From NCBI RefSeq assembly GCF_003474435.1, contig NZ_QRNF01000011.1:29203-93202 (forward strand): 64,000 nt of DNA. The letters run 5' to 3'. Below the pieces are notes generated by a model. The model saw only the letters and a list, made by a program, of their open reading frames with translations, was not told the DNA's origin and made no database searches. Position numbers and translations under genes: made by a program. The stretch is from Ruminococcus sp. AF46-10NS (GTDB taxonomy: Bacteria > Bacillota > Clostridia > Lachnospirales > Lachnospiraceae). Positions 1 to 64,000 of the stretch are shown here, one piece after another; within the stretch, counting starts at the first letter, position 1, and the number at the start of each line of letters is the position of its first letter.

Positions 1-659
1 AGATCTGGAATACAAGCACAGTGAAAACAAGAATCTGCGCAGTTACAGTTGCAACAGCAGCGCCTGCAGTTCAAGTCTTGGGAAAGGTCCTGCACCAAGG
101 ATCAGGAGAGGATCCAGGATCATATTTCCCACAAGACCAAGAAAATTAGCTATAAGAGGAGCTCTGGAATCGCCCTGTGCTGTAAAAAGTCCGGTCAGTG
201 TCAGGTTCAGGAAGGAAAAAATGATCAGACCGCAGGTGATCAGCATGTAAGCTCTGGCAGCTGTATAAGTTTCTGCGTCTGTCAGGTTGAAAAATCCGAT
301 CAGCGGATCAAGAAATATAAGACAGACAGCCGCAAAAAGAAGTCCGAATAAAATGGTGATCTGCAGTGCACTGGCCGCATAGGAACGGGCTTCTTCATAG
401 TCTTTCCGTCCGCAGGCCTGGGCTGTATTAACCTGTCCGCCCATTCGCGGAAGGGCTACAAGGCCCTGGGAGAGCCAGACGTACATACCGCCAACACCCA
501 CACCTGCAACAGCTTTGGAACCAAGGAGGCCGATCCAGGCCATATCTGTGATGTTATAGCAGTTCCCAGGAGGGAAGACGCCATGATCGGCAGGGCCAGC
601 TCAGCCAGAGTCTTAAGGATCGGGCCTGAAGTAAGGTCAATTGATTTATTTTTTTTCAT
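1..659 (-). pseudogene. MATE family multidrug exporter, 5' part, frameshifted and cut by the window edge
   Basis: Encodes the N-terminal half of a MATE (multidrug and toxin extrusion) cation antiporter. The start ATG at 659 follows a GGAGG site on the minus strand. The N-terminus (MKKNKSIDLTSG...) runs into a typical first helix, but the frame breaks near 560, where restoring one T gives the family motif AYNITDMAW. A second single-base loss near 70 hides a continuation reading AGAAVATVTAQ, typical of the middle of MATE proteins. Both breaks are one-base losses, so sequencing error is as likely as decay. The gene continues beyond base 1. It lies just downstream of the HAD gene on the same strand. 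Confidence 0.8.
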
Positions 660-661
660 GG

Positions 662-1282
662 CTATCTGCAAACCTCCATAAGGTCAGCCGGAGCAGAGAT
701 CCGGTAGTCAGGATATTCCACTGCTCCGAAACCGTATTCTGCGAAAATAAAAGGAACTCTCGCCTTGCGGCAGGCGTTGAAATCTCCCAGTGTATCACCC
801 ACATATACAGGATCTTTTAAGTTAAAATCATCACGGATCTTCATGATATTGTCAGCCTTGGCCATTCCTGTATCACCAGGGCAGAGGTGGCCTTTAAAGT
901 AATGGCCGAAACCGGTAGATTTCAGGAATACTTCAATATATCCTGCCTGACAGTTGCTGACAATAAAAAGAGGAAAACGATGCGAAAGTGTATCCAGCGT
1001 TTCCTCAAGCTGAGGATACAGTGGCGCGCATTTGCGAAGCAGGGCTTCGTGCTCATCCTGGCAGCAGCCATCAATGATACGAAGCTGCTCAGATTCCGGC
1101 AATTCCGGGAAAAGTGCTTTCGCAATATCCGGAAGCAACTGCCCGAAAAGTCCCATCAGACGTCTGGAACTTACGTCTGTATCCATGTGTTCCGTATTTG
1201 TAAGATAATTACTCCAGGCTTCAGCCACGATCTCTGTGGAATCCCAGAGTGTACCGTCAACGTCAAAAATGATGCTGTCCAT
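662..1282 (-). CDS. HAD family hydrolase (phosphoglycolate phosphatase-like)
   Basis: A 206-residue cytoplasmic phosphatase of the haloacid dehalogenase superfamily. The nucleophile motif DVDGTLWDS is at residues 7-15, a SNC motif II follows after the helical cap, and the acidic GDTLGD motif IV is near residue 165. The cap size and motif spacing fit Gph/PgmB-like enzymes; the natural substrate (phosphoglycolate, sugar phosphate or other) cannot be told from sequence. It ends three bases before the start codon of the MATE gene, so the two are probably cotranscribed. The start at 1282 follows a GGGAGG-like site. Confidence 0.85.
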   Translation of the reverse strand: MDSIIFDVDGTLWDSTEIVAEAWSNYLTNTEHMDTDVSSRRLMGLFGQLLPDIAKALFPELPESEQLRIIDGCCQDEHEALLRKCAPLYPQLEETLDTLSHRFPLFIVSNCQAGYIEVFLKSTGFGHYFKGHLCPGDTGMAKADNIMKIRDDFNLKDPVYVGDTLGDFNACRKARVPFIFAEYGFGAVEYPDYRISAPADLMEVCR

Positions 1283-1397
1283 TAAAAAAACCTCCCAATA
1301 AAAGTGTATACAAATATAATTTTATAGGAGAAAAGATGAAAAAGCAACTGCCTTTTTGGGGATTTTATGTTATAGTAGGAAATGCGAGGTAAACAAT

Positions 1398-2195
1398 ATG
1401 AAATATAAAAATACGGTCAGAGGTATTTTTAAGGACAGACCTAACCGCTTTATCGCCCATGTCAGGATCGGCGATAAGCTGGAGACTGTCCACGTTAAGA
1501 ACACTGGCAGGTGCAGGGAACTTCTTGTTCCGGATGTGGAAGTCATCCTGGAAAAGAATGATAATCCAGCCAGAAAGACGAAATATGATCTGATCTGTGT
1601 AAATAAAGAAGGCCGCTGGATCAATATGGATTCCCAGGCACCAAATGCAGCAGCAGCGGAATGGATAGCAGCCGGGAATCTTTTCCGGGAAAAAGTTACT
1701 GTACAGAGGGAGAAGACTTACGGGAATTCCAGATTTGATCTTTATGTGGAATCGCTGGAACGGAAGGCTTTTATCGAGGTAAAAGGTGTCACCCTTGAGG
1801 AAAAAAATATTGTCCGTTTTCCGGACGCACCTACAATTCGCGGGGTCAAGCATCTGGAAGAACTGATTCGCGCAGGAAGAGATGGTTATGAAGCTTATCT
1901 TCTCCTGGTGATCCAGATGAAAGATGTGAAATATTTTGAACCAAACTGGGAGACACATCCGGAATTTGGGGAAACTCTGAGGAAAGCAGCTGCGGCAGGT
2001 GTTCATATCCTGGCTTATGACTGTGCCATTACAGAAGATTCCATGGAGATCTGTGATCCCGTGCCGGTGAATCTGGAAGATACATACAGCGCGAATCTAT
2101 GCGATCAGCATAAATTGCGTGAATCGCAAAGCGTGCTGCCGGACACGGAGCGGACAGCAACTGAGACAGGAACAGAGAGGAATACACATGCTTGA
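1398..2195 (+). CDS. sfsA: SfsA family DNA/RNA nuclease (sugar fermentation stimulation protein)
   Basis: SfsA family protein of 265 residues. The start at 1398 (MKYKNTVRG) is preferred over an in-frame upstream start because a GAGG site lies 8 bases before it. Family hallmarks are visible: RFIAHV near the N-terminus, VKNTGRCREL, SRFDLYVE, and the EVKGVTL block of the PD-(D/E)xK-like core. The body ends near DPVPVNLEDTY; the last about 30 residues are an atypical tail encoded by a repeat that also occurs in the 24.9-25.0 kb intergenic region. Its stop overlaps the start of mutY by 8 bases, suggesting translational coupling. Biological role in Firmicutes is poorly defined. Confidence 0.88.
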   Translation: MKYKNTVRGIFKDRPNRFIAHVRIGDKLETVHVKNTGRCRELLVPDVEVILEKNDNPARKTKYDLICVNKEGRWINMDSQAPNAAAAEWIAAGNLFREKVTVQREKTYGNSRFDLYVESLERKAFIEVKGVTLEEKNIVRFPDAPTIRGVKHLEELIRAGRDGYEAYLLLVIQMKDVKYFEPNWETHPEFGETLRKAAAAGVHILAYDCAITEDSMEICDPVPVNLEDTYSANLCDQHKLRESQSVLPDTERTATETGTERNTHA

Positions 2196-3243
2196 AAATA
2201 TTGCACAGCCCCTTCTGAAATGGTACGATAAGAACAAGAGAACCCTTCCATGGCGAGATAAAAACAATGCTTACTACACCTGGGTATCGGAGATCATGCT
2301 CCAGCAGACAAGAGTAGAAGCTGTGAAACCATATTTCCAGCGTTTTATCCGGGAACTGCCGGATGTGGCAAGTCTTGCAGCAGCACCAGAGGAACGCATC
2401 GTGAAACTATGGGAAGGGCTTGGTTATTACAGCAGAGTCCGCAACATGCAGAAAGCAGCTATCCAGGTGATGGAAAAATATAACGGAAAGATACCTGAAG
2501 ATTTTGAAACACTTCTCTCGTTAAGAGGAATAGGGAGATATACGGCAGGAGCTATTTCTTCCATTGCATATGGACATAAAGTTCCGGCAGTGGACGGCAA
2601 TGTTCTCCGTGTATATTCAAGGCTTACAGAGAGCCGGGAAGATATCATGAAGCAGTCCGTGCGGAAATCCGTGGAAGACCAGCTGAAAGAGATCATGCCG
2701 GGTGACAGACCGGGAGATTTTAACCAGGCTGTGATGGAGATCGGTGCGGTGGTCTGTGTGCCAAACGGAAAGGCGAAATGTGAGGTATGTCCTCTTGGTG
2801 AATTCTGTCTGGCAAGGAAACACGGAACTATGGAAGAACTTCCTGTAAAAGCTCCAAAGAAGGCCAGAAAAGTGGAAAACCGTACAGTTCTTGTAATACA
2901 GGATGGTACAGCAACTGCAATCCGGAGACGGCCGCCGGAAGGGCTTCTGGCAGGACTTTACGAGATTCCCAATATGGAAGGTCATCTGACACAGAAAGAA
3001 GCTCTCACACAGGTAAAGAATATCGGTCTGGAACCTCTCCGCATCGAACCATTGCCTGATGCAAAGCATATTTTTTCCCACATTGAGTGGAGAATGTGTG
3101 CTTACCGCATTGCAGTAGCGTCACTGGAAGAGGCCAGACATCAGGAATTTCTTTTTGTAGAAAAAAAAGAATCCGACAGAAAATATGCAATCCCATCTGC
3201 GTTTAGCGCATACACGAAATACATGAAGGAGGAAAACCCATGA
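2188..3243 (+). CDS. mutY: A/G-specific adenine glycosylase MutY
   Basis: Base-excision repair glycosylase of 351 residues that removes adenine mispaired with 8-oxoguanine. The catalytic glutamate lies in SEIMLQQT (E35), the helix-hairpin-helix in LRGIGRYTAGA (112-122), and the catalytic aspartate in VDGNV (D136). Four cysteines C190, C198, C201 and C207 form the 4Fe-4S cluster site. The C-terminal half is the NUDIX-like 8-oxoG recognition domain, with conserved FSHIEW near residue 300. The start at 2188 has a GAGAGG site and overlaps sfsA; its stop overlaps the next gene by 4 bases. Confidence 0.95.
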   Translation: MLENIAQPLLKWYDKNKRTLPWRDKNNAYYTWVSEIMLQQTRVEAVKPYFQRFIRELPDVASLAAAPEERIVKLWEGLGYYSRVRNMQKAAIQVMEKYNGKIPEDFETLLSLRGIGRYTAGAISSIAYGHKVPAVDGNVLRVYSRLTESREDIMKQSVRKSVEDQLKEIMPGDRPGDFNQAVMEIGAVVCVPNGKAKCEVCPLGEFCLARKHGTMEELPVKAPKKARKVENRTVLVIQDGTATAIRRRPPEGLLAGLYEIPNMEGHLTQKEALTQVKNIGLEPLRIEPLPDAKHIFSHIEWRMCAYRIAVASLEEARHQEFLFVEKKESDRKYAIPSAFSAYTKYMKEENP

Positions 3244-4256
3244 AACTTTTGAGCGTAGCAATTCCATGCTATAATTCAGAGGCTTATATGTCAAAATGTA
3301 TCAATTCTCTGCTGATCGGAGGAGAAGAAGTGGAGATCATCATCGTAGATGACGGATCCAGCGACCGTACCGCTGAGATCGCAGACGATTATGCAGCAAA
3401 ATATCCGACCATCGTCAAGGCAATCCATCAGGAGAACGGAGGACACGGACAGGCGGTAAATACCGGAATCCGTAATGCCACAGGTCTCTATTTCAAGGTT
3501 GTTGACAGTGATGACTGGGTAAATCAGGATGCATATTATGAGATCCTTAAGACTCTTTATGAGCTGACACGTGGAGCGGAAACAGTAGATCTTCTGATCA
3601 GCAATTTTGTCTATGAGAAACAGGGAGCGACCCGCAAGAAAGTCATGCAGTACAGGCACTGTTTCCCGACGAATCAGATTTTTGGATGGGACGAAGTGCG
3701 CCATATGAAAAAAGGTCAGTACCTTCTGATGCACTCCATGATCTACAGAACGAAACTTCTCCACGACTGTGGAATGGAGCTTCCGAAGCATACATTTTAT
3801 GTAGATAACCTGTTTGCTTTTGAACCTCTTCCGTATGTGAAGAATCTTTATTATCTGGATGTGAACTTCTACAGATATTTTATCGGAAGAGATGATCAGT
3901 CTGTCAATGAGAAGGTCATGATCAAGAGAATCGATCAGCAGATACGTGTAAACAAGCTGATGGTAGATGCATATCTGAAAGCCAGCGTAAGCAACCGCAG
4001 GCTTCGCATGTACATGTTCAGTTATCTGGATATTATTACAACAGTTTCTTCTATTATGTTGGTAAGAGCCGGCACACAGGAATGTCTGGACAAGAGACAG
4101 GAACTTCAGGATTACATTAAAAATCAGAATATGGGACTTTACCGAAAACTGAGGAGAAGTCTTTTTGGAAGAGTATCCAACCTTCCTGGAAGGGGCGGAA
4201 GAAAGATGTTCGTGGCAGCATATAAGATCTGCCAGAAGTTCTATGGATTTAACTAA
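3240..4256 (+). CDS. Family 2 glycosyltransferase
   Basis: A 338-residue GT-A fold glycosyltransferase (GT2). The N-terminus LLSVAIPCYNSEAYM and IIIVDDGSSDRT form the nucleotide-sugar site, and VVDSDDW near residue 88 is the metal-binding DxD. No transmembrane helices are evident, so it is probably cytoplasmic or membrane-peripheral and transfers sugar to an envelope or exopolysaccharide acceptor; the acceptor is unknown. The ATGA overlap with mutY suggests cotranscription. The C-terminal third is basic. It is followed by a strong terminator. Confidence 0.88.
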   Translation: MKLLSVAIPCYNSEAYMSKCINSLLIGGEEVEIIIVDDGSSDRTAEIADDYAAKYPTIVKAIHQENGGHGQAVNTGIRNATGLYFKVVDSDDWVNQDAYYEILKTLYELTRGAETVDLLISNFVYEKQGATRKKVMQYRHCFPTNQIFGWDEVRHMKKGQYLLMHSMIYRTKLLHDCGMELPKHTFYVDNLFAFEPLPYVKNLYYLDVNFYRYFIGRDDQSVNEKVMIKRIDQQIRVNKLMVDAYLKASVSNRRLRMYMFSYLDIITTVSSIMLVRAGTQECLDKRQELQDYIKNQNMGLYRKLRRSLFGRVSNLPGRGGRKMFVAAYKICQKFYGFN

Positions 4257-4329
4257 ATCGGGAATACAAAAAGATGACTCAGGTTCTGTCTGCTGCGGAC
4301 AGGACCTGAAGTTATATTATCATAAAAAT

Positions 4330-4386
4330 AGCTCCGGATCTGGAATCCATATCAGATAATGAAATTCCAGCTTCGGAGCTGTTTTT
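4330..4386. terminator. Bidirectional intrinsic terminator between convergent genes
   Basis: AGCTCCG at 4330 pairs with CGGAGCT ending at 4380, with further pairing through TGGAAT/ATTCCA inside, followed by a T run on the plus strand and A-rich sequence on the left arm. It separates the glycosyltransferase gene from the convergent PAP2 gene. Confidence 0.75.
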
Positions 4387-4398
4387 ATCAGGGATGAA

Positions 4399-5100
4399 TT
4401 ATAAATTCTGTTCCAGATTCTGCTTCCTGTTCTTCTTATGGATCTGGCTCATGGCACGCTGCTCATCATATTCTTCTACTCTCTGCGGATAGAAGAGAAG
4501 GTGTCCGAACAGTGCCAGTGTTGTTCCAAGACATACATCAATTACAGAATGCTGTTTGATGAACATGGTTGAAAGAACAATGAGAGTGGACAGGATCAGA
4601 GATCCTATCTGGATCCACTTCTTATTCTTTAATGCCTGGCAGTGGCGGATGGCAAAATAAACTGCCAGTGAGTTGAACACATGGATGCTTGGCAGGATAT
4701 TAGTCGGTGTATCGGAACGGTAGATACATGCGACAAGCTGCGTAAGTATGTTATTACGTGGGAATACAGCCGGACGGAGATACTGGATATTCGGGTAGAC
4801 ATAGGAGACTACAAGAAAAACAGTCATTCCCATCATCAGGTTAAAGATCAGCTGAAAATATTCCCTCTTATTCTTATTGAGGAACAGAAAATATGCAACT
4901 GTGAGGATCACATATGGAAACCACAGAAGGTACGGTATAATAAAGATCTCACAGAACGGGATCATATCGTCAAAAACAGTATGTACAATGTGGTAGGAAT
5001 GTACAGGCCGCTGTTCCAGATAATTAAACAGGATAAGATATACGATAAAATAACTGAGGATCACAAAACCGTGCCTGTATTTTTTTATCTTACTCAACAT
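4399..5100 (-). CDS. PAP2 superfamily membrane phosphatase
   Basis: An integral membrane protein of about 233 residues with at least five hydrophobic helices. The start at 5100 (MLSKIKKYRHG) has an AAGGAAG site 6 bases upstream; an in-frame start at 5139 lacks one. LPSIHVFNS corresponds to the PSGH motif with G replaced by I, and QHSVIDV to the SRxxxxxHxxxD motif. These suggest a phosphatidic acid or polyprenyl-diphosphate phosphatase facing outward. It lies 84 bases downstream of the diacylglycerol-kinase-like gene on the same strand, so the two may form a phosphatidate/diacylglycerol cycle; that link is inferred from position. Confidence 0.8.
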   Translation of the reverse strand: MLSKIKKYRHGFVILSYFIVYLILFNYLEQRPVHSYHIVHTVFDDMIPFCEIFIIPYLLWFPYVILTVAYFLFLNKNKREYFQLIFNLMMGMTVFLVVSYVYPNIQYLRPAVFPRNNILTQLVACIYRSDTPTNILPSIHVFNSLAVYFAIRHCQALKNKKWIQIGSLILSTLIVLSTMFIKQHSVIDVCLGTTLALFGHLLFYPQRVEEYDEQRAMSQIHKKNRKQNLEQNL

Positions 5101-5184
5101 AACGCTTCCTTTCTTGAAGTATGTCCGGGTGCAGCTCATTAGTCGGATTGTTTACGATTCGGTTTGTTAAGTATCCACCTGCTA

Positions 5185-6117
5185 CTATAACACAGGCATT
5201 ATGATTTTTAAAGGTTTCTTTTCTATGGTCACAGAAAATTCACGCTGGATTCCGCCGGATTCTCCGTCTTTATGCACAGGAAGAGGATGGTCACTTCTAA
5301 TATGTACGTCCCTGCATTTAAAAATATGTACTCCTTTGATGCCTGTATGCCCGCCCCACAATGCACTGGGCAGACAGAGCAACATTTTAAATTTGGAAAT
5401 GCCTGCAATAACGATCACATCCAAGAGGCCGTCATCCGGTTTGGCATCCGGGCAGAATTTAAAACCCCCGCCTTCATATTTCTGGTTCATTGCAGTCGCA
5501 AACCAGGTCTTTGGGAATGTCTGCTCACCTTCTGTATCTGTCCGTACTGTGACAGTGGAAGGAGTAAGAAACAGAAACTGCTTCAGTGCTACCATAAGAT
5601 AGGTAAGTTTTCCAAGGTGAAGACGGTTGAGAAATTTTTTGCCAGGGGTGATTAGCACTTCCTGACATATCGCTGCATCGTAACCCATTCCCGCACTGAT
5701 TCCGAAACGGTAGGCATGTGCTCCAAGCTGGATCTTTGGAACATCCATAGGAACGATACGTTCTTTATTTAATATGGCGAAAAGTGCCTCTTCCGGGTTG
5801 CTGGGGAGGCCCATGCTCCGGCAGAAATCATTGCCTGAACCGGTGGGGATGAAGCCGAAGATCACATTGTCCAGATCTTCAATCCCTGTAAGTACTTCGT
5901 AAATAGTTCCATCACCGCCAACTGTGATCAGTGTCACCGGATCATCAGGTGTTCCTGATGCACTGATCTTACGTGCAAATTCTGTAGCGTGTCCCACATA
6001 CTCTGTGAGAAAATACTGATATGAAATCCCACGACTCTCCATGATGCTGCGAAGATGGTTCCAGATCTCACGTCCCTGGCCCGATCTTGAATTGGGATTC
6101 ACAATAAAAGAATACAT
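5185..6117 (-). CDS. Diacylglycerol kinase catalytic-domain lipid kinase (YegS/DagK-like)
   Basis: A 310-residue soluble lipid kinase. The family motifs are NPNSRSG at the N-terminus, VGGDGTIYEVL near residue 64, and PTGSGNDFCRS near residue 92, which bind ATP and phosphate. The C-terminal beta-sandwich contains the conserved PDGLLDV-like motif (PDDGLLDVI). The start at 6117 follows GGAGG. Family members phosphorylate diacylglycerol or related lipids; the exact lipid cannot be called here. The adjacent PAP2 phosphatase would carry out the reverse reaction. Confidence 0.88.
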   Translation of the reverse strand: MYSFIVNPNSRSGQGREIWNHLRSIMESRGISYQYFLTEYVGHATEFARKISASGTPDDPVTLITVGGDGTIYEVLTGIEDLDNVIFGFIPTGSGNDFCRSMGLPSNPEEALFAILNKERIVPMDVPKIQLGAHAYRFGISAGMGYDAAICQEVLITPGKKFLNRLHLGKLTYLMVALKQFLFLTPSTVTVRTDTEGEQTFPKTWFATAMNQKYEGGGFKFCPDAKPDDGLLDVIVIAGISKFKMLLCLPSALWGGHTGIKGVHIFKCRDVHIRSDHPLPVHKDGESGGIQREFSVTIEKKPLKIIMPVL

Positions 6118-6294
6118 ATGAAAACCTCCAAACTGCTGTCAGCTTTATCATAACATTGAAGACAGCGTTTTACAAATTAAAAATTCTTAAAGAATTCTAT
6201 ATTTTACATAAATTTAACGATTTTCCACGCATGGATTTTACCAAGAAAAATTATACTGGGAAACAGTGAAAGAAAAAAGATTCGGAGGAAAATT

Positions 6295-6969
6295 ATGATA
6301 TATCTGGTAGAGGATGACGAGAGCATCCGCGAACTTGTTGTATACACGCTAAACAGTCAGGGCCTTGAGGCTCAGGGGTTTGAGCGGCCTTCACTTTTCT
6401 GGAAAGCAATGGAAAAGGAGCTGCCGTCACTGGTACTTCTGGACATTATGCTTCCGGAGGAGGACGGCCTTTCCATTCTTAAAAAGATCCGGATCCGTCC
6501 TGATGTGCGGAAGCTTCCGGTGATCATGCTCACTGCGAAAGGCAGCGAATTTGATACAGTGGTGGGGCTGGACAGCGGAGCAGACGATTATATTCCGAAG
6601 CCTTTCCGTATGATGGAGCTGATCTCCAGAGTTCGGGCACTGCTTAGAAGATCCGAGGATAACGGAGCTGAAGAATACCGGATGGGCAATCTTTATGTAT
6701 GCCCGGGAAGACATGAGGTGACAGTTGACAGAGAACCTGTGAACCTGACTTTAAAAGAATATGAAATGCTTTGTCTTCTTTTAAAAAACAGCGGCACAGT
6801 GCTATCCAGGACTCAGCTTCTTAATCAGATCTGGGGATATGAGTTCGATGGAGAGAGCAGAACTGTGGATGTGCATATACGAACCCTTCGCCAGAAGCTT
6901 GGCACAGCCGGAGATATGGTGGAAACCATCCGGGGAGTAGGATATAAGATCAGCGGAAAAACTGCATAA
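6295..6969 (+). CDS. OmpR/PhoB-family response regulator, no adjacent kinase
   Basis: A 224-residue two-component regulator. The receiver domain (1-115) has the acidic pair EDDES at residues 5-9, the phospho-acceptor aspartate in VLLDIMLP, and the switch lysine in YIPKPFR. The C-terminal half is a winged helix with the recognition region SRTVDVHIRTLRQKLG. The GGAGG site is 8 bases upstream of the ATG. No histidine kinase flanks it, so its partner must be elsewhere. The upstream region contains an inverted repeat around 6181-6197 (AAATTCTTAAAGAATT) that could be an autoregulatory site. Confidence 0.92.
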   Translation: MIYLVEDDESIRELVVYTLNSQGLEAQGFERPSLFWKAMEKELPSLVLLDIMLPEEDGLSILKKIRIRPDVRKLPVIMLTAKGSEFDTVVGLDSGADDYIPKPFRMMELISRVRALLRRSEDNGAEEYRMGNLYVCPGRHEVTVDREPVNLTLKEYEMLCLLLKNSGTVLSRTQLLNQIWGYEFDGESRTVDVHIRTLRQKLGTAGDMVETIRGVGYKISGKTA

Positions 6970-7011
6970 CAGGAAATAAAAAAAGAGCATTTCGACGGAA
7001 AAAAGGCCACG

Positions 7012-7038
7012 GCACTTTTCTGGACGAAGTGCTTTTTT
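7012..7038 (+). terminator. Intrinsic terminator after the response regulator
   Basis: GCACTT pairs with AAGTGC around a 9-base loop and is followed by six T residues. It lies 43 bases after the regulator stop codon and upstream of topB. Confidence 0.7.
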
Positions 7039-7109
7039 CATGCTATAATAGGTGAACCCTGAAGCATATCTGAAAAATGCTTTAAAGAGCAAGAGGTGAA
7101 ATATAAAAT

Positions 7110-9305
7110 ATGAAATCATTAGTTATCGCGGAGAAGCCATCCGTTGCCAGAGATATCGCCAGAGTTCTCCACTGTAATCAGAAAGGGAACGGAACCCTTG
7201 AGGGGAAGGATTATGTAGTAACCTGGGCACTGGGCCATCTGGTAACACTGGCTGATCCGGAAGAATACGATAAAAAATATACGAAATGGGAGCTTGCAAC
7301 CCTTCCCATGATGCCTGAGAAGATGAAACTGGTGGTGATCCGCCAGACATCCAGGCAGTATAATGCAGTGAAGACACAGCTTTACAGGAAGGATATCGGA
7401 GAGATCATCATTGCCACAGATGCAGGCCGTGAGGGAGAACTGGTTGCCAGATGGATTCTTGCCAAGGCAGACTGCCATAAACCTATCAAACGTCTGTGGA
7501 TCTCATCTGTAACGGATAAGGCGATCAGAGATGGATTCGCACACCTTAAGAATGGTCATGATTATGATAATCTCTACCGTGCTGCACAGGCGAGGGCGGA
7601 GGCAGACTGGCTGGTTGGAATGAATGGAACAAGAGCACTGACCTGCAAATATAATGCACAGCTTTCCTGTGGACGGGTGCAGACACCGACACTTGCCATG
7701 ATCGCAAGGCGAGAGCAGGAGATACGGGAATTCAGGCCGGAAGATTATTACGGGATTACCTTACAGGCAGGGAATGTGTGCTGGACATGGAGAGACAAAA
7801 AGAGCGGAAGCCTCCGGACCTTTAAGAAAGAACGTGCACAGGAGATCCAGGCGAAAGCAGGAAAAAGCAGCTTCACAGTAACCAAAGTATCCAGAAAACC
7901 GAAGAAAACGTTTTCGCCGGGACTCTATGATCTGACAACACTTCAGAGAGAAGCCAATCAGAAATATGGATTTTCCGCAAAGGAAACCTTAAATATCATG
8001 CAGAGACTGTATGAGAACCATAAGGTACTTACCTATCCGCGAACTGATTCCAGATATATAGGAAAAGATGTGGTTCCTACTATTAAGGAGCGTCTCCAGG
8101 CATGCGGAACAGGTCCTTACCGGAAACTTGCGGGAGCACTTGCCAATAAGCCGATCCAGGCCAATGCAGGTTTTGTAGACGATAAGAAGGTCAGCGACCA
8201 TCATGCGATCATTCCTACAGAACAGTTTGTACAGCTGGACCATATGACCAATGAAGAACGAAAGATCTATGATATGGTCGTGCGGAGGTTTTTAAGCGTG
8301 CTGTATCCGCCGGCTGTATTCGAGCAGGTAAGTATGGAAGGAACAGCAGCAGGAGAGACTTTTGCAGCAAGCGGACGTATTGTGAAAAGTGCAGGATGGA
8401 GAGAAGTATACGAAGGCGGCTGGCAGGACGACGAGGAGGATGATTCCCGGGAAAAGCTGAAAGATCAGAAGCTTCCGGAGCTGAAAGAAGGAGAAAACCT
8501 TACAGTGGAATCAGCTTCACTTACTAACGGAAAAACGAAACCGCCGGCAAGATTTACAGAAGCCACCCTTCTTGGCGCTATGGAGAATCCGGTTCATTTT
8601 ATGGAGAGCCACGACAAAAAGGCTGCCAGAACATTGGGGGAGACAGGCGGACTTGGAACTGTTGCAACAAGAGCTGATATCATTGAGAAGCTTTTTAACA
8701 GTTTTATGATGGAAAAAAGAGGAAATGATATATATATCACGTCCAAAGCGAAACAGCTTCTGGAACTTGTGCCTGAAGATCTGAAAAAACCTGAGCTTAC
8801 AGCTGACTGGGAGATGAAGCTTTCCGATATTGCCTGCGGAAAACTCCGTCAGGATAAATTCCTCACAGGAATCCGTGAGTATGCCTGCGAGATCGTAGAT
8901 GAGATCAAGAGTGGACAGGGAACTTTCCGCCATGATAATATGACAAACAAGAAATGTCCGAACTGCGGCAAACATCTTCTTGCAGTTAACGGAAAAAATG
9001 CCAGTATGCTGGTGTGTGAGGACAGAGAGTGCGGATACAGGGAGACTGTTTCTAGGACAACCAATGCGCGCTGCCCGAAATGCCACAAGCGTATGGAGAT
9101 GCTTCTGAAAGGAAAAGAAGAGACCTTTGTGTGCAGGTGCGGATATAAAGAGAAACTTTCCTCTTTCCAGGCAAGAAGAGCCAGGGAAGGTGCAGGTGTT
9201 AATAAAAAGGATGTGCAGCGCTATCTTAAGAAGCAGCAGAAAGAGGCCAATGAGCCGGTGAATAACGCATTTGCACAGGCATTGTCCGGGATTAAACTGG
9301 ATTAG
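7110..9305 (+). CDS. topB: DNA topoisomerase III (type IA)
   Basis: A 731-residue type IA topoisomerase. The N-terminal Toprim domain starts KSLVIAEKPSVARDIA and contains TDAGREGELVAR. The active-site tyrosine is in LTYPRTDSRYI near residue 310, and SDHHAIIPT follows. The C-terminus carries two zinc-ribbon units (CPNCGKH...C...CGY and CPKCHKR...CRCGY). The length and the presence of zinc ribbons match TopB of Firmicutes rather than TopA. An AAGAGG site precedes the start. It relaxes negative supercoils and decatenates DNA. The next genes follow after about 115 bases. Confidence 0.95.
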   Translation: MKSLVIAEKPSVARDIARVLHCNQKGNGTLEGKDYVVTWALGHLVTLADPEEYDKKYTKWELATLPMMPEKMKLVVIRQTSRQYNAVKTQLYRKDIGEIIIATDAGREGELVARWILAKADCHKPIKRLWISSVTDKAIRDGFAHLKNGHDYDNLYRAAQARAEADWLVGMNGTRALTCKYNAQLSCGRVQTPTLAMIARREQEIREFRPEDYYGITLQAGNVCWTWRDKKSGSLRTFKKERAQEIQAKAGKSSFTVTKVSRKPKKTFSPGLYDLTTLQREANQKYGFSAKETLNIMQRLYENHKVLTYPRTDSRYIGKDVVPTIKERLQACGTGPYRKLAGALANKPIQANAGFVDDKKVSDHHAIIPTEQFVQLDHMTNEERKIYDMVVRRFLSVLYPPAVFEQVSMEGTAAGETFAASGRIVKSAGWREVYEGGWQDDEEDDSREKLKDQKLPELKEGENLTVESASLTNGKTKPPARFTEATLLGAMENPVHFMESHDKKAARTLGETGGLGTVATRADIIEKLFNSFMMEKRGNDIYITSKAKQLLELVPEDLKKPELTADWEMKLSDIACGKLRQDKFLTGIREYACEIVDEIKSGQGTFRHDNMTNKKCPNCGKHLLAVNGKNASMLVCEDRECGYRETVSRTTNARCPKCHKRMEMLLKGKEETFVCRCGYKEKLSSFQARRAREGAGVNKKDVQRYLKKQQKEANEPVNNAFAQALSGIKLD

Positions 9306-9420
9306 ATAACAGATAGAGCATGTTCACGAAACAGCAGTCGAAGCCTGAAAAGCGCCGGCAATTCCGGAATAGTGTGATCAGGTGCATGCATGCAGGACAG
9401 CAGAAAGAGAGGATTCGGAT

Positions 9421-9858
9421 ATGGGATTACAGGATGACAGAATGTCAGGAAACATTCAGGATATAGCAAGATTGATCACAAGACTTCTTCTTCAGGGAGA
9501 TATGCCGCAGTATACACTTCCGGCAGCAGAAGTAGATTATACGGAAGCAGATCAGCTTTTTTCAAAAATCATAGGACTGGCAGACGAGGGAGATATCAAC
9601 GGGGCAGAGAACGAGCTTCTTATGAACATGGAGGATGATGATCCGGAATATCTGGAACTTGCCCTTACATTTTATCTTTATCTCAATGATATGGACGGTG
9701 ATTATCTGGATGACCATGATTATTCCAGAGAAGAGATCCTGGATGGTTTGAAGAGTCTTGCTGAAGACTGGGGAGTAACGGGACTGGAGACCTGGTGTAA
9801 TGCGGCGGGAAGTTACGCTGGAGGAGATTTCCGACGGCCGTTTATACGAAGCAAATGA
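9421..9858 (+). CDS. Small acidic protein, DUF6483-like
   Basis: A 145-residue acidic, helix-rich protein with no membrane segment or recognised catalytic motif. The start at 9421 (MGLQDDRMSG) is chosen because GAGAGGA lies upstream. The N-terminal IARLITRLLL and the tetratricopeptide-like helices resemble short Lachnospiraceae proteins of the DUF6483 type; this assignment is a recollection, not a search result. Its 3' end overlaps the next gene by 59 bases in another frame, indicating a coupled pair. Function unknown. Confidence 0.6.
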   Translation: MGLQDDRMSGNIQDIARLITRLLLQGDMPQYTLPAAEVDYTEADQLFSKIIGLADEGDINGAENELLMNMEDDDPEYLELALTFYLYLNDMDGDYLDDHDYSREEILDGLKSLAEDWGVTGLETWCNAAGSYAGGDFRRPFIRSK

Positions 9859-10470
9859 CATGGTAAAAGCAGACTGCCAGGACTGCAAGGGATGTTTTGA
9901 CTGCTGTACGGGAATGGGGGATTCTGTTGTGCTGGATCCTCTGGATGTATGGCGTTTAAGCCAGGGACTTCATTTAAGCCCGGATCAGCTACTTGCAGGA
10001 AAAATTGAGCTTGGCGTTACAGACGGGAATATTTTGCCGCATCTTAAGATGACAGGAGCAGATGAACGCTGCATATTTCTGGATGGAAACGGACGGTGCT
10101 CCATTCACAGCTTCCGTCCGGGCTTCTGCCGATTGTTTCCGCTGGGAAGATACTATGAGGACGGCAGCTTTAAATACATTCTTCAGATCCACGAGTGCAA
10201 AAAGACCAGCCGCAGTAAGATCAAGGTCCGGAAATGGTAGATACACCGGATTTCAAAAATTATGAAAAATTTGTCTGCGACTGGCATTATTTTCTTCTGG
10301 ATGTCCAGGAAGTTCTCTATGAGAGCGAGGACAGTGATCTGATCCGAAATCTGAACATGTATGTGGTGAACCAGTTTTACCGGAAGCCTTATGATGAGAA
10401 GCGGGATTTTTATGAGCAGTTTTATGAGCGGCTTGCAGCAGGTAAACAACTGCTCAGTCTGGGAGTATAA
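9800..10470 (+). CDS. YkgJ family cysteine cluster protein (frameshifted near 10237)
   Basis: A putative zinc/iron-chelating protein. The N-terminal half has the cluster CQDCKGCFDCC and, after residue 70, CIFLDGNGRCSIHSFRPGFCRLFPLG, which are the signature cysteines of the YkgJ (UPF0153) family. The frame stops at 10240 after RKW; restoring one G in TGGTAG gives RKWVDTPDFKNYEKF and joins the reading frame that runs to 10470. The downstream part (WHYFLLDVQEVLYES) is the normal C-terminus of Clostridial homologues, so this is one gene broken by a one-base loss. The overlap with the preceding gene suggests cotranscription. Confidence 0.78.
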
Positions 10471-10562
10471 TGCGTAGTTTGCTTTAATGCGGATATCTGC
10501 ATATTATCCTGAAGATGTATGCAGAGTTTTTTATGCGGAGGAAAGAAAGGATTTTTTGACAT

Positions 10563-11462
10563 ATGAACTTAAATCAGCTCACATATTTTGTGACTCTTGC
10601 CCAGATCGAAAATTATACCAGAGCAGCCAAGAGGCTGGATATTACGCAGCCAAGTCTGAGTCATGCGATTTCCAACCTTGAAAAGGAGCTTAAGGTTCCC
10701 CTTTTTGAGCGTCACGGAAGAAATGTGACCATGACCAAATACGGGGAAATGTTTCTGAAATATGTGCAGGACTCCTTACATATCCTGAATCTTGGGGTGG
10801 AGAGAATACAGGAAGCGGCAAGAATTCCGGGAGGAAGTATTTCCATCGGGTACATCCATACCCAGGGACGCCGGTTTATCCCGGAGCTTGTCCGCGGGTT
10901 TCTGAATGAGCAGGAAGGAAAAAAGGTTGATTTCCATTTCCAGAATGCAGCTACAGGAACACTGATCCGGGGGCTGAAGGAGGAAAAGTTTGATGTGATT
11001 TTCTGTTCCCGTGCTGAAGGAGAAAAAGAAATCAGCTTTGTGCCGGTAGCGGAAGAAAAGCTGGTGGCTGTAGTGCCGGAGAACCATGCCCTGGCAGGCA
11101 GAAATACAGTGACAATAGAAGAATTGGGACAATATCCACAGGTGACTTTTACTCCTACCAGCGGATTGTATTTTGTGGTACGGGAGCTTTTTGAAAAAGA
11201 GGGGATCGTACCGGAAACTGTTTTTGAAGTGGAAGAGGATGGTGCACTTGCAGGAATGGTGGCAGAAGGTTTTGGTGTGGGAATCGTGCCGGATGTGCCG
11301 GTGATCCATACCTTGCCTGTGGAGATCCTGAATATTGAGAATCTTCATTATCGCCGTTACATATATATGGGAATGCTGAAAAACAGGTATCAGGGATCTC
11401 TTGTGGAGCAGTTCAGGGATTATATCTTCAGGCATTACCGGATCTATGAAGTGCTACAGTAG
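10563..11462 (+). CDS. LysR family transcriptional regulator
   Basis: A 299-residue LysR regulator. The winged helix occupies residues 1-60 (NLNQLTYFVTLAQIENYTRAAKRL, then TQPSLSHAISNLEKEL), followed by a linker helix and a substrate-binding domain. It is clearly paralogous to the LysR gene at 12673 (shared ITQPSLSHAIS, GRNV, TKYG). Two such regulators bracket the chorismate mutase-shikimate kinase gene at the edge of the hydroaromatic cluster, so a hydroaromatic effector is plausible but inferred. A terminator follows directly. Confidence 0.92.
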   Translation: MNLNQLTYFVTLAQIENYTRAAKRLDITQPSLSHAISNLEKELKVPLFERHGRNVTMTKYGEMFLKYVQDSLHILNLGVERIQEAARIPGGSISIGYIHTQGRRFIPELVRGFLNEQEGKKVDFHFQNAATGTLIRGLKEEKFDVIFCSRAEGEKEISFVPVAEEKLVAVVPENHALAGRNTVTIEELGQYPQVTFTPTSGLYFVVRELFEKEGIVPETVFEVEEDGALAGMVAEGFGVGIVPDVPVIHTLPVEILNIENLHYRRYIYMGMLKNRYQGSLVEQFRDYIFRHYRIYEVLQ

Positions 11463-11488
11463 AATCTCTGTGAAAAAATTCTCATGAA

Positions 11489-11524
11489 AAATCTCTGCTT
11501 CTGTAATGAGGTGGAGATTTTTTT
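11489..11524 (+). terminator. Intrinsic terminator after LysR gene
   Basis: AAATCTC pairs with GAGATTT over an 18-base loop, running straight into a T tract (11518-11524). It sits 27 bases after the LysR stop codon. Confidence 0.65.
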
Positions 11525-11710
11525 GAACACAGATCCAGGAGTGATTACTAAAAACCATAAAAATAATCTATAGATCACATGTATAAATTCAATGAAAGTT
11601 TAGGTTGAGATAAAAATGGCCAGTTGGTATAATAAGAACAGACACTTAGTTTAAAGTGATAAAGCGATGACGGAAATCCGTGATAAAATGAACGAAGTAA
11701 AGGAGACATT

Positions 11711-12499
11711 ATGAACCAGTTAGAAGTATTAAGAGAGAGCCTTGGACAGTGCGATGAGATCATCCTGGATGCACTGCTTATGAGAAACAGAATCGTTGAG
11801 GACATCATGGTATACAAGGAAGCTCATGATCTTCCTGTACTGCAGCCGGAGCAGGAGGCGAAGCAGAAGGGATGGCTGGAAGCCAGAATGGAAGGCAGAC
11901 GCCACAAGAAAGAAGTAAACGATGTTTTTGCAAGCATCACACAGAACAGTAAGAGAATCCAGTCCAGAAATCTCTTTAATTACAACATTTTCCTTATCGG
12001 ATTCATGGGCGCAGGTAAATCTACAATTTCTGACTACCTGAAGAATGCACTGGCCATGGATGTAGTTGAGATGGATCAGTGTATCGTGGAGAGACAGGGA
12101 ATGAGCATTTCCGATATCTTTGAGACTTACGGAGAAGAGTATTTCCGTGAGCTTGAGACCAACCTTCTCATTGAGATGCAGTCCAGATCTAATGTTGTAG
12201 TATCCTGTGGCGGTGGTGTCCCGATGCGGGAGCGCAATGTTGCTGAGATGAAAAAAAATGGCCGTGTCGTACTCCTTACTGCAAAGCCGGAAACTATTCT
12301 GGAACGTGTAAAGGATAATCATGACCGTCCGTTACTTGAGAACAACAAAAATGTTTCATTTATCGCTGACCTGTTGGAGAAGCGTCGTGCGAAATACGAG
12401 GCAGCAGCAGACATCGTGATCCAGACAGACGGAAAGAGTGAACTTGAGATCTGTGAGGAGCTGATCCACAGACTTCGTGAGACAGATGCGAATAAATAA
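11711..12499 (+). CDS. aroK: Chorismate mutase-shikimate kinase bifunctional protein
   Basis: A 262-residue fusion. Residues 1-75 resemble an AroQ-type chorismate mutase (all helical, LGQCDEIILDALLMRNRIVEDIMVYKE, then PEQEAKQKGWLEARM). Residues 93-262 are shikimate kinase: Walker A GFMGAGKST near 98-106, the shikimate-binding D in VEMDQCI, FRELE, and CGGGVPMRE. Shikimate kinase makes shikimate 3-phosphate; chorismate mutase makes prephenate. The fusion stands without other biosynthetic aro genes but next to a shikimate/quinate cluster, suggesting it could divert imported shikimate into aromatic amino acid synthesis. That use is inferred. The site AAAGGAGAC precedes the ATG. Confidence 0.88.
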   Translation: MNQLEVLRESLGQCDEIILDALLMRNRIVEDIMVYKEAHDLPVLQPEQEAKQKGWLEARMEGRRHKKEVNDVFASITQNSKRIQSRNLFNYNIFLIGFMGAGKSTISDYLKNALAMDVVEMDQCIVERQGMSISDIFETYGEEYFRELETNLLIEMQSRSNVVVSCGGGVPMRERNVAEMKKNGRVVLLTAKPETILERVKDNHDRPLLENNKNVSFIADLLEKRRAKYEAAADIVIQTDGKSELEICEELIHRLRETDANK

Positions 12500-12535
12500 T
12501 CGCTGATCATAAAGCAGAATATTTTTTACATATAA

Positions 12536-12597
12536 AAAAGGACAGATGTCCGATAAACCGTACAGAGATAAGGCGGGAATCAGGCAGTTGTCCTTTT
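12536..12597. terminator. Putative terminator with long loop, between convergent genes
   Basis: AAAAGGACA pairs with TGTCCTTTT across a 44-base interval. It lies between the aroK-type gene and the convergent LysR gene and could serve both directions. The long loop makes this less certain than the other terminators. Confidence 0.45.
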
Positions 12598-12672
12598 ATT
12601 ATCGAATACAAATCGTAAATATCCATTTGATAATGAAACTTTCGGACAGCAGATGACTGATCTGCCGTCCGC

Positions 12673-13581
12673 TTAATTGGTCTTATAAAAGATTTCTTTT
12701 GAGGTAGTCTCGATCACAAACTTCTTAAACGATTCCACAACCGGCGGATGATAAACATCTTTCAGCATGGCCATATAAAAATTTCTCTGCCAGCTTGGTG
12801 AAACAAGAGGCAGGATCTTAAGATCCAGAGAATGAAGGATAGGGATATCCGGGGCAATGCAGATGCCGAAGTCATTGGCAACAAACCCTGCGGCAACCTG
12901 ATCCTCATCAATCTCAAAAGCAACATCCGGGTACTGGCCGATGCTCTTAAACAGCTGGTCAATGATCTGGCGCAGGCCGCTTCGCTTCTTGAAGATGATC
13001 TGCCTGTATGGAAGCGTTTCCTCCAGATGTATCTCGGATTTCTCAGCAAGAGGATGTTCCGGTGGAACGATGACGACCAGATCCTGCTTGGCAACCGGAA
13101 TAAATTCGATCAGCGGTTCGTCGTCAAATTTGGAACAGAAGCCGATATCGTATTTTTTCTCTTTCAGTCCGGTGAGGATATCACCGGTAAGCACCTTATC
13201 ACAGAACAGATTGAAATTGATCTTTTTTTCTTTGTTGGCATTAAGAAAGCTACGGATGATCTTCGGCATAAAGTCAACACCCAGAGTTCTGAGAAAAGCC
13301 ACATCGATCTGTCCTTCTCCCTTTCCTGCAAGCTGGAGACCGTTTACAGAGGAATCCAGCCGGTTCAGGGTTTGTTCCACATCCTCCAGAAAAGACTTGC
13401 CATATTTGGTGAGAGAAACATTCCGTCCGTTTTTTTCAAATAATTTCACTCCAAGCTCTTCCTCCAGAGAAGAGATCGCGTGACTTAGGCTGGGCTGTGT
13501 GATGGCCAGAACATCCGCAGCTTTTGTATAATGTTCCAGATGAGCCAGTGTCACGAAATAGCGAAGATGATACAGATTCAT
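12673..13581 (-). CDS. LysR family transcriptional regulator, divergent from the hydroaromatic operon
   Basis: A 302-residue LysR regulator with an N-terminal winged helix (NLYHLRYFVTLAHLEHYTKAADVL, ITQPSLSHAISSLEEEL) and a periplasmic-binding-like effector domain. It is transcribed away from the operon that starts at 13868, the standard arrangement for a LysR protein controlling its neighbour. It is similar throughout to the LysR at 10563, so the pair probably arose by duplication. The effector is likely a hydroaromatic compound such as quinate, shikimate or a dehydro derivative; this rests on context only. An AGGAG site precedes the ATG. Confidence 0.92.
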   Translation of the reverse strand: MNLYHLRYFVTLAHLEHYTKAADVLAITQPSLSHAISSLEEELGVKLFEKNGRNVSLTKYGKSFLEDVEQTLNRLDSSVNGLQLAGKGEGQIDVAFLRTLGVDFMPKIIRSFLNANKEKKINFNLFCDKVLTGDILTGLKEKKYDIGFCSKFDDEPLIEFIPVAKQDLVVIVPPEHPLAEKSEIHLEETLPYRQIIFKKRSGLRQIIDQLFKSIGQYPDVAFEIDEDQVAAGFVANDFGICIAPDIPILHSLDLKILPLVSPSWQRNFYMAMLKDVYHPPVVESFKKFVIETTSKEIFYKTN

Positions 13582-13765
13582 TTTTCAATACTCCTTTCGT
13601 AAGTTTATCTGAATGTTTTGCTTCGGACAGATCCCCGGTAAGTCGGACAGACATAAGAGATTTGCCGGGCCGTATGCAGTGACGGCGGCAATACGGCTGA
13701 ATATGTTTTATATAGTATAACATGATATATTGATAAAATCTATGAATTCTCCTGGTACAATCAAT

Positions 13766-13794
13766 TTGTTTTGTATTTAACAAAGTTATATAAT
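13766..13794 (+). promoter_or_regulatory. Sigma-A promoter of the hydroaromatic operon
   Basis: TTGTTT (13766-13771), a 17-base spacer and TATAAT (13789-13794), about 70 bases before the operon's first start codon. The spacer contains a partial dyad (TTTGTTTTG...TTTAACAAAG) resembling half of the perfect palindrome at 19092, so a shared regulator is possible. Confidence 0.65.
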
Positions 13795-13867
13795 GCTTAT
13801 AGAAAAAAGATACAAAATAATTTAAAAAAAACCAAAAAAATTATTTATATTTTCAGGAGGAATTACC

Positions 13868-14707
13868 ATGTCAAAAGAATTTCCAATTACAATCAGTTCC
13901 TGGACACTTGGGGATCAGTGCAAATTTGAGGACCGTGTAAAAGCTGCCAAAGAGGCTGGCTATGAGGGAATCGGCCTGAGAGCGGAAACCTACGTAGATG
14001 CCCTGAATGAGGGACTTTTCGATAAGGATATCCTGGCAATCCTGGATAAATATGACATGAAGGTAACAGAGGTTGAGTACATCGTGCAGTGGGCAGAGGA
14101 GCATCGTTCCTATGAGCAGAAATATAAAGAACAGCTCTGTTTCCATATGTGTGAATTATTTAACGTGAAACAGATTAACTGCGGACTGATGGAGAACTAT
14201 TCCGTAGAGTACACAGCACAGAAGCTTCGTGAGCTTTGCCACAGAGCAGGCAAATACATCATCGGTGTTGAGCCAATGCCATACAGCGGAATCCCGGATG
14301 TGAAAAAAGGATGGGCTGTTGTAAAAGCTGCTGACTGCGAGAATGCAAAGCTGATCCTTGATACATGGCACTGGGTAAGAGCAAACCAGCCGATCGAGCT
14401 TTCCGTACTTGAGGGAATCCCGGCAGACAAGATCGTATCCATCCAGATCAACGATGTATGGGAAAGACCATATGCAACAACGATCTTAAGAGATGAGTCC
14501 ATGCATGACCGTCTTGCTCCTGGAACAGGAATCGGAACAACTGTGCCGTTCGTAAAAATGATCAAAGAAAAAGGCATTAAGCCAAATGCCATCGGCGTAG
14601 AGGTTATCAGCGATGCAAACCTTGAAAAAGGTATCGAGTATGCTGCAAAACATACATATGAGAACACAAGGAAGGTACTGGAAGAGGCTTGGCCGGAAGT
14701 ACTGTAA
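13868..14707 (+). CDS. TIM-barrel sugar-phosphate isomerase/epimerase family protein (possible 3-dehydroshikimate dehydratase)
   Basis: A 279-residue protein of the xylose-isomerase-like TIM-barrel superfamily. Candidate metal ligands are the glutamate in GVEPMP, the aspartate and histidine in ILDTWHW, the QIND stretch, and the glutamate in IGVEVIS. The same superfamily contains 3-dehydroshikimate dehydratases of the AsbF/QuiC type. Given the adjacent quinate/shikimate dehydrogenases and AroD, a dehydratase making protocatechuate, or an isomerase of a hydroaromatic intermediate, is plausible but not proven. It is the first gene of the operon, with a perfect AGGAGG at 13855-13860. Confidence 0.8.
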   Translation: MSKEFPITISSWTLGDQCKFEDRVKAAKEAGYEGIGLRAETYVDALNEGLFDKDILAILDKYDMKVTEVEYIVQWAEEHRSYEQKYKEQLCFHMCELFNVKQINCGLMENYSVEYTAQKLRELCHRAGKYIIGVEPMPYSGIPDVKKGWAVVKAADCENAKLILDTWHWVRANQPIELSVLEGIPADKIVSIQINDVWERPYATTILRDESMHDRLAPGTGIGTTVPFVKMIKEKGIKPNAIGVEVISDANLEKGIEYAAKHTYENTRKVLEEAWPEVL

Positions 14708-14820
14708 TTAATATAAGAAATTAATATTTCAGACGAACCCCTGTTTCCGACGTCATACCGGTGACAGGGCGTTCCAGTGAGAGAAACAAAAAGATTGTTT
14801 CAGAGGAAAGGAGAACGCAT

Positions 14821-16747
14821 ATGAAATTCAATGCGATGTTTCAGCCGATCGAGATCGGTCCTATGACAGTAAAGAACCGTTTTGTTGTTCCTCCAATGGG
14901 AAATAACTTTGCAAACACAGACGGAACAATGAGTGAGCAGTCCGCTGCATATTACAGAGAAAGAGCAAAAGGCGGATTTGGTCTGATCACCATCGAGGCT
15001 ACTGTAGTTCACAAGGGAGCAAAGGGCGGCCCGCGTAAACCATGTCTTTATGACGACTCTACTATCGAGAGCTTCCGCAAGGTCATCGATGGATGTCATG
15101 CAGAAGGTGCAAAGGTGTCTATCCAGCTTCAGAATGCAGGTCCTGAAGGAAATGCAAAGAACGCAGGAGCACCGATCACAGCAGCAACCAGTATCCCGTC
15201 AGTGTGCGGCCGTGATATTCCGAAGCAGCTTACAACTGAGGAAGTTTACGAGCTGATCAAAGGCTACGGAGAAGCTGCAAGAAGAGCAATGGAAGCAGGA
15301 GCAGATGCTGTTGAGATCCATATGGCACACGGCTATCTGGTAAGTACCTTCCTCTCTCCAAGAACAAACAAGAGAGTTGATGAGTTTGGCGGATGCTTTG
15401 AGAACCGTATGCGTTTTTCCCGTCTGATCATCGAGGAGGGTTAAAAAAGCAACACAGGGAAAAATTGCAGTTCTTGCAAGAATCAACTGTGCGGACGAGG
15501 TCCCAGGTGGACTTGATGTTCACGACAGTGCAGCGATCGCAGCATATCTGGAAAGCTGTGGACTGGACGGGCTCCATGTATCCCGTGCTGTTCATATCAA
15601 GGATGAGTTTATGTGGGCACCGACCGTTATCCACGGTGGATTCTCCGCAGCAGAGGTTGAGGAGATCAAACGTGCGGTAAATATCCCGGTGATCACAGTT
15701 GGACGTTATACAGAGCCGCAGTTCGCAGAGCTGATGGTAAAAGAAGGAAGAGCAGACCTTGTAGCATTCGGACGTCAGAGCCTTGCAGATCCGGCTATGC
15801 CGAAGAAGGCACAGGAAGAGCGTCTTGAGGATATGACTCCTTGTATCGCCTGTCTTCAGGGCTGTGTTGCAAACATGTATGCAGGAAATCCGGTATGCTG
15901 TCTGACCAATCCGTTCCTGGGTCATGAGGCAGAGCCGCTTGAGAAAGCTGAAGAGCCGAAGAAGGTTATGGTTATCGGTGGCGGTGTTGCAGGACTTTCC
16001 GCCGCATTTATCGCAAAGGAGAGAGGCCATGAGGTAACACTTTATGAGGCAGGAGATGTTCTCGGCGGAAACATGAGACTTGCTGCATATCCGCCAGGAA
16101 AAGGTGATATCACAAACATGATCCGCAGCTACATCCATCGCTGCCAGAAGGATGGCGTTAAGATCGTGATGAACTGTGAGGTAACTCCGGAGCTTATCAA
16201 AGAAGAGAAGCCGGACAGTGTGATCATCGCAACCGGTTCAAAGACTTTGATCCTTCCAATCGAGGGAATCGATAATCCGGCTATCATCCACGGCTCAGAC
16301 CTTCTGGATGGCAAGAGAGCAGCAGGCAAAAAGGTTCTCGTTGTCGGCGGTGGAATGGTTGGATGCGAGACAGCTGCATTCTTAGGCGAGCAGGAGCATG
16401 ATGTAACTGTTATCGAGTTCCGTGATACCGTAGGTGCAGATGTGATCCACGAGCACAGAGTATATCTGATGAAGGATTTCGAGGATTACGGAATCAGGGA
16501 GATCACCGGAGCAAAGGTATGCAAGTTCTATGAAGACGGTGTAGAATACGAGACAGCTGACGGAGTACGTCACGAGTCAAGAGGATATGATTCTGTGATC
16601 CTTTCCATGGGATTCCGCAACTACAATCCTCTGGAGGAGAAGATCAAGGATCTTGTGCCTGAGACACATGTGATTGGAGATGCTATCCGTGCAAGACGTG
16701 CACTGGATGCAACAAAAGAGGCTTATGAGGTAGCTTCCAGGATCTGA
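14821..16747 (+). CDS. Old Yellow Enzyme-type NADH:flavin oxidoreductase with Fe-S and FAD domains (frameshifted near 15439)
   Basis: A protein of about 640 residues of the 2,4-dienoyl-CoA reductase/BaiCD-like family. The N-terminal FMN-binding TIM barrel includes EIHMAHGYLVSTFLSP and NKRVDEFGG; a 4Fe-4S site follows (CIACLQGCVANMYAGNPVCC); the C-terminus has two Rossmann motifs, VIGGGVAGLSA and VVGGGMVGCETA. The start at 14821 has AAAGGAG. The frame stops at 15444; removing one G from GGG at 15438-15440 restores VKKATQGKIAVLARINC and the full protein. Such enzymes reduce alkenes conjugated to a carbonyl; 3-dehydroshikimate is such an enone, a candidate substrate by context. Confidence 0.85.
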
Positions 16748-16891
16748 TCTGCCAATCGCTGATCGTATTGATACAAAAGAAAATAACTATCCGGTAAAAT
16801 GGACAGTATAAAAATTAAAAAGATGGCCCGACAGACATCGGAGAAAAATAATCCGGTGTCTGTCAGGGGGAAATGCAGGAGGTAAAAAGAA

Positions 16892-17773
16892 ATGGAACAG
16901 AGAATTAAAGGAACAACTGGTTTACTTGCACTGATCGGAAGCCCGGTAGGACATTCCGGATCACCGGCTATGTATAACTTCAGTTTCCAGTACCATAATC
17001 TGGATTATGCTTACATGGCATTCGATATCAAAGAGGATCAGGTTCCGGCAGCTCTTGATGCAATGCGTCTGTTCAAAATGAGAGGATGCAACGTAACCAT
17101 GCCTTGCAAAAACAAAGTAGCTCAGTGTGTAGACGAGCTTTCACCGGCAGCAAAGATCATCGGTGCTGTAAACACAATCGTAAATGAGGATGGAAAACTT
17201 GTTGGACATATCACAGATGGTATCGGATTTGTCCGCAACTTAAAAGAGCACGGTGTTGATGTAAAGGGTAAAAAGATGGTAGTCCTCGGAGCAGGTGGAG
17301 CAGCTACAGCCCTTACTGTACAGTGTGCCCTTGACGGAGCAGCATCTATCGCGATCTTTAATCCCAACGATCCATTCCTTGACAGAGCAAAAGGAACTGC
17401 TGAGAAGCTTGCAAAAGAAGTACCGGACTGCAAAGTAAACGTATATTGTCTTGATGATCAGGATAAACTGAGAGAAGAGATCGCAAATGCAGACATCCTT
17501 GCAAACGGAACACTTGCAGGAATGAAACCACACGATGACATCACACTGGTTGACAAATCCATGTTCCATAAGGATCTTGTTGTTGCTGATTGTGTATACA
17601 ATCCGGCAGAGACAAAGATGGTAAAAGAAGCAAAAGAAGCAGGCGTGAAGCTTGCTGTAGGTGGAAAAGGAATGCTTCTGTGGCAGGGAGCTGAGTCCTA
17701 TAAGCTGTATACAGGACTTGAGATGCCAACAGATGAGTATCAGAAATTCCAGTCTGAGAACGAAGGGAAATAA
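16892..17773 (+). CDS. Quinate/shikimate dehydrogenase, YdiB-like
   Basis: A 293-residue NAD(P)-dependent dehydrogenase of the AroE/YdiB family. The substrate site includes GSPVGHSGSPAMYN near residue 17, the catalytic lysine in NVTMPCKNK, and ITDGIGF. The Rossmann motif is VLGAGGAATA, followed by IFNPND in place of the NRT/NRR typical of NADP-specific AroE. The C-terminal MLLWQGAESYKLYTG closely resembles E. coli YdiB. Expected reaction: quinate to 3-dehydroquinate or shikimate to 3-dehydroshikimate. It follows the OYE gene after 144 bases containing a hairpin (16827-16866), and AGGAGG precedes the ATG. Confidence 0.9.
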   Translation: MEQRIKGTTGLLALIGSPVGHSGSPAMYNFSFQYHNLDYAYMAFDIKEDQVPAALDAMRLFKMRGCNVTMPCKNKVAQCVDELSPAAKIIGAVNTIVNEDGKLVGHITDGIGFVRNLKEHGVDVKGKKMVVLGAGGAATALTVQCALDGAASIAIFNPNDPFLDRAKGTAEKLAKEVPDCKVNVYCLDDQDKLREEIANADILANGTLAGMKPHDDITLVDKSMFHKDLVVADCVYNPAETKMVKEAKEAGVKLAVGGKGMLLWQGAESYKLYTGLEMPTDEYQKFQSENEGK

Positions 17774-17778
17774 GAAAA

Positions 17779-18978
17779 ATGAGCCAGACAGGTAAGAAAA
17801 ATTTAGTGATTACTTCTATCGCGCTGTATTTTACATACTTCATCCACGGAATCGGAGCTTCCATTATGGGCCAGTACAAGCCGGAGCTTGCGGCTCACTG
17901 GGGAGCAAAGACTTTAAGTGATGGAACCATGGATGTCAGCATGGTAGTATCTGTAATTGCCGCACTTGGACTTGGAAGACTGATCTCACTTCCGTTTTCC
18001 GGTCCCCTGTCCGACAAATTCGGACGCAGATTAAGCGGAATCATCGGCGTGATCTGTTATGCAGCATATTTTATGGGAATCGCATTTGCTCCGTCTATGG
18101 GAGTTGCCTACGCCTTTGCCATTGTAGGTGGTATCGCAAACTCCTTCCTGGACACCTGCGTAAGCCCGACATGTATGGAGATTTACGTAAATAATCCTTC
18201 TGTAGCGAACCTGTTTACAAAATTCTCCATGTGTATCAGCCAGTTCCTGCTTCCTTTCCTGATCGGATTTGTAGCAGCGGCTAATATGTCCTACAGAACC
18301 ATCTTTATTGTTGCAGGTGCTGCGATCTTTATCGATGGAATCCTGATCCTGTTCCTGCCATTCCCGGAGAGAAATGCGAAAGGTACAGTAAAGAAAGAAA
18401 AAACAAAATTAAAGATCACTCCTGCAGCTCTTGCAGCAATCCTCATCGGATTCACAAGCTCTTCCACATTTATGCTGTGGCTGAACTGCAACCAGGAGCT
18501 TGGAAAGCTTTATAACTTAAGTGATCCTTCCAAGATCCAGTCCTTCTATGCAGTAGGAACCTTTGCAGCAATCCTGTGTTCCTCTGTATTTATCAAAAAA
18601 GGACTGAAGGAAATCAATATCCTGATCATTTATCCGCTGATCTCTTTCATCATGCTGGGACTGTGCTACTTTATCCAGAATCCGACCATCTGCCTTGTCG
18701 GTGGATTTGTGATCGGTTTTGCAGGCGCAGGCGGTGTGCTTCAGCTGGCTGTTTCCACAACTGCTGAGTTCTTCCCGGAGAACAAGGGAACTGCAACATC
18801 CATGGTCATGATCGCATCCAGCGTTGCGAACTACACCATTCTGACACTGGCTGGCTACATTACAAAGACTGCCGGAACCAGTGCTCCGAGAATGATCCTG
18901 CTTCTCAATATGGCAGTGACATTCGTTGGAATCCTTCTTGCACTGTTCGTTAAGATGAACCGTGGAAAAGAAGCCTGA
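17779..18978 (+). CDS. Major facilitator transporter, YdiN-like (probable hydroaromatic acid carrier)
   Basis: A 399-residue 12-helix MFS carrier. The signature GPLSDKFGRR sits between helices 2 and 3, and a basic loop (TVKKEKTKLK) marks the middle. Stretches such as GLGRLIS, the GGIANSFLDT segment and GGVLQLAVSTTAEFFPENKG resemble E. coli YdiN, which lies beside ydiB and aroD. It starts 5 bases after the dehydrogenase gene, so the two are cotranscribed. Import of quinate or shikimate is the likely role; the exact substrate is inferred. Confidence 0.85.
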   Translation: MSQTGKKNLVITSIALYFTYFIHGIGASIMGQYKPELAAHWGAKTLSDGTMDVSMVVSVIAALGLGRLISLPFSGPLSDKFGRRLSGIIGVICYAAYFMGIAFAPSMGVAYAFAIVGGIANSFLDTCVSPTCMEIYVNNPSVANLFTKFSMCISQFLLPFLIGFVAAANMSYRTIFIVAGAAIFIDGILILFLPFPERNAKGTVKKEKTKLKITPAALAAILIGFTSSSTFMLWLNCNQELGKLYNLSDPSKIQSFYAVGTFAAILCSSVFIKKGLKEINILIIYPLISFIMLGLCYFIQNPTICLVGGFVIGFAGAGGVLQLAVSTTAEFFPENKGTATSMVMIASSVANYTILTLAGYITKTAGTSAPRMILLLNMAVTFVGILLALFVKMNRGKEA

Positions 18979-19036
18979 GAAGAAAAAATGTGAATAACTG
19001 TTCCGATTTGGATGAAAATGACTGAATCGGAGCAGG

Positions 19037-19078
19037 GCAAAGTTCCAATTCGGAAACAATTTCCGGATTGGACTTTGC
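19037..19078 (+). terminator. Strong hairpin after the YdiN-like gene
   Basis: GCAAAGTTCCAATTCGGAAA (19037-19056) pairs with its near-perfect complement ending at 19078 around a CAA loop. There is no long T run, so it may be a terminator or an mRNA 3' stabiliser ending the 13868-18978 operon. Confidence 0.55.
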
Positions 19079-19091
19079 TGTTACTGAAAAT

Positions 19092-19109
19092 GTTTGTTAA
19101 TTAACAAAC
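19092..19109. promoter_or_regulatory. Perfect 18-bp palindrome, probable operator
   Basis: GTTTGTTAATTAACAAAC is a perfect palindrome 59 bases before the NCS2-type permease start. Its right arm overlaps a possible -35 (TTAACA, 19101-19106) followed 18 bases later by TACTAT (19125-19130). A repressor or LysR-type site is likely. The related imperfect dyad in front of 13868 suggests a shared regulator. Confidence 0.6.
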
Positions 19110-19167
19110 TTCCAAAACAGAAGATACTATATATGTATTTGCAAAAAAATGACAAAGGAGAATCGTT

Positions 19168-20550
19168 ATGGCACGTGCAGCAAGACAGCGAAGAGAAAAC
19201 GAACTGCCCTACATTCCGTTTGGGCCATTTCAGATTCGTTTTCCGTTTATTCACTATAAAATAGAGTCCGTAGAGTTTATCCAGGGTCTGATCCTTGGAG
19301 TTACGGCACTGGCGGCTGTTCCGTATCTTGAACAGTATCTGGGACTGCCTTATGAGCTGGCATGGAGCTGTGTGATCATAGAGACCATGCTGTATATGCT
19401 ACACAGCTTACTTGGTGATCCGGTTGTACCGGGATGGATCACACCGACCCTTCCGCTGACTATCGTATTCCTGGAAGGTTTCCCTATGGGAAAAGAACGT
19501 ATCCAGGCAATGATCGCCCTGCAGATGCTGGTTGGTCTTGTGTTCATATTTATGGGCATCACCAAGCTTGCGGATAAATTCGTCCATGCAGTACCAAATT
19601 CCGTCAAGGGTGGTATCCTTCTTGCTGCGCCGGTGACGGTTATGGCAGGACAGCTGGGAGAGGGCGGCAACATGCACAAATATCCGCTGGCGATCGTTGC
19701 CGGTGTAGGTCTTCTGATCCTCATCAGCTTTTCAGATAAATATCAGGAGAAGAGAAAGAACAACAAATTTCTGGATCTTGTTGCCAGGTATGGAAACCTT
19801 TTCCCGTATCTGATCGCCATGGTGGTAGGTCTTCTTGTAGGAGAGCTGGATGCGCCTGGTTTGGAGCTGGGAACCTTTATCAAGATCCCGCAGTTCAAAG
19901 AGATCATCTCCCAGGTAAGTATCTTTGGTGTTGGAATCCCGCCGGTTTCCATGTTTGTCAAAGCGCTTCCGCTGGCACTTGTATGCTATGTTATCGCATT
20001 TGGTGATTTTGTTACCACAGAGACACTGGTTACAGAGGCACGCCAGTCCAGAAACGATGAATATATTGATTTCAATTCCAGCCGTTCCAATCTGGTCAGT
20101 GGTATCAGAAACCTGATTCTCTCCATCATTGCCCCGTTTCCGCCGCTTTCCGGTCCGTTATGGGTTGGAATGACAGTATCTGTTTCCATCCGTTACAAGG
20201 AGGGAAAGAAAGCTATGAAGTCTTTGATCGGTGGTATGGCGTCCTTCCGTATCGCAACGTTTTTAAGTGTGCTGATCATTCCGGTTGTAAGTTTCTTCCG
20301 TCCGATCTTTGGAGTCGGTTCATCCATTACTCTGATGTTCCAGGCATTTGTCTGCGCAAGGATCGGTATGGATTACTGTAAAACAGACCGTGACAAGATG
20401 ATCGCAGGTGTTATGGCAGCCGTACTTGCAACCCAGGGAACTGCATGGGCATCCGCATGGGCCCTGGCTGTAGGCTTCGGTCTGAATATCTTCCTTTCAA
20501 ACTGGAATCCGAGAAAGAAAGAGGAGAATGCGATCGAGGATAAAAATTGA
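19168..20550 (+). CDS. NCS2-like permease (solute carrier 23 type)
   Basis: A 460-residue membrane protein with about 12 helices and the general NCS2/SulP-like architecture (GDPVVPGWITPTLPLTIVFLEG early; FGDFVTTETLVTE in the middle). Most characterised NCS2 members carry purines or pyrimidines, but the diagnostic purine-site residues are not obvious here. Position between the YdiN-like carrier and convergent aroD/ydiB suggests a second hydroaromatic or aromatic acid transporter; this is inference. An AAAGGAG site precedes the ATG, and the gene has its own promoter region and a strong terminator. Confidence 0.7.
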   Translation: MARAARQRRENELPYIPFGPFQIRFPFIHYKIESVEFIQGLILGVTALAAVPYLEQYLGLPYELAWSCVIIETMLYMLHSLLGDPVVPGWITPTLPLTIVFLEGFPMGKERIQAMIALQMLVGLVFIFMGITKLADKFVHAVPNSVKGGILLAAPVTVMAGQLGEGGNMHKYPLAIVAGVGLLILISFSDKYQEKRKNNKFLDLVARYGNLFPYLIAMVVGLLVGELDAPGLELGTFIKIPQFKEIISQVSIFGVGIPPVSMFVKALPLALVCYVIAFGDFVTTETLVTEARQSRNDEYIDFNSSRSNLVSGIRNLILSIIAPFPPLSGPLWVGMTVSVSIRYKEGKKAMKSLIGGMASFRIATFLSVLIIPVVSFFRPIFGVGSSITLMFQAFVCARIGMDYCKTDRDKMIAGVMAAVLATQGTAWASAWALAVGFGLNIFLSNWNPRKKEENAIEDKN

Positions 20551-20578
20551 TCAGAGAAATAACAAAGATATAAAAAAG

Positions 20579-20623
20579 AAAAGGAAGAAGTGTGCTGGAT
20601 GGGTCAGCACACTTCTTCCTTTT
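20579..20623. terminator. Strong bidirectional terminator
   Basis: A 19-base arm (20579-20597, AAAAGGAAGAAGTGTGCTG) pairs perfectly with 20605-20623 around a 7-base loop. The right arm ends CCTTTT and the left arm begins AAAAGG, so it can stop transcription of the permease gene and of the convergent aroD transcript. Confidence 0.85.
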
Positions 20624-20785
20624 GGCATAAGATTTGTTGTTTTTAATTATTATTTTAATAGATTTGCTATTATGGGATTAAAATTGCAAAAATTTGTTAC
20701 ATCAATTGGGGTTAAAAATTGGTTTATAATTTACGTTCTGTTACAAAAAATCTACTGTAGATCCTTTCAATGGGAGGTCACAGGA

Positions 20786-21547
20786 TCACAGGCTTTTATG
20801 GATAATGTCAAGAACCCGTTCAAGCTCGTTGACATTGATTTGTCCCGGTGCGGAAGCTTTTGTAGCTGCACCGAAGGTAAGGGCGGAACCAAAAGTCTCG
20901 CCTGTAAGACGGCTGACAACACCTGTACCTGCCATGGACATGGTAATGATCGGGCGGTCGGCGAACTGCTCGGACATTTCCAGAGTAGCACTTAAGAGTG
21001 TAAGCACGTCCTGTTTGTTTCTTGGCATAACAGCCATTTTGGGGATATCTGCACCATAGTCCTGCATCATGCAGAGACGGCGCACGATCTCATCCTTCTC
21101 AGGAGTTGCGTCAAAATCATGGTTGGAAGCGATGACCTTTACGCCATAGCTGTGTGCTTCACGAATCATGCTTTTTACGATCTCCTCACCTGTGAAGGCT
21201 TCTACATCAATGAGATCTACATAGCCGCTTTTTGCGACAGCCATGTTGAGGGCTTTGTAATCTTCATTGGAGATTGCTTTTTCTCCGCCTTCCTTTGCTG
21301 TACGGAAGGTGAAGAGGATCGGAGTGTCCTTTAAAACGGTCTGGAGATCTTTTGCCACATCCAGAACCTTGTCTGTGTCAAAAACGTCCTCAAACCAGTC
21401 AACACGCCATTCCACAACGTCTACGGGGATCCTTGCGAAGGTCCCTGCCTCAAGGAGGATATCATCCTTTGTCTGTCCCACGATCGGGACACAGATCTTC
21501 GGTCTTCCCTCTCCGAGTGTGATATTTCTTACCTGAACTGTTTTCAT
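20786..21547 (-). CDS. aroD: Type I 3-dehydroquinate dehydratase
   Basis: A 253-residue class I dehydroquinase that converts 3-dehydroquinate to 3-dehydroshikimate through a Schiff base. The catalytic pair is visible: H143 in IASNHDFDATP and K170 in ADIPKMAVMP. EWRVDWFE near residue 46 and the C-terminal GSALTFGAATKASAPGQ are conserved substrate-site segments. It lies 37 bases downstream of the second YdiB-like gene on the same strand, the same pairing as ydiB-aroD in E. coli, which supports catabolic use of quinate. Confidence 0.95.
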   Translation of the reverse strand: MKTVQVRNITLGEGRPKICVPIVGQTKDDILLEAGTFARIPVDVVEWRVDWFEDVFDTDKVLDVAKDLQTVLKDTPILFTFRTAKEGGEKAISNEDYKALNMAVAKSGYVDLIDVEAFTGEEIVKSMIREAHSYGVKVIASNHDFDATPEKDEIVRRLCMMQDYGADIPKMAVMPRNKQDVLTLLSATLEMSEQFADRPIITMSMAGTGVVSRLTGETFGSALTFGAATKASAPGQINVNELERVLDIIHKSL

Positions 21548-21584
21548 AATGGTCCTTTCTGATACGACAGGAACAGATAGCAGT

Positions 21585-22463
21585 TTAGTCGTCGTATCTG
21601 ATGTTAAGAATCTCTTTCATATGTTCGATCGGCATCGGTTCGCCGGTCCACAGTTCAAATGCAGCGGAGCCCTGGAAAAGCATCATGCCAAGGCCGTTCA
21701 TTGTCTTGCAGCCAACTTCCTTTGCCATAGAACGCATAGCAGTTTCAAGAGGGGAGTAAGGCACGTCAACAACGATAAGCTCCGGGCGGAAGTAAGACTT
21801 GTCCGGAACAACGGACTGACCTTCCAGTGGTTTCATTCCAACACCTGTTGCATTTACGAAAATATAGCTGTCAGACATTTCTTTTTTCAGCTGGTCAAGA
21901 TCTGCCAGATCATAGAGAACAGCATGGCTTGAAGTTCTGGTGTTGATCTTTTCTACTGTAGATACTGCACGATCCCAGAATTCATCTTTGCGGTTGAAGA
22001 TCACGATCTCGCCTACACCGTCAAGTGCTGCCTGAATCTCGATAGCAGTTGCGGCACCACCTGCACCTACGATGGTCATTTTCTTTCCGATGGCGTCGAT
22101 GTTATTGTCCTTCAGTGCTGCCATAAATCCGATACCGTCTGTGATATGGCCTGTAAGAAGACCATGATCATTAACGATGGTGTTTACAGCACCGCACATT
22201 TCTGCAGCCGGTGAAAGCTCGTCAAGGTACTGGCCTACCAGAGTTTTGTTCGGCATGGAAACGTTGGAACCTCTCATTTTCAGAGTACGGATGGCTTTTA
22301 CAGCATCCTCGATCTCGTCTGCGCCAACCTCAAATGCAAGGTATGCATAATCATAGCCAAGCTTTGCGAAAGCCTCGTTCTGCATGGCAGGAGAGCTGGA
22401 GTGACGGATCGGATATGCCATAAGACCGATCAGTTCGGTATGTCCTGTGATTCTTTCTGACAT
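21585..22463 (-). CDS. ydiB: Quinate/shikimate dehydrogenase YdiB
   Basis: A 292-residue dehydrogenase. The start at 22463 (MSERITGHTEL) is preferred because a GAGGAG site lies 9 bases upstream; the upstream in-frame ATG overlaps that site. The substrate motifs are YPIRHSSSPAMQN, NVSMPNKTL with the catalytic lysine, and HITDGIGF. The Rossmann motif VGAGGAATAI is followed by IFNRKDEFWDRA, very close to E. coli YdiB, and the C-terminus reads MMLFQGSAAFELWTG. YdiB uses both quinate and shikimate with NAD or NADP. It is paralogous to the enzyme at 16892 and probably cotranscribed with aroD and the upstream reductase. Confidence 0.92.
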   Translation of the reverse strand: MSERITGHTELIGLMAYPIRHSSSPAMQNEAFAKLGYDYAYLAFEVGADEIEDAVKAIRTLKMRGSNVSMPNKTLVGQYLDELSPAAEMCGAVNTIVNDHGLLTGHITDGIGFMAALKDNNIDAIGKKMTIVGAGGAATAIEIQAALDGVGEIVIFNRKDEFWDRAVSTVEKINTRTSSHAVLYDLADLDQLKKEMSDSYIFVNATGVGMKPLEGQSVVPDKSYFRPELIVVDVPYSPLETAMRSMAKEVGCKTMNGLGMMLFQGSAAFELWTGEPMPIEHMKEILNIRYDD

Positions 22464-22685
22464 GGTAATAACTCCTCTCATTGGTAAAATCTGGATGAAG
22501 ATTTGTCTTTTTTAAACCTCCCGCCACATAGATCTGAAGAAGCTGCGGACATTCTCCGGACGGCTGCGGGGGAGGAAGACGTGGAAAAACTATGTTACGG
22601 ATCACCGGGTGAACTGTAACAGATTTATATACACTTTCCGGTAGAAGGTTTGAAATGTTCCCGGAAAGGGTATAGCGGAAAAATA

Positions 22686-24682
22686 TTAAAGGTATCCCTT
22701 CTGCTCAAGAATGGTAAGGATATTGCGTCCTTCCTGGGTACCGTCAATGATTCGTCTTGCTCTCTGGCTGTCGCCGATGTTCATGATCTCAACATCCTCA
22801 GAAGAAAATTCCTCTGTGAGGCTCTGGTAAAGCTGTCCCTGAGCTCTCATTCCGAGACATACGAAGCCGTACTCAAATGGAAGCTCATAAGGCTCACCTT
22901 CGCCCCTGACAAGGAAAGAAGAATCCTTAACCTCAAGGAGAGCAGTTTTTGTAAGCTGATGTACATTGTGTTTTTTCATCATGGTCTTTGTGTCATTTTT
23001 GCTTACCGGGTCAAGATCACGTCCGATCTGATCCATCATCTCAACGATAGAGATGTCTGCGTTTCTGTCAGCAAAGAATTCCACAACATCAAGACCTACA
23101 GCACCGCCGCCTACAACAGCAACCTTTTTGCCTTCCAGATCCTTCGGAAAATCATTAATGTGGCTGATCATACCAAGAATAGAATAAATATTATAGTCTT
23201 CATTGTCAATACGATCCTTCAGTCCTGCGATCGGAGGCAGAAGCGGAGCGGAGCCGGTGGAGATTACGATGATATTCGGATGGAATTTGCGGATGTTTTC
23301 CGGTGTTCCTTCTGTGTTTTTAAAGATGTAAAGGTTATCAAGCTGTTCTGCACGATGCATGAGATAGTGCGGGAAATCAGCCAGACGGTTCTTTGCAGGG
23401 ATCTTTGAGATCAGAGATGCAAGTCCGCCAAGCTCATTGCCTTTTTCCAGAAGGAAGGTATTGCAGCCAACCTCTGCGGCTGTACAGGCAGCTTCCAGTC
23501 CGGCAGTACCGCCGCCGATAACAACCACGTTACAGTTTTTATTTACATGTTTTTTCTTATATACATCGCCCTCAAGAACAGATGGGTTTACAGTACAGCG
23601 GATCGGACGGTTTACACCGATACGGTTTCCGGCACAGCCAACATTACAGGAGATACATTTGCGGAGGTCACACTCATGACCTGTGGCAACCTTGTTTACC
23701 CATGCAGGGTCTGCGATCAGACCGCGGCCCATACCGATCAGGTCTGCGTCACCGTCAGCCAGGATACGCTCAGCAACCTCGGGTCACGGACATTACCCAT
23801 GGAGATACATGGTTTGTTGAATTTTTCTCTTACAGCCTTTGCCATATAGGAACGCCAGCCGTCCGGGAGATAATTTGCATCGATCTGGTACTGGATGGAA
23901 CCGTTAAGTCCACAGGAAACATCGAAGATATCAACCTCTTCCTGAAGGTAATCCAGGTATTCCAGAGTATCCTCCAGTGTATTTCCGCCCTCCATCAGCT
24001 CATCTGCACTGAGACGGAGCATGATCGGGAAGAAAGGTCCTACCTGTTTTCTTACCTCATCAATGACCATGCGGCAGAAACGGGTACGGTTCTCAACAGA
24101 TCCGCCGAATTCATCTGTACGCTTGTTTGTGATCGGGGACAGGAACTGACTGATCAGATAGGAGTGTCCTGCATGGATCTCTACTGCGTCAAAGCCGGCT
24201 GTCTGTGCACGCTTTGCAGCCTCGCCGTATTTCTTTACGATGTGAAGGATCTCTTCTTTGGAAAGAGGACGCGGGATCTCGCCGCCTTCTTTGGATGGAA
24301 CGTCAGATGCGGAAACCGGCTGCATGTTAATTCTGGAAGAAATTGCAGAAGCACCTGCATGGTTGATCTGGATCGCGATCTTTGTTCCATATCTGTGGAT
24401 ATTCTCACAGAATTTGAAAAGACGTGGCAGATAGTTGTCATGATCGATGCGAAGCTGGGTAGTTCCGTTGGAGCCCTGCGGGGAATCGATGCTTGCGTTC
24501 TCTACGATGATGAGACCTGTGCCACCCTTTGCACGCTGCTCATAATAATTGATATGAAGAAAACTCATTTCGCCGTTCTGTTCACCGTAGTTGGTGCCCA
24601 TCGGCATCATAACAATACGGTTCTTGATAGTCATATTTTTAACGGTTAATGGGGAAAAAATATGCGGATAATCATTCTTCAT
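22686..24682 (-). CDS. Second OYE-type NADH:flavin oxidoreductase with Fe-S and FAD domains (frameshifted near 23782)
   Basis: A protein of about 665 residues with the same architecture as the one at 14821. The FMN barrel contains EIHAGHSYLISQFLSP and NKRTDEFGGS; the Fe-S site is CISCNVGCAGNRIGVNRPIRC; the C-terminus has VIGGGTAGLEA and VVGGGAVGLDV. The two halves are separated by a one-base loss near 23782: restoring it gives GNVRDP followed by EVAERILADGDADLIGMGRG, a family-typical join. It heads the minus-strand group with ydiB and aroD. A likely role is NADH-dependent reduction of an enone from quinate/shikimate breakdown; the substrate is unproven. Confidence 0.85.
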
Positions 24683-24859
24683 CTGGAAAAACCTCCCTGG
24701 TTATTTTAAATAGAATCGTTTGCTTGTGTTAATTATATAACAGAATAAACTATAAAACTAATTCATAATACAAGCGATACAATAAAAATAATCTATAAAT
24801 TATCTTTCAGGCTGCAGATACTTGCATACTTATAATGTGAAAAAAACAGATGTAGAAAG

Positions 24860-25046
24860 CTAACTGGTTACTGAGAACGAAGTGAACAGTAAGTTACTAT
24901 TCACTGGTAATATTCCGCGAGGTGTTTTTTGTGAGCGAAGGTCACAGAAAACCCGAGACATACCGCGCGAATTTATGCGATTAGCATAAATTCTGTGCAT
25001 CGCGAAGCGTGTTGCTGAGAACGGAGTGAACAGTAACGCTAACTGG
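24860..25046. repeat. Composite intergenic repeat region
   Basis: The 519-base gap between the reductase and the Nudix gene contains no gene but dense repeats. GCTAACTGG occurs at both edges (about 24859 and 25037). GAGAACGAAGTGAACAGTAA and GAGAACGGAGTGAACAGTAA are near-identical direct repeats. Between them is a dyad TTATGCGATTAGCATAAATT with a following TCGCGAAGCGTG; a diverged copy of this block encodes the tail of SfsA at 2092-2155. It resembles a REP/BIME-like family. Confidence 0.6.
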
Positions 25047-25201
25047 AAAATGGTACCGGATCCAGGGGTTTACATATATGATTTTAACGTGTTATCATAA
25101 CAAATAAAAAAGATACAGAAAACGGAGAAACGGGCAGGCTGAAACGGATCAAATGTAAGACCGTATTTTCGTGCTCTGTAAAAAGACAGGAGATAGATAA
25201 A

Positions 25202-25705
25202 ATGGAATTCTGGGATATTTACGATGCAGATAAGAAACCAACGGGACGTACTATGAAGCGCAATGACTGGTGCTTAAAGGACGGAGAGTATCATCTGACA
25301 GTCTTAGGTGTGGTAGCAAGACCGGACAAAACCTTCCTTATTACCAAGCGTGTGATGACGAAAGCCTGGGCTCCGGGCTGGTGGGAGGTTTCCGGCGGTG
25401 CAGCCCAGGCAGGAGAGGCTTCCCGTGATGCAGTACTCCGTGAGGTGAAAGAGGAGACTGGACTGGACGCCAGTGAGGCAGAGGGTGGATATCTTTTTAC
25501 ATATAAAAGAGAGAATCCGGGGGAAGGAGATAATTACTTTGTGGATGTGTACCGTTTTGTCATGGATGTGGAGGATAAGGATCTGAAGCTTCAGACAGAG
25601 GAGACAGACGGATATATGTTTGCAACCCTGGAGCAGATCAGGACATTTGCCGCAGAGGGGAAATTTCTGCATTATGACAGCATTAAGAAGGCGTTTGAGT
25701 TCTGA
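25202..25705 (+). CDS. Nudix hydrolase
   Basis: A 167-residue Nudix protein. The Nudix box GGAAQAGEASRDAVLREVKEETGL begins near residue 65, with the catalytic REVKEE core intact. The N-terminus EFWDIYDADKKPTGRTMKR resembles the YfcD/isopentenyl-diphosphate-isomerase-like branch, whose members hydrolyse nucleotide diphosphate derivatives. The substrate is not predictable. It stands alone after a repeat-rich gap, with AGGAG upstream of the ATG. Confidence 0.88.
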   Translation: MEFWDIYDADKKPTGRTMKRNDWCLKDGEYHLTVLGVVARPDKTFLITKRVMTKAWAPGWWEVSGGAAQAGEASRDAVLREVKEETGLDASEAEGGYLFTYKRENPGEGDNYFVDVYRFVMDVEDKDLKLQTEETDGYMFATLEQIRTFAAEGKFLHYDSIKKAFEF

Positions 25706-25811
25706 GCAAAATTCTGACTGGTTTTCGAACTGGATATGAAAATGAATGTTGTTTTTTGTGGATTTTAATTTTGAAAAACGTTGTTTTTTGCCTTGTTTTC
25801 GAAGAATTGTA

Positions 25812-25840
25812 TTGACATTAAGATGTGCAGATAGTAAAAT
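25812..25840 (+). promoter_or_regulatory. Near-consensus sigma-A promoter of the shell-protein operon
   Basis: TTGACA (25812-25817), 17-base spacer, TAAAAT (25835-25840). Transcription should start around 25847, giving a leader of about 177 bases before the first gene. Confidence 0.8.
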
Positions 25841-25857
25841 TTAATGTAGGGAAATTG

Positions 25858-25966
25858 TAAGCCGGATATAAAAAAATCCGGCTTATCGAATAGTCAAGCG
25901 GATAAAGCAAGTCCCACCTGCTGCCTGTTGTTTTTTACAGGGGCAGGGGGATTCCTTGATTCGCTT
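25858..25966 (+). ncRNA. Structured leader RNA of unknown class upstream of eutS-like genes
   Basis: Two hairpins follow the promoter. The first is TAAGCCGGAT/ATCCGGCTTA (858-867 and 876-885 of 25 kb). The second, 25896-25966, is a long interrupted stem: AAGCG/CGCTT, CAAG/CTTG, CCTGC/GCAGG and CCTGT/ACAGG around a T-rich loop. I do not recognise it as a known riboswitch, a EutV/ANTAR dual hairpin or 6S RNA. A role in attenuation or ligand sensing is inference. Confidence 0.45.
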
Positions 25967-26023
25967 AAATTGATCAATGGATCAGGAAGATAAATACGAA
26001 ATTTTGAAAGCGAGGAATCATCA

Positions 26024-26389
26024 ATGGCGGATGAACATAGAGATCAGATCAGAATCGTACAGGAGACCGTAGCCGGTAAGGAGATCACATTTGCTCATAT
26101 CATGGGTGGTCCGGCACCTATCATATATCAGAAGCTTGGACTGAATCCGCAGGTGGATTATGGATCATCTGCAATTGGTATCATGAACATGACACCTTCC
26201 GAGTCTGCTGTGATCGCATCCGATATTGCTGTGAAGAGCGGTAATGTGTATCTTGGATTTGCAGACCGTTTTACAGGAACACTGATCATAACAGGAGAGA
26301 TTTCCGATGTGCAGACTGCAATGGAGGAGATCGTGGATTATTTCCGTGATACGCTTGGATATGTAGTCTGCAAGATTACCAAGAGATAA
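26024..26389 (+). CDS. eutS: EutS/PduU-like bacterial microcompartment shell protein
   Basis: A 121-residue BMC-domain protein with the circularly permuted layout of EutS/PduU. Conserved stretches match E. coli EutS in order: RIVQETVAGKEITFAHI, AIGIMNMTPSESAVIASDIAVKS, and VYLGFADRFTGTLIITG. EutS hexamers tile the facets of catabolic microcompartments. No other compartment enzyme or BMC-H/BMC-P gene lies in the window, so the cargo is encoded elsewhere or the gene has another use. GAGGAA precedes the ATG, and the next shell gene follows after 11 bases. Confidence 0.85.
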   Translation: MADEHRDQIRIVQETVAGKEITFAHIMGGPAPIIYQKLGLNPQVDYGSSAIGIMNMTPSESAVIASDIAVKSGNVYLGFADRFTGTLIITGEISDVQTAMEEIVDYFRDTLGYVVCKITKR

Positions 26390-26400
26390 GGAAGTGTATC

Positions 26401-26799
26401 ATGGAAGAACGGATAACAAAGGAAGAACTGCTGGAGCGGTTGTTTCATGATGATTATGAAAATCTTAAGGGGAAAAGACTTCGGCTGACCCGTGTGCGGG
26501 TACCTGGAAAAGAGCTTTCCTTTGCGCATGTTTTTACACCAAGTGATAAATCAGTCTATGAGAATCTTGCATTACATATCGGTGTTCATGAAGGCGAGGA
26601 CCACAGAGGAGATGCCATCGGTATGGTCAGAGTCACACCCTGGGAGGCTATTGTAGTTGCGGCAGATGTTGCAGTGAAGGCAGCTCATGTGGAAGTTGGA
26701 TTTATGGACCGCTTCTGCGGGACACTGATTCTGACAGGCGGTTTTACGGAAGTGATGACAGCTGTGGAGGAAGTGGTGCGGTTTTCCATGAGACATTGA
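26401..26799 (+). CDS. Second EutS/PduU-like shell protein
   Basis: A 132-residue paralogue of the preceding protein with a longer N-terminal extension (about 30 residues, acidic and helical). The BMC core reads RVRVPGKELSFAHVFTP, AIGMVRVTPWEAIVVAADVAVKAA, and VEVGFMDRFCGTLILTG. A tandem of two diverged EutS-type proteins suggests a mixed or specialised hexamer. AGGAAG precedes the ATG. It is cotranscribed with the upstream shell gene and the downstream GTPase gene. Confidence 0.82.
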   Translation: MEERITKEELLERLFHDDYENLKGKRLRLTRVRVPGKELSFAHVFTPSDKSVYENLALHIGVHEGEDHRGDAIGMVRVTPWEAIVVAADVAVKAAHVEVGFMDRFCGTLILTGGFTEVMTAVEEVVRFSMRH

Positions 26800-26850
26800 A
26801 ATTCAATGTCTGTAAGATCCACAGAAGCTAGAGCAGGACGGGATAAAAAA

Positions 26851-27381
26851 ATGAAAAAAATTTTTCTGATGGGTCGAAGTGAAGCCGGCAAAACATCTCT
26901 GACACAGGCTCTTAAAGGGGAAGAGCTTCATTATCATAAGACCCAGTATACCAATACAAATGAAGATACCATTGATTCACCGGGAGAATATGCGGAATCC
27001 AAGCATTTCAGCGTAGGACTGGCCTGCTTTTCCTTTGAGGCTGATGTGATCGCTATCGTGCAGGCAGCCAATGAGCCATTTAACCTGTTCAGTGACGGCA
27101 GCAGGAACTTTCTCCTGCGGCCGCTGATCGGGATCATCACCAAGGTGGATTCTCCCCATGCCAACATTCCCATGGTCAGACAGTGGATGGAGAACATGGG
27201 ATGTGAGAGAATCTTTATGGTAAATAACAAGACCAGGGAAGGTATCAGCGAGCTGATGGATTATCTGCAGGATGATCTCCCGAAGCTTACGCTTGAACAG
27301 GCGAAATTCAAGCAGAGCATTGGACTTAACGAATGGGATCCCATGCCGGAAGGGGTGGAGTATCCGGAGTCGATACGCTAA
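26851..27381 (+). CDS. eutP: EutP/PduV family GTPase
   Basis: A small Ras-like GTPase of about 176 residues associated with microcompartment operons. The P-loop is GRSEAGKTSL near residue 7, DSPGEYAE is the G3 region, and TKVDSP the base-specificity motif. The start at 26851 (MKKIFLMG) is chosen because the P-loop is then at the usual distance from the N-terminus; an upstream in-frame ATG at 26806 has no better ribosome site. PduV has been linked to compartment positioning; the function of EutP is not settled. Confidence 0.85.
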   Translation: MKKIFLMGRSEAGKTSLTQALKGEELHYHKTQYTNTNEDTIDSPGEYAESKHFSVGLACFSFEADVIAIVQAANEPFNLFSDGSRNFLLRPLIGIITKVDSPHANIPMVRQWMENMGCERIFMVNNKTREGISELMDYLQDDLPKLTLEQAKFKQSIGLNEWDPMPEGVEYPESIR

Positions 27382-27496
27382 AATAGTAATATTCACGAAA
27401 ATGAATAAAAATACAAAATTCAAACGGAAAAAGTAGCAATTCCTCCGGAACTGTGATATACTGTGATCGTTTGGAAGATTAGTGGACTGAAATGTA

Positions 27497-27616
27497 AGAT
27501 CCCCAGAGCATGAAGGATAAAGAGGGCAGAAACGGGGCTCGCAGATATATGGCAGAAGAGCTGTATGTCGAGAACACCGGGTATCCGTATCTGACTTCAT
27601 GTTCTGGGGATTTTTT
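27497..27616 (+). ncRNA. Candidate attenuator or riboswitch with terminator stem enclosing an 80-base loop
   Basis: A 19-base arm (27497-27515, AGATCCCCAGAGCATGAAG) pairs with 27595-27613 with one G-U position, followed by a T tract to 27616. The enclosed bases contain smaller complementary segments. It lies about 70 bases before the alanine symporter gene, so it would act as a leader terminator whose closing stem encloses a structured domain. I do not recognise the class. Confidence 0.5.
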
Positions 27617-27684
27617 ATATTCTGTACACAGATTTTCCGAATGTATGCAAAAGAAAAACAATAAAAAGGACAGGAGAGGAAAAG

Positions 27685-29136
27685 ATGTTTGAATTATTTG
27701 AAAATCTGACCAACTGGCTCTGGGGACTGCCGCTACTGATCACGATTCTCGCTACAGGCGTATATCTGACAGTACGTTCCGGTTTCTTCCAGTTCCGCCA
27801 TTTTGGTTACATTGTGAAAAACATGTTCAGTAAAGAACGCCGTCAGGAAGGCGGAGACGACGGAAAGAGCCTGACACCGTTCCAGGCTATTTCCATTGCT
27901 ATCGGCGGCACCGTTGGAGTATCCAACATGTCCGGTGTTGCAACAGCCATTGCAACAGGAGGACCTGGTGCATTATTCTGGCTCTGGATCGCGGCGCTTC
28001 TTGCCATGGTCATCAAGATGGCAGAGGTAACACTTGCTGTGTACTATAGAGAAAAACAGCCAAACGGTGAGTACCAGGGAGGCCCGACTTACTACATGCA
28101 GAAAGGCCTTGGCGGAGAGAAAAAGCTTCCCTTCTGGAAACTTTTTGCAGTACTGTTCGGCGGCTGTATTTTTATGACATGGTTCATTACCTTGCAGAAT
28201 TATACAGTATCAGAGGCTGTCGGAAGTACCTTCCACCTGCCATACATCGTGCCGTCACTTCTTTATGTGGCAGCAATTTACCTGATCATCATCGGCGGCG
28301 TAAAGAAAGTAGGTGTGATCTCTTCCTATATGACACCGATCATGTGCATGCTTTACATTGTAGGATCTCTTGCAATACTGGTAGTGAATTTTGACAAGTT
28401 GCCGGAAACCTTTGGACTGATCTTCAAGGGTGCATTTACAACACAGGCGGCAGTCGGCGGATTTATGGGAGCCGGTGTTGCAACAGCAATGCGTCTTGGA
28501 TTTGCCCGCTCTGTATACAGCAATGAGGCAGGCTGGGGAACATCCCCGATGATCCACGCTTCCGCAAAAACAGACCATCCTGTAAAACAGGGACTGATGG
28601 GAGCATTTGAGGTATTTGCAGACACCATCGTAGTCTGCTCCATGACAGGTCTTGTTGTTATCACCACAGGCTACTGGAATTCAGGACTTCAGGGATCAGA
28701 GCTGACACTGACAGCATTTGAGTCCGGAATGGGCTCTGCTGCGAGAGCACTGATCGCGATCAGTATTTTCCTTTTCGGACTGACAACATCAACCGGATGG
28801 TTCACCTACTACAGCGTAATCCTGAAGCACTGGCTGAAAAACAATCAGAAGGTTCTGAAGATCGCAGAGAAGGTTTTTATCCTTGGAACGCCATTATGGG
28901 GTCTTCTGGTCACAGTGCTTACTCTTTACGGAAACGGAACACCGGCACAGCTGTGGGTAATTGCAGACTTTACAACCGTATTCCCTACATTTGTAAATGT
29001 TGCAACATTATTTATCTTAAGTGGTACCTTCTTTAAACTGCTGAAGGATTACAAGGCGCGTTACATGGGAATAGGAAAAGTAGATAAGGATATGGCACTT
29101 TTCTACGAAGATAAAAAAGAAAAAGAGGAAAAATAA
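27685..29136 (+). CDS. Sodium:alanine/glycine symporter family (amino acid carrier protein)
   Basis: A 483-residue transporter of the AGCS family with about 11 helices. Family hallmarks are LLITILATGVYLTVRSGFFQFRHF near the N-terminus, AIGGTVGVSNMSGVATAIATGGPGALFW, GEYQGGPTYYMQKGL, and ARSVYSNEAGWGTSPMIHA. These proteins import alanine, glycine or related amino acids with Na+. AGGAGAGG precedes the ATG. It shares a probable operon with the amidohydrolase that starts 3 bases after its stop, hinting that the amidohydrolase product or substrate is related to the carried solute. Confidence 0.92.
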   Translation: MFELFENLTNWLWGLPLLITILATGVYLTVRSGFFQFRHFGYIVKNMFSKERRQEGGDDGKSLTPFQAISIAIGGTVGVSNMSGVATAIATGGPGALFWLWIAALLAMVIKMAEVTLAVYYREKQPNGEYQGGPTYYMQKGLGGEKKLPFWKLFAVLFGGCIFMTWFITLQNYTVSEAVGSTFHLPYIVPSLLYVAAIYLIIIGGVKKVGVISSYMTPIMCMLYIVGSLAILVVNFDKLPETFGLIFKGAFTTQAAVGGFMGAGVATAMRLGFARSVYSNEAGWGTSPMIHASAKTDHPVKQGLMGAFEVFADTIVVCSMTGLVVITTGYWNSGLQGSELTLTAFESGMGSAARALIAISIFLFGLTTSTGWFTYYSVILKHWLKNNQKVLKIAEKVFILGTPLWGLLVTVLTLYGNGTPAQLWVIADFTTVFPTFVNVATLFILSGTFFKLLKDYKARYMGIGKVDKDMALFYEDKKEKEEK

Positions 29137-29139
29137 ACA

Positions 29140-30750
29140 GTGGATACGATTTTTTTTAACGGATGTATAAGAACACTGGATAACAGTGAAAAAGTGGCAG
29201 AGGCTGTGGGAATCGAAAATGGCCGGATCGTTTTTGTGGGAACTGATAAAGAAGCGGAAGCTTTTTCCTGCAAAAAACGGATTGACCTTAAGGGAAGGCT
29301 GATGCTGCCCGGTTTTGTGGATACACATATGCATATGCTACATTATGCATTTGTGGAAAGATCTGTGAAACTGTTTGACTGCACAAGTGTTGAGGAAATG
29401 CTTGCTGCAGCAAAAAAAAGACTGGAGGAGAGCAAAGGTCAGAAGCTGACCTGGCTCTACTGCAGAGGCTGGAATGAGGAGCATTTTGATAAGCCGCGCT
29501 ATCCGCATAAGGATGAGCTGGATGCACTTTCAACGGAAATCCCTATCATTATGGTGCGTGTCTGCGGGCATGTGGCTGTGTGCAACAGCTGCGGTCTGGA
29601 GCTTCTGAAAAAAATCCCGGAGTTCCCGGAGATTGAGAAGGAGGTTGATCTGGATACCGGACTTCTGAAGGAGAACGCAGTACAGTTTTATTCTTCCGTA
29701 TTGGATGCACCGTCCCAGGAAGAAGTGGAAGGCTACATCAAATACAGTGCGAAGAAGCTGAATGAATGTGGATTTACAGGGGTACAGTCCGATGATCTTG
29801 CCTCCCTTCCGGGAAAAAACTGGCGTCGGATCATGGCCTCCTACAAGGCACTGGATGCCAGAGGAGAGCTGAGTATCCGCCATTATGAGCAGTGCCTTTT
29901 TGAGCGGGTGGAGGATGCGAAGGCTTTTATTGAAGAAGGATATCGTACCGGGCAGAGGGGAGAGCACTTTACGATCGGGCCGATGAAACTGATCCAGGAT
30001 GGTTCTCTTGGTGCAAGAACAGCGGCCATGAATGAGCCTTATGAAGATGCACCGGGCAATATGGGGATCATTACTTTCAGCCAGGAGGAGCTTGACGATC
30101 TGTTTGCGTTTTTTGACCAGCATCAGATGCAGGCAGCTGTACACTGTATCGGCGATCGTGCCATGGATATGGTCATTGAGGCAGTTGCGAAATCTCCTTA
30201 CCGGAAGGATAATAAAAAGGGCAGACATGGTATCGTACATTGCCAGATCACCAATCCACGTATTTTGCAGGGGATGAAAGACCAGGATCTCTTGGCATAT
30301 ATCCAGCCGGTATTTATCGATCTGGATATGAACACAGTGGAACCTGCCATCGGTGCACACCGTATGGATAAGGTGTATGCATGGAAGAGTATGCTGGATA
30401 TGGGAATCCATGCGTCCGGCGGTTCAGATGCTCCTGTGGTAAGCTTTGATGCCATGGAGAATATTTATTTTGCAGTCACCCGCAAAAATATCAGCGGTCA
30501 GCCACAGGAAGGCTGGATTCCATCCGAAAAAATGTCTGTGGATGAAGCGGTGAAGCTTTTTACAAAAAACGCAGCTTACGCTTCCTATACAGAAGAAGAG
30601 AACGGAACCATCGAAGTGGGTAAAAATGCGGACTTCGTAGTTATCGAGAAGGATATCTATGAGATCGACCCGGATGAGATCAAGACCACGAAAGTGGATA
30701 TGACAGTTCTTGGCGGTGAGATCGTTTATGAGAGAGAAGTAGAAGAATAA
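29140..30750 (+). CDS. YtcJ-like metal-dependent amidohydrolase
   Basis: A 536-residue amidohydrolase starting with GTG at 29140. The metal ligands include DTHMHM near residue 61, RVCGHVAVCNS, HCIGDRAMD and GGSDAP near the C-terminus, and the N-terminal FFNGCIRTLD plus the C-terminal GKNADFVVIEKD form the small beta-sandwich domain. The length and motifs fit the YtcJ/exoenzyme-regulatory AepA-like group (amidohydrolase 3). Substrates of this group are mostly unknown. It starts 3 bases after the symporter stop and is followed by a terminator. Confidence 0.88.
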   Translation: MDTIFFNGCIRTLDNSEKVAEAVGIENGRIVFVGTDKEAEAFSCKKRIDLKGRLMLPGFVDTHMHMLHYAFVERSVKLFDCTSVEEMLAAAKKRLEESKGQKLTWLYCRGWNEEHFDKPRYPHKDELDALSTEIPIIMVRVCGHVAVCNSCGLELLKKIPEFPEIEKEVDLDTGLLKENAVQFYSSVLDAPSQEEVEGYIKYSAKKLNECGFTGVQSDDLASLPGKNWRRIMASYKALDARGELSIRHYEQCLFERVEDAKAFIEEGYRTGQRGEHFTIGPMKLIQDGSLGARTAAMNEPYEDAPGNMGIITFSQEELDDLFAFFDQHQMQAAVHCIGDRAMDMVIEAVAKSPYRKDNKKGRHGIVHCQITNPRILQGMKDQDLLAYIQPVFIDLDMNTVEPAIGAHRMDKVYAWKSMLDMGIHASGGSDAPVVSFDAMENIYFAVTRKNISGQPQEGWIPSEKMSVDEAVKLFTKNAAYASYTEEENGTIEVGKNADFVVIEKDIYEIDPDEIKTTKVDMTVLGGEIVYEREVEE

Positions 30751-30778
30751 CGGCAGTATAAAAAGAAAAAAGTGAGAG

Positions 30779-30812
30779 GCAGAGTCTGAGTGGAGCAGGC
30801 TCTGCTTTTTTT
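30779..30812 (+). terminator. Intrinsic terminator after the amidohydrolase
   Basis: GCAGAG pairs with CTCTGC over a 15-base loop and is followed by seven T residues. Confidence 0.8.
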
Positions 30813-31004
30813 GATTTCAGTAAAAATATAGAACAAGATGTATACCATAACGGTGAACAAAATTCATCGAAGAAAGCAGGAACATTGTTACATGGAAAAT
30901 ATTGATTGAGAAACGAAGGTAAACTGGTTATAATAAAATCAAGAAGAAAGATTTGTGAATTGAGAAACTTATAGTATTATCAGCAGAAAATGAGGTGATG
31001 ATGT

Positions 31005-31346
31005 ATGCCAAAGATTATGCAGGATTTAATTAAACAGTATGTGGAAGCGGTCAAGAAGATTTATGGTTCCCATGTACGCCAGATAATCCTTTATGGTTCT
31101 TATGCAAGGGGGGACTTCCGCCCGGATTCTGATGTAGACATTATGATCCTGGTGGATATATCAGATCTGGAATTAAAGGCATATGCACAACAGCTCTCGT
31201 ACATGACCTACGACTTTAATATGGATCATGACACGGATATAAAGCCTATTGCAAAAAGTGAAGCGCATTTTAACAAGTGGATCGTGAACTATCCATTTTA
31301 TTCCAATATTCATAAAGAAGGGGTAGTTTTGTATGGAGCAGCATAA
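31005..31346 (+). CDS. Minimal nucleotidyltransferase (MNT/KNTase domain)
   Basis: A 113-residue MNT-domain protein. The catalytic motif GSYARGDFRPDSDVD begins near residue 29, and the third acidic residue is in DIKPI. Such proteins usually pair with a HEPN-domain protein as a toxin-antitoxin module in which the MNT partner adenylylates and silences the HEPN RNase. GAGGTGATG precedes the ATG. The HEPN partner here overlaps its 3' end but is destroyed (see next entry), so this copy may be orphaned. Confidence 0.85.
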   Translation: MPKIMQDLIKQYVEAVKKIYGSHVRQIILYGSYARGDFRPDSDVDIMILVDISDLELKAYAQQLSYMTYDFNMDHDTDIKPIAKSEAHFNKWIVNYPFYSNIHKEGVVLYGAA

Positions 31347-31460
31347 TCAGGAAATCGGTACTAGACGGGATCTGTCGTTGCATCGCCTGAAAACAGCTGA
31401 AATGATCTGAAAACAGCAAGAACATTATTTTTATATTGAAGATTATAAAGAGAACCAATA
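31333..31460 (+). pseudogene. HEPN-domain partner remnant
   Basis: A start at 31333, out of frame with and overlapping the MNT gene, encodes MEQHNQEIGTRRDLSLHRLKTAEM and then stops. In the next frame the DNA continues DLKTARTLF and then, after another shift, YIEDYKENQ, matching the first helices of HEPN proteins. The sequence is then replaced by the repeat element beginning at about 31461. At least two single-base shifts plus a truncation make this a remnant. Confidence 0.65.
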
Positions 31461-31581
31461 GTTGTATTTTTTGGTATGTGGGTGGTTGAACATCCAATAT
31501 CGTGGAAGTGGTAGTGGCGAGAGTATGGGTGAAAAGCGGGTGACTGAAGAGATTTTGTGACTTTTCATTGCCTGCTTTTTT
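31461..31581. repeat. Copy A of a 120-bp dispersed repeat
   Basis: About 120 bases closely matching 63695-63817, sharing GGTATGTGGGTGGTTGAACATCC, GTGGAAGTGGTAGTGG, GAAAAGCGGGTG and the right end TTTTGTGACTTTTCATTGC. This copy truncates the HEPN remnant. It lacks the left inverted repeat seen in copy B. It ends 84 bases before the DUF3791 gene. It is probably a non-autonomous mobile element or the edge of a larger one. Confidence 0.7.
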
Positions 31582-31664
31582 TGAATAATGAAAAATATAG
31601 TGTATGAACATAAAATACTTGTTATAATCTAAATATAAATATGACGGAAAGGTTGGTGGTGATT

Positions 31665-31883
31665 ATGTGTGAGAAAAAAGAATTGAGCTTTTCAATATTC
31701 ATGCTGTATAGTCTTGCGGATAAGTGGAAGATGTCTCCAGCCAAAGTGTATAAAATATTAAATTCAACCGGAATTTTGGATAACTATATTATTAAATGTT
31801 ACGATGTTCTTCATACACAGGGAAAGGAATATTTGGTAGAAGATATTACCGATTATGTGAGAGAAAAAGGAGTTAATGTATGA
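31665..31883 (+). CDS. DUF3791 family small protein
   Basis: A 72-residue protein (MCEKKELSFSIFMLYSLAD...) matching the DUF3791 family as I remember it, characterised by the helical segment YSLADKWKMSPAKVYKILNSTGILDNYIIKCYDVLHTQG. The start at 31665 is preferred to 31641 because of the GGTGGTG site upstream. It overlaps the DUF3990 gene by 4 bases (ATGA). In gut Firmicutes and Bacteroidetes these two families occur together in a toxin-antitoxin-like arrangement. A DNA-binding or antitoxin role is inferred. Confidence 0.75.
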   Translation: MCEKKELSFSIFMLYSLADKWKMSPAKVYKILNSTGILDNYIIKCYDVLHTQGKEYLVEDITDYVREKGVNV

Positions 31884-32371
31884 TCGTATATCATGGATCA
31901 ACAGAAATTATAAAAAGTCCGGACGTAGTACATTCGAAAAAGTATCTGGATTTTGGCCGGGGATTTTATATTACAACTTTCGAAAATCAGGCAAAGAAAT
32001 GGGCAGTCCGAAAGGGCATGAGACAGGAAAAGGCTGCAATAGTTAATGTTTATGAATTATCTGAAGAATGGGATGATTTTAAGGTATTATCTTTTGAAAA
32101 AGAAAATGAGAAATGGCTCGATTTTGTATGTGCATGTAGAAAAGGACAGCCGTTAAATAAGGAATATGACATTATTATAGGAAATGTTGCGGATGATGAC
32201 GTGTTTAAGACTGTAGATATGTATTTTAGAGGATTATGGGATAAGGAAAAAGTTTTAGATGAATTGCGATACTATAAGATGAATAATCAAATCTGTATTG
32301 TAAATCAGGAAACACTGAATCGAGTGATCACTTTTAAAAGAGCATATGAGGTGGAAAACAATGGTAGATAA
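31880..32371 (+). CDS. DUF3990 protein, ADP-ribosyltransferase-like fold (possible toxin)
   Basis: A 163-residue protein with YHGSTEII near the N-terminus, then KYLDFGRGFYITTFENQAKKWA, features of DUF3990, which I recall as belonging to the ADP-ribosyltransferase superfamily. The YHGS strand and the FGRGFYITT strand would line the NAD site; the third catalytic position is not certain. The 4-base overlap with DUF3791 upstream and the overlap with a third gene downstream show a compact operon. A toxin role is an inference from context. Confidence 0.75.
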   Translation: MIVYHGSTEIIKSPDVVHSKKYLDFGRGFYITTFENQAKKWAVRKGMRQEKAAIVNVYELSEEWDDFKVLSFEKENEKWLDFVCACRKGQPLNKEYDIIIGNVADDDVFKTVDMYFRGLWDKEKVLDELRYYKMNNQICIVNQETLNRVITFKRAYEVENNGR

Positions 32372-32597
32372 GAAGCAATTGGAAGAAGTTTATAAGCAAA
32401 ATTTGGAAAACGATATTATTAATGCAATTTCCGAAATGAAAGGGATAGATTTGCGAAAGGCATTTGATATTTATTATTCCAGTAAACTTGCTGAACAAAT
32501 TTCAAATGACAGTTATGGAATAGAAAATATGGATGCGAAATATCTGGCAGAAGATTTGATTGAGAATGAGTCAGAACTTTTTAACCGAATCAAGTAA
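32361..32597 (+). CDS. Small acidic helical protein, third gene of the DUF3791-DUF3990 operon
   Basis: A 78-residue acidic protein (MVDKKQLEEVYKQNLENDIINAISEMKG...). The start at 32361 lies inside the end of the DUF3990 gene, with GAGGTGG 8 bases upstream. No recognised family motif; predicted mostly helical. Overlap with the putative toxin gene suggests a functional partner, perhaps an antitoxin or chaperone. Function unknown. Confidence 0.65.
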   Translation: MVDKKQLEEVYKQNLENDIINAISEMKGIDLRKAFDIYYSSKLAEQISNDSYGIENMDAKYLAEDLIENESELFNRIK

Positions 32598-32694
32598 GTC
32601 CCCTGCTTCAATTGCGAGGAGCAATAAGCAGTGGGTGGGACTTACTTGTATCAGGAGGGGTACAAGCCCCTCCTGATACAACTGCGGAGCAGTT
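32592..32694. other. Three consecutive strong hairpins
   Basis: Hairpin 1 (32592-32647) stacks AAGTAAGTCCC/GGGACTTACTT, CTGCTT/AAGCAG and ATTGC/GCAAT. Hairpin 2 (32648-32679) is a perfect 13-bp stem GTATCAGGAGGGG with its complement and a 6-base loop. Hairpin 3 (32680-32694) is AACTGC/GCAGTT around GGA. There is no T run after hairpin 1 or 2. The remaining gap to 32829 holds no gene that I can support. It could be a transcript end, an RNA antitoxin or a mobile-element end. Confidence 0.6.
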
Positions 32695-32829
32695 ATTCGG
32701 TTATGAGCAAGTAGCGAAAGCGGATTGCGAATATCCGATTGACTATAAGCCTGTTCGGTGCAAGGGATCGTTAATATAATGTGAGATAAAGAATGGTATG
32801 CAAAACGTGATCCAAAAACAGACGAACTT

Positions 32830-33303
32830 ATGAAAATCGCAAAGATATATGTGACTGTATATTATGCGGAAAAAGGTGAACAGAAGCTGCATCATTTCAA
32901 GAAGTCAATGGATATTGGAAATGGACATGGCGGTATTGTGAGTCAGTTGAAGTATGATAATGAAATGAATCTTACAGATGAGTGTTGGATCAATTACCAG
33001 AAAGGCAAAGGAAATGAAGAGTTCCAAAAGTATATGGAAGATCTGACAGACATGCAGAATCATGTACTTCCATATTTGCAGAGCTTTTGTAACCTGGAAG
33101 AAAAAGGTGTGAAGGAGAGAAGAGAACTGCAGATAGCAGAAAGAAATGAAGGAAGAGCAGATGAGCGGGGAACAAGCACCGAAGCGAATGCTGTGGTTAA
33201 GGATGCGGGAAAAGAAGATAGAAAACTGACACAGCAGAAGCAGGCGGTAGCTGGAAAAGATAAGACGGAGAGAGGGGCTGATCGGGGTGTAAGGACGGTG
33301 TAG
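32830..33303 (+). CDS. Hypothetical protein with low-complexity charged tail
   Basis: A 157-residue protein. Residues 1-95 look ordered (KIAKIYVTVYYAEKGEQKLHHFKKSMDIGNGHGG...); the last 60 are rich in E, R, K, A and G and probably disordered. The reading frame is open upstream to 32783 (EWYAKRDPKTDEL), which looks protein-coding, so the gene may be an N-terminally truncated relic. No convincing ribosome site precedes 32830. I do not recognise the family. Confidence 0.45.
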   Translation: MKIAKIYVTVYYAEKGEQKLHHFKKSMDIGNGHGGIVSQLKYDNEMNLTDECWINYQKGKGNEEFQKYMEDLTDMQNHVLPYLQSFCNLEEKGVKERRELQIAERNEGRADERGTSTEANAVVKDAGKEDRKLTQQKQAVAGKDKTERGADRGVRTV

Positions 33304-33473
33304 AATAAGCATAACGAGTCGGAGGTCACAAGCGAAAATGACTTTTGCGGAAACGAAAGTATCTTTATATTTTTTTATCCGTATACTTCCTATAATGGGA
33401 ATGAATACTTGCAAAGTTAATTACTAATATTTTTCTATTATTACAGGTACAATAAGAACATGTAATAGCGGAA

Positions 33474-33806
33474 ATGAGGTATAGTTACTTGCAGATAGAG
33501 AAGTATATCGCGGATAAAATAACATCTTTATGTGAAAAGCGTGATATCAGTAAATACAGATTATCGCAACTGTCGGGAATTTCCCAGTCGTCACTGGGAA
33601 GAATCATGGCGCAGGAAAACCTGCCGTCGCTGATCACACTTGAAAAAATATGTACAGCTTTGGGCGTGACATTATCGCAGTTTTTTCAGGAAGGTAATTC
33701 AGAGAATCTGACAGAAAAACAGAAAGAAGTTCTAGGGATATGGAACGATCTGAGTACAAATGAGCAGGAAACAGTAATGTCAATGCTGCGTGGACTTCGG
33801 AAGTAG
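33474..33806 (+). CDS. XRE-family helix-turn-helix regulator
   Basis: A 110-residue regulator whose HTH spans residues 24-60 (ISKYRLSQLSGISQSSLGRIMAQENLPSLITLEKICTAL), followed by a short C-terminal helix pair. An alternative TTG start at 33489 (LQIEKYIADKI) has GAGG at a better distance than the ATG at 33474. It is typical of small repressors in accessory regions. A terminator follows, so it is a single-gene unit beside the signalling island. Confidence 0.85.
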   Translation: MRYSYLQIEKYIADKITSLCEKRDISKYRLSQLSGISQSSLGRIMAQENLPSLITLEKICTALGVTLSQFFQEGNSENLTEKQKEVLGIWNDLSTNEQETVMSMLRGLRK

Positions 33807-33808
33807 AA

Positions 33809-33846
33809 GAACAGTTCGAGTATATGTATCGGCTGTTCTTTTTTTG
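33809..33846 (+). terminator. Intrinsic terminator after XRE gene
   Basis: GAACAG pairs with CTGTTC over an 18-base loop followed by a T run. Confidence 0.75.
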
Positions 33847-33876
33847 TTTTTGAACGTTAAAACGGTAATTTTTTTC

Positions 33877-33905
33877 TTGTGCATAGTAGAACGTTAAAGT
33901 ATAAT
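33877..33905 (+). promoter_or_regulatory. Sigma-A promoter of the riboswitch-controlled operon
   Basis: TTGTGC (33877-33882), 17-base spacer, TATAAT (33900-33905). The spacer contains GAACGTTAAA, repeated at 33852, a possible regulator site. A second TATAAT at 33943 is too close to the riboswitch to produce an intact aptamer. Confidence 0.6.
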
Positions 33906-33953
33906 AAAATCAGTTTTTTTGCATAAGTTTAAAAGCTATATCTATAATAAGGA

Positions 33954-34022
33954 AATTGGCAAACCAGATGAAAGTCTGGGACGCAAAGCTACAGGGCCTG
34001 TAAAATGGCAGCCAGTTGCATA
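33954..34022 (+). ncRNA. Cyclic di-GMP-I (GEMM) riboswitch
   Basis: The aptamer core shows the GEMM-I consensus in order: GGCAAACC, a GAAA-capped first hairpin (CCAGATGAAAGTCTGG), GGACGCAAAGC, a second hairpin ending GGCCTG, and a GGCAGCCAG closing segment. P1 pairs AATTGG (33954-33959) with CCAGTT (34012-34017). It lies 100 bases before the lipoprotein gene. Downstream CAGTTGCA can alternatively pair with TGCACTG in the terminator's left arm, so ligand-bound P1 should favour termination (an OFF switch); that direction is inferred. Confidence 0.88.
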
Positions 34023-34031
34023 AAATGAGGT

Positions 34032-34058
34032 GCACTGTCTGTCTGACGGTGCTTTTTT
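34032..34058 (+). terminator. Riboswitch expression-platform terminator
   Basis: GCACTGTC pairs with GACGGTGC, followed by six T residues. It lies directly after the c-di-GMP aptamer and before the operon, so it is a regulated terminator. Confidence 0.8.
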
Positions 34059-34122
34059 ACGGTGTTATTTCATAGGCGTAACAATAATGATTTTATCAGG
34101 AAAGAATGAGGAAAATAAAAGT

Positions 34123-35967
34123 ATGAAAAAGGCAAAACGTTGTCTGATTGCAGTGGTGTCAGGTGTACTTGTAGCATCTGCTGTCTTGTCTGGATGTGGA
34201 CAGTCAAAGAAAGAAGTATCTAAAAATGATGATCATCTTACCGTTTATCTGTGGGAAAATCGTTTGATGAAAAATATTGCACCCTATATCCATGAACAGT
34301 TTCCTGATCAGGATATTGAATTTATTATTGGTAACAATGATACCGATTTATACAGTTATTTTAAAGAACATGATGAATTACCGGATATCATAACAGTACG
34401 TCGATTCTCTGGAACAGATGCACAGGACTTACAGCCTTATCTTATGGATTTTGCTTCTTATGATGTTGTTTCCAAGTATTATTCTTATGCGGTGCAATAT
34501 TATAAGAATGAGGAGGATGAAATCCAGTGGCTGCCAATCTGTGGTATTCCGCAGACGATCATTGCCAACAAAACACTGTTTGATCAGTATGGCGTAAAGA
34601 TTCCAGAAAATTATGAGGAATATGTACAGGCCTGTCAGCAGTTTTATGATAATGGCATAAAACCGTATTCCATGGATCTTGGCGAAGACTGGTCTAATAA
34701 TGAGATCATCCAGGCGGCGGCAATCGGTGAGTTCACAAGCCTGGATGGTATTGAATGGCGAAACGGTGCAGAGACTGCATCGGATGAAGTAAAGTTTGAT
34801 GATGCATTATGGAAACGTATTTTTTCAGAAACCAGCCAGTTTCTGAAAGACTCGCACTTTGGTAAAGAAGATATCGATATTGACGTCGATACAGGAATCC
34901 AGATGTTTGTCGAGGGAAAATCAGCAATGTTTCATGGACATCCGACGGTTATGCAGCAGCTGCAGAAACAGATGGATGCGGAGCTGACCCGTATTCCTTA
35001 TTTTTCACAGACATCGGATGAATCCTATGTGTACATGACTCCGTCCTTAAACATTGCATTTAACAAAAACCTGGAAAAAGACCGGGAGAAACTGGATACT
35101 GCACTGGATGTGCTGGATTGTATGATTTCAGAAGAGGGGCAAAAACTGATTGCGGATGGAAGCGGTGTTATTTCATTGAATACAGATGTTCCAACCATGA
35201 TGCAGGATGTGCCTGGACTGGAAGAGGAAATTAACAATAATGCTGTTTATATCCGATATTCCGCTCAAAAGTCATTTGATTCAAGCCTTGAGGCTGTTCA
35301 CGGATTACTGTCAGGGGAGATGGATGAAACACAGGCTTATGATACTTTGCGCAGTGTAATGAATCGTAAAGATCCAGAAGAAAAAGCAACGGTGAATTTT
35401 GAAAATGAATATTCCATTTCACTGAACGATAGAAATGGCCGTGATGCAGCATCTTCCATTTTAACTACGATCAGAGAAGAAAATGAGGCACAGCTGGCTC
35501 TGGTACCATATTATTATTTCACTTCTTCTATGTACAAAGGAGAATGCACTAATAGCCGGGTTGGCATGATGACAGCGAAGAGTTCAGATACAGCATTATA
35601 TTTTGCAAAAATTAATGGTAAACAGGTTTATGAACTCGTGGAAAATTATCTCGCTGATGCTGATGAGATTTTTTACGTAACCAATAAATACGAATTACCA
35701 ATTGCATCCGGTATGAAAATGATCGTCAGTCAAGAGGAAAGTGGATTTTCGTTAAAGGACTTAACAGTTAATGATAAGAAAATAGACAAAGAAAAGGAAT
35801 ACTCGATTCTTCTTACAGACACCACAATGTCTGTTTTGAAAAAAATAAATCCGAAATGTGAGATTGAACAGCTTAAAGATACCACATTATCAAGTGCATG
35901 GACCGAAGCAATGTCAAAAGGACAGCAGCCGCCAGCACCGGAAGACTATATAGAGGTTGAACAGTAA
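34123..35967 (+). CDS. Solute-binding lipoprotein fused to a 5'-nucleotidase-C-like domain
   Basis: A 614-residue secreted lipoprotein. The signal peptide ends in a lipobox LSGC with the lipidated cysteine at C25. Residues 40-400 are a family 1 extracellular solute-binding fold (LTVYLWENRLMKNIAPYIHEQFPD, WLPICGIPQTIIANKTLFDQYG, MFVEGKSAMFHGHPTVMQQL). Residues 450-610 resemble the C-terminal substrate domain of 5'-nucleotidases (AKINGKQVYELVENYL, YELPIASGMKMIV). No ABC permease follows; instead two sensor kinases do, so it may be a ligand-presenting sensor subunit. Start 34123 chosen for the signal peptide and GAGG upstream. Controlled by the c-di-GMP riboswitch. Confidence 0.8.
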   Translation: MKKAKRCLIAVVSGVLVASAVLSGCGQSKKEVSKNDDHLTVYLWENRLMKNIAPYIHEQFPDQDIEFIIGNNDTDLYSYFKEHDELPDIITVRRFSGTDAQDLQPYLMDFASYDVVSKYYSYAVQYYKNEEDEIQWLPICGIPQTIIANKTLFDQYGVKIPENYEEYVQACQQFYDNGIKPYSMDLGEDWSNNEIIQAAAIGEFTSLDGIEWRNGAETASDEVKFDDALWKRIFSETSQFLKDSHFGKEDIDIDVDTGIQMFVEGKSAMFHGHPTVMQQLQKQMDAELTRIPYFSQTSDESYVYMTPSLNIAFNKNLEKDREKLDTALDVLDCMISEEGQKLIADGSGVISLNTDVPTMMQDVPGLEEEINNNAVYIRYSAQKSFDSSLEAVHGLLSGEMDETQAYDTLRSVMNRKDPEEKATVNFENEYSISLNDRNGRDAASSILTTIREENEAQLALVPYYYFTSSMYKGECTNSRVGMMTAKSSDTALYFAKINGKQVYELVENYLADADEIFYVTNKYELPIASGMKMIVSQEESGFSLKDLTVNDKKIDKEKEYSILLTDTTMSVLKKINPKCEIEQLKDTTLSSAWTEAMSKGQQPPAPEDYIEVEQ

Positions 35968-35969
35968 AA

Positions 35970-38264
35970 GTGGAGATAGAACAAAAGGTAAACAAAAGAA
36001 AAAAAATAACAAGGCTGTTGCTTATACTACTTATGATTCTTTTAAGCTTAGTTTGTATAAAGTATCTTATAAGTAAGTCTAAGAAGTATATCAGCGAAAA
36101 TGGAAAAAGCAGTATGGGAGCTGTTATTGACCAGATACAGCAGACCTATGATCTTCAGGTGAGTGGATACTACAGCCAGCTGCAGTTGGTTGAGGAATTT
36201 TTACTTCATGAGAGGGAGCTGTCTCTTGAAACGGATATGAACAAAAGTTTCTTTGAAGCATGGGAAAAAGAATCGGAAAGTACACTTATATTCCTTCAGG
36301 AAAATGGTCAGGCAATATCAGCAGGTGGAACAAAAATGCGGATTGATATGCCAAGTAAATTTCTGCTGGACTTAAAGAATGGATACAATATTGGAAAACT
36401 GGTGCGTCTTGATTATGATCAGAAGAAAAAAGACGGTTATCTGGTTGCGATTCCATGTCAGGAATACACGATCAATGGGGAAACTTATACGGCAATTGGA
36501 ACTGTGTATGATCATTCGAAACTGGATTCCATGTTAAAACTGAAAGGTTATGATGGGAAAGCATATTTGTTCATGCTGGATGATGACGGAAATATAACGT
36601 ATACGAACCTGAGTGGTGATAAATACCAGCGTAATTATTCTTTGTTAAAACATTTAAAAGGGGAACAGGCTATTACAGAAGAAGAGGCTGATTTGCTCAA
36701 AAAGAAGTTTGATAACGGAGAATCCGGAGTTGCACTTTTGGGAAAACAGAACCCCTATTATCTGGGGTATTGCCCGATAGAAAGCAACAACACCATTTTG
36801 GTATGCATTGTGGAAAAGGGAGTTGTTGACAATGTGCTGATGGATTACCAGAAGACGGTGTTGTTTACAACAATACTCATGGCAGGTTTTATACTTTTAC
36901 TTTTTGCCGGATTATTCTACAGTATTTCCAGACTTAGTCTTGCAGATCAAAAAGCAGAATATGAAAAAAGGAATAATGAACTTCATTTACAAACAATGAA
37001 GGAAATGGAAGTAGTCAATCAAAAACTGAAAAAGGCAAAGAACGCTGCAACAGAGGCTTTACAGACAGCGGAAAATGCAAATAAGGCGAAAACGGATTTC
37101 CTTTCTAATATGTCACATGATATTCGTACACCTATGAATGCAATCATTGGTATTACATCTTTGATCAGACATGATGCAGGTAATAAAGCAAAAGTTATAG
37201 AGTATGCAGATAAAATAGATATTTCATCACAGCATCTGTTGGGAATTATCAATGACGTTCTGGATATGAGTAAGATTGAGGCAGGAAAAACAGTCTTCAA
37301 GTATTCTGACTTTTCTATTCTGGATTTTGTACAGGAGCTTGACACTATGTTTCATTCTCAAATATATGAAAAGAAGCAGACGCTTACAATCATAAAAGAA
37401 AATATTCAGCATGAGTGGGTGAATGGGGATCAGGTTCATTTGATGCAGATTTTCAGTAATCTGCTGTCTAATGCCATAAAATATACGCAGGAAGGTGGAA
37501 AAATTCAGCTTCTGGTAGAAGAATGTGAGACAAATTCATCTGTCTATGCAAAGTACCGTTTCTTAGTTAGCGATAATGGCTTGGGAATATCGGCAGATTT
37601 CAAAGAGATAATCTTTGATCCGTTTACCCGCGCTGAAAATTCTGTGACGAATAAGATACAGGGAACCGGACTTGGAATGGCGATTACCAGAAATCTGGTT
37701 GAAGCAATGGGAGGCACCATTGATGTGGAGAGTGAACTGGGGCAGGGAAGCTGTTTTGAGGTTCTCATGGATCTGAAAATTGCAGAGGATAGAACGGTTG
37801 CTCTGGCGGTACAGGAAGAAACAGATGAGCAGGATGGAAATATTCTGCAGGGAATGAGGTTCCTGTGTGCAGAAGATAATGAGATAAATGCGGAAATCTT
37901 GACGGAATTGTTAAAGATTGAAGGTGCGGAATGTACCATCTGTGAAAATGGCGAAGAGATTTTGAAAGCATTTGAACAGTCTGCTCCAGGTGATTATGAC
38001 ATGATCCTGATGGACATACAGATGCCTGTTATGAATGGCTATGAGGCGACGAAGGAAATCCGCAGAAGTTCCCATGAACTGGCAAAGACGATTCCGATCA
38101 TTGCCATGACTGCGAATGCATTTTCAGAGGACATTCAGCATTCTCTGGCAGCCGGTATGAATGCACATGTTTCAAAACCGGTTGAGATGAAGGTGCTGGA
38201 AAAGACGATCAGAAGCATAAAATCCGGCGGGGGGGGCACCGAACCGCAGGTCACTGAACAGTGA
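35970..38264 (+). CDS. Hybrid histidine kinase with extracellular Cache-like sensor
   Basis: A 764-residue membrane kinase beginning with GTG 2 bases after the lipoprotein stop. A transmembrane helix (about 17-34) and a second (about 295-317) flank an extracellular domain of Cache-like size. A coiled coil (QKAEYEKRNNELHLQTMKEMEVVNQKL) leads to HisKA with H385 in NMSHDIRTPMNAI, an ATPase domain (GTGLGMAI), and a receiver with phospho-acceptor D682 in LMDIQMP. Hybrid kinases need an HPt relay, which the gene at 41239 can supply. The lipoprotein upstream is its likely ligand partner (inference). Confidence 0.9.
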   Translation: MEIEQKVNKRKKITRLLLILLMILLSLVCIKYLISKSKKYISENGKSSMGAVIDQIQQTYDLQVSGYYSQLQLVEEFLLHERELSLETDMNKSFFEAWEKESESTLIFLQENGQAISAGGTKMRIDMPSKFLLDLKNGYNIGKLVRLDYDQKKKDGYLVAIPCQEYTINGETYTAIGTVYDHSKLDSMLKLKGYDGKAYLFMLDDDGNITYTNLSGDKYQRNYSLLKHLKGEQAITEEEADLLKKKFDNGESGVALLGKQNPYYLGYCPIESNNTILVCIVEKGVVDNVLMDYQKTVLFTTILMAGFILLLFAGLFYSISRLSLADQKAEYEKRNNELHLQTMKEMEVVNQKLKKAKNAATEALQTAENANKAKTDFLSNMSHDIRTPMNAIIGITSLIRHDAGNKAKVIEYADKIDISSQHLLGIINDVLDMSKIEAGKTVFKYSDFSILDFVQELDTMFHSQIYEKKQTLTIIKENIQHEWVNGDQVHLMQIFSNLLSNAIKYTQEGGKIQLLVEECETNSSVYAKYRFLVSDNGLGISADFKEIIFDPFTRAENSVTNKIQGTGLGMAITRNLVEAMGGTIDVESELGQGSCFEVLMDLKIAEDRTVALAVQEETDEQDGNILQGMRFLCAEDNEINAEILTELLKIEGAECTICENGEEILKAFEQSAPGDYDMILMDIQMPVMNGYEATKEIRRSSHELAKTIPIIAMTANAFSEDIQHSLAAGMNAHVSKPVEMKVLEKTIRSIKSGGGGTEPQVTEQ

Positions 38265-38358
38265 CAAATGGATTTGATGCGGCAGTGCAATTTTATTAAA
38301 CCAGGAGGTTGACAAGGAGACGTATAGAGAAATATATTTGACAGACAGGAGATTTAAT

Positions 38359-41187
38359 ATGATTTCGAGAGCAAAGAAATATGTGGCAGTGTTACTGGTT
38401 TTTGTATGCGTGTGTATGATATTTTCTCCCCAGACTGCATATGCAGCCGAGGACAGTTCGCAGCATGAAACTGTCAAAGTCGGTTTCTTTGCCATGGATG
38501 GTTATCATGTGATGGATGAAGAAGGGAACCGCAGTGGGTATGGCTATGATTTTCTTCGGCTGATGGCCCGTTATTGGGATGTAGATTACGAATATGTCGG
38601 ATATGATAAGAGCTGGGATGATATGCAGAAGATGCTTGAAGATGGCGAGATCGACATGGTAACATCTGCCCGCAAAACACCGGACAGAGAAGAAAAGTTT
38701 GGTTTTTCACGTCCGATCGGAACCAATTATGGGATGTTGACCGTCCGCAGTGACAACAGCACGATTGTGGACGGCGATTACAGCACTTACAACGGTATGC
38801 GTGTGGCGCTTTTGAACGGAAACACCCGGAATGAAGAGTTTGCGGATTTTGCAGACAACAAAGGATTTACATATGTTCCATCTTATTTTGATACGACCGC
38901 AGAGATGGAGGAAGCCCTTCAGAGCGAAAAAGTTGATGCGATTGTTACCAGTTCTCTGAGAAAAACAAACAATGAGCGAATCGTGGAGAAATTTGGCAGC
39001 AGCGATTTCTATGTCATTGTTAAAAAGGGCAATACAGAATTGCTGAATGAGATCAATTATGCGATCGATCAGATGAATGCGGTTGAGGGTGACTGGAAAA
39101 CGACGCTTTACAATAAAAATTATGAAAGCATAGAAACTAAGAATCTGGAATATACGGAGAAAGAAAAAAGTATTATTTCACAGTATTCCAAGGACAACCC
39201 GCTTCATGTTCTGTGTGATCCGACCCGTTATCCATATTCTTATAATGAAAATGGTGAGATGAAGGGTATTATCCCGGATTACTTCCGGAAAATTGCAGAC
39301 TATGCCGGGATTTCCTATGAGTTTCTTACACCTGCCACCAGAGATGAGTATATTGCCTATCAGAAAAATAAGGAAACCACAGATATGAGCATCGATGCGC
39401 GCCTGGAAACAGATAACTATGCTGAGACGAATAAATGGGGGATTACTGCACCTTTCATTACGATGCAGCTGGCAAGGGTGACACGGCGTGACTTTGATGG
39501 AAAAATTAATGTTGTTACTACTGTTGACCAGACAGCATCAAAGTCAATTGAAGATGCAATGGCACCCGGTGCAGAAAAACTGATGTGCAGTACCCGACAG
39601 GAAATGATGGAAGCTGTCCGTAAGGGTAAAGCAGATGCTGCCTTCGTCTACTATTACATGGCACAGGCGTTTGTGAACAGTGACACTACGGGCACCATGA
39701 CATATACTATGCTGGAACAGCCTACATTCACCTACCGCATGGTAATTTCATCAACTGAGAACCATGCACTGGCTGGTATTCTGACGAAAGCAATGTATGC
39801 CATGCCCCAAAATCTTGTTGAAGATCTTGCAGCACAGTATACCACATACAAAGCAACAGAGCTGACATTTGTTGACTGGATCCGTCTGCATCCTGTTGTT
39901 ACTGTTTGGGTTCTTCTTATTTTTGGATGGCTACTGACTATTATAGCTGGGACAATGGTGCGTCTCAGTGCAAGAAAAAAAGCTCAGAAGGCGGACCAGG
40001 AGAAAGCTGAGGAAATGGCGGAACTGGCAGAGCATGCACAGGCTGCAAACAAGGCCAAAACAGCATTTCTGTCACATATGTCCCATGATATGAGGACACC
40101 GATGAATGCAATCATAGGATTTACCGGTATTGCAATGAAAAACAATCCGTCAGACGAAGTGAAAAATTGTCTGGAAAAGATTGACGAAAGCTCAGAGCAT
40201 TTACTGTCGCTGATCAATGATTTATTAGATCTGACCCGCATCGAAAGTGGAAAAGTGAATTACAATCCAGTACCGGCGGATGTGAAAAACATTACAGATT
40301 CTGTATTGGATATTACAAAAGGCTTTCTTACGAACAGGGATATCAACTTTAAGATTCAGCGTGAAGAAGCAAAGATTCCAAATGTACTTGCGGATCCTGC
40401 ACGCCTGCGTGATGTGCTGGTCAATATTCTGAGCAATGCCGTGAAATTCACTCCGGATGGAGGGACGATTACATTTGAAGCCCGGTGTCAGGAAAAAGGC
40501 GGGGATGGATATATAAATATGCGTTACCGCATTTCGGATACTGGTATTGGCATGAGTGAGGAATTTACAAAAGAAGTTTTTGAGGAATTTGCACAGGAAG
40601 ATTCCGATGTGAGAACGCAGTACCATGGAGTTGGACTGGGGATGGCTATCGTAAAGAAGTATGTAGATATGATGGGTGGAACCATTTCCGTGCAGAGTAA
40701 AAAGCATGAGGGAACCACATTTACTGTGGATATTCCTTTGGAAATTACAGATAAGGAATGTAATAAATCAGACACAGGTTTTTCTGAAAAGGTAAATCTT
40801 ACAGGTGTGAATGTCCTTCTTGCAGAGGATAATGAACTGAATGCAGAGATTGCTGCCGTGCAGTTGGAAGAGTTCGGGATGAATGTAGAAAGAGCTGTGG
40901 ATGGAAAGAATGCTGTTGAGATTTTCAGAAATCATCCGGAAGGCACATTTGATGTAATCCTGATGGATATCATGATGCCTGAAATGAATGGTTATGAAGC
41001 GGCAAAAGCAATCAGGGCAATGAATGACAGACCGGATGGAAAAAACATTCCTATTATAGCAATGACAGCTAATTCATTTGCAGAAGATGTTCAGGCATCA
41101 CTGGATGCAGGAATGAACGCACATTTGTCAAAGCCGATTGTGATTGATGAAGTTATAAAAATGATTTTAAGGTATGTATATAATTGA
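38359..41187 (+). CDS. Hybrid histidine kinase with tandem periplasmic-binding (SBP_bac_3) sensors, BvgS/EvgS-like
   Basis: A 942-residue protein. The start at 38359 (MISRAKKYVAV) is preferred over TTG at 38338 because AGGAG lies 8 bases before it. A cleavable signal peptide ends near AYA-AE (residue 30). Two amino-acid-binding-type domains follow (VKVGFFAMDGYHVMDEEGN... and PLHVLCDPTRYPYSYNENGEMKG...), then one membrane helix (about 515-537), HisKA with H576 in HMSHDMRTPMNAI, ATPase, and a receiver with D870 in LMDIMMP. The layout resembles Venus-flytrap kinases of the BvgS type. Probably senses a small solute. Confidence 0.92.
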   Translation: MISRAKKYVAVLLVFVCVCMIFSPQTAYAAEDSSQHETVKVGFFAMDGYHVMDEEGNRSGYGYDFLRLMARYWDVDYEYVGYDKSWDDMQKMLEDGEIDMVTSARKTPDREEKFGFSRPIGTNYGMLTVRSDNSTIVDGDYSTYNGMRVALLNGNTRNEEFADFADNKGFTYVPSYFDTTAEMEEALQSEKVDAIVTSSLRKTNNERIVEKFGSSDFYVIVKKGNTELLNEINYAIDQMNAVEGDWKTTLYNKNYESIETKNLEYTEKEKSIISQYSKDNPLHVLCDPTRYPYSYNENGEMKGIIPDYFRKIADYAGISYEFLTPATRDEYIAYQKNKETTDMSIDARLETDNYAETNKWGITAPFITMQLARVTRRDFDGKINVVTTVDQTASKSIEDAMAPGAEKLMCSTRQEMMEAVRKGKADAAFVYYYMAQAFVNSDTTGTMTYTMLEQPTFTYRMVISSTENHALAGILTKAMYAMPQNLVEDLAAQYTTYKATELTFVDWIRLHPVVTVWVLLIFGWLLTIIAGTMVRLSARKKAQKADQEKAEEMAELAEHAQAANKAKTAFLSHMSHDMRTPMNAIIGFTGIAMKNNPSDEVKNCLEKIDESSEHLLSLINDLLDLTRIESGKVNYNPVPADVKNITDSVLDITKGFLTNRDINFKIQREEAKIPNVLADPARLRDVLVNILSNAVKFTPDGGTITFEARCQEKGGDGYINMRYRISDTGIGMSEEFTKEVFEEFAQEDSDVRTQYHGVGLGMAIVKKYVDMMGGTISVQSKKHEGTTFTVDIPLEITDKECNKSDTGFSEKVNLTGVNVLLAEDNELNAEIAAVQLEEFGMNVERAVDGKNAVEIFRNHPEGTFDVILMDIMMPEMNGYEAAKAIRAMNDRPDGKNIPIIAMTANSFAEDVQASLDAGMNAHLSKPIVIDEVIKMILRYVYN

Positions 41188-41238
41188 TTAGCAGAGGTTC
41201 ATGAATTAATGGAATACAATTGACAGGAGGACTAAAAT

Positions 41239-41592
41239 ATGACAATGCGAGAGTGCTATGAAGCTATTGGAGGAAACTATGAAGATGTCCTGGGACGCCT
41301 TCACAGCGAAGCACTGATTCGGAGATTTACATTAAAGTTCCTTGAAGATCAGAGTTATATACAGTTAAAACAGGCATTGGAAAATAAAAATTTTGAAGAT
41401 GCTTTTCGCAGTGCACACACACTGAAAGGGGTTTGCCAGAATCTTTCTTTTGACCGTCTGTATGAGGTTAGTAACGATTTAACAGAACTTTTGAGAGATA
41501 GGACCGGAGAGCAGTCGGGGATACCAGAGGCTATGAAAAAAGTAACAGAAGTATATGAGATGACGATTGAAGAAATAAAGAAGGGAATGTAG
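41239..41592 (+). CDS. HPt domain phosphotransfer protein
   Basis: A 117-residue four-helix HPt protein. The phosphorylated histidine is H60 in FRSAHTLKGVCQNLSF, the standard HPt signature. It would shuttle phosphate from the receiver domains of the two upstream hybrid kinases to a final response regulator, which begins 86 bases later but is truncated. AGGAGG precedes the ATG. Confidence 0.9.
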   Translation: MTMRECYEAIGGNYEDVLGRLHSEALIRRFTLKFLEDQSYIQLKQALENKNFEDAFRSAHTLKGVCQNLSFDRLYEVSNDLTELLRDRTGEQSGIPEAMKKVTEVYEMTIEEIKKGM

Positions 41593-41677
41593 CATTAAGC
41601 GATGCGACATGACTTTCTGCCTTGAATCAAGTGCTTGGAACTTCATAAAAACCGTATGTATAAAGGAAAGTAAAAAT

Positions 41678-41845
41678 ATGGATAAAAGGCAAAGAGTACT
41701 GATTGTTGATGATGCAAAGCTCAATAGGGATATATTGAAGGAGATTCTCGGAGAAACTTATAATTATCTGGAAGCCGAAAATGGAAATCAGGCAGTCCAG
41801 ATGCTAGGAGAAAATATTGGAATTGATCTGATGTTTTTAGGATAA
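41678..41845 (+). pseudogene. Response regulator receiver truncated by IS200/IS605 insertion
   Basis: The first 55 residues of a receiver domain (MDKRQRVLIVDDAKLNRDILKEILG...). The acidic pair VDD is present, but the frame stops at GIDLMFLG, exactly where family members continue with LD and the phospho-acceptor aspartate. Insertion-element sequence follows at once, and the missing 3' part is not found beyond the element, so the insertion was accompanied by deletion or a later join. Without the aspartate it cannot accept phosphate. AAAGGAAAG precedes the ATG. Confidence 0.75.
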
Positions 41846-42044
41846 AAAGCGGGAATCCTCGGCAATTCAATTACCGAGATGAAAGCGTAAACTGTGCATA
41901 TCTGCACTCATAATAAATAGAAATAACAAAACGGTTTTCGTTCAATTTTCTCCTATAAAAGCTTTCTATAAAAGCCCTTTCTATAAAAAGCTGTATCCAG
42001 CATTATAAAAAAGAAAATATGTTCGATATTTCGTTGCGGAATTT

Positions 42045-42587
42045 TTGATATCATGGTACACTAAAGAAAATCTTATACATTACCGCACTTGTGTGTGCAA
42101 TATTAATTACCATATGGTATGGTCGGTAAAATACCGGCGGAAGATATTAAATGCGGAGGTCGAGGCATATCTGCAGGAACTGGTGCAGGAGATCGCAGAA
42201 GATAAGGGCTTTACGGTCCAGCTGTTTGAATGTGGGGAAGGAGACCATGTACACTGTTTTGTGTCAGCCCCTCCGAAATTATCCATAACTGCGATCGTGA
42301 AATACCTGAAGGGGATCTTCGGCAGGAAACTTTTCGAACGTTTTCTGGAAATAAGGAACCAGCTTTGGAAAGGGGAGCTGTGGAACCATTCCTATTATGT
42401 GGAAACGGTCGGATCTGTATCGGAAGAAAATATCCGCAGGTATATCGAACATCAGAGCAAGCTACTGATACGATGGAGGAGAGGAAATGCTGCTGTCAAA
42501 GAAAACATCCATAAAGGTCAGCCGGGAATATGCGAATCTCATCGGGCATATGTGCTATGCAGCATCCAAGCTCTGGAATGTCTGTAA
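42045..42587 (+). CDS. tnpA: IS200/IS605 transposase TnpA (Y1 HUH family)
   Basis: A Y1 transposase that cuts and joins single-stranded DNA. The HUH motif is HVH in EGDHVHCFVSAPP, and the probable catalytic tyrosine is in NIRRYIEHQ. The N-terminus contains YHMVWSVKYRRKIL. The open frame begins with TTG at 42045, and no ATG in good context was found. The C-terminal 45 residues after EHQ look non-native; a one-base shift would instead end at 42514, so a frameshift near 42455 is possible. It overlaps tnpB by about 100 bases. Confidence 0.85.
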   Translation: MISWYTKENLIHYRTCVCNINYHMVWSVKYRRKILNAEVEAYLQELVQEIAEDKGFTVQLFECGEGDHVHCFVSAPPKLSITAIVKYLKGIFGRKLFERFLEIRNQLWKGELWNHSYYVETVGSVSEENIRRYIEHQSKLLIRWRRGNAAVKENIHKGQPGICESHRAYVLCSIQALECL

Positions 42588-43742
42588 TTACGAGCGTCAG
42601 CATTACAAAGAAACCGGGATGGAGCAGTATCCGGACTGGTATTATCAGAAAAAAGCCCATAAAGAGGATCTGTGGTATAAACAGCTCCCGTCCCAGACCG
42701 CCCAGGAAGTCTGTAAGCTGCTGGACAAGGCATGGAAATCTTTTTATGCCCTGAAAAGATCCGGAGGGATCGAGACTCCCAGACCGCCGCGGTTTAAGCA
42801 GAAAAGTATCCCCATTACCTATATGCAGATGGGGATCGCGCATGAAAGGGATATGGGCAGAGTCCGCCTTTCCATTCCAAAGGCATTAAAAAAATATATG
42901 GAAGAAACGTATCAGATCCATGAAAGATTTCTTTACCTTGAAAATAAGATCTTCAGGGACATGGATCAGATCAAACAGATACAGATCTATCCGCCAGAGA
43001 AGGGAAATTGTAAAATCATAGTTGTTTATGAGATCCCTGACCAGGAAGAACTTCCACAGAACGGACATGAACTGTCTATTGATCTGGGGCTTCACAACCT
43101 TATGACGTGTTATGATTCTGGAAATGGGAAGACGTTTATCCTGGGCAGGAAGTACCTTGCGCTGGAAAGATATTTCCATAAAGAGATCGCAAGGGTGCAG
43201 GCCCGGTGGTATGGGCAGCAGTCCGGAAAGGGAGTAAAACATCCGGTCACATCAAAACATATCAGGAAGTTATATAAGAGAAAACAAGACTCAGTAACGG
43301 ACTATCTGCACAAGGTCACAAGGTATCTTGCAGAATACTGCCGGGAACGAGGGATCACGTGTGTTGTTGCAGGGGATATCCGGAACATCCGGAGAGAAAA
43401 AGACCTTGGACACAGGACAAACCAGAAGTTTCACAGTCTGCCGTATAACAGGATCTATATCATGCTGGAATATAAGCTGAAAAGATATGGGATCCGTTTC
43501 GTAAAGCAGGAAGAAAGTTATACCAGCCAGTGCAGCCCACTGTCACCGGAAGTGGGGAAAAGATATGCAGAACCGTCCAACCGGAAAGAGAGAGGACTGT
43601 ACAGGGATGGAAACAGAGTTATAACGCAGATGCCGTAGGGGCATATAATATCCTGAGAAAATATCACTCCGTATGCGGAGTGAAAAAAGAACTGTCCGTA
43701 ACCGGACTGAAAACACCGGAAATAATAAAAGTAGCTGTATAG
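42487..43742 (+). CDS. tnpB: RNA-guided endonuclease TnpB, divergent zinc-finger-poor type (frameshifted near 43612)
   Basis: About 418 residues when one A is restored in the AAA run at 43611-43613; as given, the frame stops at 43638. RuvC-like residues are visible: D in LSIDLGLHNL, E in KQEESYTSQC, and D in SYNADAVGAYNIL. The usual four zinc-binding cysteines are not present: only TSQCSPLSPEVGKRYAEPSNRKERGLY remains. TnpB proteins cut DNA guided by an RNA from the element's right end. The start MLLSKKTSIKVSREYANL is typical of the family. Confidence 0.85.
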
Positions 43743-43850
43743 CTCTAAAGAGCAGGCAGTAGTGGTGTCATGGATACACCCTGAAAAAAGGCGGTATCCC
43801 GCCTTGATTCAGATGCTCTGGTAACTCAGTTGCCGAGTAATTCACCTCAT
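43742..43850 (+). ncRNA. Putative right-end element RNA (reRNA/omega RNA) of the IS605 element
   Basis: Directly after tnpB the sequence folds into three hairpins: GCTCTAAAGAGC, GGTGT..ATACACC, and AAGGCGGTATCCCGCCTT, followed by the right-end hairpin. TnpB guide RNAs normally derive from this position, with the guide taken from DNA beyond the right end. No promoter inside it was identified, and such RNAs are often processed from the tnpB transcript. Confidence 0.5.
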
Positions 43851-44152
43851 ACATTAACTATATTTCATTTTCAGGCAAATTTCAATGTTAAATATTGATT
43901 TTGCCTTTTTGTTGTACCTAAAATTCAATAAGACATCCTATCTTGTTCACATCCTACGCTTTTTTATCACATCCAAATCTTTTTATTAATATTTTTCATC
44001 AAAGCAATGTTGCCAAATAGCTTAAGTTAATGACATTGGGAGTGAACAGTAACCGAAACATTGTACAACCTTTACAAATTCGTCCATTATCATTGCTATT
44101 TTTTAGTAAAAAGAGTATACTTTAAAGCACTAAACACCAGGAGTATAAAATT
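43851..44152. other. Gap between IS605 right end and third hybrid kinase
   Basis: About 300 AT-rich bases with no gene. Near 44039 the motif AGTGAACAGTAAC matches part of the repeat family at 24.9-25.0 kb. A plausible -10 (TATACT, 44116-44121) precedes the kinase gene. Confidence 0.4.
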
Positions 44153-46890
44153 ATGAACACACACTCATCCGGATATTACAGCATAGACAAAGACTATAAT
44201 ATCCTAAGCTATAACGACACTGCCAAACAACTGTACCCCAATCTCCAGCCGGGAGTGAAATGCTATAAGGCACTTATGGGGCTTGATTCCCCATGCCCGC
44301 CCTGCCCTGTAGCACTGGGGATACAGGGGCCAAAGACCTACCTGGATCCGATCCGTCATATTTATGAGACAGTTGATGCAGTAGAGACTGTACAGCCCGA
44401 CGGTAGCAGAGGACATGCACTTGTATTCAGCACAGTAGCCGAAGGAGAAAGCCTGTCAAAGTCTATTCCCACAGGTGAGAACTCTCTCCGTCTGCTGGGT
44501 GCCATCAACCTGCTTGCTTCTGACTACATGTCTGTTTATGGCGTAAACCGGGAAACCGGGAAAATCTCCGTATATCGTTCCAGATTTACTGATGCTTTTG
44601 CGGATATTAAAGATAATGCAGACTATAAGCTGTCATTTAATTTTCTCATCCAGAAGTATATTCATCCGGATGAGCGTTCCTATGTGTCCAGACACCTGAA
44701 TTATGAAACCCTGCTGGAAAGACTTTCTCAGGAAGCCTCTTTCAAATTCCATTTCAGGATTGTCACAGATACTGTCCATTACTATTATCTGCTCATTGCC
44801 AGAAACGGAAACGCCGATGACTATCGGGATTTCGTAATTGCAGTGGCCTGTGAAGACAATGATGTGACAGCACGCAAAATCTATGAAAATCAGCTCCACT
44901 CTCTTCTGGCATCCATTACCCATGCTGCCGGCTACTTTCATCTCGACCTTACAGATGATAAGATTCTGAAGATCGGAGGCAATTCTGCCCTGGCCTATAA
45001 GATAGATGCTGACGCTTCCATTGACCATTTTATTGCAGAGACTGCTGTTTTTATACCGGTATTAAAGGACAGAAACGATTTCATCAACGCATTTTGCCGC
45101 AGTTCCCTGATGAAAAGCTACGAGGACGGTCAGGTAGAGGTCACCAGAGTTTCCCGCTGTCTCTACGATGACAATATAACCAGGCTTTCCAAATATGTGA
45201 CAAGACTGCTGCTCAATCCTTCCAATAACCATCTGGAAGCAATCCTCTACGGTGAGGATGTCACCAGAACACAGGAAGCCTATGAGACACAGGTAAGTAT
45301 TGTCCAGACACTGAGTAGCAACTACCTGAACGTATACCTGATCAATCCCAGAGAAAAAACTCTCTCTGTGATCAAGCAGGAAGACCGCGATGTCTCTGCT
45401 CCGGACAAAAAACACAACAATACATACCCCTATGATCTTTTCCTCTCAGACTATATCCGGCAGCGTGTATATCCGGATGACCGTACAATGCTGGAAGAAT
45501 CACTGGAACTGGATAATGTAATGAGTGTTTTGTCCGGTCAGTCCGAATACAAGGGGAATTACCGGATAAATGACAGGGATGGTATCCATTACTATCAGTT
45601 CCGCTTTATCAAAAACGAAGACTCCGGTATCATTGTTCTGGGATTTTTGAATGTGGACGATGTGGTGGAATCAGAAATCAGACACCAGAAGCTTCTAAAA
45701 GAAGCTCTTGATACTGCCGAACGTGCCAATGCAGAGAAATCCAATTTTCTTTCCCGTATGTCCCACGATATGCGTACGCCGTTGAATGGGATCATTGGTC
45801 TGCTGGAAATTGATAAAAAGCACGAAAATGATATCGGATTCCTGAAAAGTAATCGTGAAAAAGCATTCATTTCAGCCAGTCATCTGCTCTCTCTTATCAA
45901 TGATGTACTGGATATGTCCAAGATCGAGGAGGGCGGACTTGTACTCAACCATGAACCTTTTGATCTGATCAGATATGAAAAAGAGACACAGATGCTGATT
46001 GATATGCAGGCACAGAAAAACGGCATTGATTTCACCGTTCATATCGCACCGGAGATATACGAACATCCCTTTGTATACGGCAGCCTCTGCACCTCCGTCG
46101 TGCCATGATGAATATTTACAGTAACTGTATCAAATACAACAGAGAAAATGGGGCAATCCATACGGAGATCCATGCTCTCCCTTCGCATGATCATAAGCTG
46201 GTCTGCAGATGGACGATCTCTGATACGGGAATCGGCATCAACAAAGAATATCTGGAGAAGATCTTTGAACCCTTTACTCAGGAGAATATGGATGCCCGAA
46301 GTGTATATCATGGCACCGGACTGGGTATGAGCATTGCCAAAGCGCTATTTGAACAGATGGGTGGTACCATTGAGATTTCCAGTACTCCGGGTATCGGAAG
46401 TACTTTTGTGATCACTTTGCCATTTGAAGAGGCAGAAGAAACGGATATCTCTTCTGAGCCAGAATCTGAGCGAAACTCCATTCAGGGCATAAAGATCCTG
46501 CTGGCAGAGGATAATGAAATAAACAGAGAAGTGGCACAGGTACTCCTTGAAGAGGAAGGTGCTGTGGTAACTGCAGTATCCAATGGCAGGGAAGCTGTAA
46601 AACTTTTCTCCCGTCACCCCGAGGGGACATTTGATGTGATACTTATGGATATTATGATGCCTCTGATGGACGGATACGAGGCCACACGCCAGATCCGGAA
46701 GCTTGACAGGACGGATGCTTCTTCCATTCCCATCATCGCACTGACCGCTAATGCTTTTGCAGAGGATGTACGCCATGCACTGGACTGTGGTATGAACGCA
46801 CATCTGGCCAAACCACTGGATGTAAAAAAAATGATCCATACGATTGCCTGTTACTGTTCAAGGGTATGCATAAGTCATTGTAAAAAGTGA
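44153..46890 (+). CDS. Hybrid histidine kinase, cytoplasmic PAS type (frameshifted near 46084)
   Basis: About 912 residues in total, in two frames. It has no signal peptide or clear transmembrane helix. The N-terminal PAS-like domain contains CYKALMGLDSPCPPCPVA, a cysteine pattern seen in PAS domains of gut Clostridia that may bind metal. HisKA has the phospho-histidine in RMSHDMRTPLNGI. The first frame ends at 46108; restoring one C near 46084 gives YGSPLHLRRAMMNIYSNCIKYN and joins the ATPase domain (GTGLGMSIA) and receiver (LMDIMMPLMDG), ending at 46890. A separate regulon from the preceding pair is possible. A strong terminator follows. Confidence 0.85.
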
Positions 46891-46927
46891 CGAATTTTTA
46901 TTTTTTTATATTGTGGATAATCATGTT

Positions 46928-46969
46928 CAGCAGAAAAAACTGTGTTTATAGTTTTTCTGCTGTTCCTTT
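46928..46969 (+). terminator. Intrinsic terminator after the hybrid kinase
   Basis: CAGCAGAAAAAACT pairs with AGTTTTTCTGCTG around an 8-base loop, followed by TTCCTTTT. Confidence 0.75.
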
Positions 46970-46997
46970 TGACAGAGTGTCCAGGATATTTGGATAA

Positions 46998-47044
46998 AGA
47001 AAACCGATGGCTTTAACTGTTTCCCAGTTTACACCATCGGTTTT
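46998..47044. other. Hairpin in the 46.97-47.14 kb gap
   Basis: GAAAACCGATGG pairs with CCATCGGTTTTC over about 23 bases. The short minus-strand open frame across this area shows no family I recognise. The motif TTGAACAGTAACG at 47064 resembles the dispersed repeat near 25 kb. Otherwise nothing is seen. Confidence 0.4.
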
Positions 47045-47144
47045 CTTAAGTCCAGTTAGCCCTTGAACAGTAACGATTGCGCGGATGAGAAGGAAGCTGC
47101 GGCAGATTTTATGAAGCTGTGCAGTAAGTAAACAATAATGATAA

Positions 47145-47180
47145 AGGGTGAGAAGTTCAAAAAAGCTTCTCACCCTTTTG
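47145..47180. terminator. Terminator of the aldo-keto reductase gene
   Basis: AAAGGGTGAGAAG (47145-47157) and CTTCTCACCCTTT (47168-47180) form a perfect 13-bp stem with a 10-base A-rich loop. It lies just past the stop of the minus-strand gene at 47187. Confidence 0.8.
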
Positions 47181-47186
47181 GATTAT

Positions 47187-48332
47187 TTAGCAGCCGAATA
47201 ATTCGGCTGTTTTTTTCATGCGCTCTGCGATCGGAACGCCGAAGGGGCAGCGGGATTCGCAGGCCTGACATCCGATACATTCAGAAGCTTTATGTTTCAG
47301 AAGCTCGTAATGAGACTGGATGGTTGCAGGCACGGAAGGCTGCATGGTAGCCAGATCATAGAATTTATTGATCATTGCGATATCCAGGTCAGATACGCAG
47401 GGCTTGCAGTGTCCACAGTAGGTACATTCTCCGCGGTAGGAATGCAGTGGTGCATTGGCAAGTATGGATGCATAGTCCTTTTCCTCTTCGGAAGCATTCT
47501 CATAAGCAGTGGCAGCATCGATCTGTTCCTTTGTGTCATATCCGCACATAATGGAACAGACAGCAGGACGTGTCAGCGCATAGTGGATACACTGGATCGG
47601 TGTCAGAGTTACTCCAAACGGAGAGCGTTTTTCATCAAAAAGCCGGCCTCCGGCAAAGCCCTTCATAACGGTGATTCCCACATCATTCTGTTCGCAGACA
47701 TTATATAAATGTGCACGGTCCGGATCAATTCCCTTGAGCTGGGAGTCAAATTCCTCTGCAAACATGGTATCGATATTTTCACTGGCAGGAAGCATGTCAA
47801 AAGCAGGATTGATGCTGAAAAGAATCATCTCCACATATCCGGATTCGGCTGCTTTGACTGCTACTTTCGGATTATGGGAGCTCATGCCGATGTGACGGAT
47901 CACACCTTTGTCCTTTAATTCCATGATATAGTCCAGATAATCGGAATGCTGGATCTGTTCCCATTCCTCTTCAGAATCAACATAGTGGATCATTCCAAGA
48001 TCAATATAATCCGTCTGCAGACGTTTTAACAGATCCTCAAATGCAGGGCGGACATATTTCATATCTCTGGTACGAAAATACTGTTCATCCTTCCAGGTGG
48101 AACCAATATGTCCCTGGATAAACCACTGACTGCGGTTATCCTTGATTCCTTTTCCAATGATATCTCTGGATTTCGGGTCCGCCATCCAGCAGTCCAGAAT
48201 GTTGATTCCTTTTGAGGAGGCATAGTGGATCAGTTCAATGCTTTCCTCCTCCGGATGCCGCTCCAGCCATTCGCCGCCGAAGCCGATCTCGCTTACCTGG
48301 AGATCTGTTTTTCCTAATCTGCGGGTTTTCAT
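47187..48332 (-). CDS. Aldo/keto reductase with C-terminal 4Fe-4S ferredoxin domain
   Basis: A 381-residue protein. The start at 48332 (MKTRRLGKTDLQVSEIGFGG) has AAGGAGG upstream, better than the in-frame ATG at 48356. The AKR barrel covers residues 1-260. The usual catalytic tyrosine region reads NILDCWMADPKSR, not a canonical DTA..YG motif, so the active site is atypical. The C-terminus has CTYCGHCKPC and CIGCQACESRCPFGV, giving two Fe-S sites. Such proteins are common in anaerobic Clostridia and are thought to couple carbonyl or alkene reduction to ferredoxin; the substrate is unknown. Confidence 0.88.
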   Translation of the reverse strand: MKTRRLGKTDLQVSEIGFGGEWLERHPEEESIELIHYASSKGINILDCWMADPKSRDIIGKGIKDNRSQWFIQGHIGSTWKDEQYFRTRDMKYVRPAFEDLLKRLQTDYIDLGMIHYVDSEEEWEQIQHSDYLDYIMELKDKGVIRHIGMSSHNPKVAVKAAESGYVEMILFSINPAFDMLPASENIDTMFAEEFDSQLKGIDPDRAHLYNVCEQNDVGITVMKGFAGGRLFDEKRSPFGVTLTPIQCIHYALTRPAVCSIMCGYDTKEQIDAATAYENASEEEKDYASILANAPLHSYRGECTYCGHCKPCVSDLDIAMINKFYDLATMQPSVPATIQSHYELLKHKASECIGCQACESRCPFGVPIAERMKKTAELFGC

Positions 48333-48527
48333 TATCGAATTCCTCCTTATGTACAAGAATATTTTTATTGTACCATAAAAGTAAGAATTCAGAAAGTATT
48401 GTAAGAGTTGACTTAATATGCTTTTGAGGCATAAATGAGCTATGATGATAAGGTATTTGATATAGACAGCAATCGCGATCTATAATATAGATACACAAAA
48501 CATAAAGACAGAGAAAGGAAAGCAGAA

Positions 48528-49104
48528 ATGGAGCAGAAAACATTACTTTTTACAGATCAGAAAATAAAAGAGATGATCATTCCACTTTTTCTGGAACAGC
48601 TGCTGCTGTTTTCAGTTGGCTTTTCTGTTGTGATAATGCTGTTTGTATTGGTGGGAAACCGGTGGATGCTGCAGCTTCTGTTTGGAAAGGTAGAGGCTCC
48701 TGTAATGGATGCCTGTGTGACTTATCTTCGAATCTCTGCCTATTCTTATCCGGCTCTGGCGATATACAATGCCGGTGCAGCTGTGTATCGAAGCCTTGGA
48801 AAGACAAATGTGACCATTGGTAATCTGGCTGGTACTGATCCACAATGTTTTCAATGCGACAGCATATCCTTTTTCGGGTGCCTTAAGTAACGGACTGCGC
48901 TCAGTAGGGGATGTGAAGTTTACCATGTATGTTTCAATCATCTCCACGATCGTAGTGCGGCTCTTTTTATCCTGGCTTCTCGGCATCGTATTTGACATGG
49001 GAGTGATTGGTATTGCACTTGCATGGTAAGTGACTGGATCGTCAGAGCCGTGATCTTCCTGTGGAGACAGAAATCCGGAAAGTGGAAAAATTTCCAGGTG
49101 ATCT
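48528..49104 (+). pseudogene. MATE family exporter with internal deletions
   Basis: Three separated pieces of a MATE exporter lie end to end. The N-terminus MEQKTLLFTDQKIKEMIIPLFLEQLL jumps at about 48600 straight to LFSVGFSVVIMLFVLVGNRWMLQLLFGKVEAPVMDACVTYLRI, skipping the first two to three helices. A second jump near 48818 leads, in another frame, to WLVLIHNVFNATAYPFSGALSNGLRSVGDVKFTMYVSIIST. A one-base shift near 49028 precedes the normal C-terminus. The result is non-functional if real. Both jumps remove whole blocks, unlike the one-base shifts elsewhere. Confidence 0.8.
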
Positions 49105-49229
49105 GAGGCAGGAAAAGAATAATATGTGTGGAAGATATGAGGCATATATTACCGTAAGGATTGTATTTAGTTGGATAAATCAGGTATAATAACAAAATAT
49201 AAATGAAAAAATAAGGGGAACAAAAAAAT

Positions 49230-50375
49230 GAGTTTGTTATTAGGAATCATATATCTTTCATTTATCAGCTTGGACTTCCGGACGCGCTTCTTGGAGCGGC
49301 ATGGCCGGATATGTATCCGGAATTCCAGGTTCCGGTATCTTACGCGGGAATGATATCCATGATCATTGCGTTTGGAACGATCATTTCCAGTCTGCAGAGT
49401 GACCGTCTTACGAAGAAATTCGGGACAGGCAAAGTAACTGCAGTAAGTGTAGGAATCACAGCTTTTGCACTGTGGGGATTTTCAATCAGCCACAGTTTCT
49501 GGATGCTGTGTTTATGGGCGATACCGTATGGACTTGGCGCAGGAAGTGTAGATGCCTCTCTGAACAACTATGTGGCTTTACATTATGCAAGTAAGCATAT
49601 GAGCTGGCTGCATTGCATGTGGGGCGTTGGCGTGACACTGGGACCGTACATTATGGGAGCAGTGCTTACCGGAGGTGCGACCTGGAACAGTGGATACCGG
49701 ATCATATCTCTGCTGCAGATCGTACTCACAGCTGTTCTTGTATTCAGCCTTCCAAAATGGAAGAAACAGAGTGGATCAGAAGAGGAACAGGCAAAAAGCA
49801 AGTCTCTTTCACTTCGTGAGATCATTGCCATTCCAGGGGCAAAGGCAATCATGATTTGTTTTTTCTGCTATTGTGCAGTGGAGCAGACAACAATGCTCTG
49901 GGCGAGCAGCTATCTGAACCTGGCAAAAGGTGTGGATGCAGAAACAGCCGCTTCTTTTGCGGGAATGTTCTGCATTGGTATTACGATCGGACGTGGTATC
50001 AATGGTTTTATTGCCATGAAGCTTAAAGATGCACAGATGATCCGGATGGGACAGGCAATTATTTTTGCGGGAATCCTGATCATGCTGCTTCCTTTTGGAA
50101 AAACCGCTTCTCTGATTGGATTTTCCCTGATCGGATTTGGCTGTGCGCCGGTATATCCATGTATCATTCATTCCACACCGGAACATTTTGGAGCGGAACG
50201 TTCCCAGGCAATCATTGGGGTGCAGATGGCAAGTGCTTACATAGGAACCTGTCTGATGCCGCCACTGTTTGGTCTGATCGCAAATCACATATCTATCCGG
50301 TTATTGCCGGTATATCTGCTGATCCTGCTTGTGTTAATGACATATATGCATGAATTATTGAACAGGAGGAAATAA
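49230..50375 (+). CDS. Major facilitator transporter (frameshifted near 49272)
   Basis: About 382 residues with 12 helices once one G is restored near 49272, joining MSLLLGIIYLSFISLG to LPDALLGAAWPDMYPEFQ. The sequence as given has an open frame only from 49311. The LPDALLGAAWP and SDRLTKKFGTGKV segments resemble FucP-like or sugar-facilitator MFS proteins. Substrate unknown. AAGGGG precedes the ATG. Its stop is 4 bases before degV, so the two are probably cotranscribed. Confidence 0.8.
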   Translation, partial: EFVIRNHISFIYQLGLPDALLGAAWPDMYPEFQVPVSYAGMISMIIAFGTIISSLQSDRLTKKFGTGKVTAVSVGITAFALWGFSISHSFWMLCLWAIPYGLGAGSVDASLNNYVALHYASKHMSWLHCMWGVGVTLGPYIMGAVLTGGATWNSGYRIISLLQIVLTAVLVFSLPKWKKQSGSEEEQAKSKSLSLREIIAIPGAKAIMICFFCYCAVEQTTMLWASSYLNLAKGVDAETAASFAGMFCIGITIGRGINGFIAMKLKDAQMIRMGQAIIFAGILIMLLPFGKTASLIGFSLIGFGCAPVYPCIIHSTPEHFGAERSQAIIGVQMASAYIGTCLMPPLFGLIANHISIRLLPVYLLILLVLMTYMHELLNRRK

Positions 50376-50379
50376 TTTT

Positions 50380-51228
50380 ATGGTAAAAATAATCTCAGAC
50401 AGTACCTGTGATCTTTCACCGGATCTTTTACAAAAGTATGATATTGATATTCTGCCGCTTCACATTCTGCTTGGAGAAAAGGAATACAGGGACGGCAGGG
50501 ATATCACTCCGGATGAGATCTTTGCGTGGTCCGATGCGAATAAGACAACTCCGAAGACTTCTGCACCGTCGCTTATGGATGCGGTGGAGATGTTGAAGCC
50601 TTATGTCAGTGAACAGAGAGAGGTTATCTGCTTTTCCATTTCCTCTGGTATGTCCACATCCGGGAATGTTATGCGGCTGGCAGCAGAAGAGCTGGAGGCC
50701 TCCGATCTTGTGACAGTGATCGATTCGGCAAATCTTTCTACAGGAATCGGTCTTCTCGTTATTGAAGCAGCGATCATGGCGCAGGAAGGAAAAACTGCCG
50801 GAGAGATCACAGCAGTAATCGAAGAGCTGAAGCCAAAAGTACGCGCAAGTTTTGTGGTGGATACGCTGGTATATCTTTATCGTGGCGGGCGCTGCAATGC
50901 TGTTTCTGCCATGGCGGGAAGTGTTCTGAAGCTGCATCCCAAGATCGTTGTGGAAAATGGTGCAATGGATGCTTCCAAGAAATATCGTGGAAAACTTTCA
51001 AAGGTGATTACAGCGTATGTGAAAGATTTGGAAGAAGAACTGAAGGCTGCCCGTCCTGACCGCGTCTTTATTACACATTCCGGCTGTGACAGAGAAGTTG
51101 TGGAAGCAGTACGCACATATCTTGAAAATCTTGAAGTTTTTAAAGAAGTCCTTGAAACACGTGCAGGCGGAGTTATTTCCTGCCATTGCGGACCTGGTAC
51201 TCTGGGCGTGCTGTTTATTTCGCAATAG
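50380..51228 (+). CDS. DegV family fatty-acid-binding protein
   Basis: A 282-residue DegV protein. Conserved features: VKIISDSTCDLSPDLL at the N-terminus, KTSAPS near residue 60 (lipid-contacting), SISSGMSTSGN, and RGGRCNAVSAMAGSVLKLHPKI followed by KYRGKLSK. Members bind fatty acids; FakB homologues present acyl chains to the kinase FakA. Whether this one acts with FakA is unknown because no fakA is near. AGGAGG lies in the tail of the upstream MFS gene. Confidence 0.92.
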   Translation: MVKIISDSTCDLSPDLLQKYDIDILPLHILLGEKEYRDGRDITPDEIFAWSDANKTTPKTSAPSLMDAVEMLKPYVSEQREVICFSISSGMSTSGNVMRLAAEELEASDLVTVIDSANLSTGIGLLVIEAAIMAQEGKTAGEITAVIEELKPKVRASFVVDTLVYLYRGGRCNAVSAMAGSVLKLHPKIVVENGAMDASKKYRGKLSKVITAYVKDLEEELKAARPDRVFITHSGCDREVVEAVRTYLENLEVFKEVLETRAGGVISCHCGPGTLGVLFISQ

Positions 51229-51264
51229 AGTCAAAGCCTGAAAATAATAAGGAAGGTAGAAGGT

Positions 51265-51765
51265 GTGGTTCATACAAAGAAGATAATCAAGGAAACATTC
51301 TGGGAAATACTGGAAGAAAAGCCGTACAATAAGATCACGGTGCAGGATATTGTAAATCGCTGTCAGGTTAACCGAAATACATTTTATTATCATTTTCAGG
51401 ATATTCCGACATTGATGATAGATTCTATCGAGGATTGGATGGCGGATGTAATTCAAAAATACGGAACACTTGAATCGCCGGCAGATTGTCTCACCTATAT
51501 GGCACAGGAGTGCATGAAAAGAAAAAAAGCCTTTTTACATCTGTTCCGTTCTGTGCAGAAAGATATATTTTTATCCAGATTAAACGAAATGGGCTATGAT
51601 ATCATCCGTACATATGTAGACAGAATCGAGGAATATGAGCAGATTTCAAAAGAAGAAAAGGAAGTACTGATCAAGTCCTATAAATGTATATTTGTGGGAA
51701 GCCTGTTAGACTGGCTGGTTCTGGTGGTAAGCCATCATCATCGTGGAGCGCAGAGCTTCCAGTAA
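51265..51765 (+). CDS. TetR family regulator with aberrant C-terminus
   Basis: A 166-residue protein starting at GTG 51265. The TetR HTH is clear (KKIIKETFWEILEEKPYNKITVQDIVNRCQVNRNTFYYHF). The C-terminal effector domain proceeds normally to GSLLDWL, then changes into VLVVSHHHRGAQSFQ, which is the antisense of the radical-SAM gene tail. TetR proteins of this size normally continue for about 25 more residues, so the gene is truncated at a deletion joint near 51715. AAGGTAG precedes the start. Confidence 0.8.
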   Translation: MVHTKKIIKETFWEILEEKPYNKITVQDIVNRCQVNRNTFYYHFQDIPTLMIDSIEDWMADVIQKYGTLESPADCLTYMAQECMKRKKAFLHLFRSVQKDIFLSRLNEMGYDIIRTYVDRIEEYEQISKEEKEVLIKSYKCIFVGSLLDWLVLVVSHHHRGAQSFQ

Positions 51766-52548
51766 GGCTTTTTCGCGGATATTGGAATCGACGGATCTTT
51801 TTGTAAACACCGGTCCGCTGCTCCGGAGTGGGGAGGAGTTCCGGTGCAGCGTCATTTCCTACCGGCATATAATGAAAATACCATACAAAATATGCTCCCA
51901 GATCGATCATGGAATCATAGAATTCTTCTGAAGTAATGGATTCATAGTTTGCACTGGTATAACAACAGGAAATGCCATAGATCAGTTTTTTCTCACGGAG
52001 AAGAGACATAGCTTTTGTTACTTTCTGATAGACACCATCACCACGGCGTCCATCCGTTGCCTCTTCAAAGCCTTCAAGAGAAATAGCAGGAACAAAATTT
52101 CCTACCCGGAGCATTTCGTCAGCAAAGTCCTCATCAATGAGAGTAGCATTTGTGAAGCATGAAAATACGCAGTCAGAATGCTTTTCGCAGAGACTGATCA
52201 GGTCTTTTTTTCGTACAAGCGGTTCGCCACCGGTATAGATGTACATGTAGACACCGAGCTTTTTTCCTTTGACCAGCCAACCAGTGTAGCATTAATAAAG
52301 AAATTGACAGCAAGAGTTTTGGCAACATTAGGGTCAACATCTGTAAAAATTTTGCGGATATAGGAATAATAAGGATGTTCCGGGTTTTCGATTGCTTCAC
52401 GGATCGTTTTTCGCTGGGAAGGAAATCCACCTTTGGAAAATTTATCGGCCCAGTCCATCAGCTTTGACATGTTCTTATCGGGATCTTTGTAGATGTAGTT
52501 AAAGGTATGCTCGATTCCAAGCTTTTTTAAGGTGTTTGCTGCATTCAT
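51706..52548 (-). pseudogene. Radical SAM protein with the Fe-S loop deleted
   Basis: The start at 52548 (MNAANTLKKLGIEHTFNYIY) has GGAG upstream. Residues run normally to FFINATLVGWSK, then jump at about 52258 in another frame to KKLGVYMYIYTGGEPLVRKKDL. Intact relatives have about 55 residues there, including the CxxxCxxC cluster loop, so the SAM-binding Fe-S site is gone. A second jump near 51785 leads from VYKKIRR to NIREKALLEALRSTMMMAYHQNQP. The 3' end is cut where it meets the TetR gene. The N-terminal part resembles uncharacterised Clostridial radical SAM proteins. Confidence 0.8.
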
Positions 52549-52816
52549 AATGATATTCTCCTTTGTAAAAAATTAGTTATTTTGATAGCTGTTTCTCATT
52601 CAGATAATGATAGTCAGGCAGCTGGGCGGTATGTTTTAGCGCCGGACACCAGAATATAGCCGGTACATGCAATTTTTATCTGCTTCAGAAATATCACCTC
52701 GTTCGTTCAATGAATATGTGGACATATTAAGGCAGAAGTCCAGGATGGACAATGGATAAATGGGACTGGGATATCTGAAAACCAGACATGAAGAGATGAT
52801 TTGTCTATATTTACCA

Positions 52817-52887
52817 GGTTTACAACTAAAGAATGTAAACCATAATTTAAAACTCAGGTTGACAATTCTTTCCGGTTGTGATATAAA
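52817..52887 (+). promoter_or_regulatory. BirA-type biotin operator overlapping the bioY promoter
   Basis: ATGTAAACC (52833-52841), 15 bases, GGTTGACAA (52857-52865) matches the BirA operator form TTGTAAACC-N15-GGTTTACAA. The right half contains the -35 TTGACA (52859-52864), followed after 17 bases by TATAAA (52882-52887), so BirA binding would block RNA polymerase. An extra perfect half-site GGTTTACAA lies at 52817-52825. The rest of the gap from 52549 holds no gene I can support. Confidence 0.85.
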
Positions 52888-52933
52888 AAGAAAGTCATAA
52901 CACATAATCTTTACGGGAAGAGGAGACATTATT

Positions 52934-53518
52934 ATGAATCAGTCTTATGCAGAAAGCTCTGCTTCAGAGCGAAAGTTTACAACCAGAGAGATGGTGCTGG
53001 TTGGTATGTTTGCAGCAGTTCTGGCAGTAATCTCACAGATATCACTGCCAATGCCGACAGGTGTTCCGATCACGATTCAGGTATTCGGTGTGGCACTTGT
53101 AGGAGCAGTGCTTGGTTCCAGACTTGGAACAACGGCAACGGTGGTTTACGTTCTCTTAGGTGCGATCGGTCTTCCGATCTTTGCCAATTTTACCGGCGGA
53201 ATCAGCAGTATTGTAGGCGTTACCGGAGGTTATATCTGGGCATGGCCATTTATGACATGGCTTAGCGGAATCCGTCCGAAAACAGATAATAAGACAAAAA
53301 ATCTGGCAATTTCCATCGGTTTTTCCCTGATCGGTCTTCTGATCGTTGAGACTATCGGTGGTTTACAGTGGCATTTTGTTGGCGGATCTATGAGTATTCC
53401 GGCCATTGCGGTATATTCCTTAACTGCATTCATTCCAAAAGATATCGTGATCACGGTTCTTGCAGTATTACTTGCCATTCCGATCCGAAAAGGAATCAAC
53501 AATGCAGGAAACAGATAA
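52934..53518 (+). CDS. bioY: Biotin transporter BioY (ECF S component)
   Basis: A 194-residue membrane protein with six helices. The BioY hallmark region is LVGMFAAVLAVISQISLPMPTGVPITIQVFGVALVGAVLG, followed by GGYIWAWPFM and WHFVGG. It captures biotin and works with the shared ECF energising module encoded elsewhere. GAGGAG precedes the ATG, and the BirA-type operator upstream indicates repression by biotin. The next gene overlaps its end by 17 bases. Confidence 0.93.
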   Translation: MNQSYAESSASERKFTTREMVLVGMFAAVLAVISQISLPMPTGVPITIQVFGVALVGAVLGSRLGTTATVVYVLLGAIGLPIFANFTGGISSIVGVTGGYIWAWPFMTWLSGIRPKTDNKTKNLAISIGFSLIGLLIVETIGGLQWHFVGGSMSIPAIAVYSLTAFIPKDIVITVLAVLLAIPIRKGINNAGNR

Positions 53519-53836
53519 GAAACAACATATTAAGATTCATGCGTCGGACTTGATAAAGAAGGACGATGTAAGCATTACCACACCAGCCTTGATATAGCCG
53601 CATTACTCTGCGCACAATGCAGAAAATATTACGCCTGCTATTCCTGCCATGATGAAATGGAAGATCATCCCTTTGCGGCAACTGCGCCGGAAGAACAATA
53701 TCCGGTCCTCTGCGGAAGCTGTAAACGAAAACTTACACGCCGGGAATATAAGCAGGGCAGCTGCCCTTACTGCCATGCCGGTTTTAATCCACGGTGCAGT
53801 TTACATGAGAATATTTATTTTTCCTGTGGGGAATAG
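53502..53836 (+). CDS. CHY zinc-finger protein (frameshifted near 53558)
   Basis: Starts at 53502 inside the end of bioY with AAGGA upstream (MQETDKKQHIKIHASDLIK). One base is missing near 53558; restoring a G gives EGRCKHYHTSLDIAALLCAQCRKYYACYSCHDEMEDH, the CHY zinc finger, then CGSCKRKLTRREYKQGSCPYCHAGFNPRCSLH and a normal stop at 53836. About 111 residues with seven or more cysteine/histidine pairs. CHY fingers bind zinc; bacterial members are uncharacterised. Cotranscription with bioY puts it under biotin control. Confidence 0.75.
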
Positions 53837-53860
53837 AAGAAATTACGGAGAAAGAATCAG

Positions 53861-53902
53861 GAGCATACGGAATTTTGAAAAAAAGTTCTGTATGCTCTTT
53901 TT
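53861..53902 (+). terminator. Terminator after the bioY operon
   Basis: GAGCATACGGAA pairs with TTCTGTATGCTC around TTTTGAAAAAAAG, followed by a T run. An almost identical terminator occurs at 61390-61430. Confidence 0.8.
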
Positions 53903-54042
53903 GTTTATCTTAAAAAAGAACGGATTTAGGAAGAGACAGGGTAGATTTTATACAGGCGCAGAGAAAAGAAAAATGATAAAATTCTCAGAAGGAGCGGACC
54001 GGAAAGGACGCCGAATAATAAAAGACAGGAGAGAAGATCAAG

Positions 54043-55101
54043 ATGAATAAATATGATAGATTTTATCCGGGAAGGGTTTGGCTGGATACAGAAGGAAAAA
54101 GAATACAGGCTCACGGTGGATCCGTGATCTTTATTGACGGAGTTTATTACTGGTACGGTGAAAATAAAGAAAAAACAGTACCTGGAAGCGGAATCTGGCA
54201 CTGGGGTGTAAGATGCTATGCTTCCAGAGATCTGTACAACTGGGAGGATAAAGGACTGATCATTCCTCCGGAGCCGGATGATATCCATTCTTCTCTTCAT
54301 CCATCCAGATGCATGGACAGGCCTCATATTATCTATAACAGAGGCACCGGAAAATATGTGTGCTGGTTAAAGATCATGAATCCTGATGAGACACAGACTT
54401 CAACAGTCCTTACTGCAGATCACTTTCTGGGACCTTATACCAAGGTAAGAGAAGGACTGAAGCCTTTGAACATGAGCGCAGGAGACTTTGATCTGGCAGT
54501 GGCGCCGGACGGAAAAGCATATTATTATTTTGAGCGTGTACACAGTGAAACCATTTGCGCAGACCTGACAGAGGACTATACAGATGTGACAGGATATTAT
54601 TCCACACATTTCCCAAGACCTTATCCACCTTATGTCAGGGAGGCAACTGCTCATTTCAGTAGAAAAGGAAAACACTATCTCCTGACATCGGGAACCACTT
54701 CTTATTATCCGAATCCTTCAGAAATTGCCATTGCCGATACCTGGCATGGTCCGTACAGGGTACTTGGAAATCCGCATCCGGAGGACAAAAGCAACACATC
54801 TTATCATTCCCAGATTTCTTCTGTATTTAAGGTACAGGGAAAAAAGGATCTTTATATTGCATGTGCGGATCGATGGCTGCCCCGGCAGATGGATGCCAGA
54901 TATGAGGAGTATTCCAGAATGTTTGAGGCAATCTTTAATCCGGATATTTCCGTTGAAGAACGTCAGAAGCTGTTAGCCAGGGAACCCCTTCCGGAGGATA
55001 ACACATCTATTGCGGATTATGTATGGCTTCCGCTGCGTTTTGACGGAGAGATGGTGTATATCGACTGGAAAGAGGAATGGAGTCTGGACGATTATGAATA
55101 A
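54043..55101 (+). CDS. Glycoside hydrolase family 43-like protein
   Basis: A 352-residue five-blade propeller glycosidase without a signal peptide. Blade motifs include AHGGSVIFIDGVYYWYGENKE, CMDRPHIIYNRGTGKYVCW, DFDLAVAPDGKAYYYFERVHSE, YPPYVREATAHFSRKGKHYLLTSG and YHSQISSVFKVQG. These resemble the GH43 subgroup acting on beta-galactans and related side chains, though a GH43/GH117 distinction is uncertain. Intracellular location and neighbours (AraC regulator, GPH transporter, GH3) suggest it trims imported oligosaccharides. Confidence 0.8.
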   Translation: MNKYDRFYPGRVWLDTEGKRIQAHGGSVIFIDGVYYWYGENKEKTVPGSGIWHWGVRCYASRDLYNWEDKGLIIPPEPDDIHSSLHPSRCMDRPHIIYNRGTGKYVCWLKIMNPDETQTSTVLTADHFLGPYTKVREGLKPLNMSAGDFDLAVAPDGKAYYYFERVHSETICADLTEDYTDVTGYYSTHFPRPYPPYVREATAHFSRKGKHYLLTSGTTSYYPNPSEIAIADTWHGPYRVLGNPHPEDKSNTSYHSQISSVFKVQGKKDLYIACADRWLPRQMDARYEEYSRMFEAIFNPDISVEERQKLLAREPLPEDNTSIADYVWLPLRFDGEMVYIDWKEEWSLDDYE

Positions 55102-55133
55102 ATAAGACTGCTGGCGAATGGCTGCAAAAAATA

Positions 55134-56243
55134 TTACCAGGGAAAATTCTCTGCTCTCTTTTTCAGGAACTCCTTCCTGTATTGCTGAGGAGAAATTCCC
55201 TGGTATTCTTTGAATACACGATAAAAGTGATCAGCACTGTTGTAGCCTGTTTTTTCGGAGATCTCTTCTATGGACAGATCGGTTTTTTCCAGATATTCCA
55301 GAGCTTCTTTCATTTTCAGTGTTTTAATAAGCTGTGTGAAATTTTTGCTCGTGTTTTCTTTGATGATCTTGGAGAGATAAGGGACAGAATAGTGAAAACG
55401 CTCTGCAAGTATGGGAAGAGTAACCGTTTTGTAATGACTCTGAATGTAGCGGACAATGGGAATATGATCCGGGCCGGACTTGTAATAGGAAAACTGCTGG
55501 TAGATGTGGTAGGAGCGGAGGACATAGACAAACAGCAGATTGATCCAGTAAATATTGCATCGTTCCACATAATTGTCATACCGGAAATTCTCCAGAAACA
55601 GTTTCTTTACAAGATCTTTGATCTCACAGGAAGCATCAGTTTTGATCAGCAGATAATTGGCCTCCTCGGAGGAGGACAGGATCTTGCGGAAAAAATCTGA
55701 CAGGATGTCATCAGAGGAAAGCAGAGGAAAAAACAGTTTGCTGAAAGTGCTTTCCTTAATATAGATCGGAAATATGTAGGAATCTTTGTTAAGAAGAGTT
55801 ACATTGTGCCGGGTAAATGGAGATAGAATGCAGAAATCACCTTCCGTCAGAATCTGCTGTTCATCCAGAAAGGTAAGTTCACACTGACCACGGTAAACGT
55901 AGTCGATCTCAAAGCAGTCGTGGAGATGAATAAAATCCTTGCATCCCCAGAACTGGTAAACGACAGTGAGCCCTGCGTTCGGAGGAACAATATCAAAACG
56001 CTCCGGAATATGCAGGATCTTATCCGAAAAATAGAAATATAGTTTCCGGATCTCTTTCAAAAAGTCATCGTCTTCCAGACGGATCAGACTGGATGTATCT
56101 ATGGTACCCGGAAATTCCTTAAGGTAATGCTTCTGGGTGTAGATCTGGTGAAGAATAAAAGGAAAATCAGGGGCTTTTCCTGTGACACGATGGTATTCCT
56201 CTATATGGTCCTGAATCTCTCCGATGGAAATATAAAAATTCAT
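55134..56243 (-). CDS. AraC family transcriptional regulator
   Basis: A 369-residue regulator. The middle contains a cupin-like sensing domain (VVYQFWGCKDFIHLHDCFEIDYVYRGQCELTF), and the C-terminal 100 residues hold two HTH motifs (TLPILAERFHYSVPYLSKIIKENTSKNF and SIEEISEKTGYNSADHFYRVFKEYQGISPQQYRKEF). It is transcribed away from the transporter and glycosidase genes at 56449 and is their likely sugar-responsive activator. AAAGGAATCC precedes the ATG. Confidence 0.92.
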   Translation of the reverse strand: MNFYISIGEIQDHIEEYHRVTGKAPDFPFILHQIYTQKHYLKEFPGTIDTSSLIRLEDDDFLKEIRKLYFYFSDKILHIPERFDIVPPNAGLTVVYQFWGCKDFIHLHDCFEIDYVYRGQCELTFLDEQQILTEGDFCILSPFTRHNVTLLNKDSYIFPIYIKESTFSKLFFPLLSSDDILSDFFRKILSSSEEANYLLIKTDASCEIKDLVKKLFLENFRYDNYVERCNIYWINLLFVYVLRSYHIYQQFSYYKSGPDHIPIVRYIQSHYKTVTLPILAERFHYSVPYLSKIIKENTSKNFTQLIKTLKMKEALEYLEKTDLSIEEISEKTGYNSADHFYRVFKEYQGISPQQYRKEFLKKRAENFPW

Positions 56244-56448
56244 AGGATTCCTTTCTTTATAGTATGGTTATCGTTATCATATTCTATGGAAAATTCTATC
56301 ACAGGCCGCTTGTAAAGAAAATAATAAAATGTATAAAATATTAAAAAAGGTCGGATTTCAAAAGAAAGATAATAGATCATATAGGGGCAGATAACTGTTT
56401 CAGCTGATAGAATAGAACTATCAAAAGAGAAAGATGAGGAGGTCCGAA

Positions 56449-57825
56449 ATGGAACAAAAAATGAAAGCAACCGATAAATTAAGCTGGCTGGAAAAGATAT
56501 CCTTCTCCGGCGGTGAGATGGGAACAAACCTGCTGTTTACAGTTATGAGTGCATATCTGCTGGTTTACTATACCAATTATGCTCATGTAAATGCGGCAAT
56601 AGTAGGAACCATTATGTTTGTGTCAAAGATCTTTGATGCGATTTCAGATGTGGCAATGGGATATGTGGAAGAAAGATTTGCAAAGCCAGGAGCAAAGGCA
56701 AGACCATGGCTGAAAAGAATGGCACTGCCATATGCGATCTCCGCGATCATTCTTTTTACTGTGCCGGATTTTACAAGCACGGTAGCTCAGGGAATTTATG
56801 TATTTATTACTTATAATCTGTTCTGTACGATCTACACAATGATCGTTATTCCGTATAACTCTCTTCAGGCGCTGATCACACAGGATAAGGATGATCGAAA
56901 GACAACAGGAGTTCTCCGGTCAATCTTTTCTACTATAGCATCTACGATCGTGAATTCCTTTACAATGATCTTTATAGGATGGGCCGGAAATACAAAGCTA
57001 AGCTGGACCATTGTTATCGGTGTATATGCTGTCATTGCGCTGATCGTATACAGTCTTTGCTATGTCAACACAACAGAAAGAGTTAATGCTGAGGAAGACC
57101 AGCATGGACAGGATGACAAAAAGCTTGGTTTTGTGGAAAGTCTTTTCAATGTAATGAAAAATAAATACTGGCGTATCCTTACAGTAAACGGTATTTTTTC
57201 AAGTGCTGTAATTTCCCTGAACATGGGCTCTATGTTCTTTTATCTGGCCTATGTCTGCGGAAAGCCACAGTCTGTTGCAATCGTAGGAATGTTACTGTCC
57301 ATGCCGATGCTGGTACTGATCCCGCTGTCAGCACCGATCGTTGCAAAATGTGGAATGAAAAACAGTCTGGTAGCAGGTGTCCTGATCATGACAGTGGGAA
57401 GAATTATCGTTGGAGTAAGCGGAGAAAGCTCTTTGATGATGATCTATGTGGGAACCTTTATTTTTGCTCTGGGCTGCAGCACACAGTGGTGTTCTTATCC
57501 GCTTCTCTGCTATACCGTAGAATATGGACAGTGGAAAACAGGCGTCCGTCAGGAAGGTATGATCATGTCTGCAAACAGTTTTGGTTCCAAATGTGGTACC
57601 GCGCTTGGTACTGCACTGTGCGGCTGGGTACTTGCCTGGGCAGGATATAACGGAGCTGCGGAGATTCAGACTGCATCAGCACTGACAGGAATTAAGATCG
57701 TCTATGTTTATCTGCCTGTTATCTTAAATATTCTTTCTGCAGTGATCTTAAGCTTTTATAAACTGGAAAAAGAATACTCAACAATTGTTAAAGAACTGGA
57801 AGAGAGAAAGGCTGTTGGAAAGTAA
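56449..57825 (+). CDS. GPH-family sugar:cation symporter
   Basis: A 458-residue MFS carrier of the glycoside-pentoside-hexuronide family. The start at 56449 (MEQKMKATDKLSWLEK) is preferred because GAGGAGG lies just upstream; an in-frame ATG at 56434 overlaps that site. Signature stretches: SFSGGEMGTNLLFTVM, KIFDAISDVAMGYVEERFAKPGAKARPWL and DDRKTTGVLRSIF. It would import a glycoside with Na+ or H+. Its stop lies 2 bases before the GH3 gene, so both are cotranscribed. Confidence 0.92.
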   Translation: MEQKMKATDKLSWLEKISFSGGEMGTNLLFTVMSAYLLVYYTNYAHVNAAIVGTIMFVSKIFDAISDVAMGYVEERFAKPGAKARPWLKRMALPYAISAIILFTVPDFTSTVAQGIYVFITYNLFCTIYTMIVIPYNSLQALITQDKDDRKTTGVLRSIFSTIASTIVNSFTMIFIGWAGNTKLSWTIVIGVYAVIALIVYSLCYVNTTERVNAEEDQHGQDDKKLGFVESLFNVMKNKYWRILTVNGIFSSAVISLNMGSMFFYLAYVCGKPQSVAIVGMLLSMPMLVLIPLSAPIVAKCGMKNSLVAGVLIMTVGRIIVGVSGESSLMMIYVGTFIFALGCSTQWCSYPLLCYTVEYGQWKTGVRQEGMIMSANSFGSKCGTALGTALCGWVLAWAGYNGAAEIQTASALTGIKIVYVYLPVILNILSAVILSFYKLEKEYSTIVKELEERKAVGK

Positions 57826-57827
57826 CT

Positions 57828-60182
57828 ATGTTTGAAAAATTATTTGATACTGTTATAGAAAATATGCTTGGCAGGATGACGTTGGAGGAGAAGGCCTACG
57901 CCCTGACCCCACTGGATAATCAGTACTGTTCCATTCCATCTCAGGACTTCTATGGCCCTACGCCTCAGGATGTTCCCGGAGGGGGACAAGATAACTGGCC
58001 TGCCGGAAAGCCGGTTCCGGGAGAGGATGGCAGACCTGCGGATGGAAAGTATCATCCTGTTGCTTTTCCGTCCAATTCTGCTGTGGCAATGAGCTGGGAT
58101 AAAAAGCTGGCTTATGATGTGGGAGTGAAATGGGCACAGGAAGCCAAGGCCAGTCCGGAAAAGATAAATATCCTTAATCGTCCGGGAATGAATCTGAAGC
58201 GTTCACCACTGTGTGGACGGAATTACGATTATCTCAGCGAAGATCCGGTACAGACAGGAATTCTGGCGGCAGAATATGTAAAAGGAATACAGAGTCAGGG
58301 AATCGGTGCCTGCCCCAAGCATTTTCTTGCCAATAATCAGGAATTTGACAGAATGAATACAGACTCTGTAATTTCGGAGAGAGTGCTCCATGAGGTATAT
58401 CTCCGTCCCTGGAAAAAAATGATCCAGGAAGCACAGCCCTGGATGATCATGACTTCCTATAATAAAGTTAATGGAGAGTGGGTCAATTCCAGTAAAGAGT
58501 GTATGAAGCTTCTGAGAGAAGAGATTGGTTATGAAGGCGTAGTGGTTTCGGATTTCCTTGCTATTCATCATAATAAGGTTGCAGCTCACAGAAACCAGAT
58601 GGATATTGAGCTTGCCGCCCAGGAAATTCATACGAAAGAAATCGTGGAAGCGGTAAAAAATGGTGAGATAAAAGAAGAAGAGCTTGACCAGATCATCCGC
58701 CGTCAGCTTCGGATGGCACTGTATGCCCTGAAACAGGAAAATACGCAGGAAGCAGATCTGGAAGCTTTTCACAGGGAATCCATAGAAATTGCAGAGCAAT
58801 GTATGACGCTGCTGAAAAATGAGGATATTCTGCCGGTTACCGCATCCTGTACAGACAGACTTATTGTTGCAGGAGAACTGGCAGAAAAGCCTAATATAAC
58901 AGGCAGCGGAAGTGGATATATGAATGGTTATATGGTGGAAAATCCCTTAAAAAATATATGCACACTTGCAGAAAAAGCAGGTATTCAGACCGAATATATT
59001 CCAGGATACAGAATGGCTGATAAGATCCTGCCACTGGGGAAAAAAGAGGCAGGACAGAGCTGTGACCTGCAGATACCCCAAATATGCCAGAGTGATCTGG
59101 TGCTTGCTTTTGTGGGGGCACCGTATGGCCATGAATCAGAAAGCTATGACCGGCCGGATATCTGTCTGCCGGAAGAACAGAGGGACATGCTGGACAGCCT
59201 GACAAAACAGACGGATAATATAGTTATTGTTCTTTCCGGCGGAAGTGTCTATGATATGACTCCCTGGAAGGACAAGGTAAAGGGAATCCTTTTTGCTGGA
59301 TTTGCAGGAGAAGGTGCCGGCGCTGCTGTTGCCAATATTCTGTTTGGAAAAAGTGAGCCGGGAGGAAGATTGACAGAAACATTTCCAATAGATTTCGCAC
59401 ATACACCTGCGTATTTTGACTTTACAGGGAAAATGATGGAAATGCCACATGTAAATTACTCGGAAGGTCTTCTTACCGGATACCGCTGGTATGATACAAG
59501 ACATCTTCCGGTACTGTATCCTTTTGGATACGGACTTAGCTATACGACGTTTTCCTACACGGAACCGGTTGTAGATAAAGCAGTTATGACGCCGGAGGAT
59601 ACACTGACTGTGAGCCTGGATGTCACCAATACAGGAAAACGGGCAGGAAGCCAGGTGATACAGCTTTATATCCATGAACAGGGCGGACTGTTTGCCAGAC
59701 CGGAAAAGGAGCTGAGAGATTTTGCAAAAGTATTTCTGCAGCCGGGAGAAACGAAAACAGTGAAATTTACTTTATCAGGAGAGGATTTTGCTGTATACAG
59801 TGATGTACTGCATAAATGGGGAGTACAGTCAGACCGATATGAGATTCTTCTGAACACTTCTGCACAGGATTCCATAGCCAGGGTATCTGTAGATATTATC
59901 CGAGGAGATCAGATGTATTATTTTACTGAAATGTCACCACTGGTACAGTTCATAAATTGCCCGGCTTTCCACGAGTATCTGAAACAGAATGAACCGCAGT
60001 GGAAACAGGATTTCTTTGATCTGGAGAAAACAGAATTTCTCGTTCTGATGCTGCCATTACCATTCTACAGAGTTTCAGAGCCTCTTCAGGGAGAACCATT
60101 TTTCACTGCAGAGAAGATTTCAGAGATCATTGAGCTGTGTAATCAATATGTGAGGAGAGAGAATAACACACAGCAGAGGTAG
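57828..60182 (+). CDS. Glycoside hydrolase family 3 beta-glycosidase
   Basis: A 784-residue cytoplasmic GH3 enzyme. The substrate site includes KHFLANNQEFDRMNTDS, and the catalytic nucleophile is D242 in VVVSDFLAIH (SDF where most have SDW). A C-terminal fibronectin-III-like domain starts near VDKAVMTPEDTLTVSLDVTNTGKRAGSQVIQLYI. The N-terminus has an unusual proline/glycine-rich insertion (QDVPGGGQDNWPAGKPVPGEDGRPADG). It likely hydrolyses beta-linked glucose or xylose oligosaccharides imported by the upstream transporter. Confidence 0.9.
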   Translation: MFEKLFDTVIENMLGRMTLEEKAYALTPLDNQYCSIPSQDFYGPTPQDVPGGGQDNWPAGKPVPGEDGRPADGKYHPVAFPSNSAVAMSWDKKLAYDVGVKWAQEAKASPEKINILNRPGMNLKRSPLCGRNYDYLSEDPVQTGILAAEYVKGIQSQGIGACPKHFLANNQEFDRMNTDSVISERVLHEVYLRPWKKMIQEAQPWMIMTSYNKVNGEWVNSSKECMKLLREEIGYEGVVVSDFLAIHHNKVAAHRNQMDIELAAQEIHTKEIVEAVKNGEIKEEELDQIIRRQLRMALYALKQENTQEADLEAFHRESIEIAEQCMTLLKNEDILPVTASCTDRLIVAGELAEKPNITGSGSGYMNGYMVENPLKNICTLAEKAGIQTEYIPGYRMADKILPLGKKEAGQSCDLQIPQICQSDLVLAFVGAPYGHESESYDRPDICLPEEQRDMLDSLTKQTDNIVIVLSGGSVYDMTPWKDKVKGILFAGFAGEGAGAAVANILFGKSEPGGRLTETFPIDFAHTPAYFDFTGKMMEMPHVNYSEGLLTGYRWYDTRHLPVLYPFGYGLSYTTFSYTEPVVDKAVMTPEDTLTVSLDVTNTGKRAGSQVIQLYIHEQGGLFARPEKELRDFAKVFLQPGETKTVKFTLSGEDFAVYSDVLHKWGVQSDRYEILLNTSAQDSIARVSVDIIRGDQMYYFTEMSPLVQFINCPAFHEYLKQNEPQWKQDFFDLEKTEFLVLMLPLPFYRVSEPLQGEPFFTAEKISEIIELCNQYVRRENNTQQR

Positions 60183-60188
60183 GAGATT

Positions 60189-61381
60189 ATGAATAAAATA
60201 GAAGAGACTCTCAGGAATTTTACGAATAGAAAAGAGATAGCAGGTGCGGCGGTTCTGGTTCGAAAGGAAGGAAGAATCGTAGAAGACTTTTCTTATGGAT
60301 ATGGAGATATAGAAAAAAAAGTGCCGGTGGATAGAAAGACAATGTTTCGTCTGGCATCCATGACGAAACCGGTAACTGCAATTGCAGTGATGCAGCTGGT
60401 TGAAACAGGCAAGCTGGGACTTTATGATCAGATAAAAGATTACATTCCAGCGTTTGCCGGACAGAAGGTATGCAGAGAGAAGGTTGGAGATCTGATCTAC
60501 ACTCCGGATCCCAACAGTCCGACAGGACAGAGTATCAATGAAGAAAAGCTCAGAAATATACAATATGTAAGAGCTGACCGGGATATTACCGTATTTGATC
60601 TTCTTAATCACAGCAGTGGACTAGGGATGGGACCTGTGGGGGATACTCTTGTAAAGCGTGTGATAAAACCGGAAGATAATGTCTGGGAACGTGCTGTAAA
60701 ATATGCAGAGCTTCCACTGGATTTTCAGCCAGGGACGGCCAGTGGCTACAGTGCTATGGCCGGGTTTGAAGTTTTGGCAGCTATTGTAGAAAAAGTATCA
60801 GGGGAAGCTTATGACCGGTATCTGGATAAACACATTTTTGAACCTCTTGGAATAAGAGATATTACATATAGACCATCCATGGAACAGAGGAAAAGAATGC
60901 CAAGGCTTTATGAGTACTCACAGGGAACATTGACTGATGTATCAGATACAGATGAGGGCTGGAGTCAGATGAGCCCGATAAAAAATACGTGTGTTTCCGG
61001 AGCAGCAGGACTGATTGGAAGTATGGAGGAATATGAGAAATTAGCACATATGCTCTTACAGAAAGGAACACTGGACGGTATACAGATTCTGAAATCTGAA
61101 ACAGTGGAAATGATGGCCGGAAAAGGAATAAGCCATAAGAGCGAAATGATTCCTGGTGTATACTGGGGGCTTGGAATGGCGGTTGTGGATAAACCACAAA
61201 CAGTACATCTTTCAAGGAGCAGAGGTAGTTTTGGATGGAGCGGTGCCTTTGGAACCCATTTTTTTGTGGATCCGGTTAATGATCTGGAGATGGTACTTGG
61301 AATTAATCGTTCAAATATTGGCGGAGCCGCTCGGTGGTTTCGTTTGCTATAGAGGATGCAGTTCGAGAGACATTCTTGTAA
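60189..61381 (+). CDS. Serine hydrolase, class C beta-lactamase-like (frameshifted near 61329)
   Basis: About 396 residues. The catalytic SxxK is SMTK near residue 59 (FRLASMTKPVTAI), and YSAMAGF matches the conserved Tyr motif. There is no signal peptide, which argues for an intracellular esterase rather than a beta-lactamase. The frame as given stops at 61352 after GGAARWFRLL; restoring one G near 61329 gives GGAGSVVSFAIEDAVRETFL with a stop at 61381. AGGAG precedes the ATG. It is the last gene of the glycan operon and may deacetylate or otherwise process sugar esters (inference). Confidence 0.85.
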
Positions 61382-61389
61382 AAGTGATG

Positions 61390-61430
61390 GAGTATACAGA
61401 ATTTTGAAAAAAGTTCTGTATGCTCTTTTT
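61390..61430 (+). terminator. Terminator after the glycan operon
   Basis: GAGTATACAGAA pairs with TTCTGTATGCTC around a T/A-rich loop, followed by five T residues. Nearly identical to the terminator at 53861-53902. Confidence 0.8.
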
Positions 61431-61558
61431 ATTTGCATAAAATCTGATATACTTTATTTAAAGTTAGGGATAACTAACTAGCGGAACAGGAAAGACTAAG
61501 TTGCTGCTTTAAACGATATGTTTTTACTTTATATGAAATAAAACGGAGGGATAAATAA

Positions 61559-62340
61559 ATGGATGTAAATGTTTTCTATGGGATCCTGATTCCGTTTCTG
61601 GGAACTTCGGCAGGAGCAGCCTGCGTATTCTTTATGAAGAAAAATCTGAATGAACAGGTACAGCGGGCCCTTACCGGTTTTGCGGCGGGAGTCATGGTTG
61701 CGGCGTCGGTGTGGAGTCTTCTGATTCCGGCGATCGAACAGTCTGCCGACATGGGGAAGCTTTCTTTTGTACCGGCAGTGTTGGGACTGTGGGCAGGGGT
61801 TCTGTTTCTGCTTTTGCTGGATCATGTGATTCTGCATCTTCATCAGAACAGTGATCAGCCGAAGGCCCTAAGAGTAAGCAGCAGAAAACCACCATGCTGG
61901 TTCTGGCAGTAACCTTACACAATATTCCGGAAGGAATGGCAGTCGGAGTTGTCTACGCCGGATATCTTACCGGAAACACCAAGATCACCATGATGGGAGC
62001 GATGGCACTGTCTCTTGGAATCGCCATCCAGAATTTTCCGGAAGGAGCGATCATTTCCATGCCGCTGCGGTCTGAGGGAATGGGAAAGGGAAAAGCTTTT
62101 GTGGGTGGAATGTTGTCCGGAATTGTAGAGCCGATCGGAGCGATTCTCACGATTCTGGCAGCTGGACTTATTGTTCCTGCACTGCCCTATCTTTTGAGTT
62201 TTGCGGCAGGAGCCATGTTGTATGTGGTAGTAGAAGAGCTGATTCCGGAAATGTCCACAGGAGAACACTCCAATGTAGGAACGATCTTTTTTGCGGTTGG
62301 ATTTTCCCTGATGATGGTGCTGGATGTGGCACTGGGATAA
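61559..62340 (+). CDS. ZIP family metal transporter (frameshifted near 61861)
   Basis: About 260 residues with eight helices. The metal-binding motif in helix 4 is LHNIPEGMAVGV, and helix 5 has IQNFPEGAIISMPL, diagnostic of ZIP transporters for zinc or other divalent metals. The frame breaks near 61861: restoring one G turns PKALRVSSRK into PEGPKSKQQKTTMLVLAVTLHNIPEG and joins both halves. The intracellular loop carries a few histidines (HVILHLHQNS). ACGGAGGG precedes the ATG. Confidence 0.88.
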
Positions 62341-62379
62341 TGAAATTTTTCGAAATTTTTCGATCGTGTGAAAAAATTC

Positions 62380-62410
62380 TTGACTTGGAGTTGACTCCAG
62401 GTTGTATCCT
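62380..62410 (+). promoter_or_regulatory. MerR-type promoter with a 19-base spacer
   Basis: TTGACT (62380-62385), 19-base spacer, TATCCT (62405-62410). The spacer holds the dyad TGGAGT-TG-ACTCCA (62386-62399), the typical operator of a MerR-family activator. It precedes the MerR gene, so autoregulation is expected. Confidence 0.8.
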
Positions 62411-62428
62411 GATATCAGGAGGTGTGCT

Positions 62429-62701
62429 ATGACGATCAAAGAAGTATCAGAGAAATATGGGATTTCACAGGATACTCTTCGATACTATGAACGTGTGCAG
62501 GTAATACCGGCAGTTACCAGGACATCTGGTGGAATCCGGGACTATCAGGAAGAGGATCTTAAATGGGTGGAGCTTGCGGTCTGCATGAGAAATGCAGGAC
62601 TGCCGATTGAGAGCCTAATCGAATATCAGAAGCTTTTTCAGGCAGGGAATGGGACAATTCCTGCAAGGGATATCATCAAAAATATTATAAAGAGTTGCTG
62701 A
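62429..62701 (+). pseudogene. MerR family regulator truncated at the C-terminus
   Basis: The HTH is complete (MTIKEVSEKYGISQDTLRYYERVQVIP...RDYQEEDLKWVELAVCMRNAGLPIESLIEY), and the protein runs normally to KLFQAGNGTIPAR. After about 62668 it changes into integrase sequence in another frame and stops at 62701, so the dimerisation helix and effector part are missing. AGGAGG precedes the ATG. In relatives such regulators control oxidoreductases or stress genes; here no target follows. Confidence 0.75.
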
Positions 62702-62994
62702 AATCTTTGGATTTTCCTGATATTCATTTCCACCAGTTGCGAAATACCTATACCACGATTTTGCTGAAAAATAGCTTTAATGCGAAGGGAGTTTCACATT
62801 TATTGGGACATTCCAAGGAAATCATTTCTGTAGATGTTTATGGAGATACAGCACAGATTATAGAAGACTGTTTGTATGCATTGGAGCCATATATTGAAGA
62901 AGTGATTCCAAAAGAGCGGGAAAATCAGTATTTTGATTATTCGGAAATGAAAGAAATAGATTCGATTATAGAAGAATATTTCCATGCAGCCTGA
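62671..62994 (+). pseudogene. Tyrosine recombinase (integrase) C-terminal fragment
   Basis: Begins without a start at about YKELLKSLDFPDIHFHQLRNTYTTILL and runs to 62994. The catalytic HxLR motif (HFHQLRN), the LLGHS histidine and the nucleophile tyrosine in ISVDVYGDT are all present, but the N-terminal DNA-binding arm and first catalytic arginine region are absent. It is joined directly to the truncated MerR gene, so it is either a relic of a departed mobile element or an assembly join. A terminator follows. Confidence 0.75.
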
Positions 62995-63020
62995 TGAAAA
63001 ATAGAATAGTAGTGAAAGAA

Positions 63021-63056
63021 AAAGTACAAATAACAATCGAACATTTGTACTTTTTT
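63021..63056 (+). terminator. Intrinsic terminator after the integrase fragment
   Basis: AGTACAAAT pairs with ATTTGTACT over 11 bases, with a T run (63051-63056). Confidence 0.75.
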
Positions 63057-63401
63057 CTTACCCTCCTCTATATACTTTTGAAATTATCTTTGATATAATA
63101 GGGACTGTTACAAGAACAAACAGTAAAAATAAGACAGGATCGGAGCCAAGTGATATCAGGTATTTCCGAGAGCTGTTTAATCCGGAAAAATCAGTTTTGT
63201 GACTTTTTGCAGTTACGAGCTAAAAGAAGTGATGATTAATAGTAAAAATAAGCTTTTCGTTACGAATCCGGATACGAATTTTTGGCTGATATTAGTCGTA
63301 CTGAAAAAGTTCACAGAACTTTTTCAATCGCATAAATGCGATTAAAAGTCACATCTTATTGAACATTAGTAGTTCAATAAGCGTGAATGGAGGAATTTAC
63401 T
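63057..63401. other. Gene-free region before uvrB
   Basis: No gene is supported. CAGTTTTGTGACTTTTTGCAG at 63193-63213 resembles the right end of the dispersed repeat (GTTTTGTGACTTTTCATTGC). A palindrome ATCGCATAAATGCGAT lies near 63328-63343. GTTCAATAAG follows 14 bases after ATTGAAC, forming a small dyad before the uvrB ribosome site. Confidence 0.4.
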
Positions 63402-63674
63402 ATGAATGAGTTCAAACTAAAAGCCCCATACAAGCCCACCGGCGACCAGCCTCAGGCGATCGAGCGTCTGGTCAAAGGCTTCAAAGAAGGCAACCAGTTC
63501 GAGACATTACTGGGTGTTACAGGATCCGGTAAGACCTTTACCATGGCAAACGTTATTGCTCAGCTTAACAAACCAACCTTGGTACTTGCGCACAATAAAA
63601 CACTTGCAGCCCAGCTGTACGGTGAGTTTAAGGAATTCTTCCCTGAGAATGCAGTGGAATACTTTGTCTCCTAG
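63402..63674 (+). pseudogene. uvrB: UvrB excinuclease subunit B, truncated after about 90 codons
   Basis: The first 90 residues of UvrB ([27 protein letters not shown]), including the Walker A GVTGSGKT and the segment [26 protein letters not shown]. Intact UvrB continues YYDYYQPEAY and reaches about 660 residues. Here the frame meets TAG at 63672-63674, exactly where the dispersed repeat begins. GGAGGAA precedes the ATG at 63402. Loss of UvrB would abolish nucleotide excision repair unless another copy exists, so an assembly join is a serious alternative. Confidence 0.85.
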
Positions 63675-63817
63675 CATGAGAAAGTCACAAAACAGGTGTT
63701 ATTTTGTGGTATGTGGGTGGTTGAACATCCAGATGTTGTGGAAGTGGTAGTGGTGAGAGTATAGATGAAAAGCGGGTGGATGAAGAGGTTTTGTGACTTT
63801 TCATTGCTTGCTTTTTG
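63673..63817. repeat. Copy B of the dispersed repeat, with terminal inverted repeats
   Basis: ATGAGAAAGTCACAAAAC (63676-63693) and GTTTTGTGACTTTTCAT (63788-63804) are inverted repeats with one indel, bounding about 130 bases; pairing can extend to AGC/GCT-like bases outside. The interior matches copy A at 31461-31581 at roughly nine positions in ten. It interrupts uvrB. It encodes no protein on either strand that I recognise. It looks like a miniature inverted-repeat element or one end of a larger element. Confidence 0.7.
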
Positions 63818-63971
63818 TATGTTGAATTGTGTAGATGTACGATAGTTCTCTGATTTTTACAAACTATTATGAGAAAATGTTGATTGAAGAAAAGAAGAAC
63901 GGAGATTATAATAAAAAAAGAAATACCTAATCGAAATGAGATAGAAAGGAGTATGAAAAGATGGTGAAAAG
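63818..63971. other. Sequence after the repeat, no uvrB continuation
   Basis: No UvrB-coding sequence resumes. TTATAATAA near 63907 may be a -10 element, and AAAGGAG at 63946-63952 is a ribosome site leading to the next open frame. This mimics the arrangement after copy A, where a short gene operon also follows the repeat. Confidence 0.35.
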
Positions 63972-64000
63972 ATGGATATATTGATAGATAAAAAGTTGAA
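63972..64000 (+). CDS. Start of a possible gene, cut by the window edge
   Basis: ATG at 63972 opens a frame reading MDILIDKKL to the window end. The AAAGGAG site lies about 20 bases upstream, longer than ideal. Too short to identify; it could be cargo of the element that interrupts uvrB. Confidence 0.25.

What the first reader, a model, noticed from the sequence alone, without database searches (positions are those of the whole stretch)
10563..24682. Candidate reductive quinate/shikimate utilisation system
Seen: two YdiB-type dehydrogenases, type I AroD with both catalytic residues, a YdiN-like carrier, an NCS2-like permease, a TIM-barrel protein of the superfamily that includes 3-dehydroshikimate dehydratases, two paralogous LysR regulators, and two OYE/Fe-S/FAD reductases in two facing operons. 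Known: E. coli ydiN-ydiB-aroD handle quinate to 3-dehydroshikimate; OYE-type enzymes reduce alkenes conjugated to carbonyls. Inference: 3-dehydroshikimate, an enone, is hydrogenated by one or both reductases, letting an anaerobe use hydroaromatics as electron sink or carbon source without ring-cleaving oxygenases.
Basis: partly seen in the sequence, partly recalled or inferred. Interest (0 to 1): 0.85.

Follow-up and report, generated by a model that had tools for sequence, protein, structure and literature searches.

The report
Gut shikimate-use cluster with two reductases
This gut bacterium carries a regulated gene set for taking up and converting plant shikimate and quinate, and comparison across many genomes shows that two flavin reductases of unknown substrate are fixed parts of it, which makes the old question of how gut microbes reduce these compounds testable.

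Summary
The cluster is real (window 10563-24682) and lies in a Blautia-like genome. It is of the Listeria qui1/qui2 kind: the best solved relatives of the TIM barrel and LysR_B are Lmo2234 and Lmo0488.

Both reductases belong to it. In 298 Lachnospiraceae genomes the TIM barrel and OYE1 occur in the same 11, side by side or one gene apart. OYE2 lies near shikimate genes at 25 of 29 loci; control OYE homologues at 0 of 32. They are two separate lineages whose active-site and Fe-S motifs are kept in nearly all homologues. Gene nesting (OYE2 in 10 of 11 TIM genomes, 17 of 287 others) suggests reduction, dehydration, reduction of 3-dehydroshikimate, ending in a dihydroxycyclohexanecarboxylate; it recalls the paired enzymes BaiCD and BaiH of bile-acid dehydroxylation. 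That chemistry is inference.

Against a purely catabolic reading: in three relatives this AroD is the only dehydroquinate dehydratase found, so it probably also serves biosynthesis. No conserved ring-cleavage gene was recognised.

The parts
10563..11462 (+). LysR_A, LysR-type regulator, 44% identical to LysR_B; its relatives flank OYE2 modules elsewhere
   Evidence: PF03466/PF00126; paralogy; neighbourhoods
11565..11576 (+). candidate operator AATCTATRRATY upstream of the shikimate kinase gene
   Evidence: one of 3 matches in 64 kb, 0.31 expected; motif chosen after seeing the three sites
   Evidence: PF01817 + PF01202; beside OYE2 in several other genera
12673..13581 (-). LysR_B, divergent from the TIM gene; best solved relative Lmo0488 (5ted)
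   Evidence: E 4e-42; a LysR of this group within 10.5 kb of the TIM gene at 74 of 80 TIM loci
13737..13748 (+). candidate operator between LysR_B and the TIM gene
   Evidence: full match within 300 bases upstream of 23 of 87 distinct TIM genes against 1 of 272 distinct starts of OYE1, AroE1, AroE2, AroD and permease genes; those upstream stretches are mostly less AT-rich and partly coding, so the control is not matched
13868..14707 (+). TIM-barrel protein of the Lmo2234 family, probably a dehydratase, with a QuiC1-like metal site (E135, D165, Q193; E245 by family conservation only)
14821..16747 (+). OYE1, FMN/4Fe-4S/FAD ene-reductase; frame broken near 15440 in this assembly
   Evidence: PF00724 + PF07992; intact 641 aa in L001; motifs in 67 of 67 distinct homologues
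16892..17773 (+). AroE1, YdiB-like shikimate/quinate dehydrogenase
   Evidence: PF08501; best PDB 3tnl, then YdiB 1vi2/1npd; Lys73 and Asp109 kept
17779..18978 (+). MFS carrier
   Evidence: PF07690
19168..20550 (+). PurT-type (NCS2/NAT-like) permease
   Evidence: family profile finds 7tak PurT, E 2.4e-106
20786..21547 (-). AroD, type I 3-dehydroquinate dehydratase; its counterpart is the only one found in three relatives
   Evidence: PF01487; genome searches
21585..22481 (-). AroE2, second YdiB-like dehydrogenase, 48% identical to AroE1
   Evidence: PF08501; Lys79 and Asp115 kept
22686..24682 (-). OYE2, second FMN/4Fe-4S/FAD ene-reductase; frame broken near 23780 in this assembly
   Evidence: PF00724 + PF07992; intact 665 aa in L001; single-base difference
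24790..24801 (+). candidate operator upstream of OYE2
   Evidence: a perfect palindrome in two close relatives; full match at only 2 of 48 distinct OYE2 genes

Best explanation
The cluster is a shikimate/quinate-responsive regulon of two joined modules. Module B (OYE2; AroE2-AroD; CM-SK alongside) brings imported quinate and shikimate, and the cell's own dehydroquinate, to 3-dehydroshikimate, hands part of it to aromatic biosynthesis, and reduces the ring C=C of the rest with NADH through OYE2. Module A (TIM-OYE1-AroE1-carriers) extends this: the TIM barrel eliminates the 5-hydroxyl, which is beta to the ketone; OYE1 reduces the new enone; and an AroE-type dehydrogenase reduces the ketone, giving 3,4-dihydroxycyclohexanecarboxylate. 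Net: quinate + 4[H] -> product + 2 H2O, so two NADH are reoxidised per ring. Shown: gene content, conservation, linkage of both reductases, active-site motifs, metal-site type, a candidate operator. Inferred: all substrates, the order of steps, the product, induction by shikimate or quinate, and the physiological role.
For: TIM and OYE1 (56% identity or more; next hit 41%) occur in the same 11 of 298 Lachnospiraceae genomes (p 3e-20); adjacent in 10, AroE between in 1. In 393 genomes of the class, OYE1 hits of 69-100% identity (4) sit with TIM and the next three (43-49%) do not. Among 80 TIM loci: AroE 77, any reductase 76, OYE1 66. OYE2 near shikimate genes at 25 of 29 loci, control OYEs 0 of 32. 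OYE2 in 10 of 11 TIM genomes against 17 of 287 others. OYE1 and OYE2 are separate clades divided by control OYEs. HxxHxY and four Cys in 67 of 67 distinct OYE1; 45 and 47 of 48 OYE2. In the 11 Streptococcus/Gemella/Eremococcus loci, which lack OYE1, 9 carry a flavin reductase of another build: full OYE + FMN_bind + FAD_binding_2 length in 4 (domains scanned in 2), cut by the locus end in 4, without the OYE part in 1. QuiC1-like metal site.
Against: No activity, metabolite or induction data. Homologous Listeria operons are reported to make protocatechuate (recalled), so TIM may act on dehydroshikimate directly. G103 has TIM-OYE1 without OYE2; L080 has TIM with no recognised partner, and L069 and L071 have TIM with AroE but no recognised reductase. 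Four OYE2 loci show no shikimate gene. AroD is the only dehydroquinate dehydratase found in three relatives. In the replacement enzyme the fumarate-reductase catalytic residues (Fcc3 R402, H504, R544; recalled) are not conserved. The operator motif was chosen after the fact; with one mismatch allowed the window shows no excess (8 found, 9.2 expected). The genome counts are not corrected for relatedness.
Confidence: 0.45

Rival explanations
1. Listeria-type protocatechuate route: the TIM barrel is a dehydroshikimate dehydratase that aromatises 3-dehydroshikimate, and protocatechuate is excreted; the OYEs reoxidise the NADH made by quinate/shikimate oxidation with some other acceptor.
For: TIM is 57% identical to Lmo2234 over the structure with a QuiC1-like metal site. 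[quoted passage not shown] that QuiC2 is Lmo2234 is my inference.
Against: A lone dehydratase would need no ene-reductase, yet TIM and OYE1 never part in 298 Lachnospiraceae genomes and OYE2 tracks them. Seventeen genomes hold OYE2 without TIM.
Confidence: 0.27
2. Chlorogenate route: the cluster handles the quinate half of caffeoylquinate and the OYEs are hydroxycinnamate (2-enoate) reductases for the caffeate half.
For: Clostridial 2-enoate reductases are OYE/Fe-S/FAD enzymes (recalled). Alpha/beta hydrolases lie beside some loci; the two scanned match BD-FAE and Abhydrolase_3. Lactobacillus HcrB reduces hydroxycinnamates (PMC10295242, passages).
Against: The two hydrolase families reached 4 and 3 of the TIM loci; families in fewer than three loci were not listed, and none is seen inside the window's cluster. 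The HxxHxY motif is that of enone reductases (recalled). The tightest partners are AroE and the TIM barrel.
Confidence: 0.13
3. Scavenging for biosynthesis: import of shikimate/quinate to feed shikimate kinase and save PEP and erythrose 4-phosphate; the reductases have an unrelated or protective role.
For: CM-SK in the cluster; the only AroD found is here; the only two shikimate dehydrogenase N-domains of G086 are here. Genes that read as chorismate synthase and prephenate enzymes (by eye) and a DAHP synthase sit near some loci.
Against: DHQ synthase and chorismate synthase lie elsewhere, so de novo synthesis looks possible, and further shikimate kinase hits exist. It does not explain two reductases and the TIM barrel.
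Confidence: 0.12

Closest known systems
Listeria monocytogenes qui1/qui2 operons with QuiR (Lmo0488), Lmo2234 and their shikimate dehydrogenases
   Same: Best solved relatives of LysR_B (5ted, Lmo0488) and the TIM barrel (2g0w, Lmo2234); AroE1's best is 3tnl, recalled as Listeria. Recalled: the operons also hold 'NADH oxidase' genes (lmo0489, lmo2235).
   Different: Here the modules are joined with CM-SK and a PurT-type permease. The reported Listeria product is protocatechuate (recalled). No Listeria genome was fetched, so gene order there was not compared.
E. coli ydiN-ydiB-aroD
   Same: YdiB-like dehydrogenases, type I AroD and an MFS carrier.
   Different: No reductase, TIM barrel or shikimate kinase in the E. 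coli group as recalled; E. coli was not searched for this. The dehydrogenases fall under the YdiB equivalog cut-off.
BaiCD/BaiH of bile-acid 7-alpha-dehydroxylation
   Same: Same OYE/4Fe-4S/FAD architecture; two paralogues work around a hydroxyl elimination, as summarised in PMC11574389 (passages).
   Different: There the first BaiCD step is an oxidation and both reductions follow the elimination; I propose a reduction on each side of it. Scores of 539 and 475 bits fall far below the BaiCD equivalog cut-off of 825.
QuiC1/AsbF dehydroshikimate dehydratases
   Different: 17% identity to QuiC1; the NCBIfam QuiC score of 22 is far under its cut-off of 1200.
Hydroaromatic reduction by lactobacilli (Whiting and Coggins; Carr et al., both recalled) and by gut flora (Brewster et al. 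1978)
   Same: Reduction of quinate/shikimate to saturated rings. PMC7558350 (passage) says Brewster et al. showed gut microflora turn shikimate into cyclohexanecarboxylate.
   Different: No genes named in the passage seen; the link to this cluster is my inference. The original papers are not held.

Membership tests
Listeria qui1/qui2 kind | QuiR-like LysR regulator | tested here: met
   LysR_B best PDB hit is Lmo0488 5ted, E 4e-42; shikimate binding itself not tested
Listeria qui1/qui2 kind | Lmo2234-type TIM barrel | tested here: met
Listeria qui1/qui2 kind | shikimate dehydrogenase and type I dehydroquinate dehydratase | tested here: met
Listeria qui1/qui2 kind | protocatechuate as product | not testable with these tools
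   needs enzyme assay or culture
dehydroshikimate dehydratase (QuiC1 type) | E-D-Q-E metal site in a TIM barrel (recalled) | tested here: met
   E135, D165 and Q193 align to QuiC1 5hmq in a weak match, E 0.04; E245 lies outside that piece and rests on family conservation; all four motifs in 88 of 88 TIM homologues
dehydroshikimate dehydratase (QuiC1 type) | NCBIfam QuiC equivalog cut-off (635-position model) | tested here: not met
   22 bits against 1200
OYE/4Fe-4S/FAD ene-reductase superfamily | FMN barrel, CxxCxxxC...C cluster, FAD domain, HxxHxY | tested here: met
   on intact relatives; frames broken in the window
BaiCD | equivalog cut-off of 825 bits | tested here: not met
   539 (OYE1) and 475 (OYE2) bits
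E. coli YdiB quinate/shikimate dehydrogenase | NCBIfam PRK12749 cut-off of 349 bits | tested here: not met
   285 and 323 bits; AroE1 passes PRK12548 (488 against 432), AroE2 passes PRK00258.2-1 (501 against 431)
E. coli YdiN | orthology of the MFS carrier to YdiN | not tested
   only MFS_1 shown
NADH:2-enoate reductase (replacement enzyme in Streptococcus-type loci) | OYE + FMN_bind + FAD_binding_2 architecture (recalled as that of such enzymes) | tested here: met
   L056 and L075 proteins
NADH:2-enoate reductase (replacement enzyme in Streptococcus-type loci) | fumarate-reductase catalytic Arg/His | tested here: not met
   aligned to Fcc3 chains, R402, H504 and R544 are replaced in the L056 protein (positions recalled)

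The most novel reading that the evidence does not exclude
The cluster encodes a 'reduce, dehydrate, reduce' route on a hydroaromatic ring, related in logic to bile-acid dehydroxylation: OYE2 saturates 3-dehydroshikimate, the TIM dehydratase removes the 5-hydroxyl, and OYE1 saturates the new enone. It is thus a genetic basis for the microbial dehydroxylation of shikimate and quinate by gut flora, an electron sink of two NADH per ring that could feed the cyclohexanecarboxylate-to-hippurate axis after further steps encoded elsewhere.
Probability: 0.27. Interest if true: 0.82.

Novelty: new variant of a known kind. Interest (0 to 1): 0.62.

Why it matters
Shikimate and quinate are common in plant food (recalled), and PMC7558350 (passage) says the gut flora of rats turn shikimate into cyclohexanecarboxylate, which the host makes aromatic and conjugates with glycine. 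That passage names no gene, and the listings shown by my ten literature searches (open-access papers only, top rows only) held no paper that I recognised as linking a gene cluster to it. This cluster, in Blautia and other gut anaerobes, names six enzymes to test. If the reductases act on 3-dehydroshikimate or its derivatives, they would be a new electron sink in the gut and would give a function to the 'NADH oxidase' genes of the Listeria operons (recalled).

Tried and rejected
Rejected: programmed frameshifting or decay of the reductases. The window carries 38 indels over 57.6 kb aligned to the nearest genome, none a multiple of three, and relatives are intact. Rejected: duplication of one reductase inside the cluster. 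OYE1 and OYE2 are 33% identical and lie in two clades divided by control OYEs (quick method; rows were picked by identity, so the unity of each clade is partly built in, their separation is not). Replaced: the first K-motif count used a poor pattern; the alignment stands instead. Some loci came in twice from the same contig (such as L001 and L008), so the operator and motif counts were repeated on distinct genes; the Fisher value for the operator used the uncorrected counts and is not quoted. Led nowhere: Listeria papers gave no regulon information of use; cider and dihydrocaffeate reviews (passages) gave only that shikimic and quinic acids are turned into simple phenols in cider; an inverted-repeat search for operators. 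Alignment A2 held one row of a single codon by my slip; it was not used for a model or search. My greedy gene caller picked antisense frames in some GC-rich loci, so presence was recounted by tblastn. Plain Foldseek was not run; absence of a fold means nothing. The permease model was not collected. Lactobacillales were not sampled as genomes; only the named loci cover them.


Full report
What is there. The cluster is 96-98% identical by alignment block to the nearest held genome, whose contig length equals that of a contig titled Blautia schinkii MSK.6.26. Blautia luti and B. massiliensis contigs carry TIM proteins 99 and 98% identical.

Both reductase frames are broken in the window. Each has a single-base length difference against the relative, near 15440 and near 23780. 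The aligned 57.6 kb hold 38 indels, none a multiple of three and 36 of 1-2 bases; I did not sort them into genic and intergenic. Assembly error is likeliest. Intact copies exist in the relatives and were used for the tests.

Are the reductases part of it? In 298 Lachnospiraceae genomes (280 genera) TIM occurs in 11 and an OYE1 orthologue (56% identity or more; next hit 41%) in the same 11; Fisher p 3e-20, not corrected for relatedness. The genes are adjacent in 10, with AroE between them in one. In 393 genomes of the same class, OYE1 hits at E 1e-160 or better fell in seven: the four of 69-100% identity (G001, G518, G550, and a broken copy in G434) sit with TIM, and the three of 43-49% do not. 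In 80 TIM loci of named records (the best 80 of 120; some contigs short) the counts within 10.5 kb are AroE 77, any reductase 76, LysR 74, transporter 69, OYE1 66, OYE2 28, AroD 27, CM-SK 26.

OYE2 forms its own module: OYE2, LysR_A-type regulator(s), AroE2-MFS-AroD, often with CM-SK. At 29 OYE2 loci a shikimate gene (AroE, AroD, CM-SK or TIM) lies within 10 kb at 25; the four misses are L089, L093, L095 and L110. Of 32 control OYE homologues on 26 loci from the same family, chosen from the next-best hits and not all of them, none has one (p 3e-13). OYE2 orthologues occur in 26 genomes, plus a fragmented copy in G005. They are in 10 of 11 TIM genomes (G005 counted) and in 17 of the other 287 (p 7e-11). 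G103 has TIM and OYE1 without OYE2. On a quick tree of 84 proteins OYE1 and OYE2 are two clades separated by control OYEs.

Active sites. HxxHxY (the carbonyl-binding His pair and proton-donor Tyr of class III OYEs, recalled) and the four cluster Cys are present in 67 of 67 distinct OYE1. In OYE2 they are present in 45 and 47 of 48. The best solved full-length relative of OYE1 is NCR, 6qkg (recalled as 2-naphthoyl-CoA reductase), then 2,4-dienoyl-CoA reductase. Both OYEs fall well below the BaiCD cut-off.

A natural replacement. Fourteen TIM loci lack OYE1. Eleven of these, all in Streptococcus, Gemella or Eremococcus, have a short-chain dehydrogenase gene, after TIM in those inspected. Nine of the 11 match the 968-residue OYE + FMN_bind + FAD_binding_2 protein of L056: four at full length (domains scanned in L056 and L075), four cut by the end of the locus, and L072 without the OYE part. 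L069 and L071 have no recognised reductase. Of the other three, L034 has OYE2 and a dehydrogenase gene after AroE1, L021 is near a contig end, and L080 (Acidaminococcus) has no recognised partner. The FAD domain is closest to fumarate and urocanate reductases, but Fcc3 R402, H504 and R544 are not conserved, so it is probably not a fumarate reductase. It does show flavin reductases of another build in this setting.

Regulation. AATCTATRRATY occurs three times in the window, upstream of CM-SK, TIM and OYE2 (0.31 expected). I picked it from those sites, and with one mismatch allowed in its first 11 letters there is no excess (8 found, 9.2 expected), so the window count is not an independent test. 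In related loci a full match stands within 300 bases upstream of 23 of 87 distinct TIM genes, against 1 of 272 distinct starts of OYE1, AroE1, AroE2, AroD and permease genes. Those control stretches have mean GC 0.37-0.44 against 0.35 for TIM, so they are not fully matched. For CM-SK (3 of 24) and OYE2 (2 of 48) the full matches are in close relatives only. A common operator for the three promoters is therefore a suggestion; for the TIM promoter it is better supported.

Link to biosynthesis. In three relatives the AroD of this cluster is the only type I dehydroquinate dehydratase found, and no type II was found. G086 has two shikimate dehydrogenase N-domains, both in the cluster; the other two genomes have a third elsewhere. 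DHQ synthase and chorismate synthase lie elsewhere. So module B probably also serves aromatic biosynthesis.

Mechanism proposed. A dehydroshikimate dehydratase removes the 5-hydroxyl, beta to the C3 ketone (recalled chemistry). If OYE2 first saturates the ring C=C, the same elimination gives a second enone, OYE1 saturates it, and an AroE-type enzyme reduces the ketone: 3,4-dihydroxycyclohexanecarboxylate, the product I recall for lactobacilli (Whiting and Coggins). Redox balance: quinate + 4[H] -> C7H12O4 + 2 H2O. The order fits the nesting: OYE2 occurs without TIM, and in the 298 genomes TIM never without OYE1 and once without OYE2. The logic resembles BaiCD and BaiH, which work around a hydroxyl elimination (PMC11574389, passages), but there the first step is an oxidation. 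All of this is inference. Against it stand the recalled protocatechuate product in Listeria and the possibility that the reductases act on hydroxycinnamates.

Verdict. Ordinary: the dehydrogenases, AroD, carriers and regulators are members of a known kind. New here: a quantitative case for the linkage of two independent ene-reductase lineages, their nested occurrence with the TIM barrel, and a specific testable pathway.

Noticed in passing
window 26024-27381: Two bacterial microcompartment (PF00936) shell proteins followed by a PduV/EutP GTPase (PF10662), next to the cluster.
   Followed up: no
whole window: 38 indels against the nearest genome over 57.6 kb, none a multiple of three: many broken frames here are probably assembly errors.
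   Followed up: partly
window 24893-25028: 136 bases upstream of OYE2 not aligned to the nearest genome, near 22-base direct repeats (95% alike), with a partial copy (87%) at 2082-2135; perhaps a small repeat element.
   Followed up: partly
window 42487-43638: ORF that reads like an IS200/IS605-type TnpB protein (by eye).
   Followed up: no
L094, L097, L100, L148: OYE2 next to AroD and an MFS gene without AroE2 within the stretch: a third arrangement of the module.
   Followed up: no
G005:C37:1872259-1874252 (L153): OYE2 split in two pieces with an internal stop beside a CM-SK gene; the genome has further broken pieces of a copy on C40.
   Followed up: no
L015, L016, L018, L020, L023, L047, L052, L054, L061: A TRAP-transporter large-subunit (DctM-type) family lies beside these TIM loci, a possible hydroaromatic importer (representative identified).
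   Followed up: no
L034:5883-6179: A 98-residue ORF sits between TIM and AroE1 where OYE1 is usual; it reads like a small ABM-type monooxygenase (by eye).
   Followed up: no
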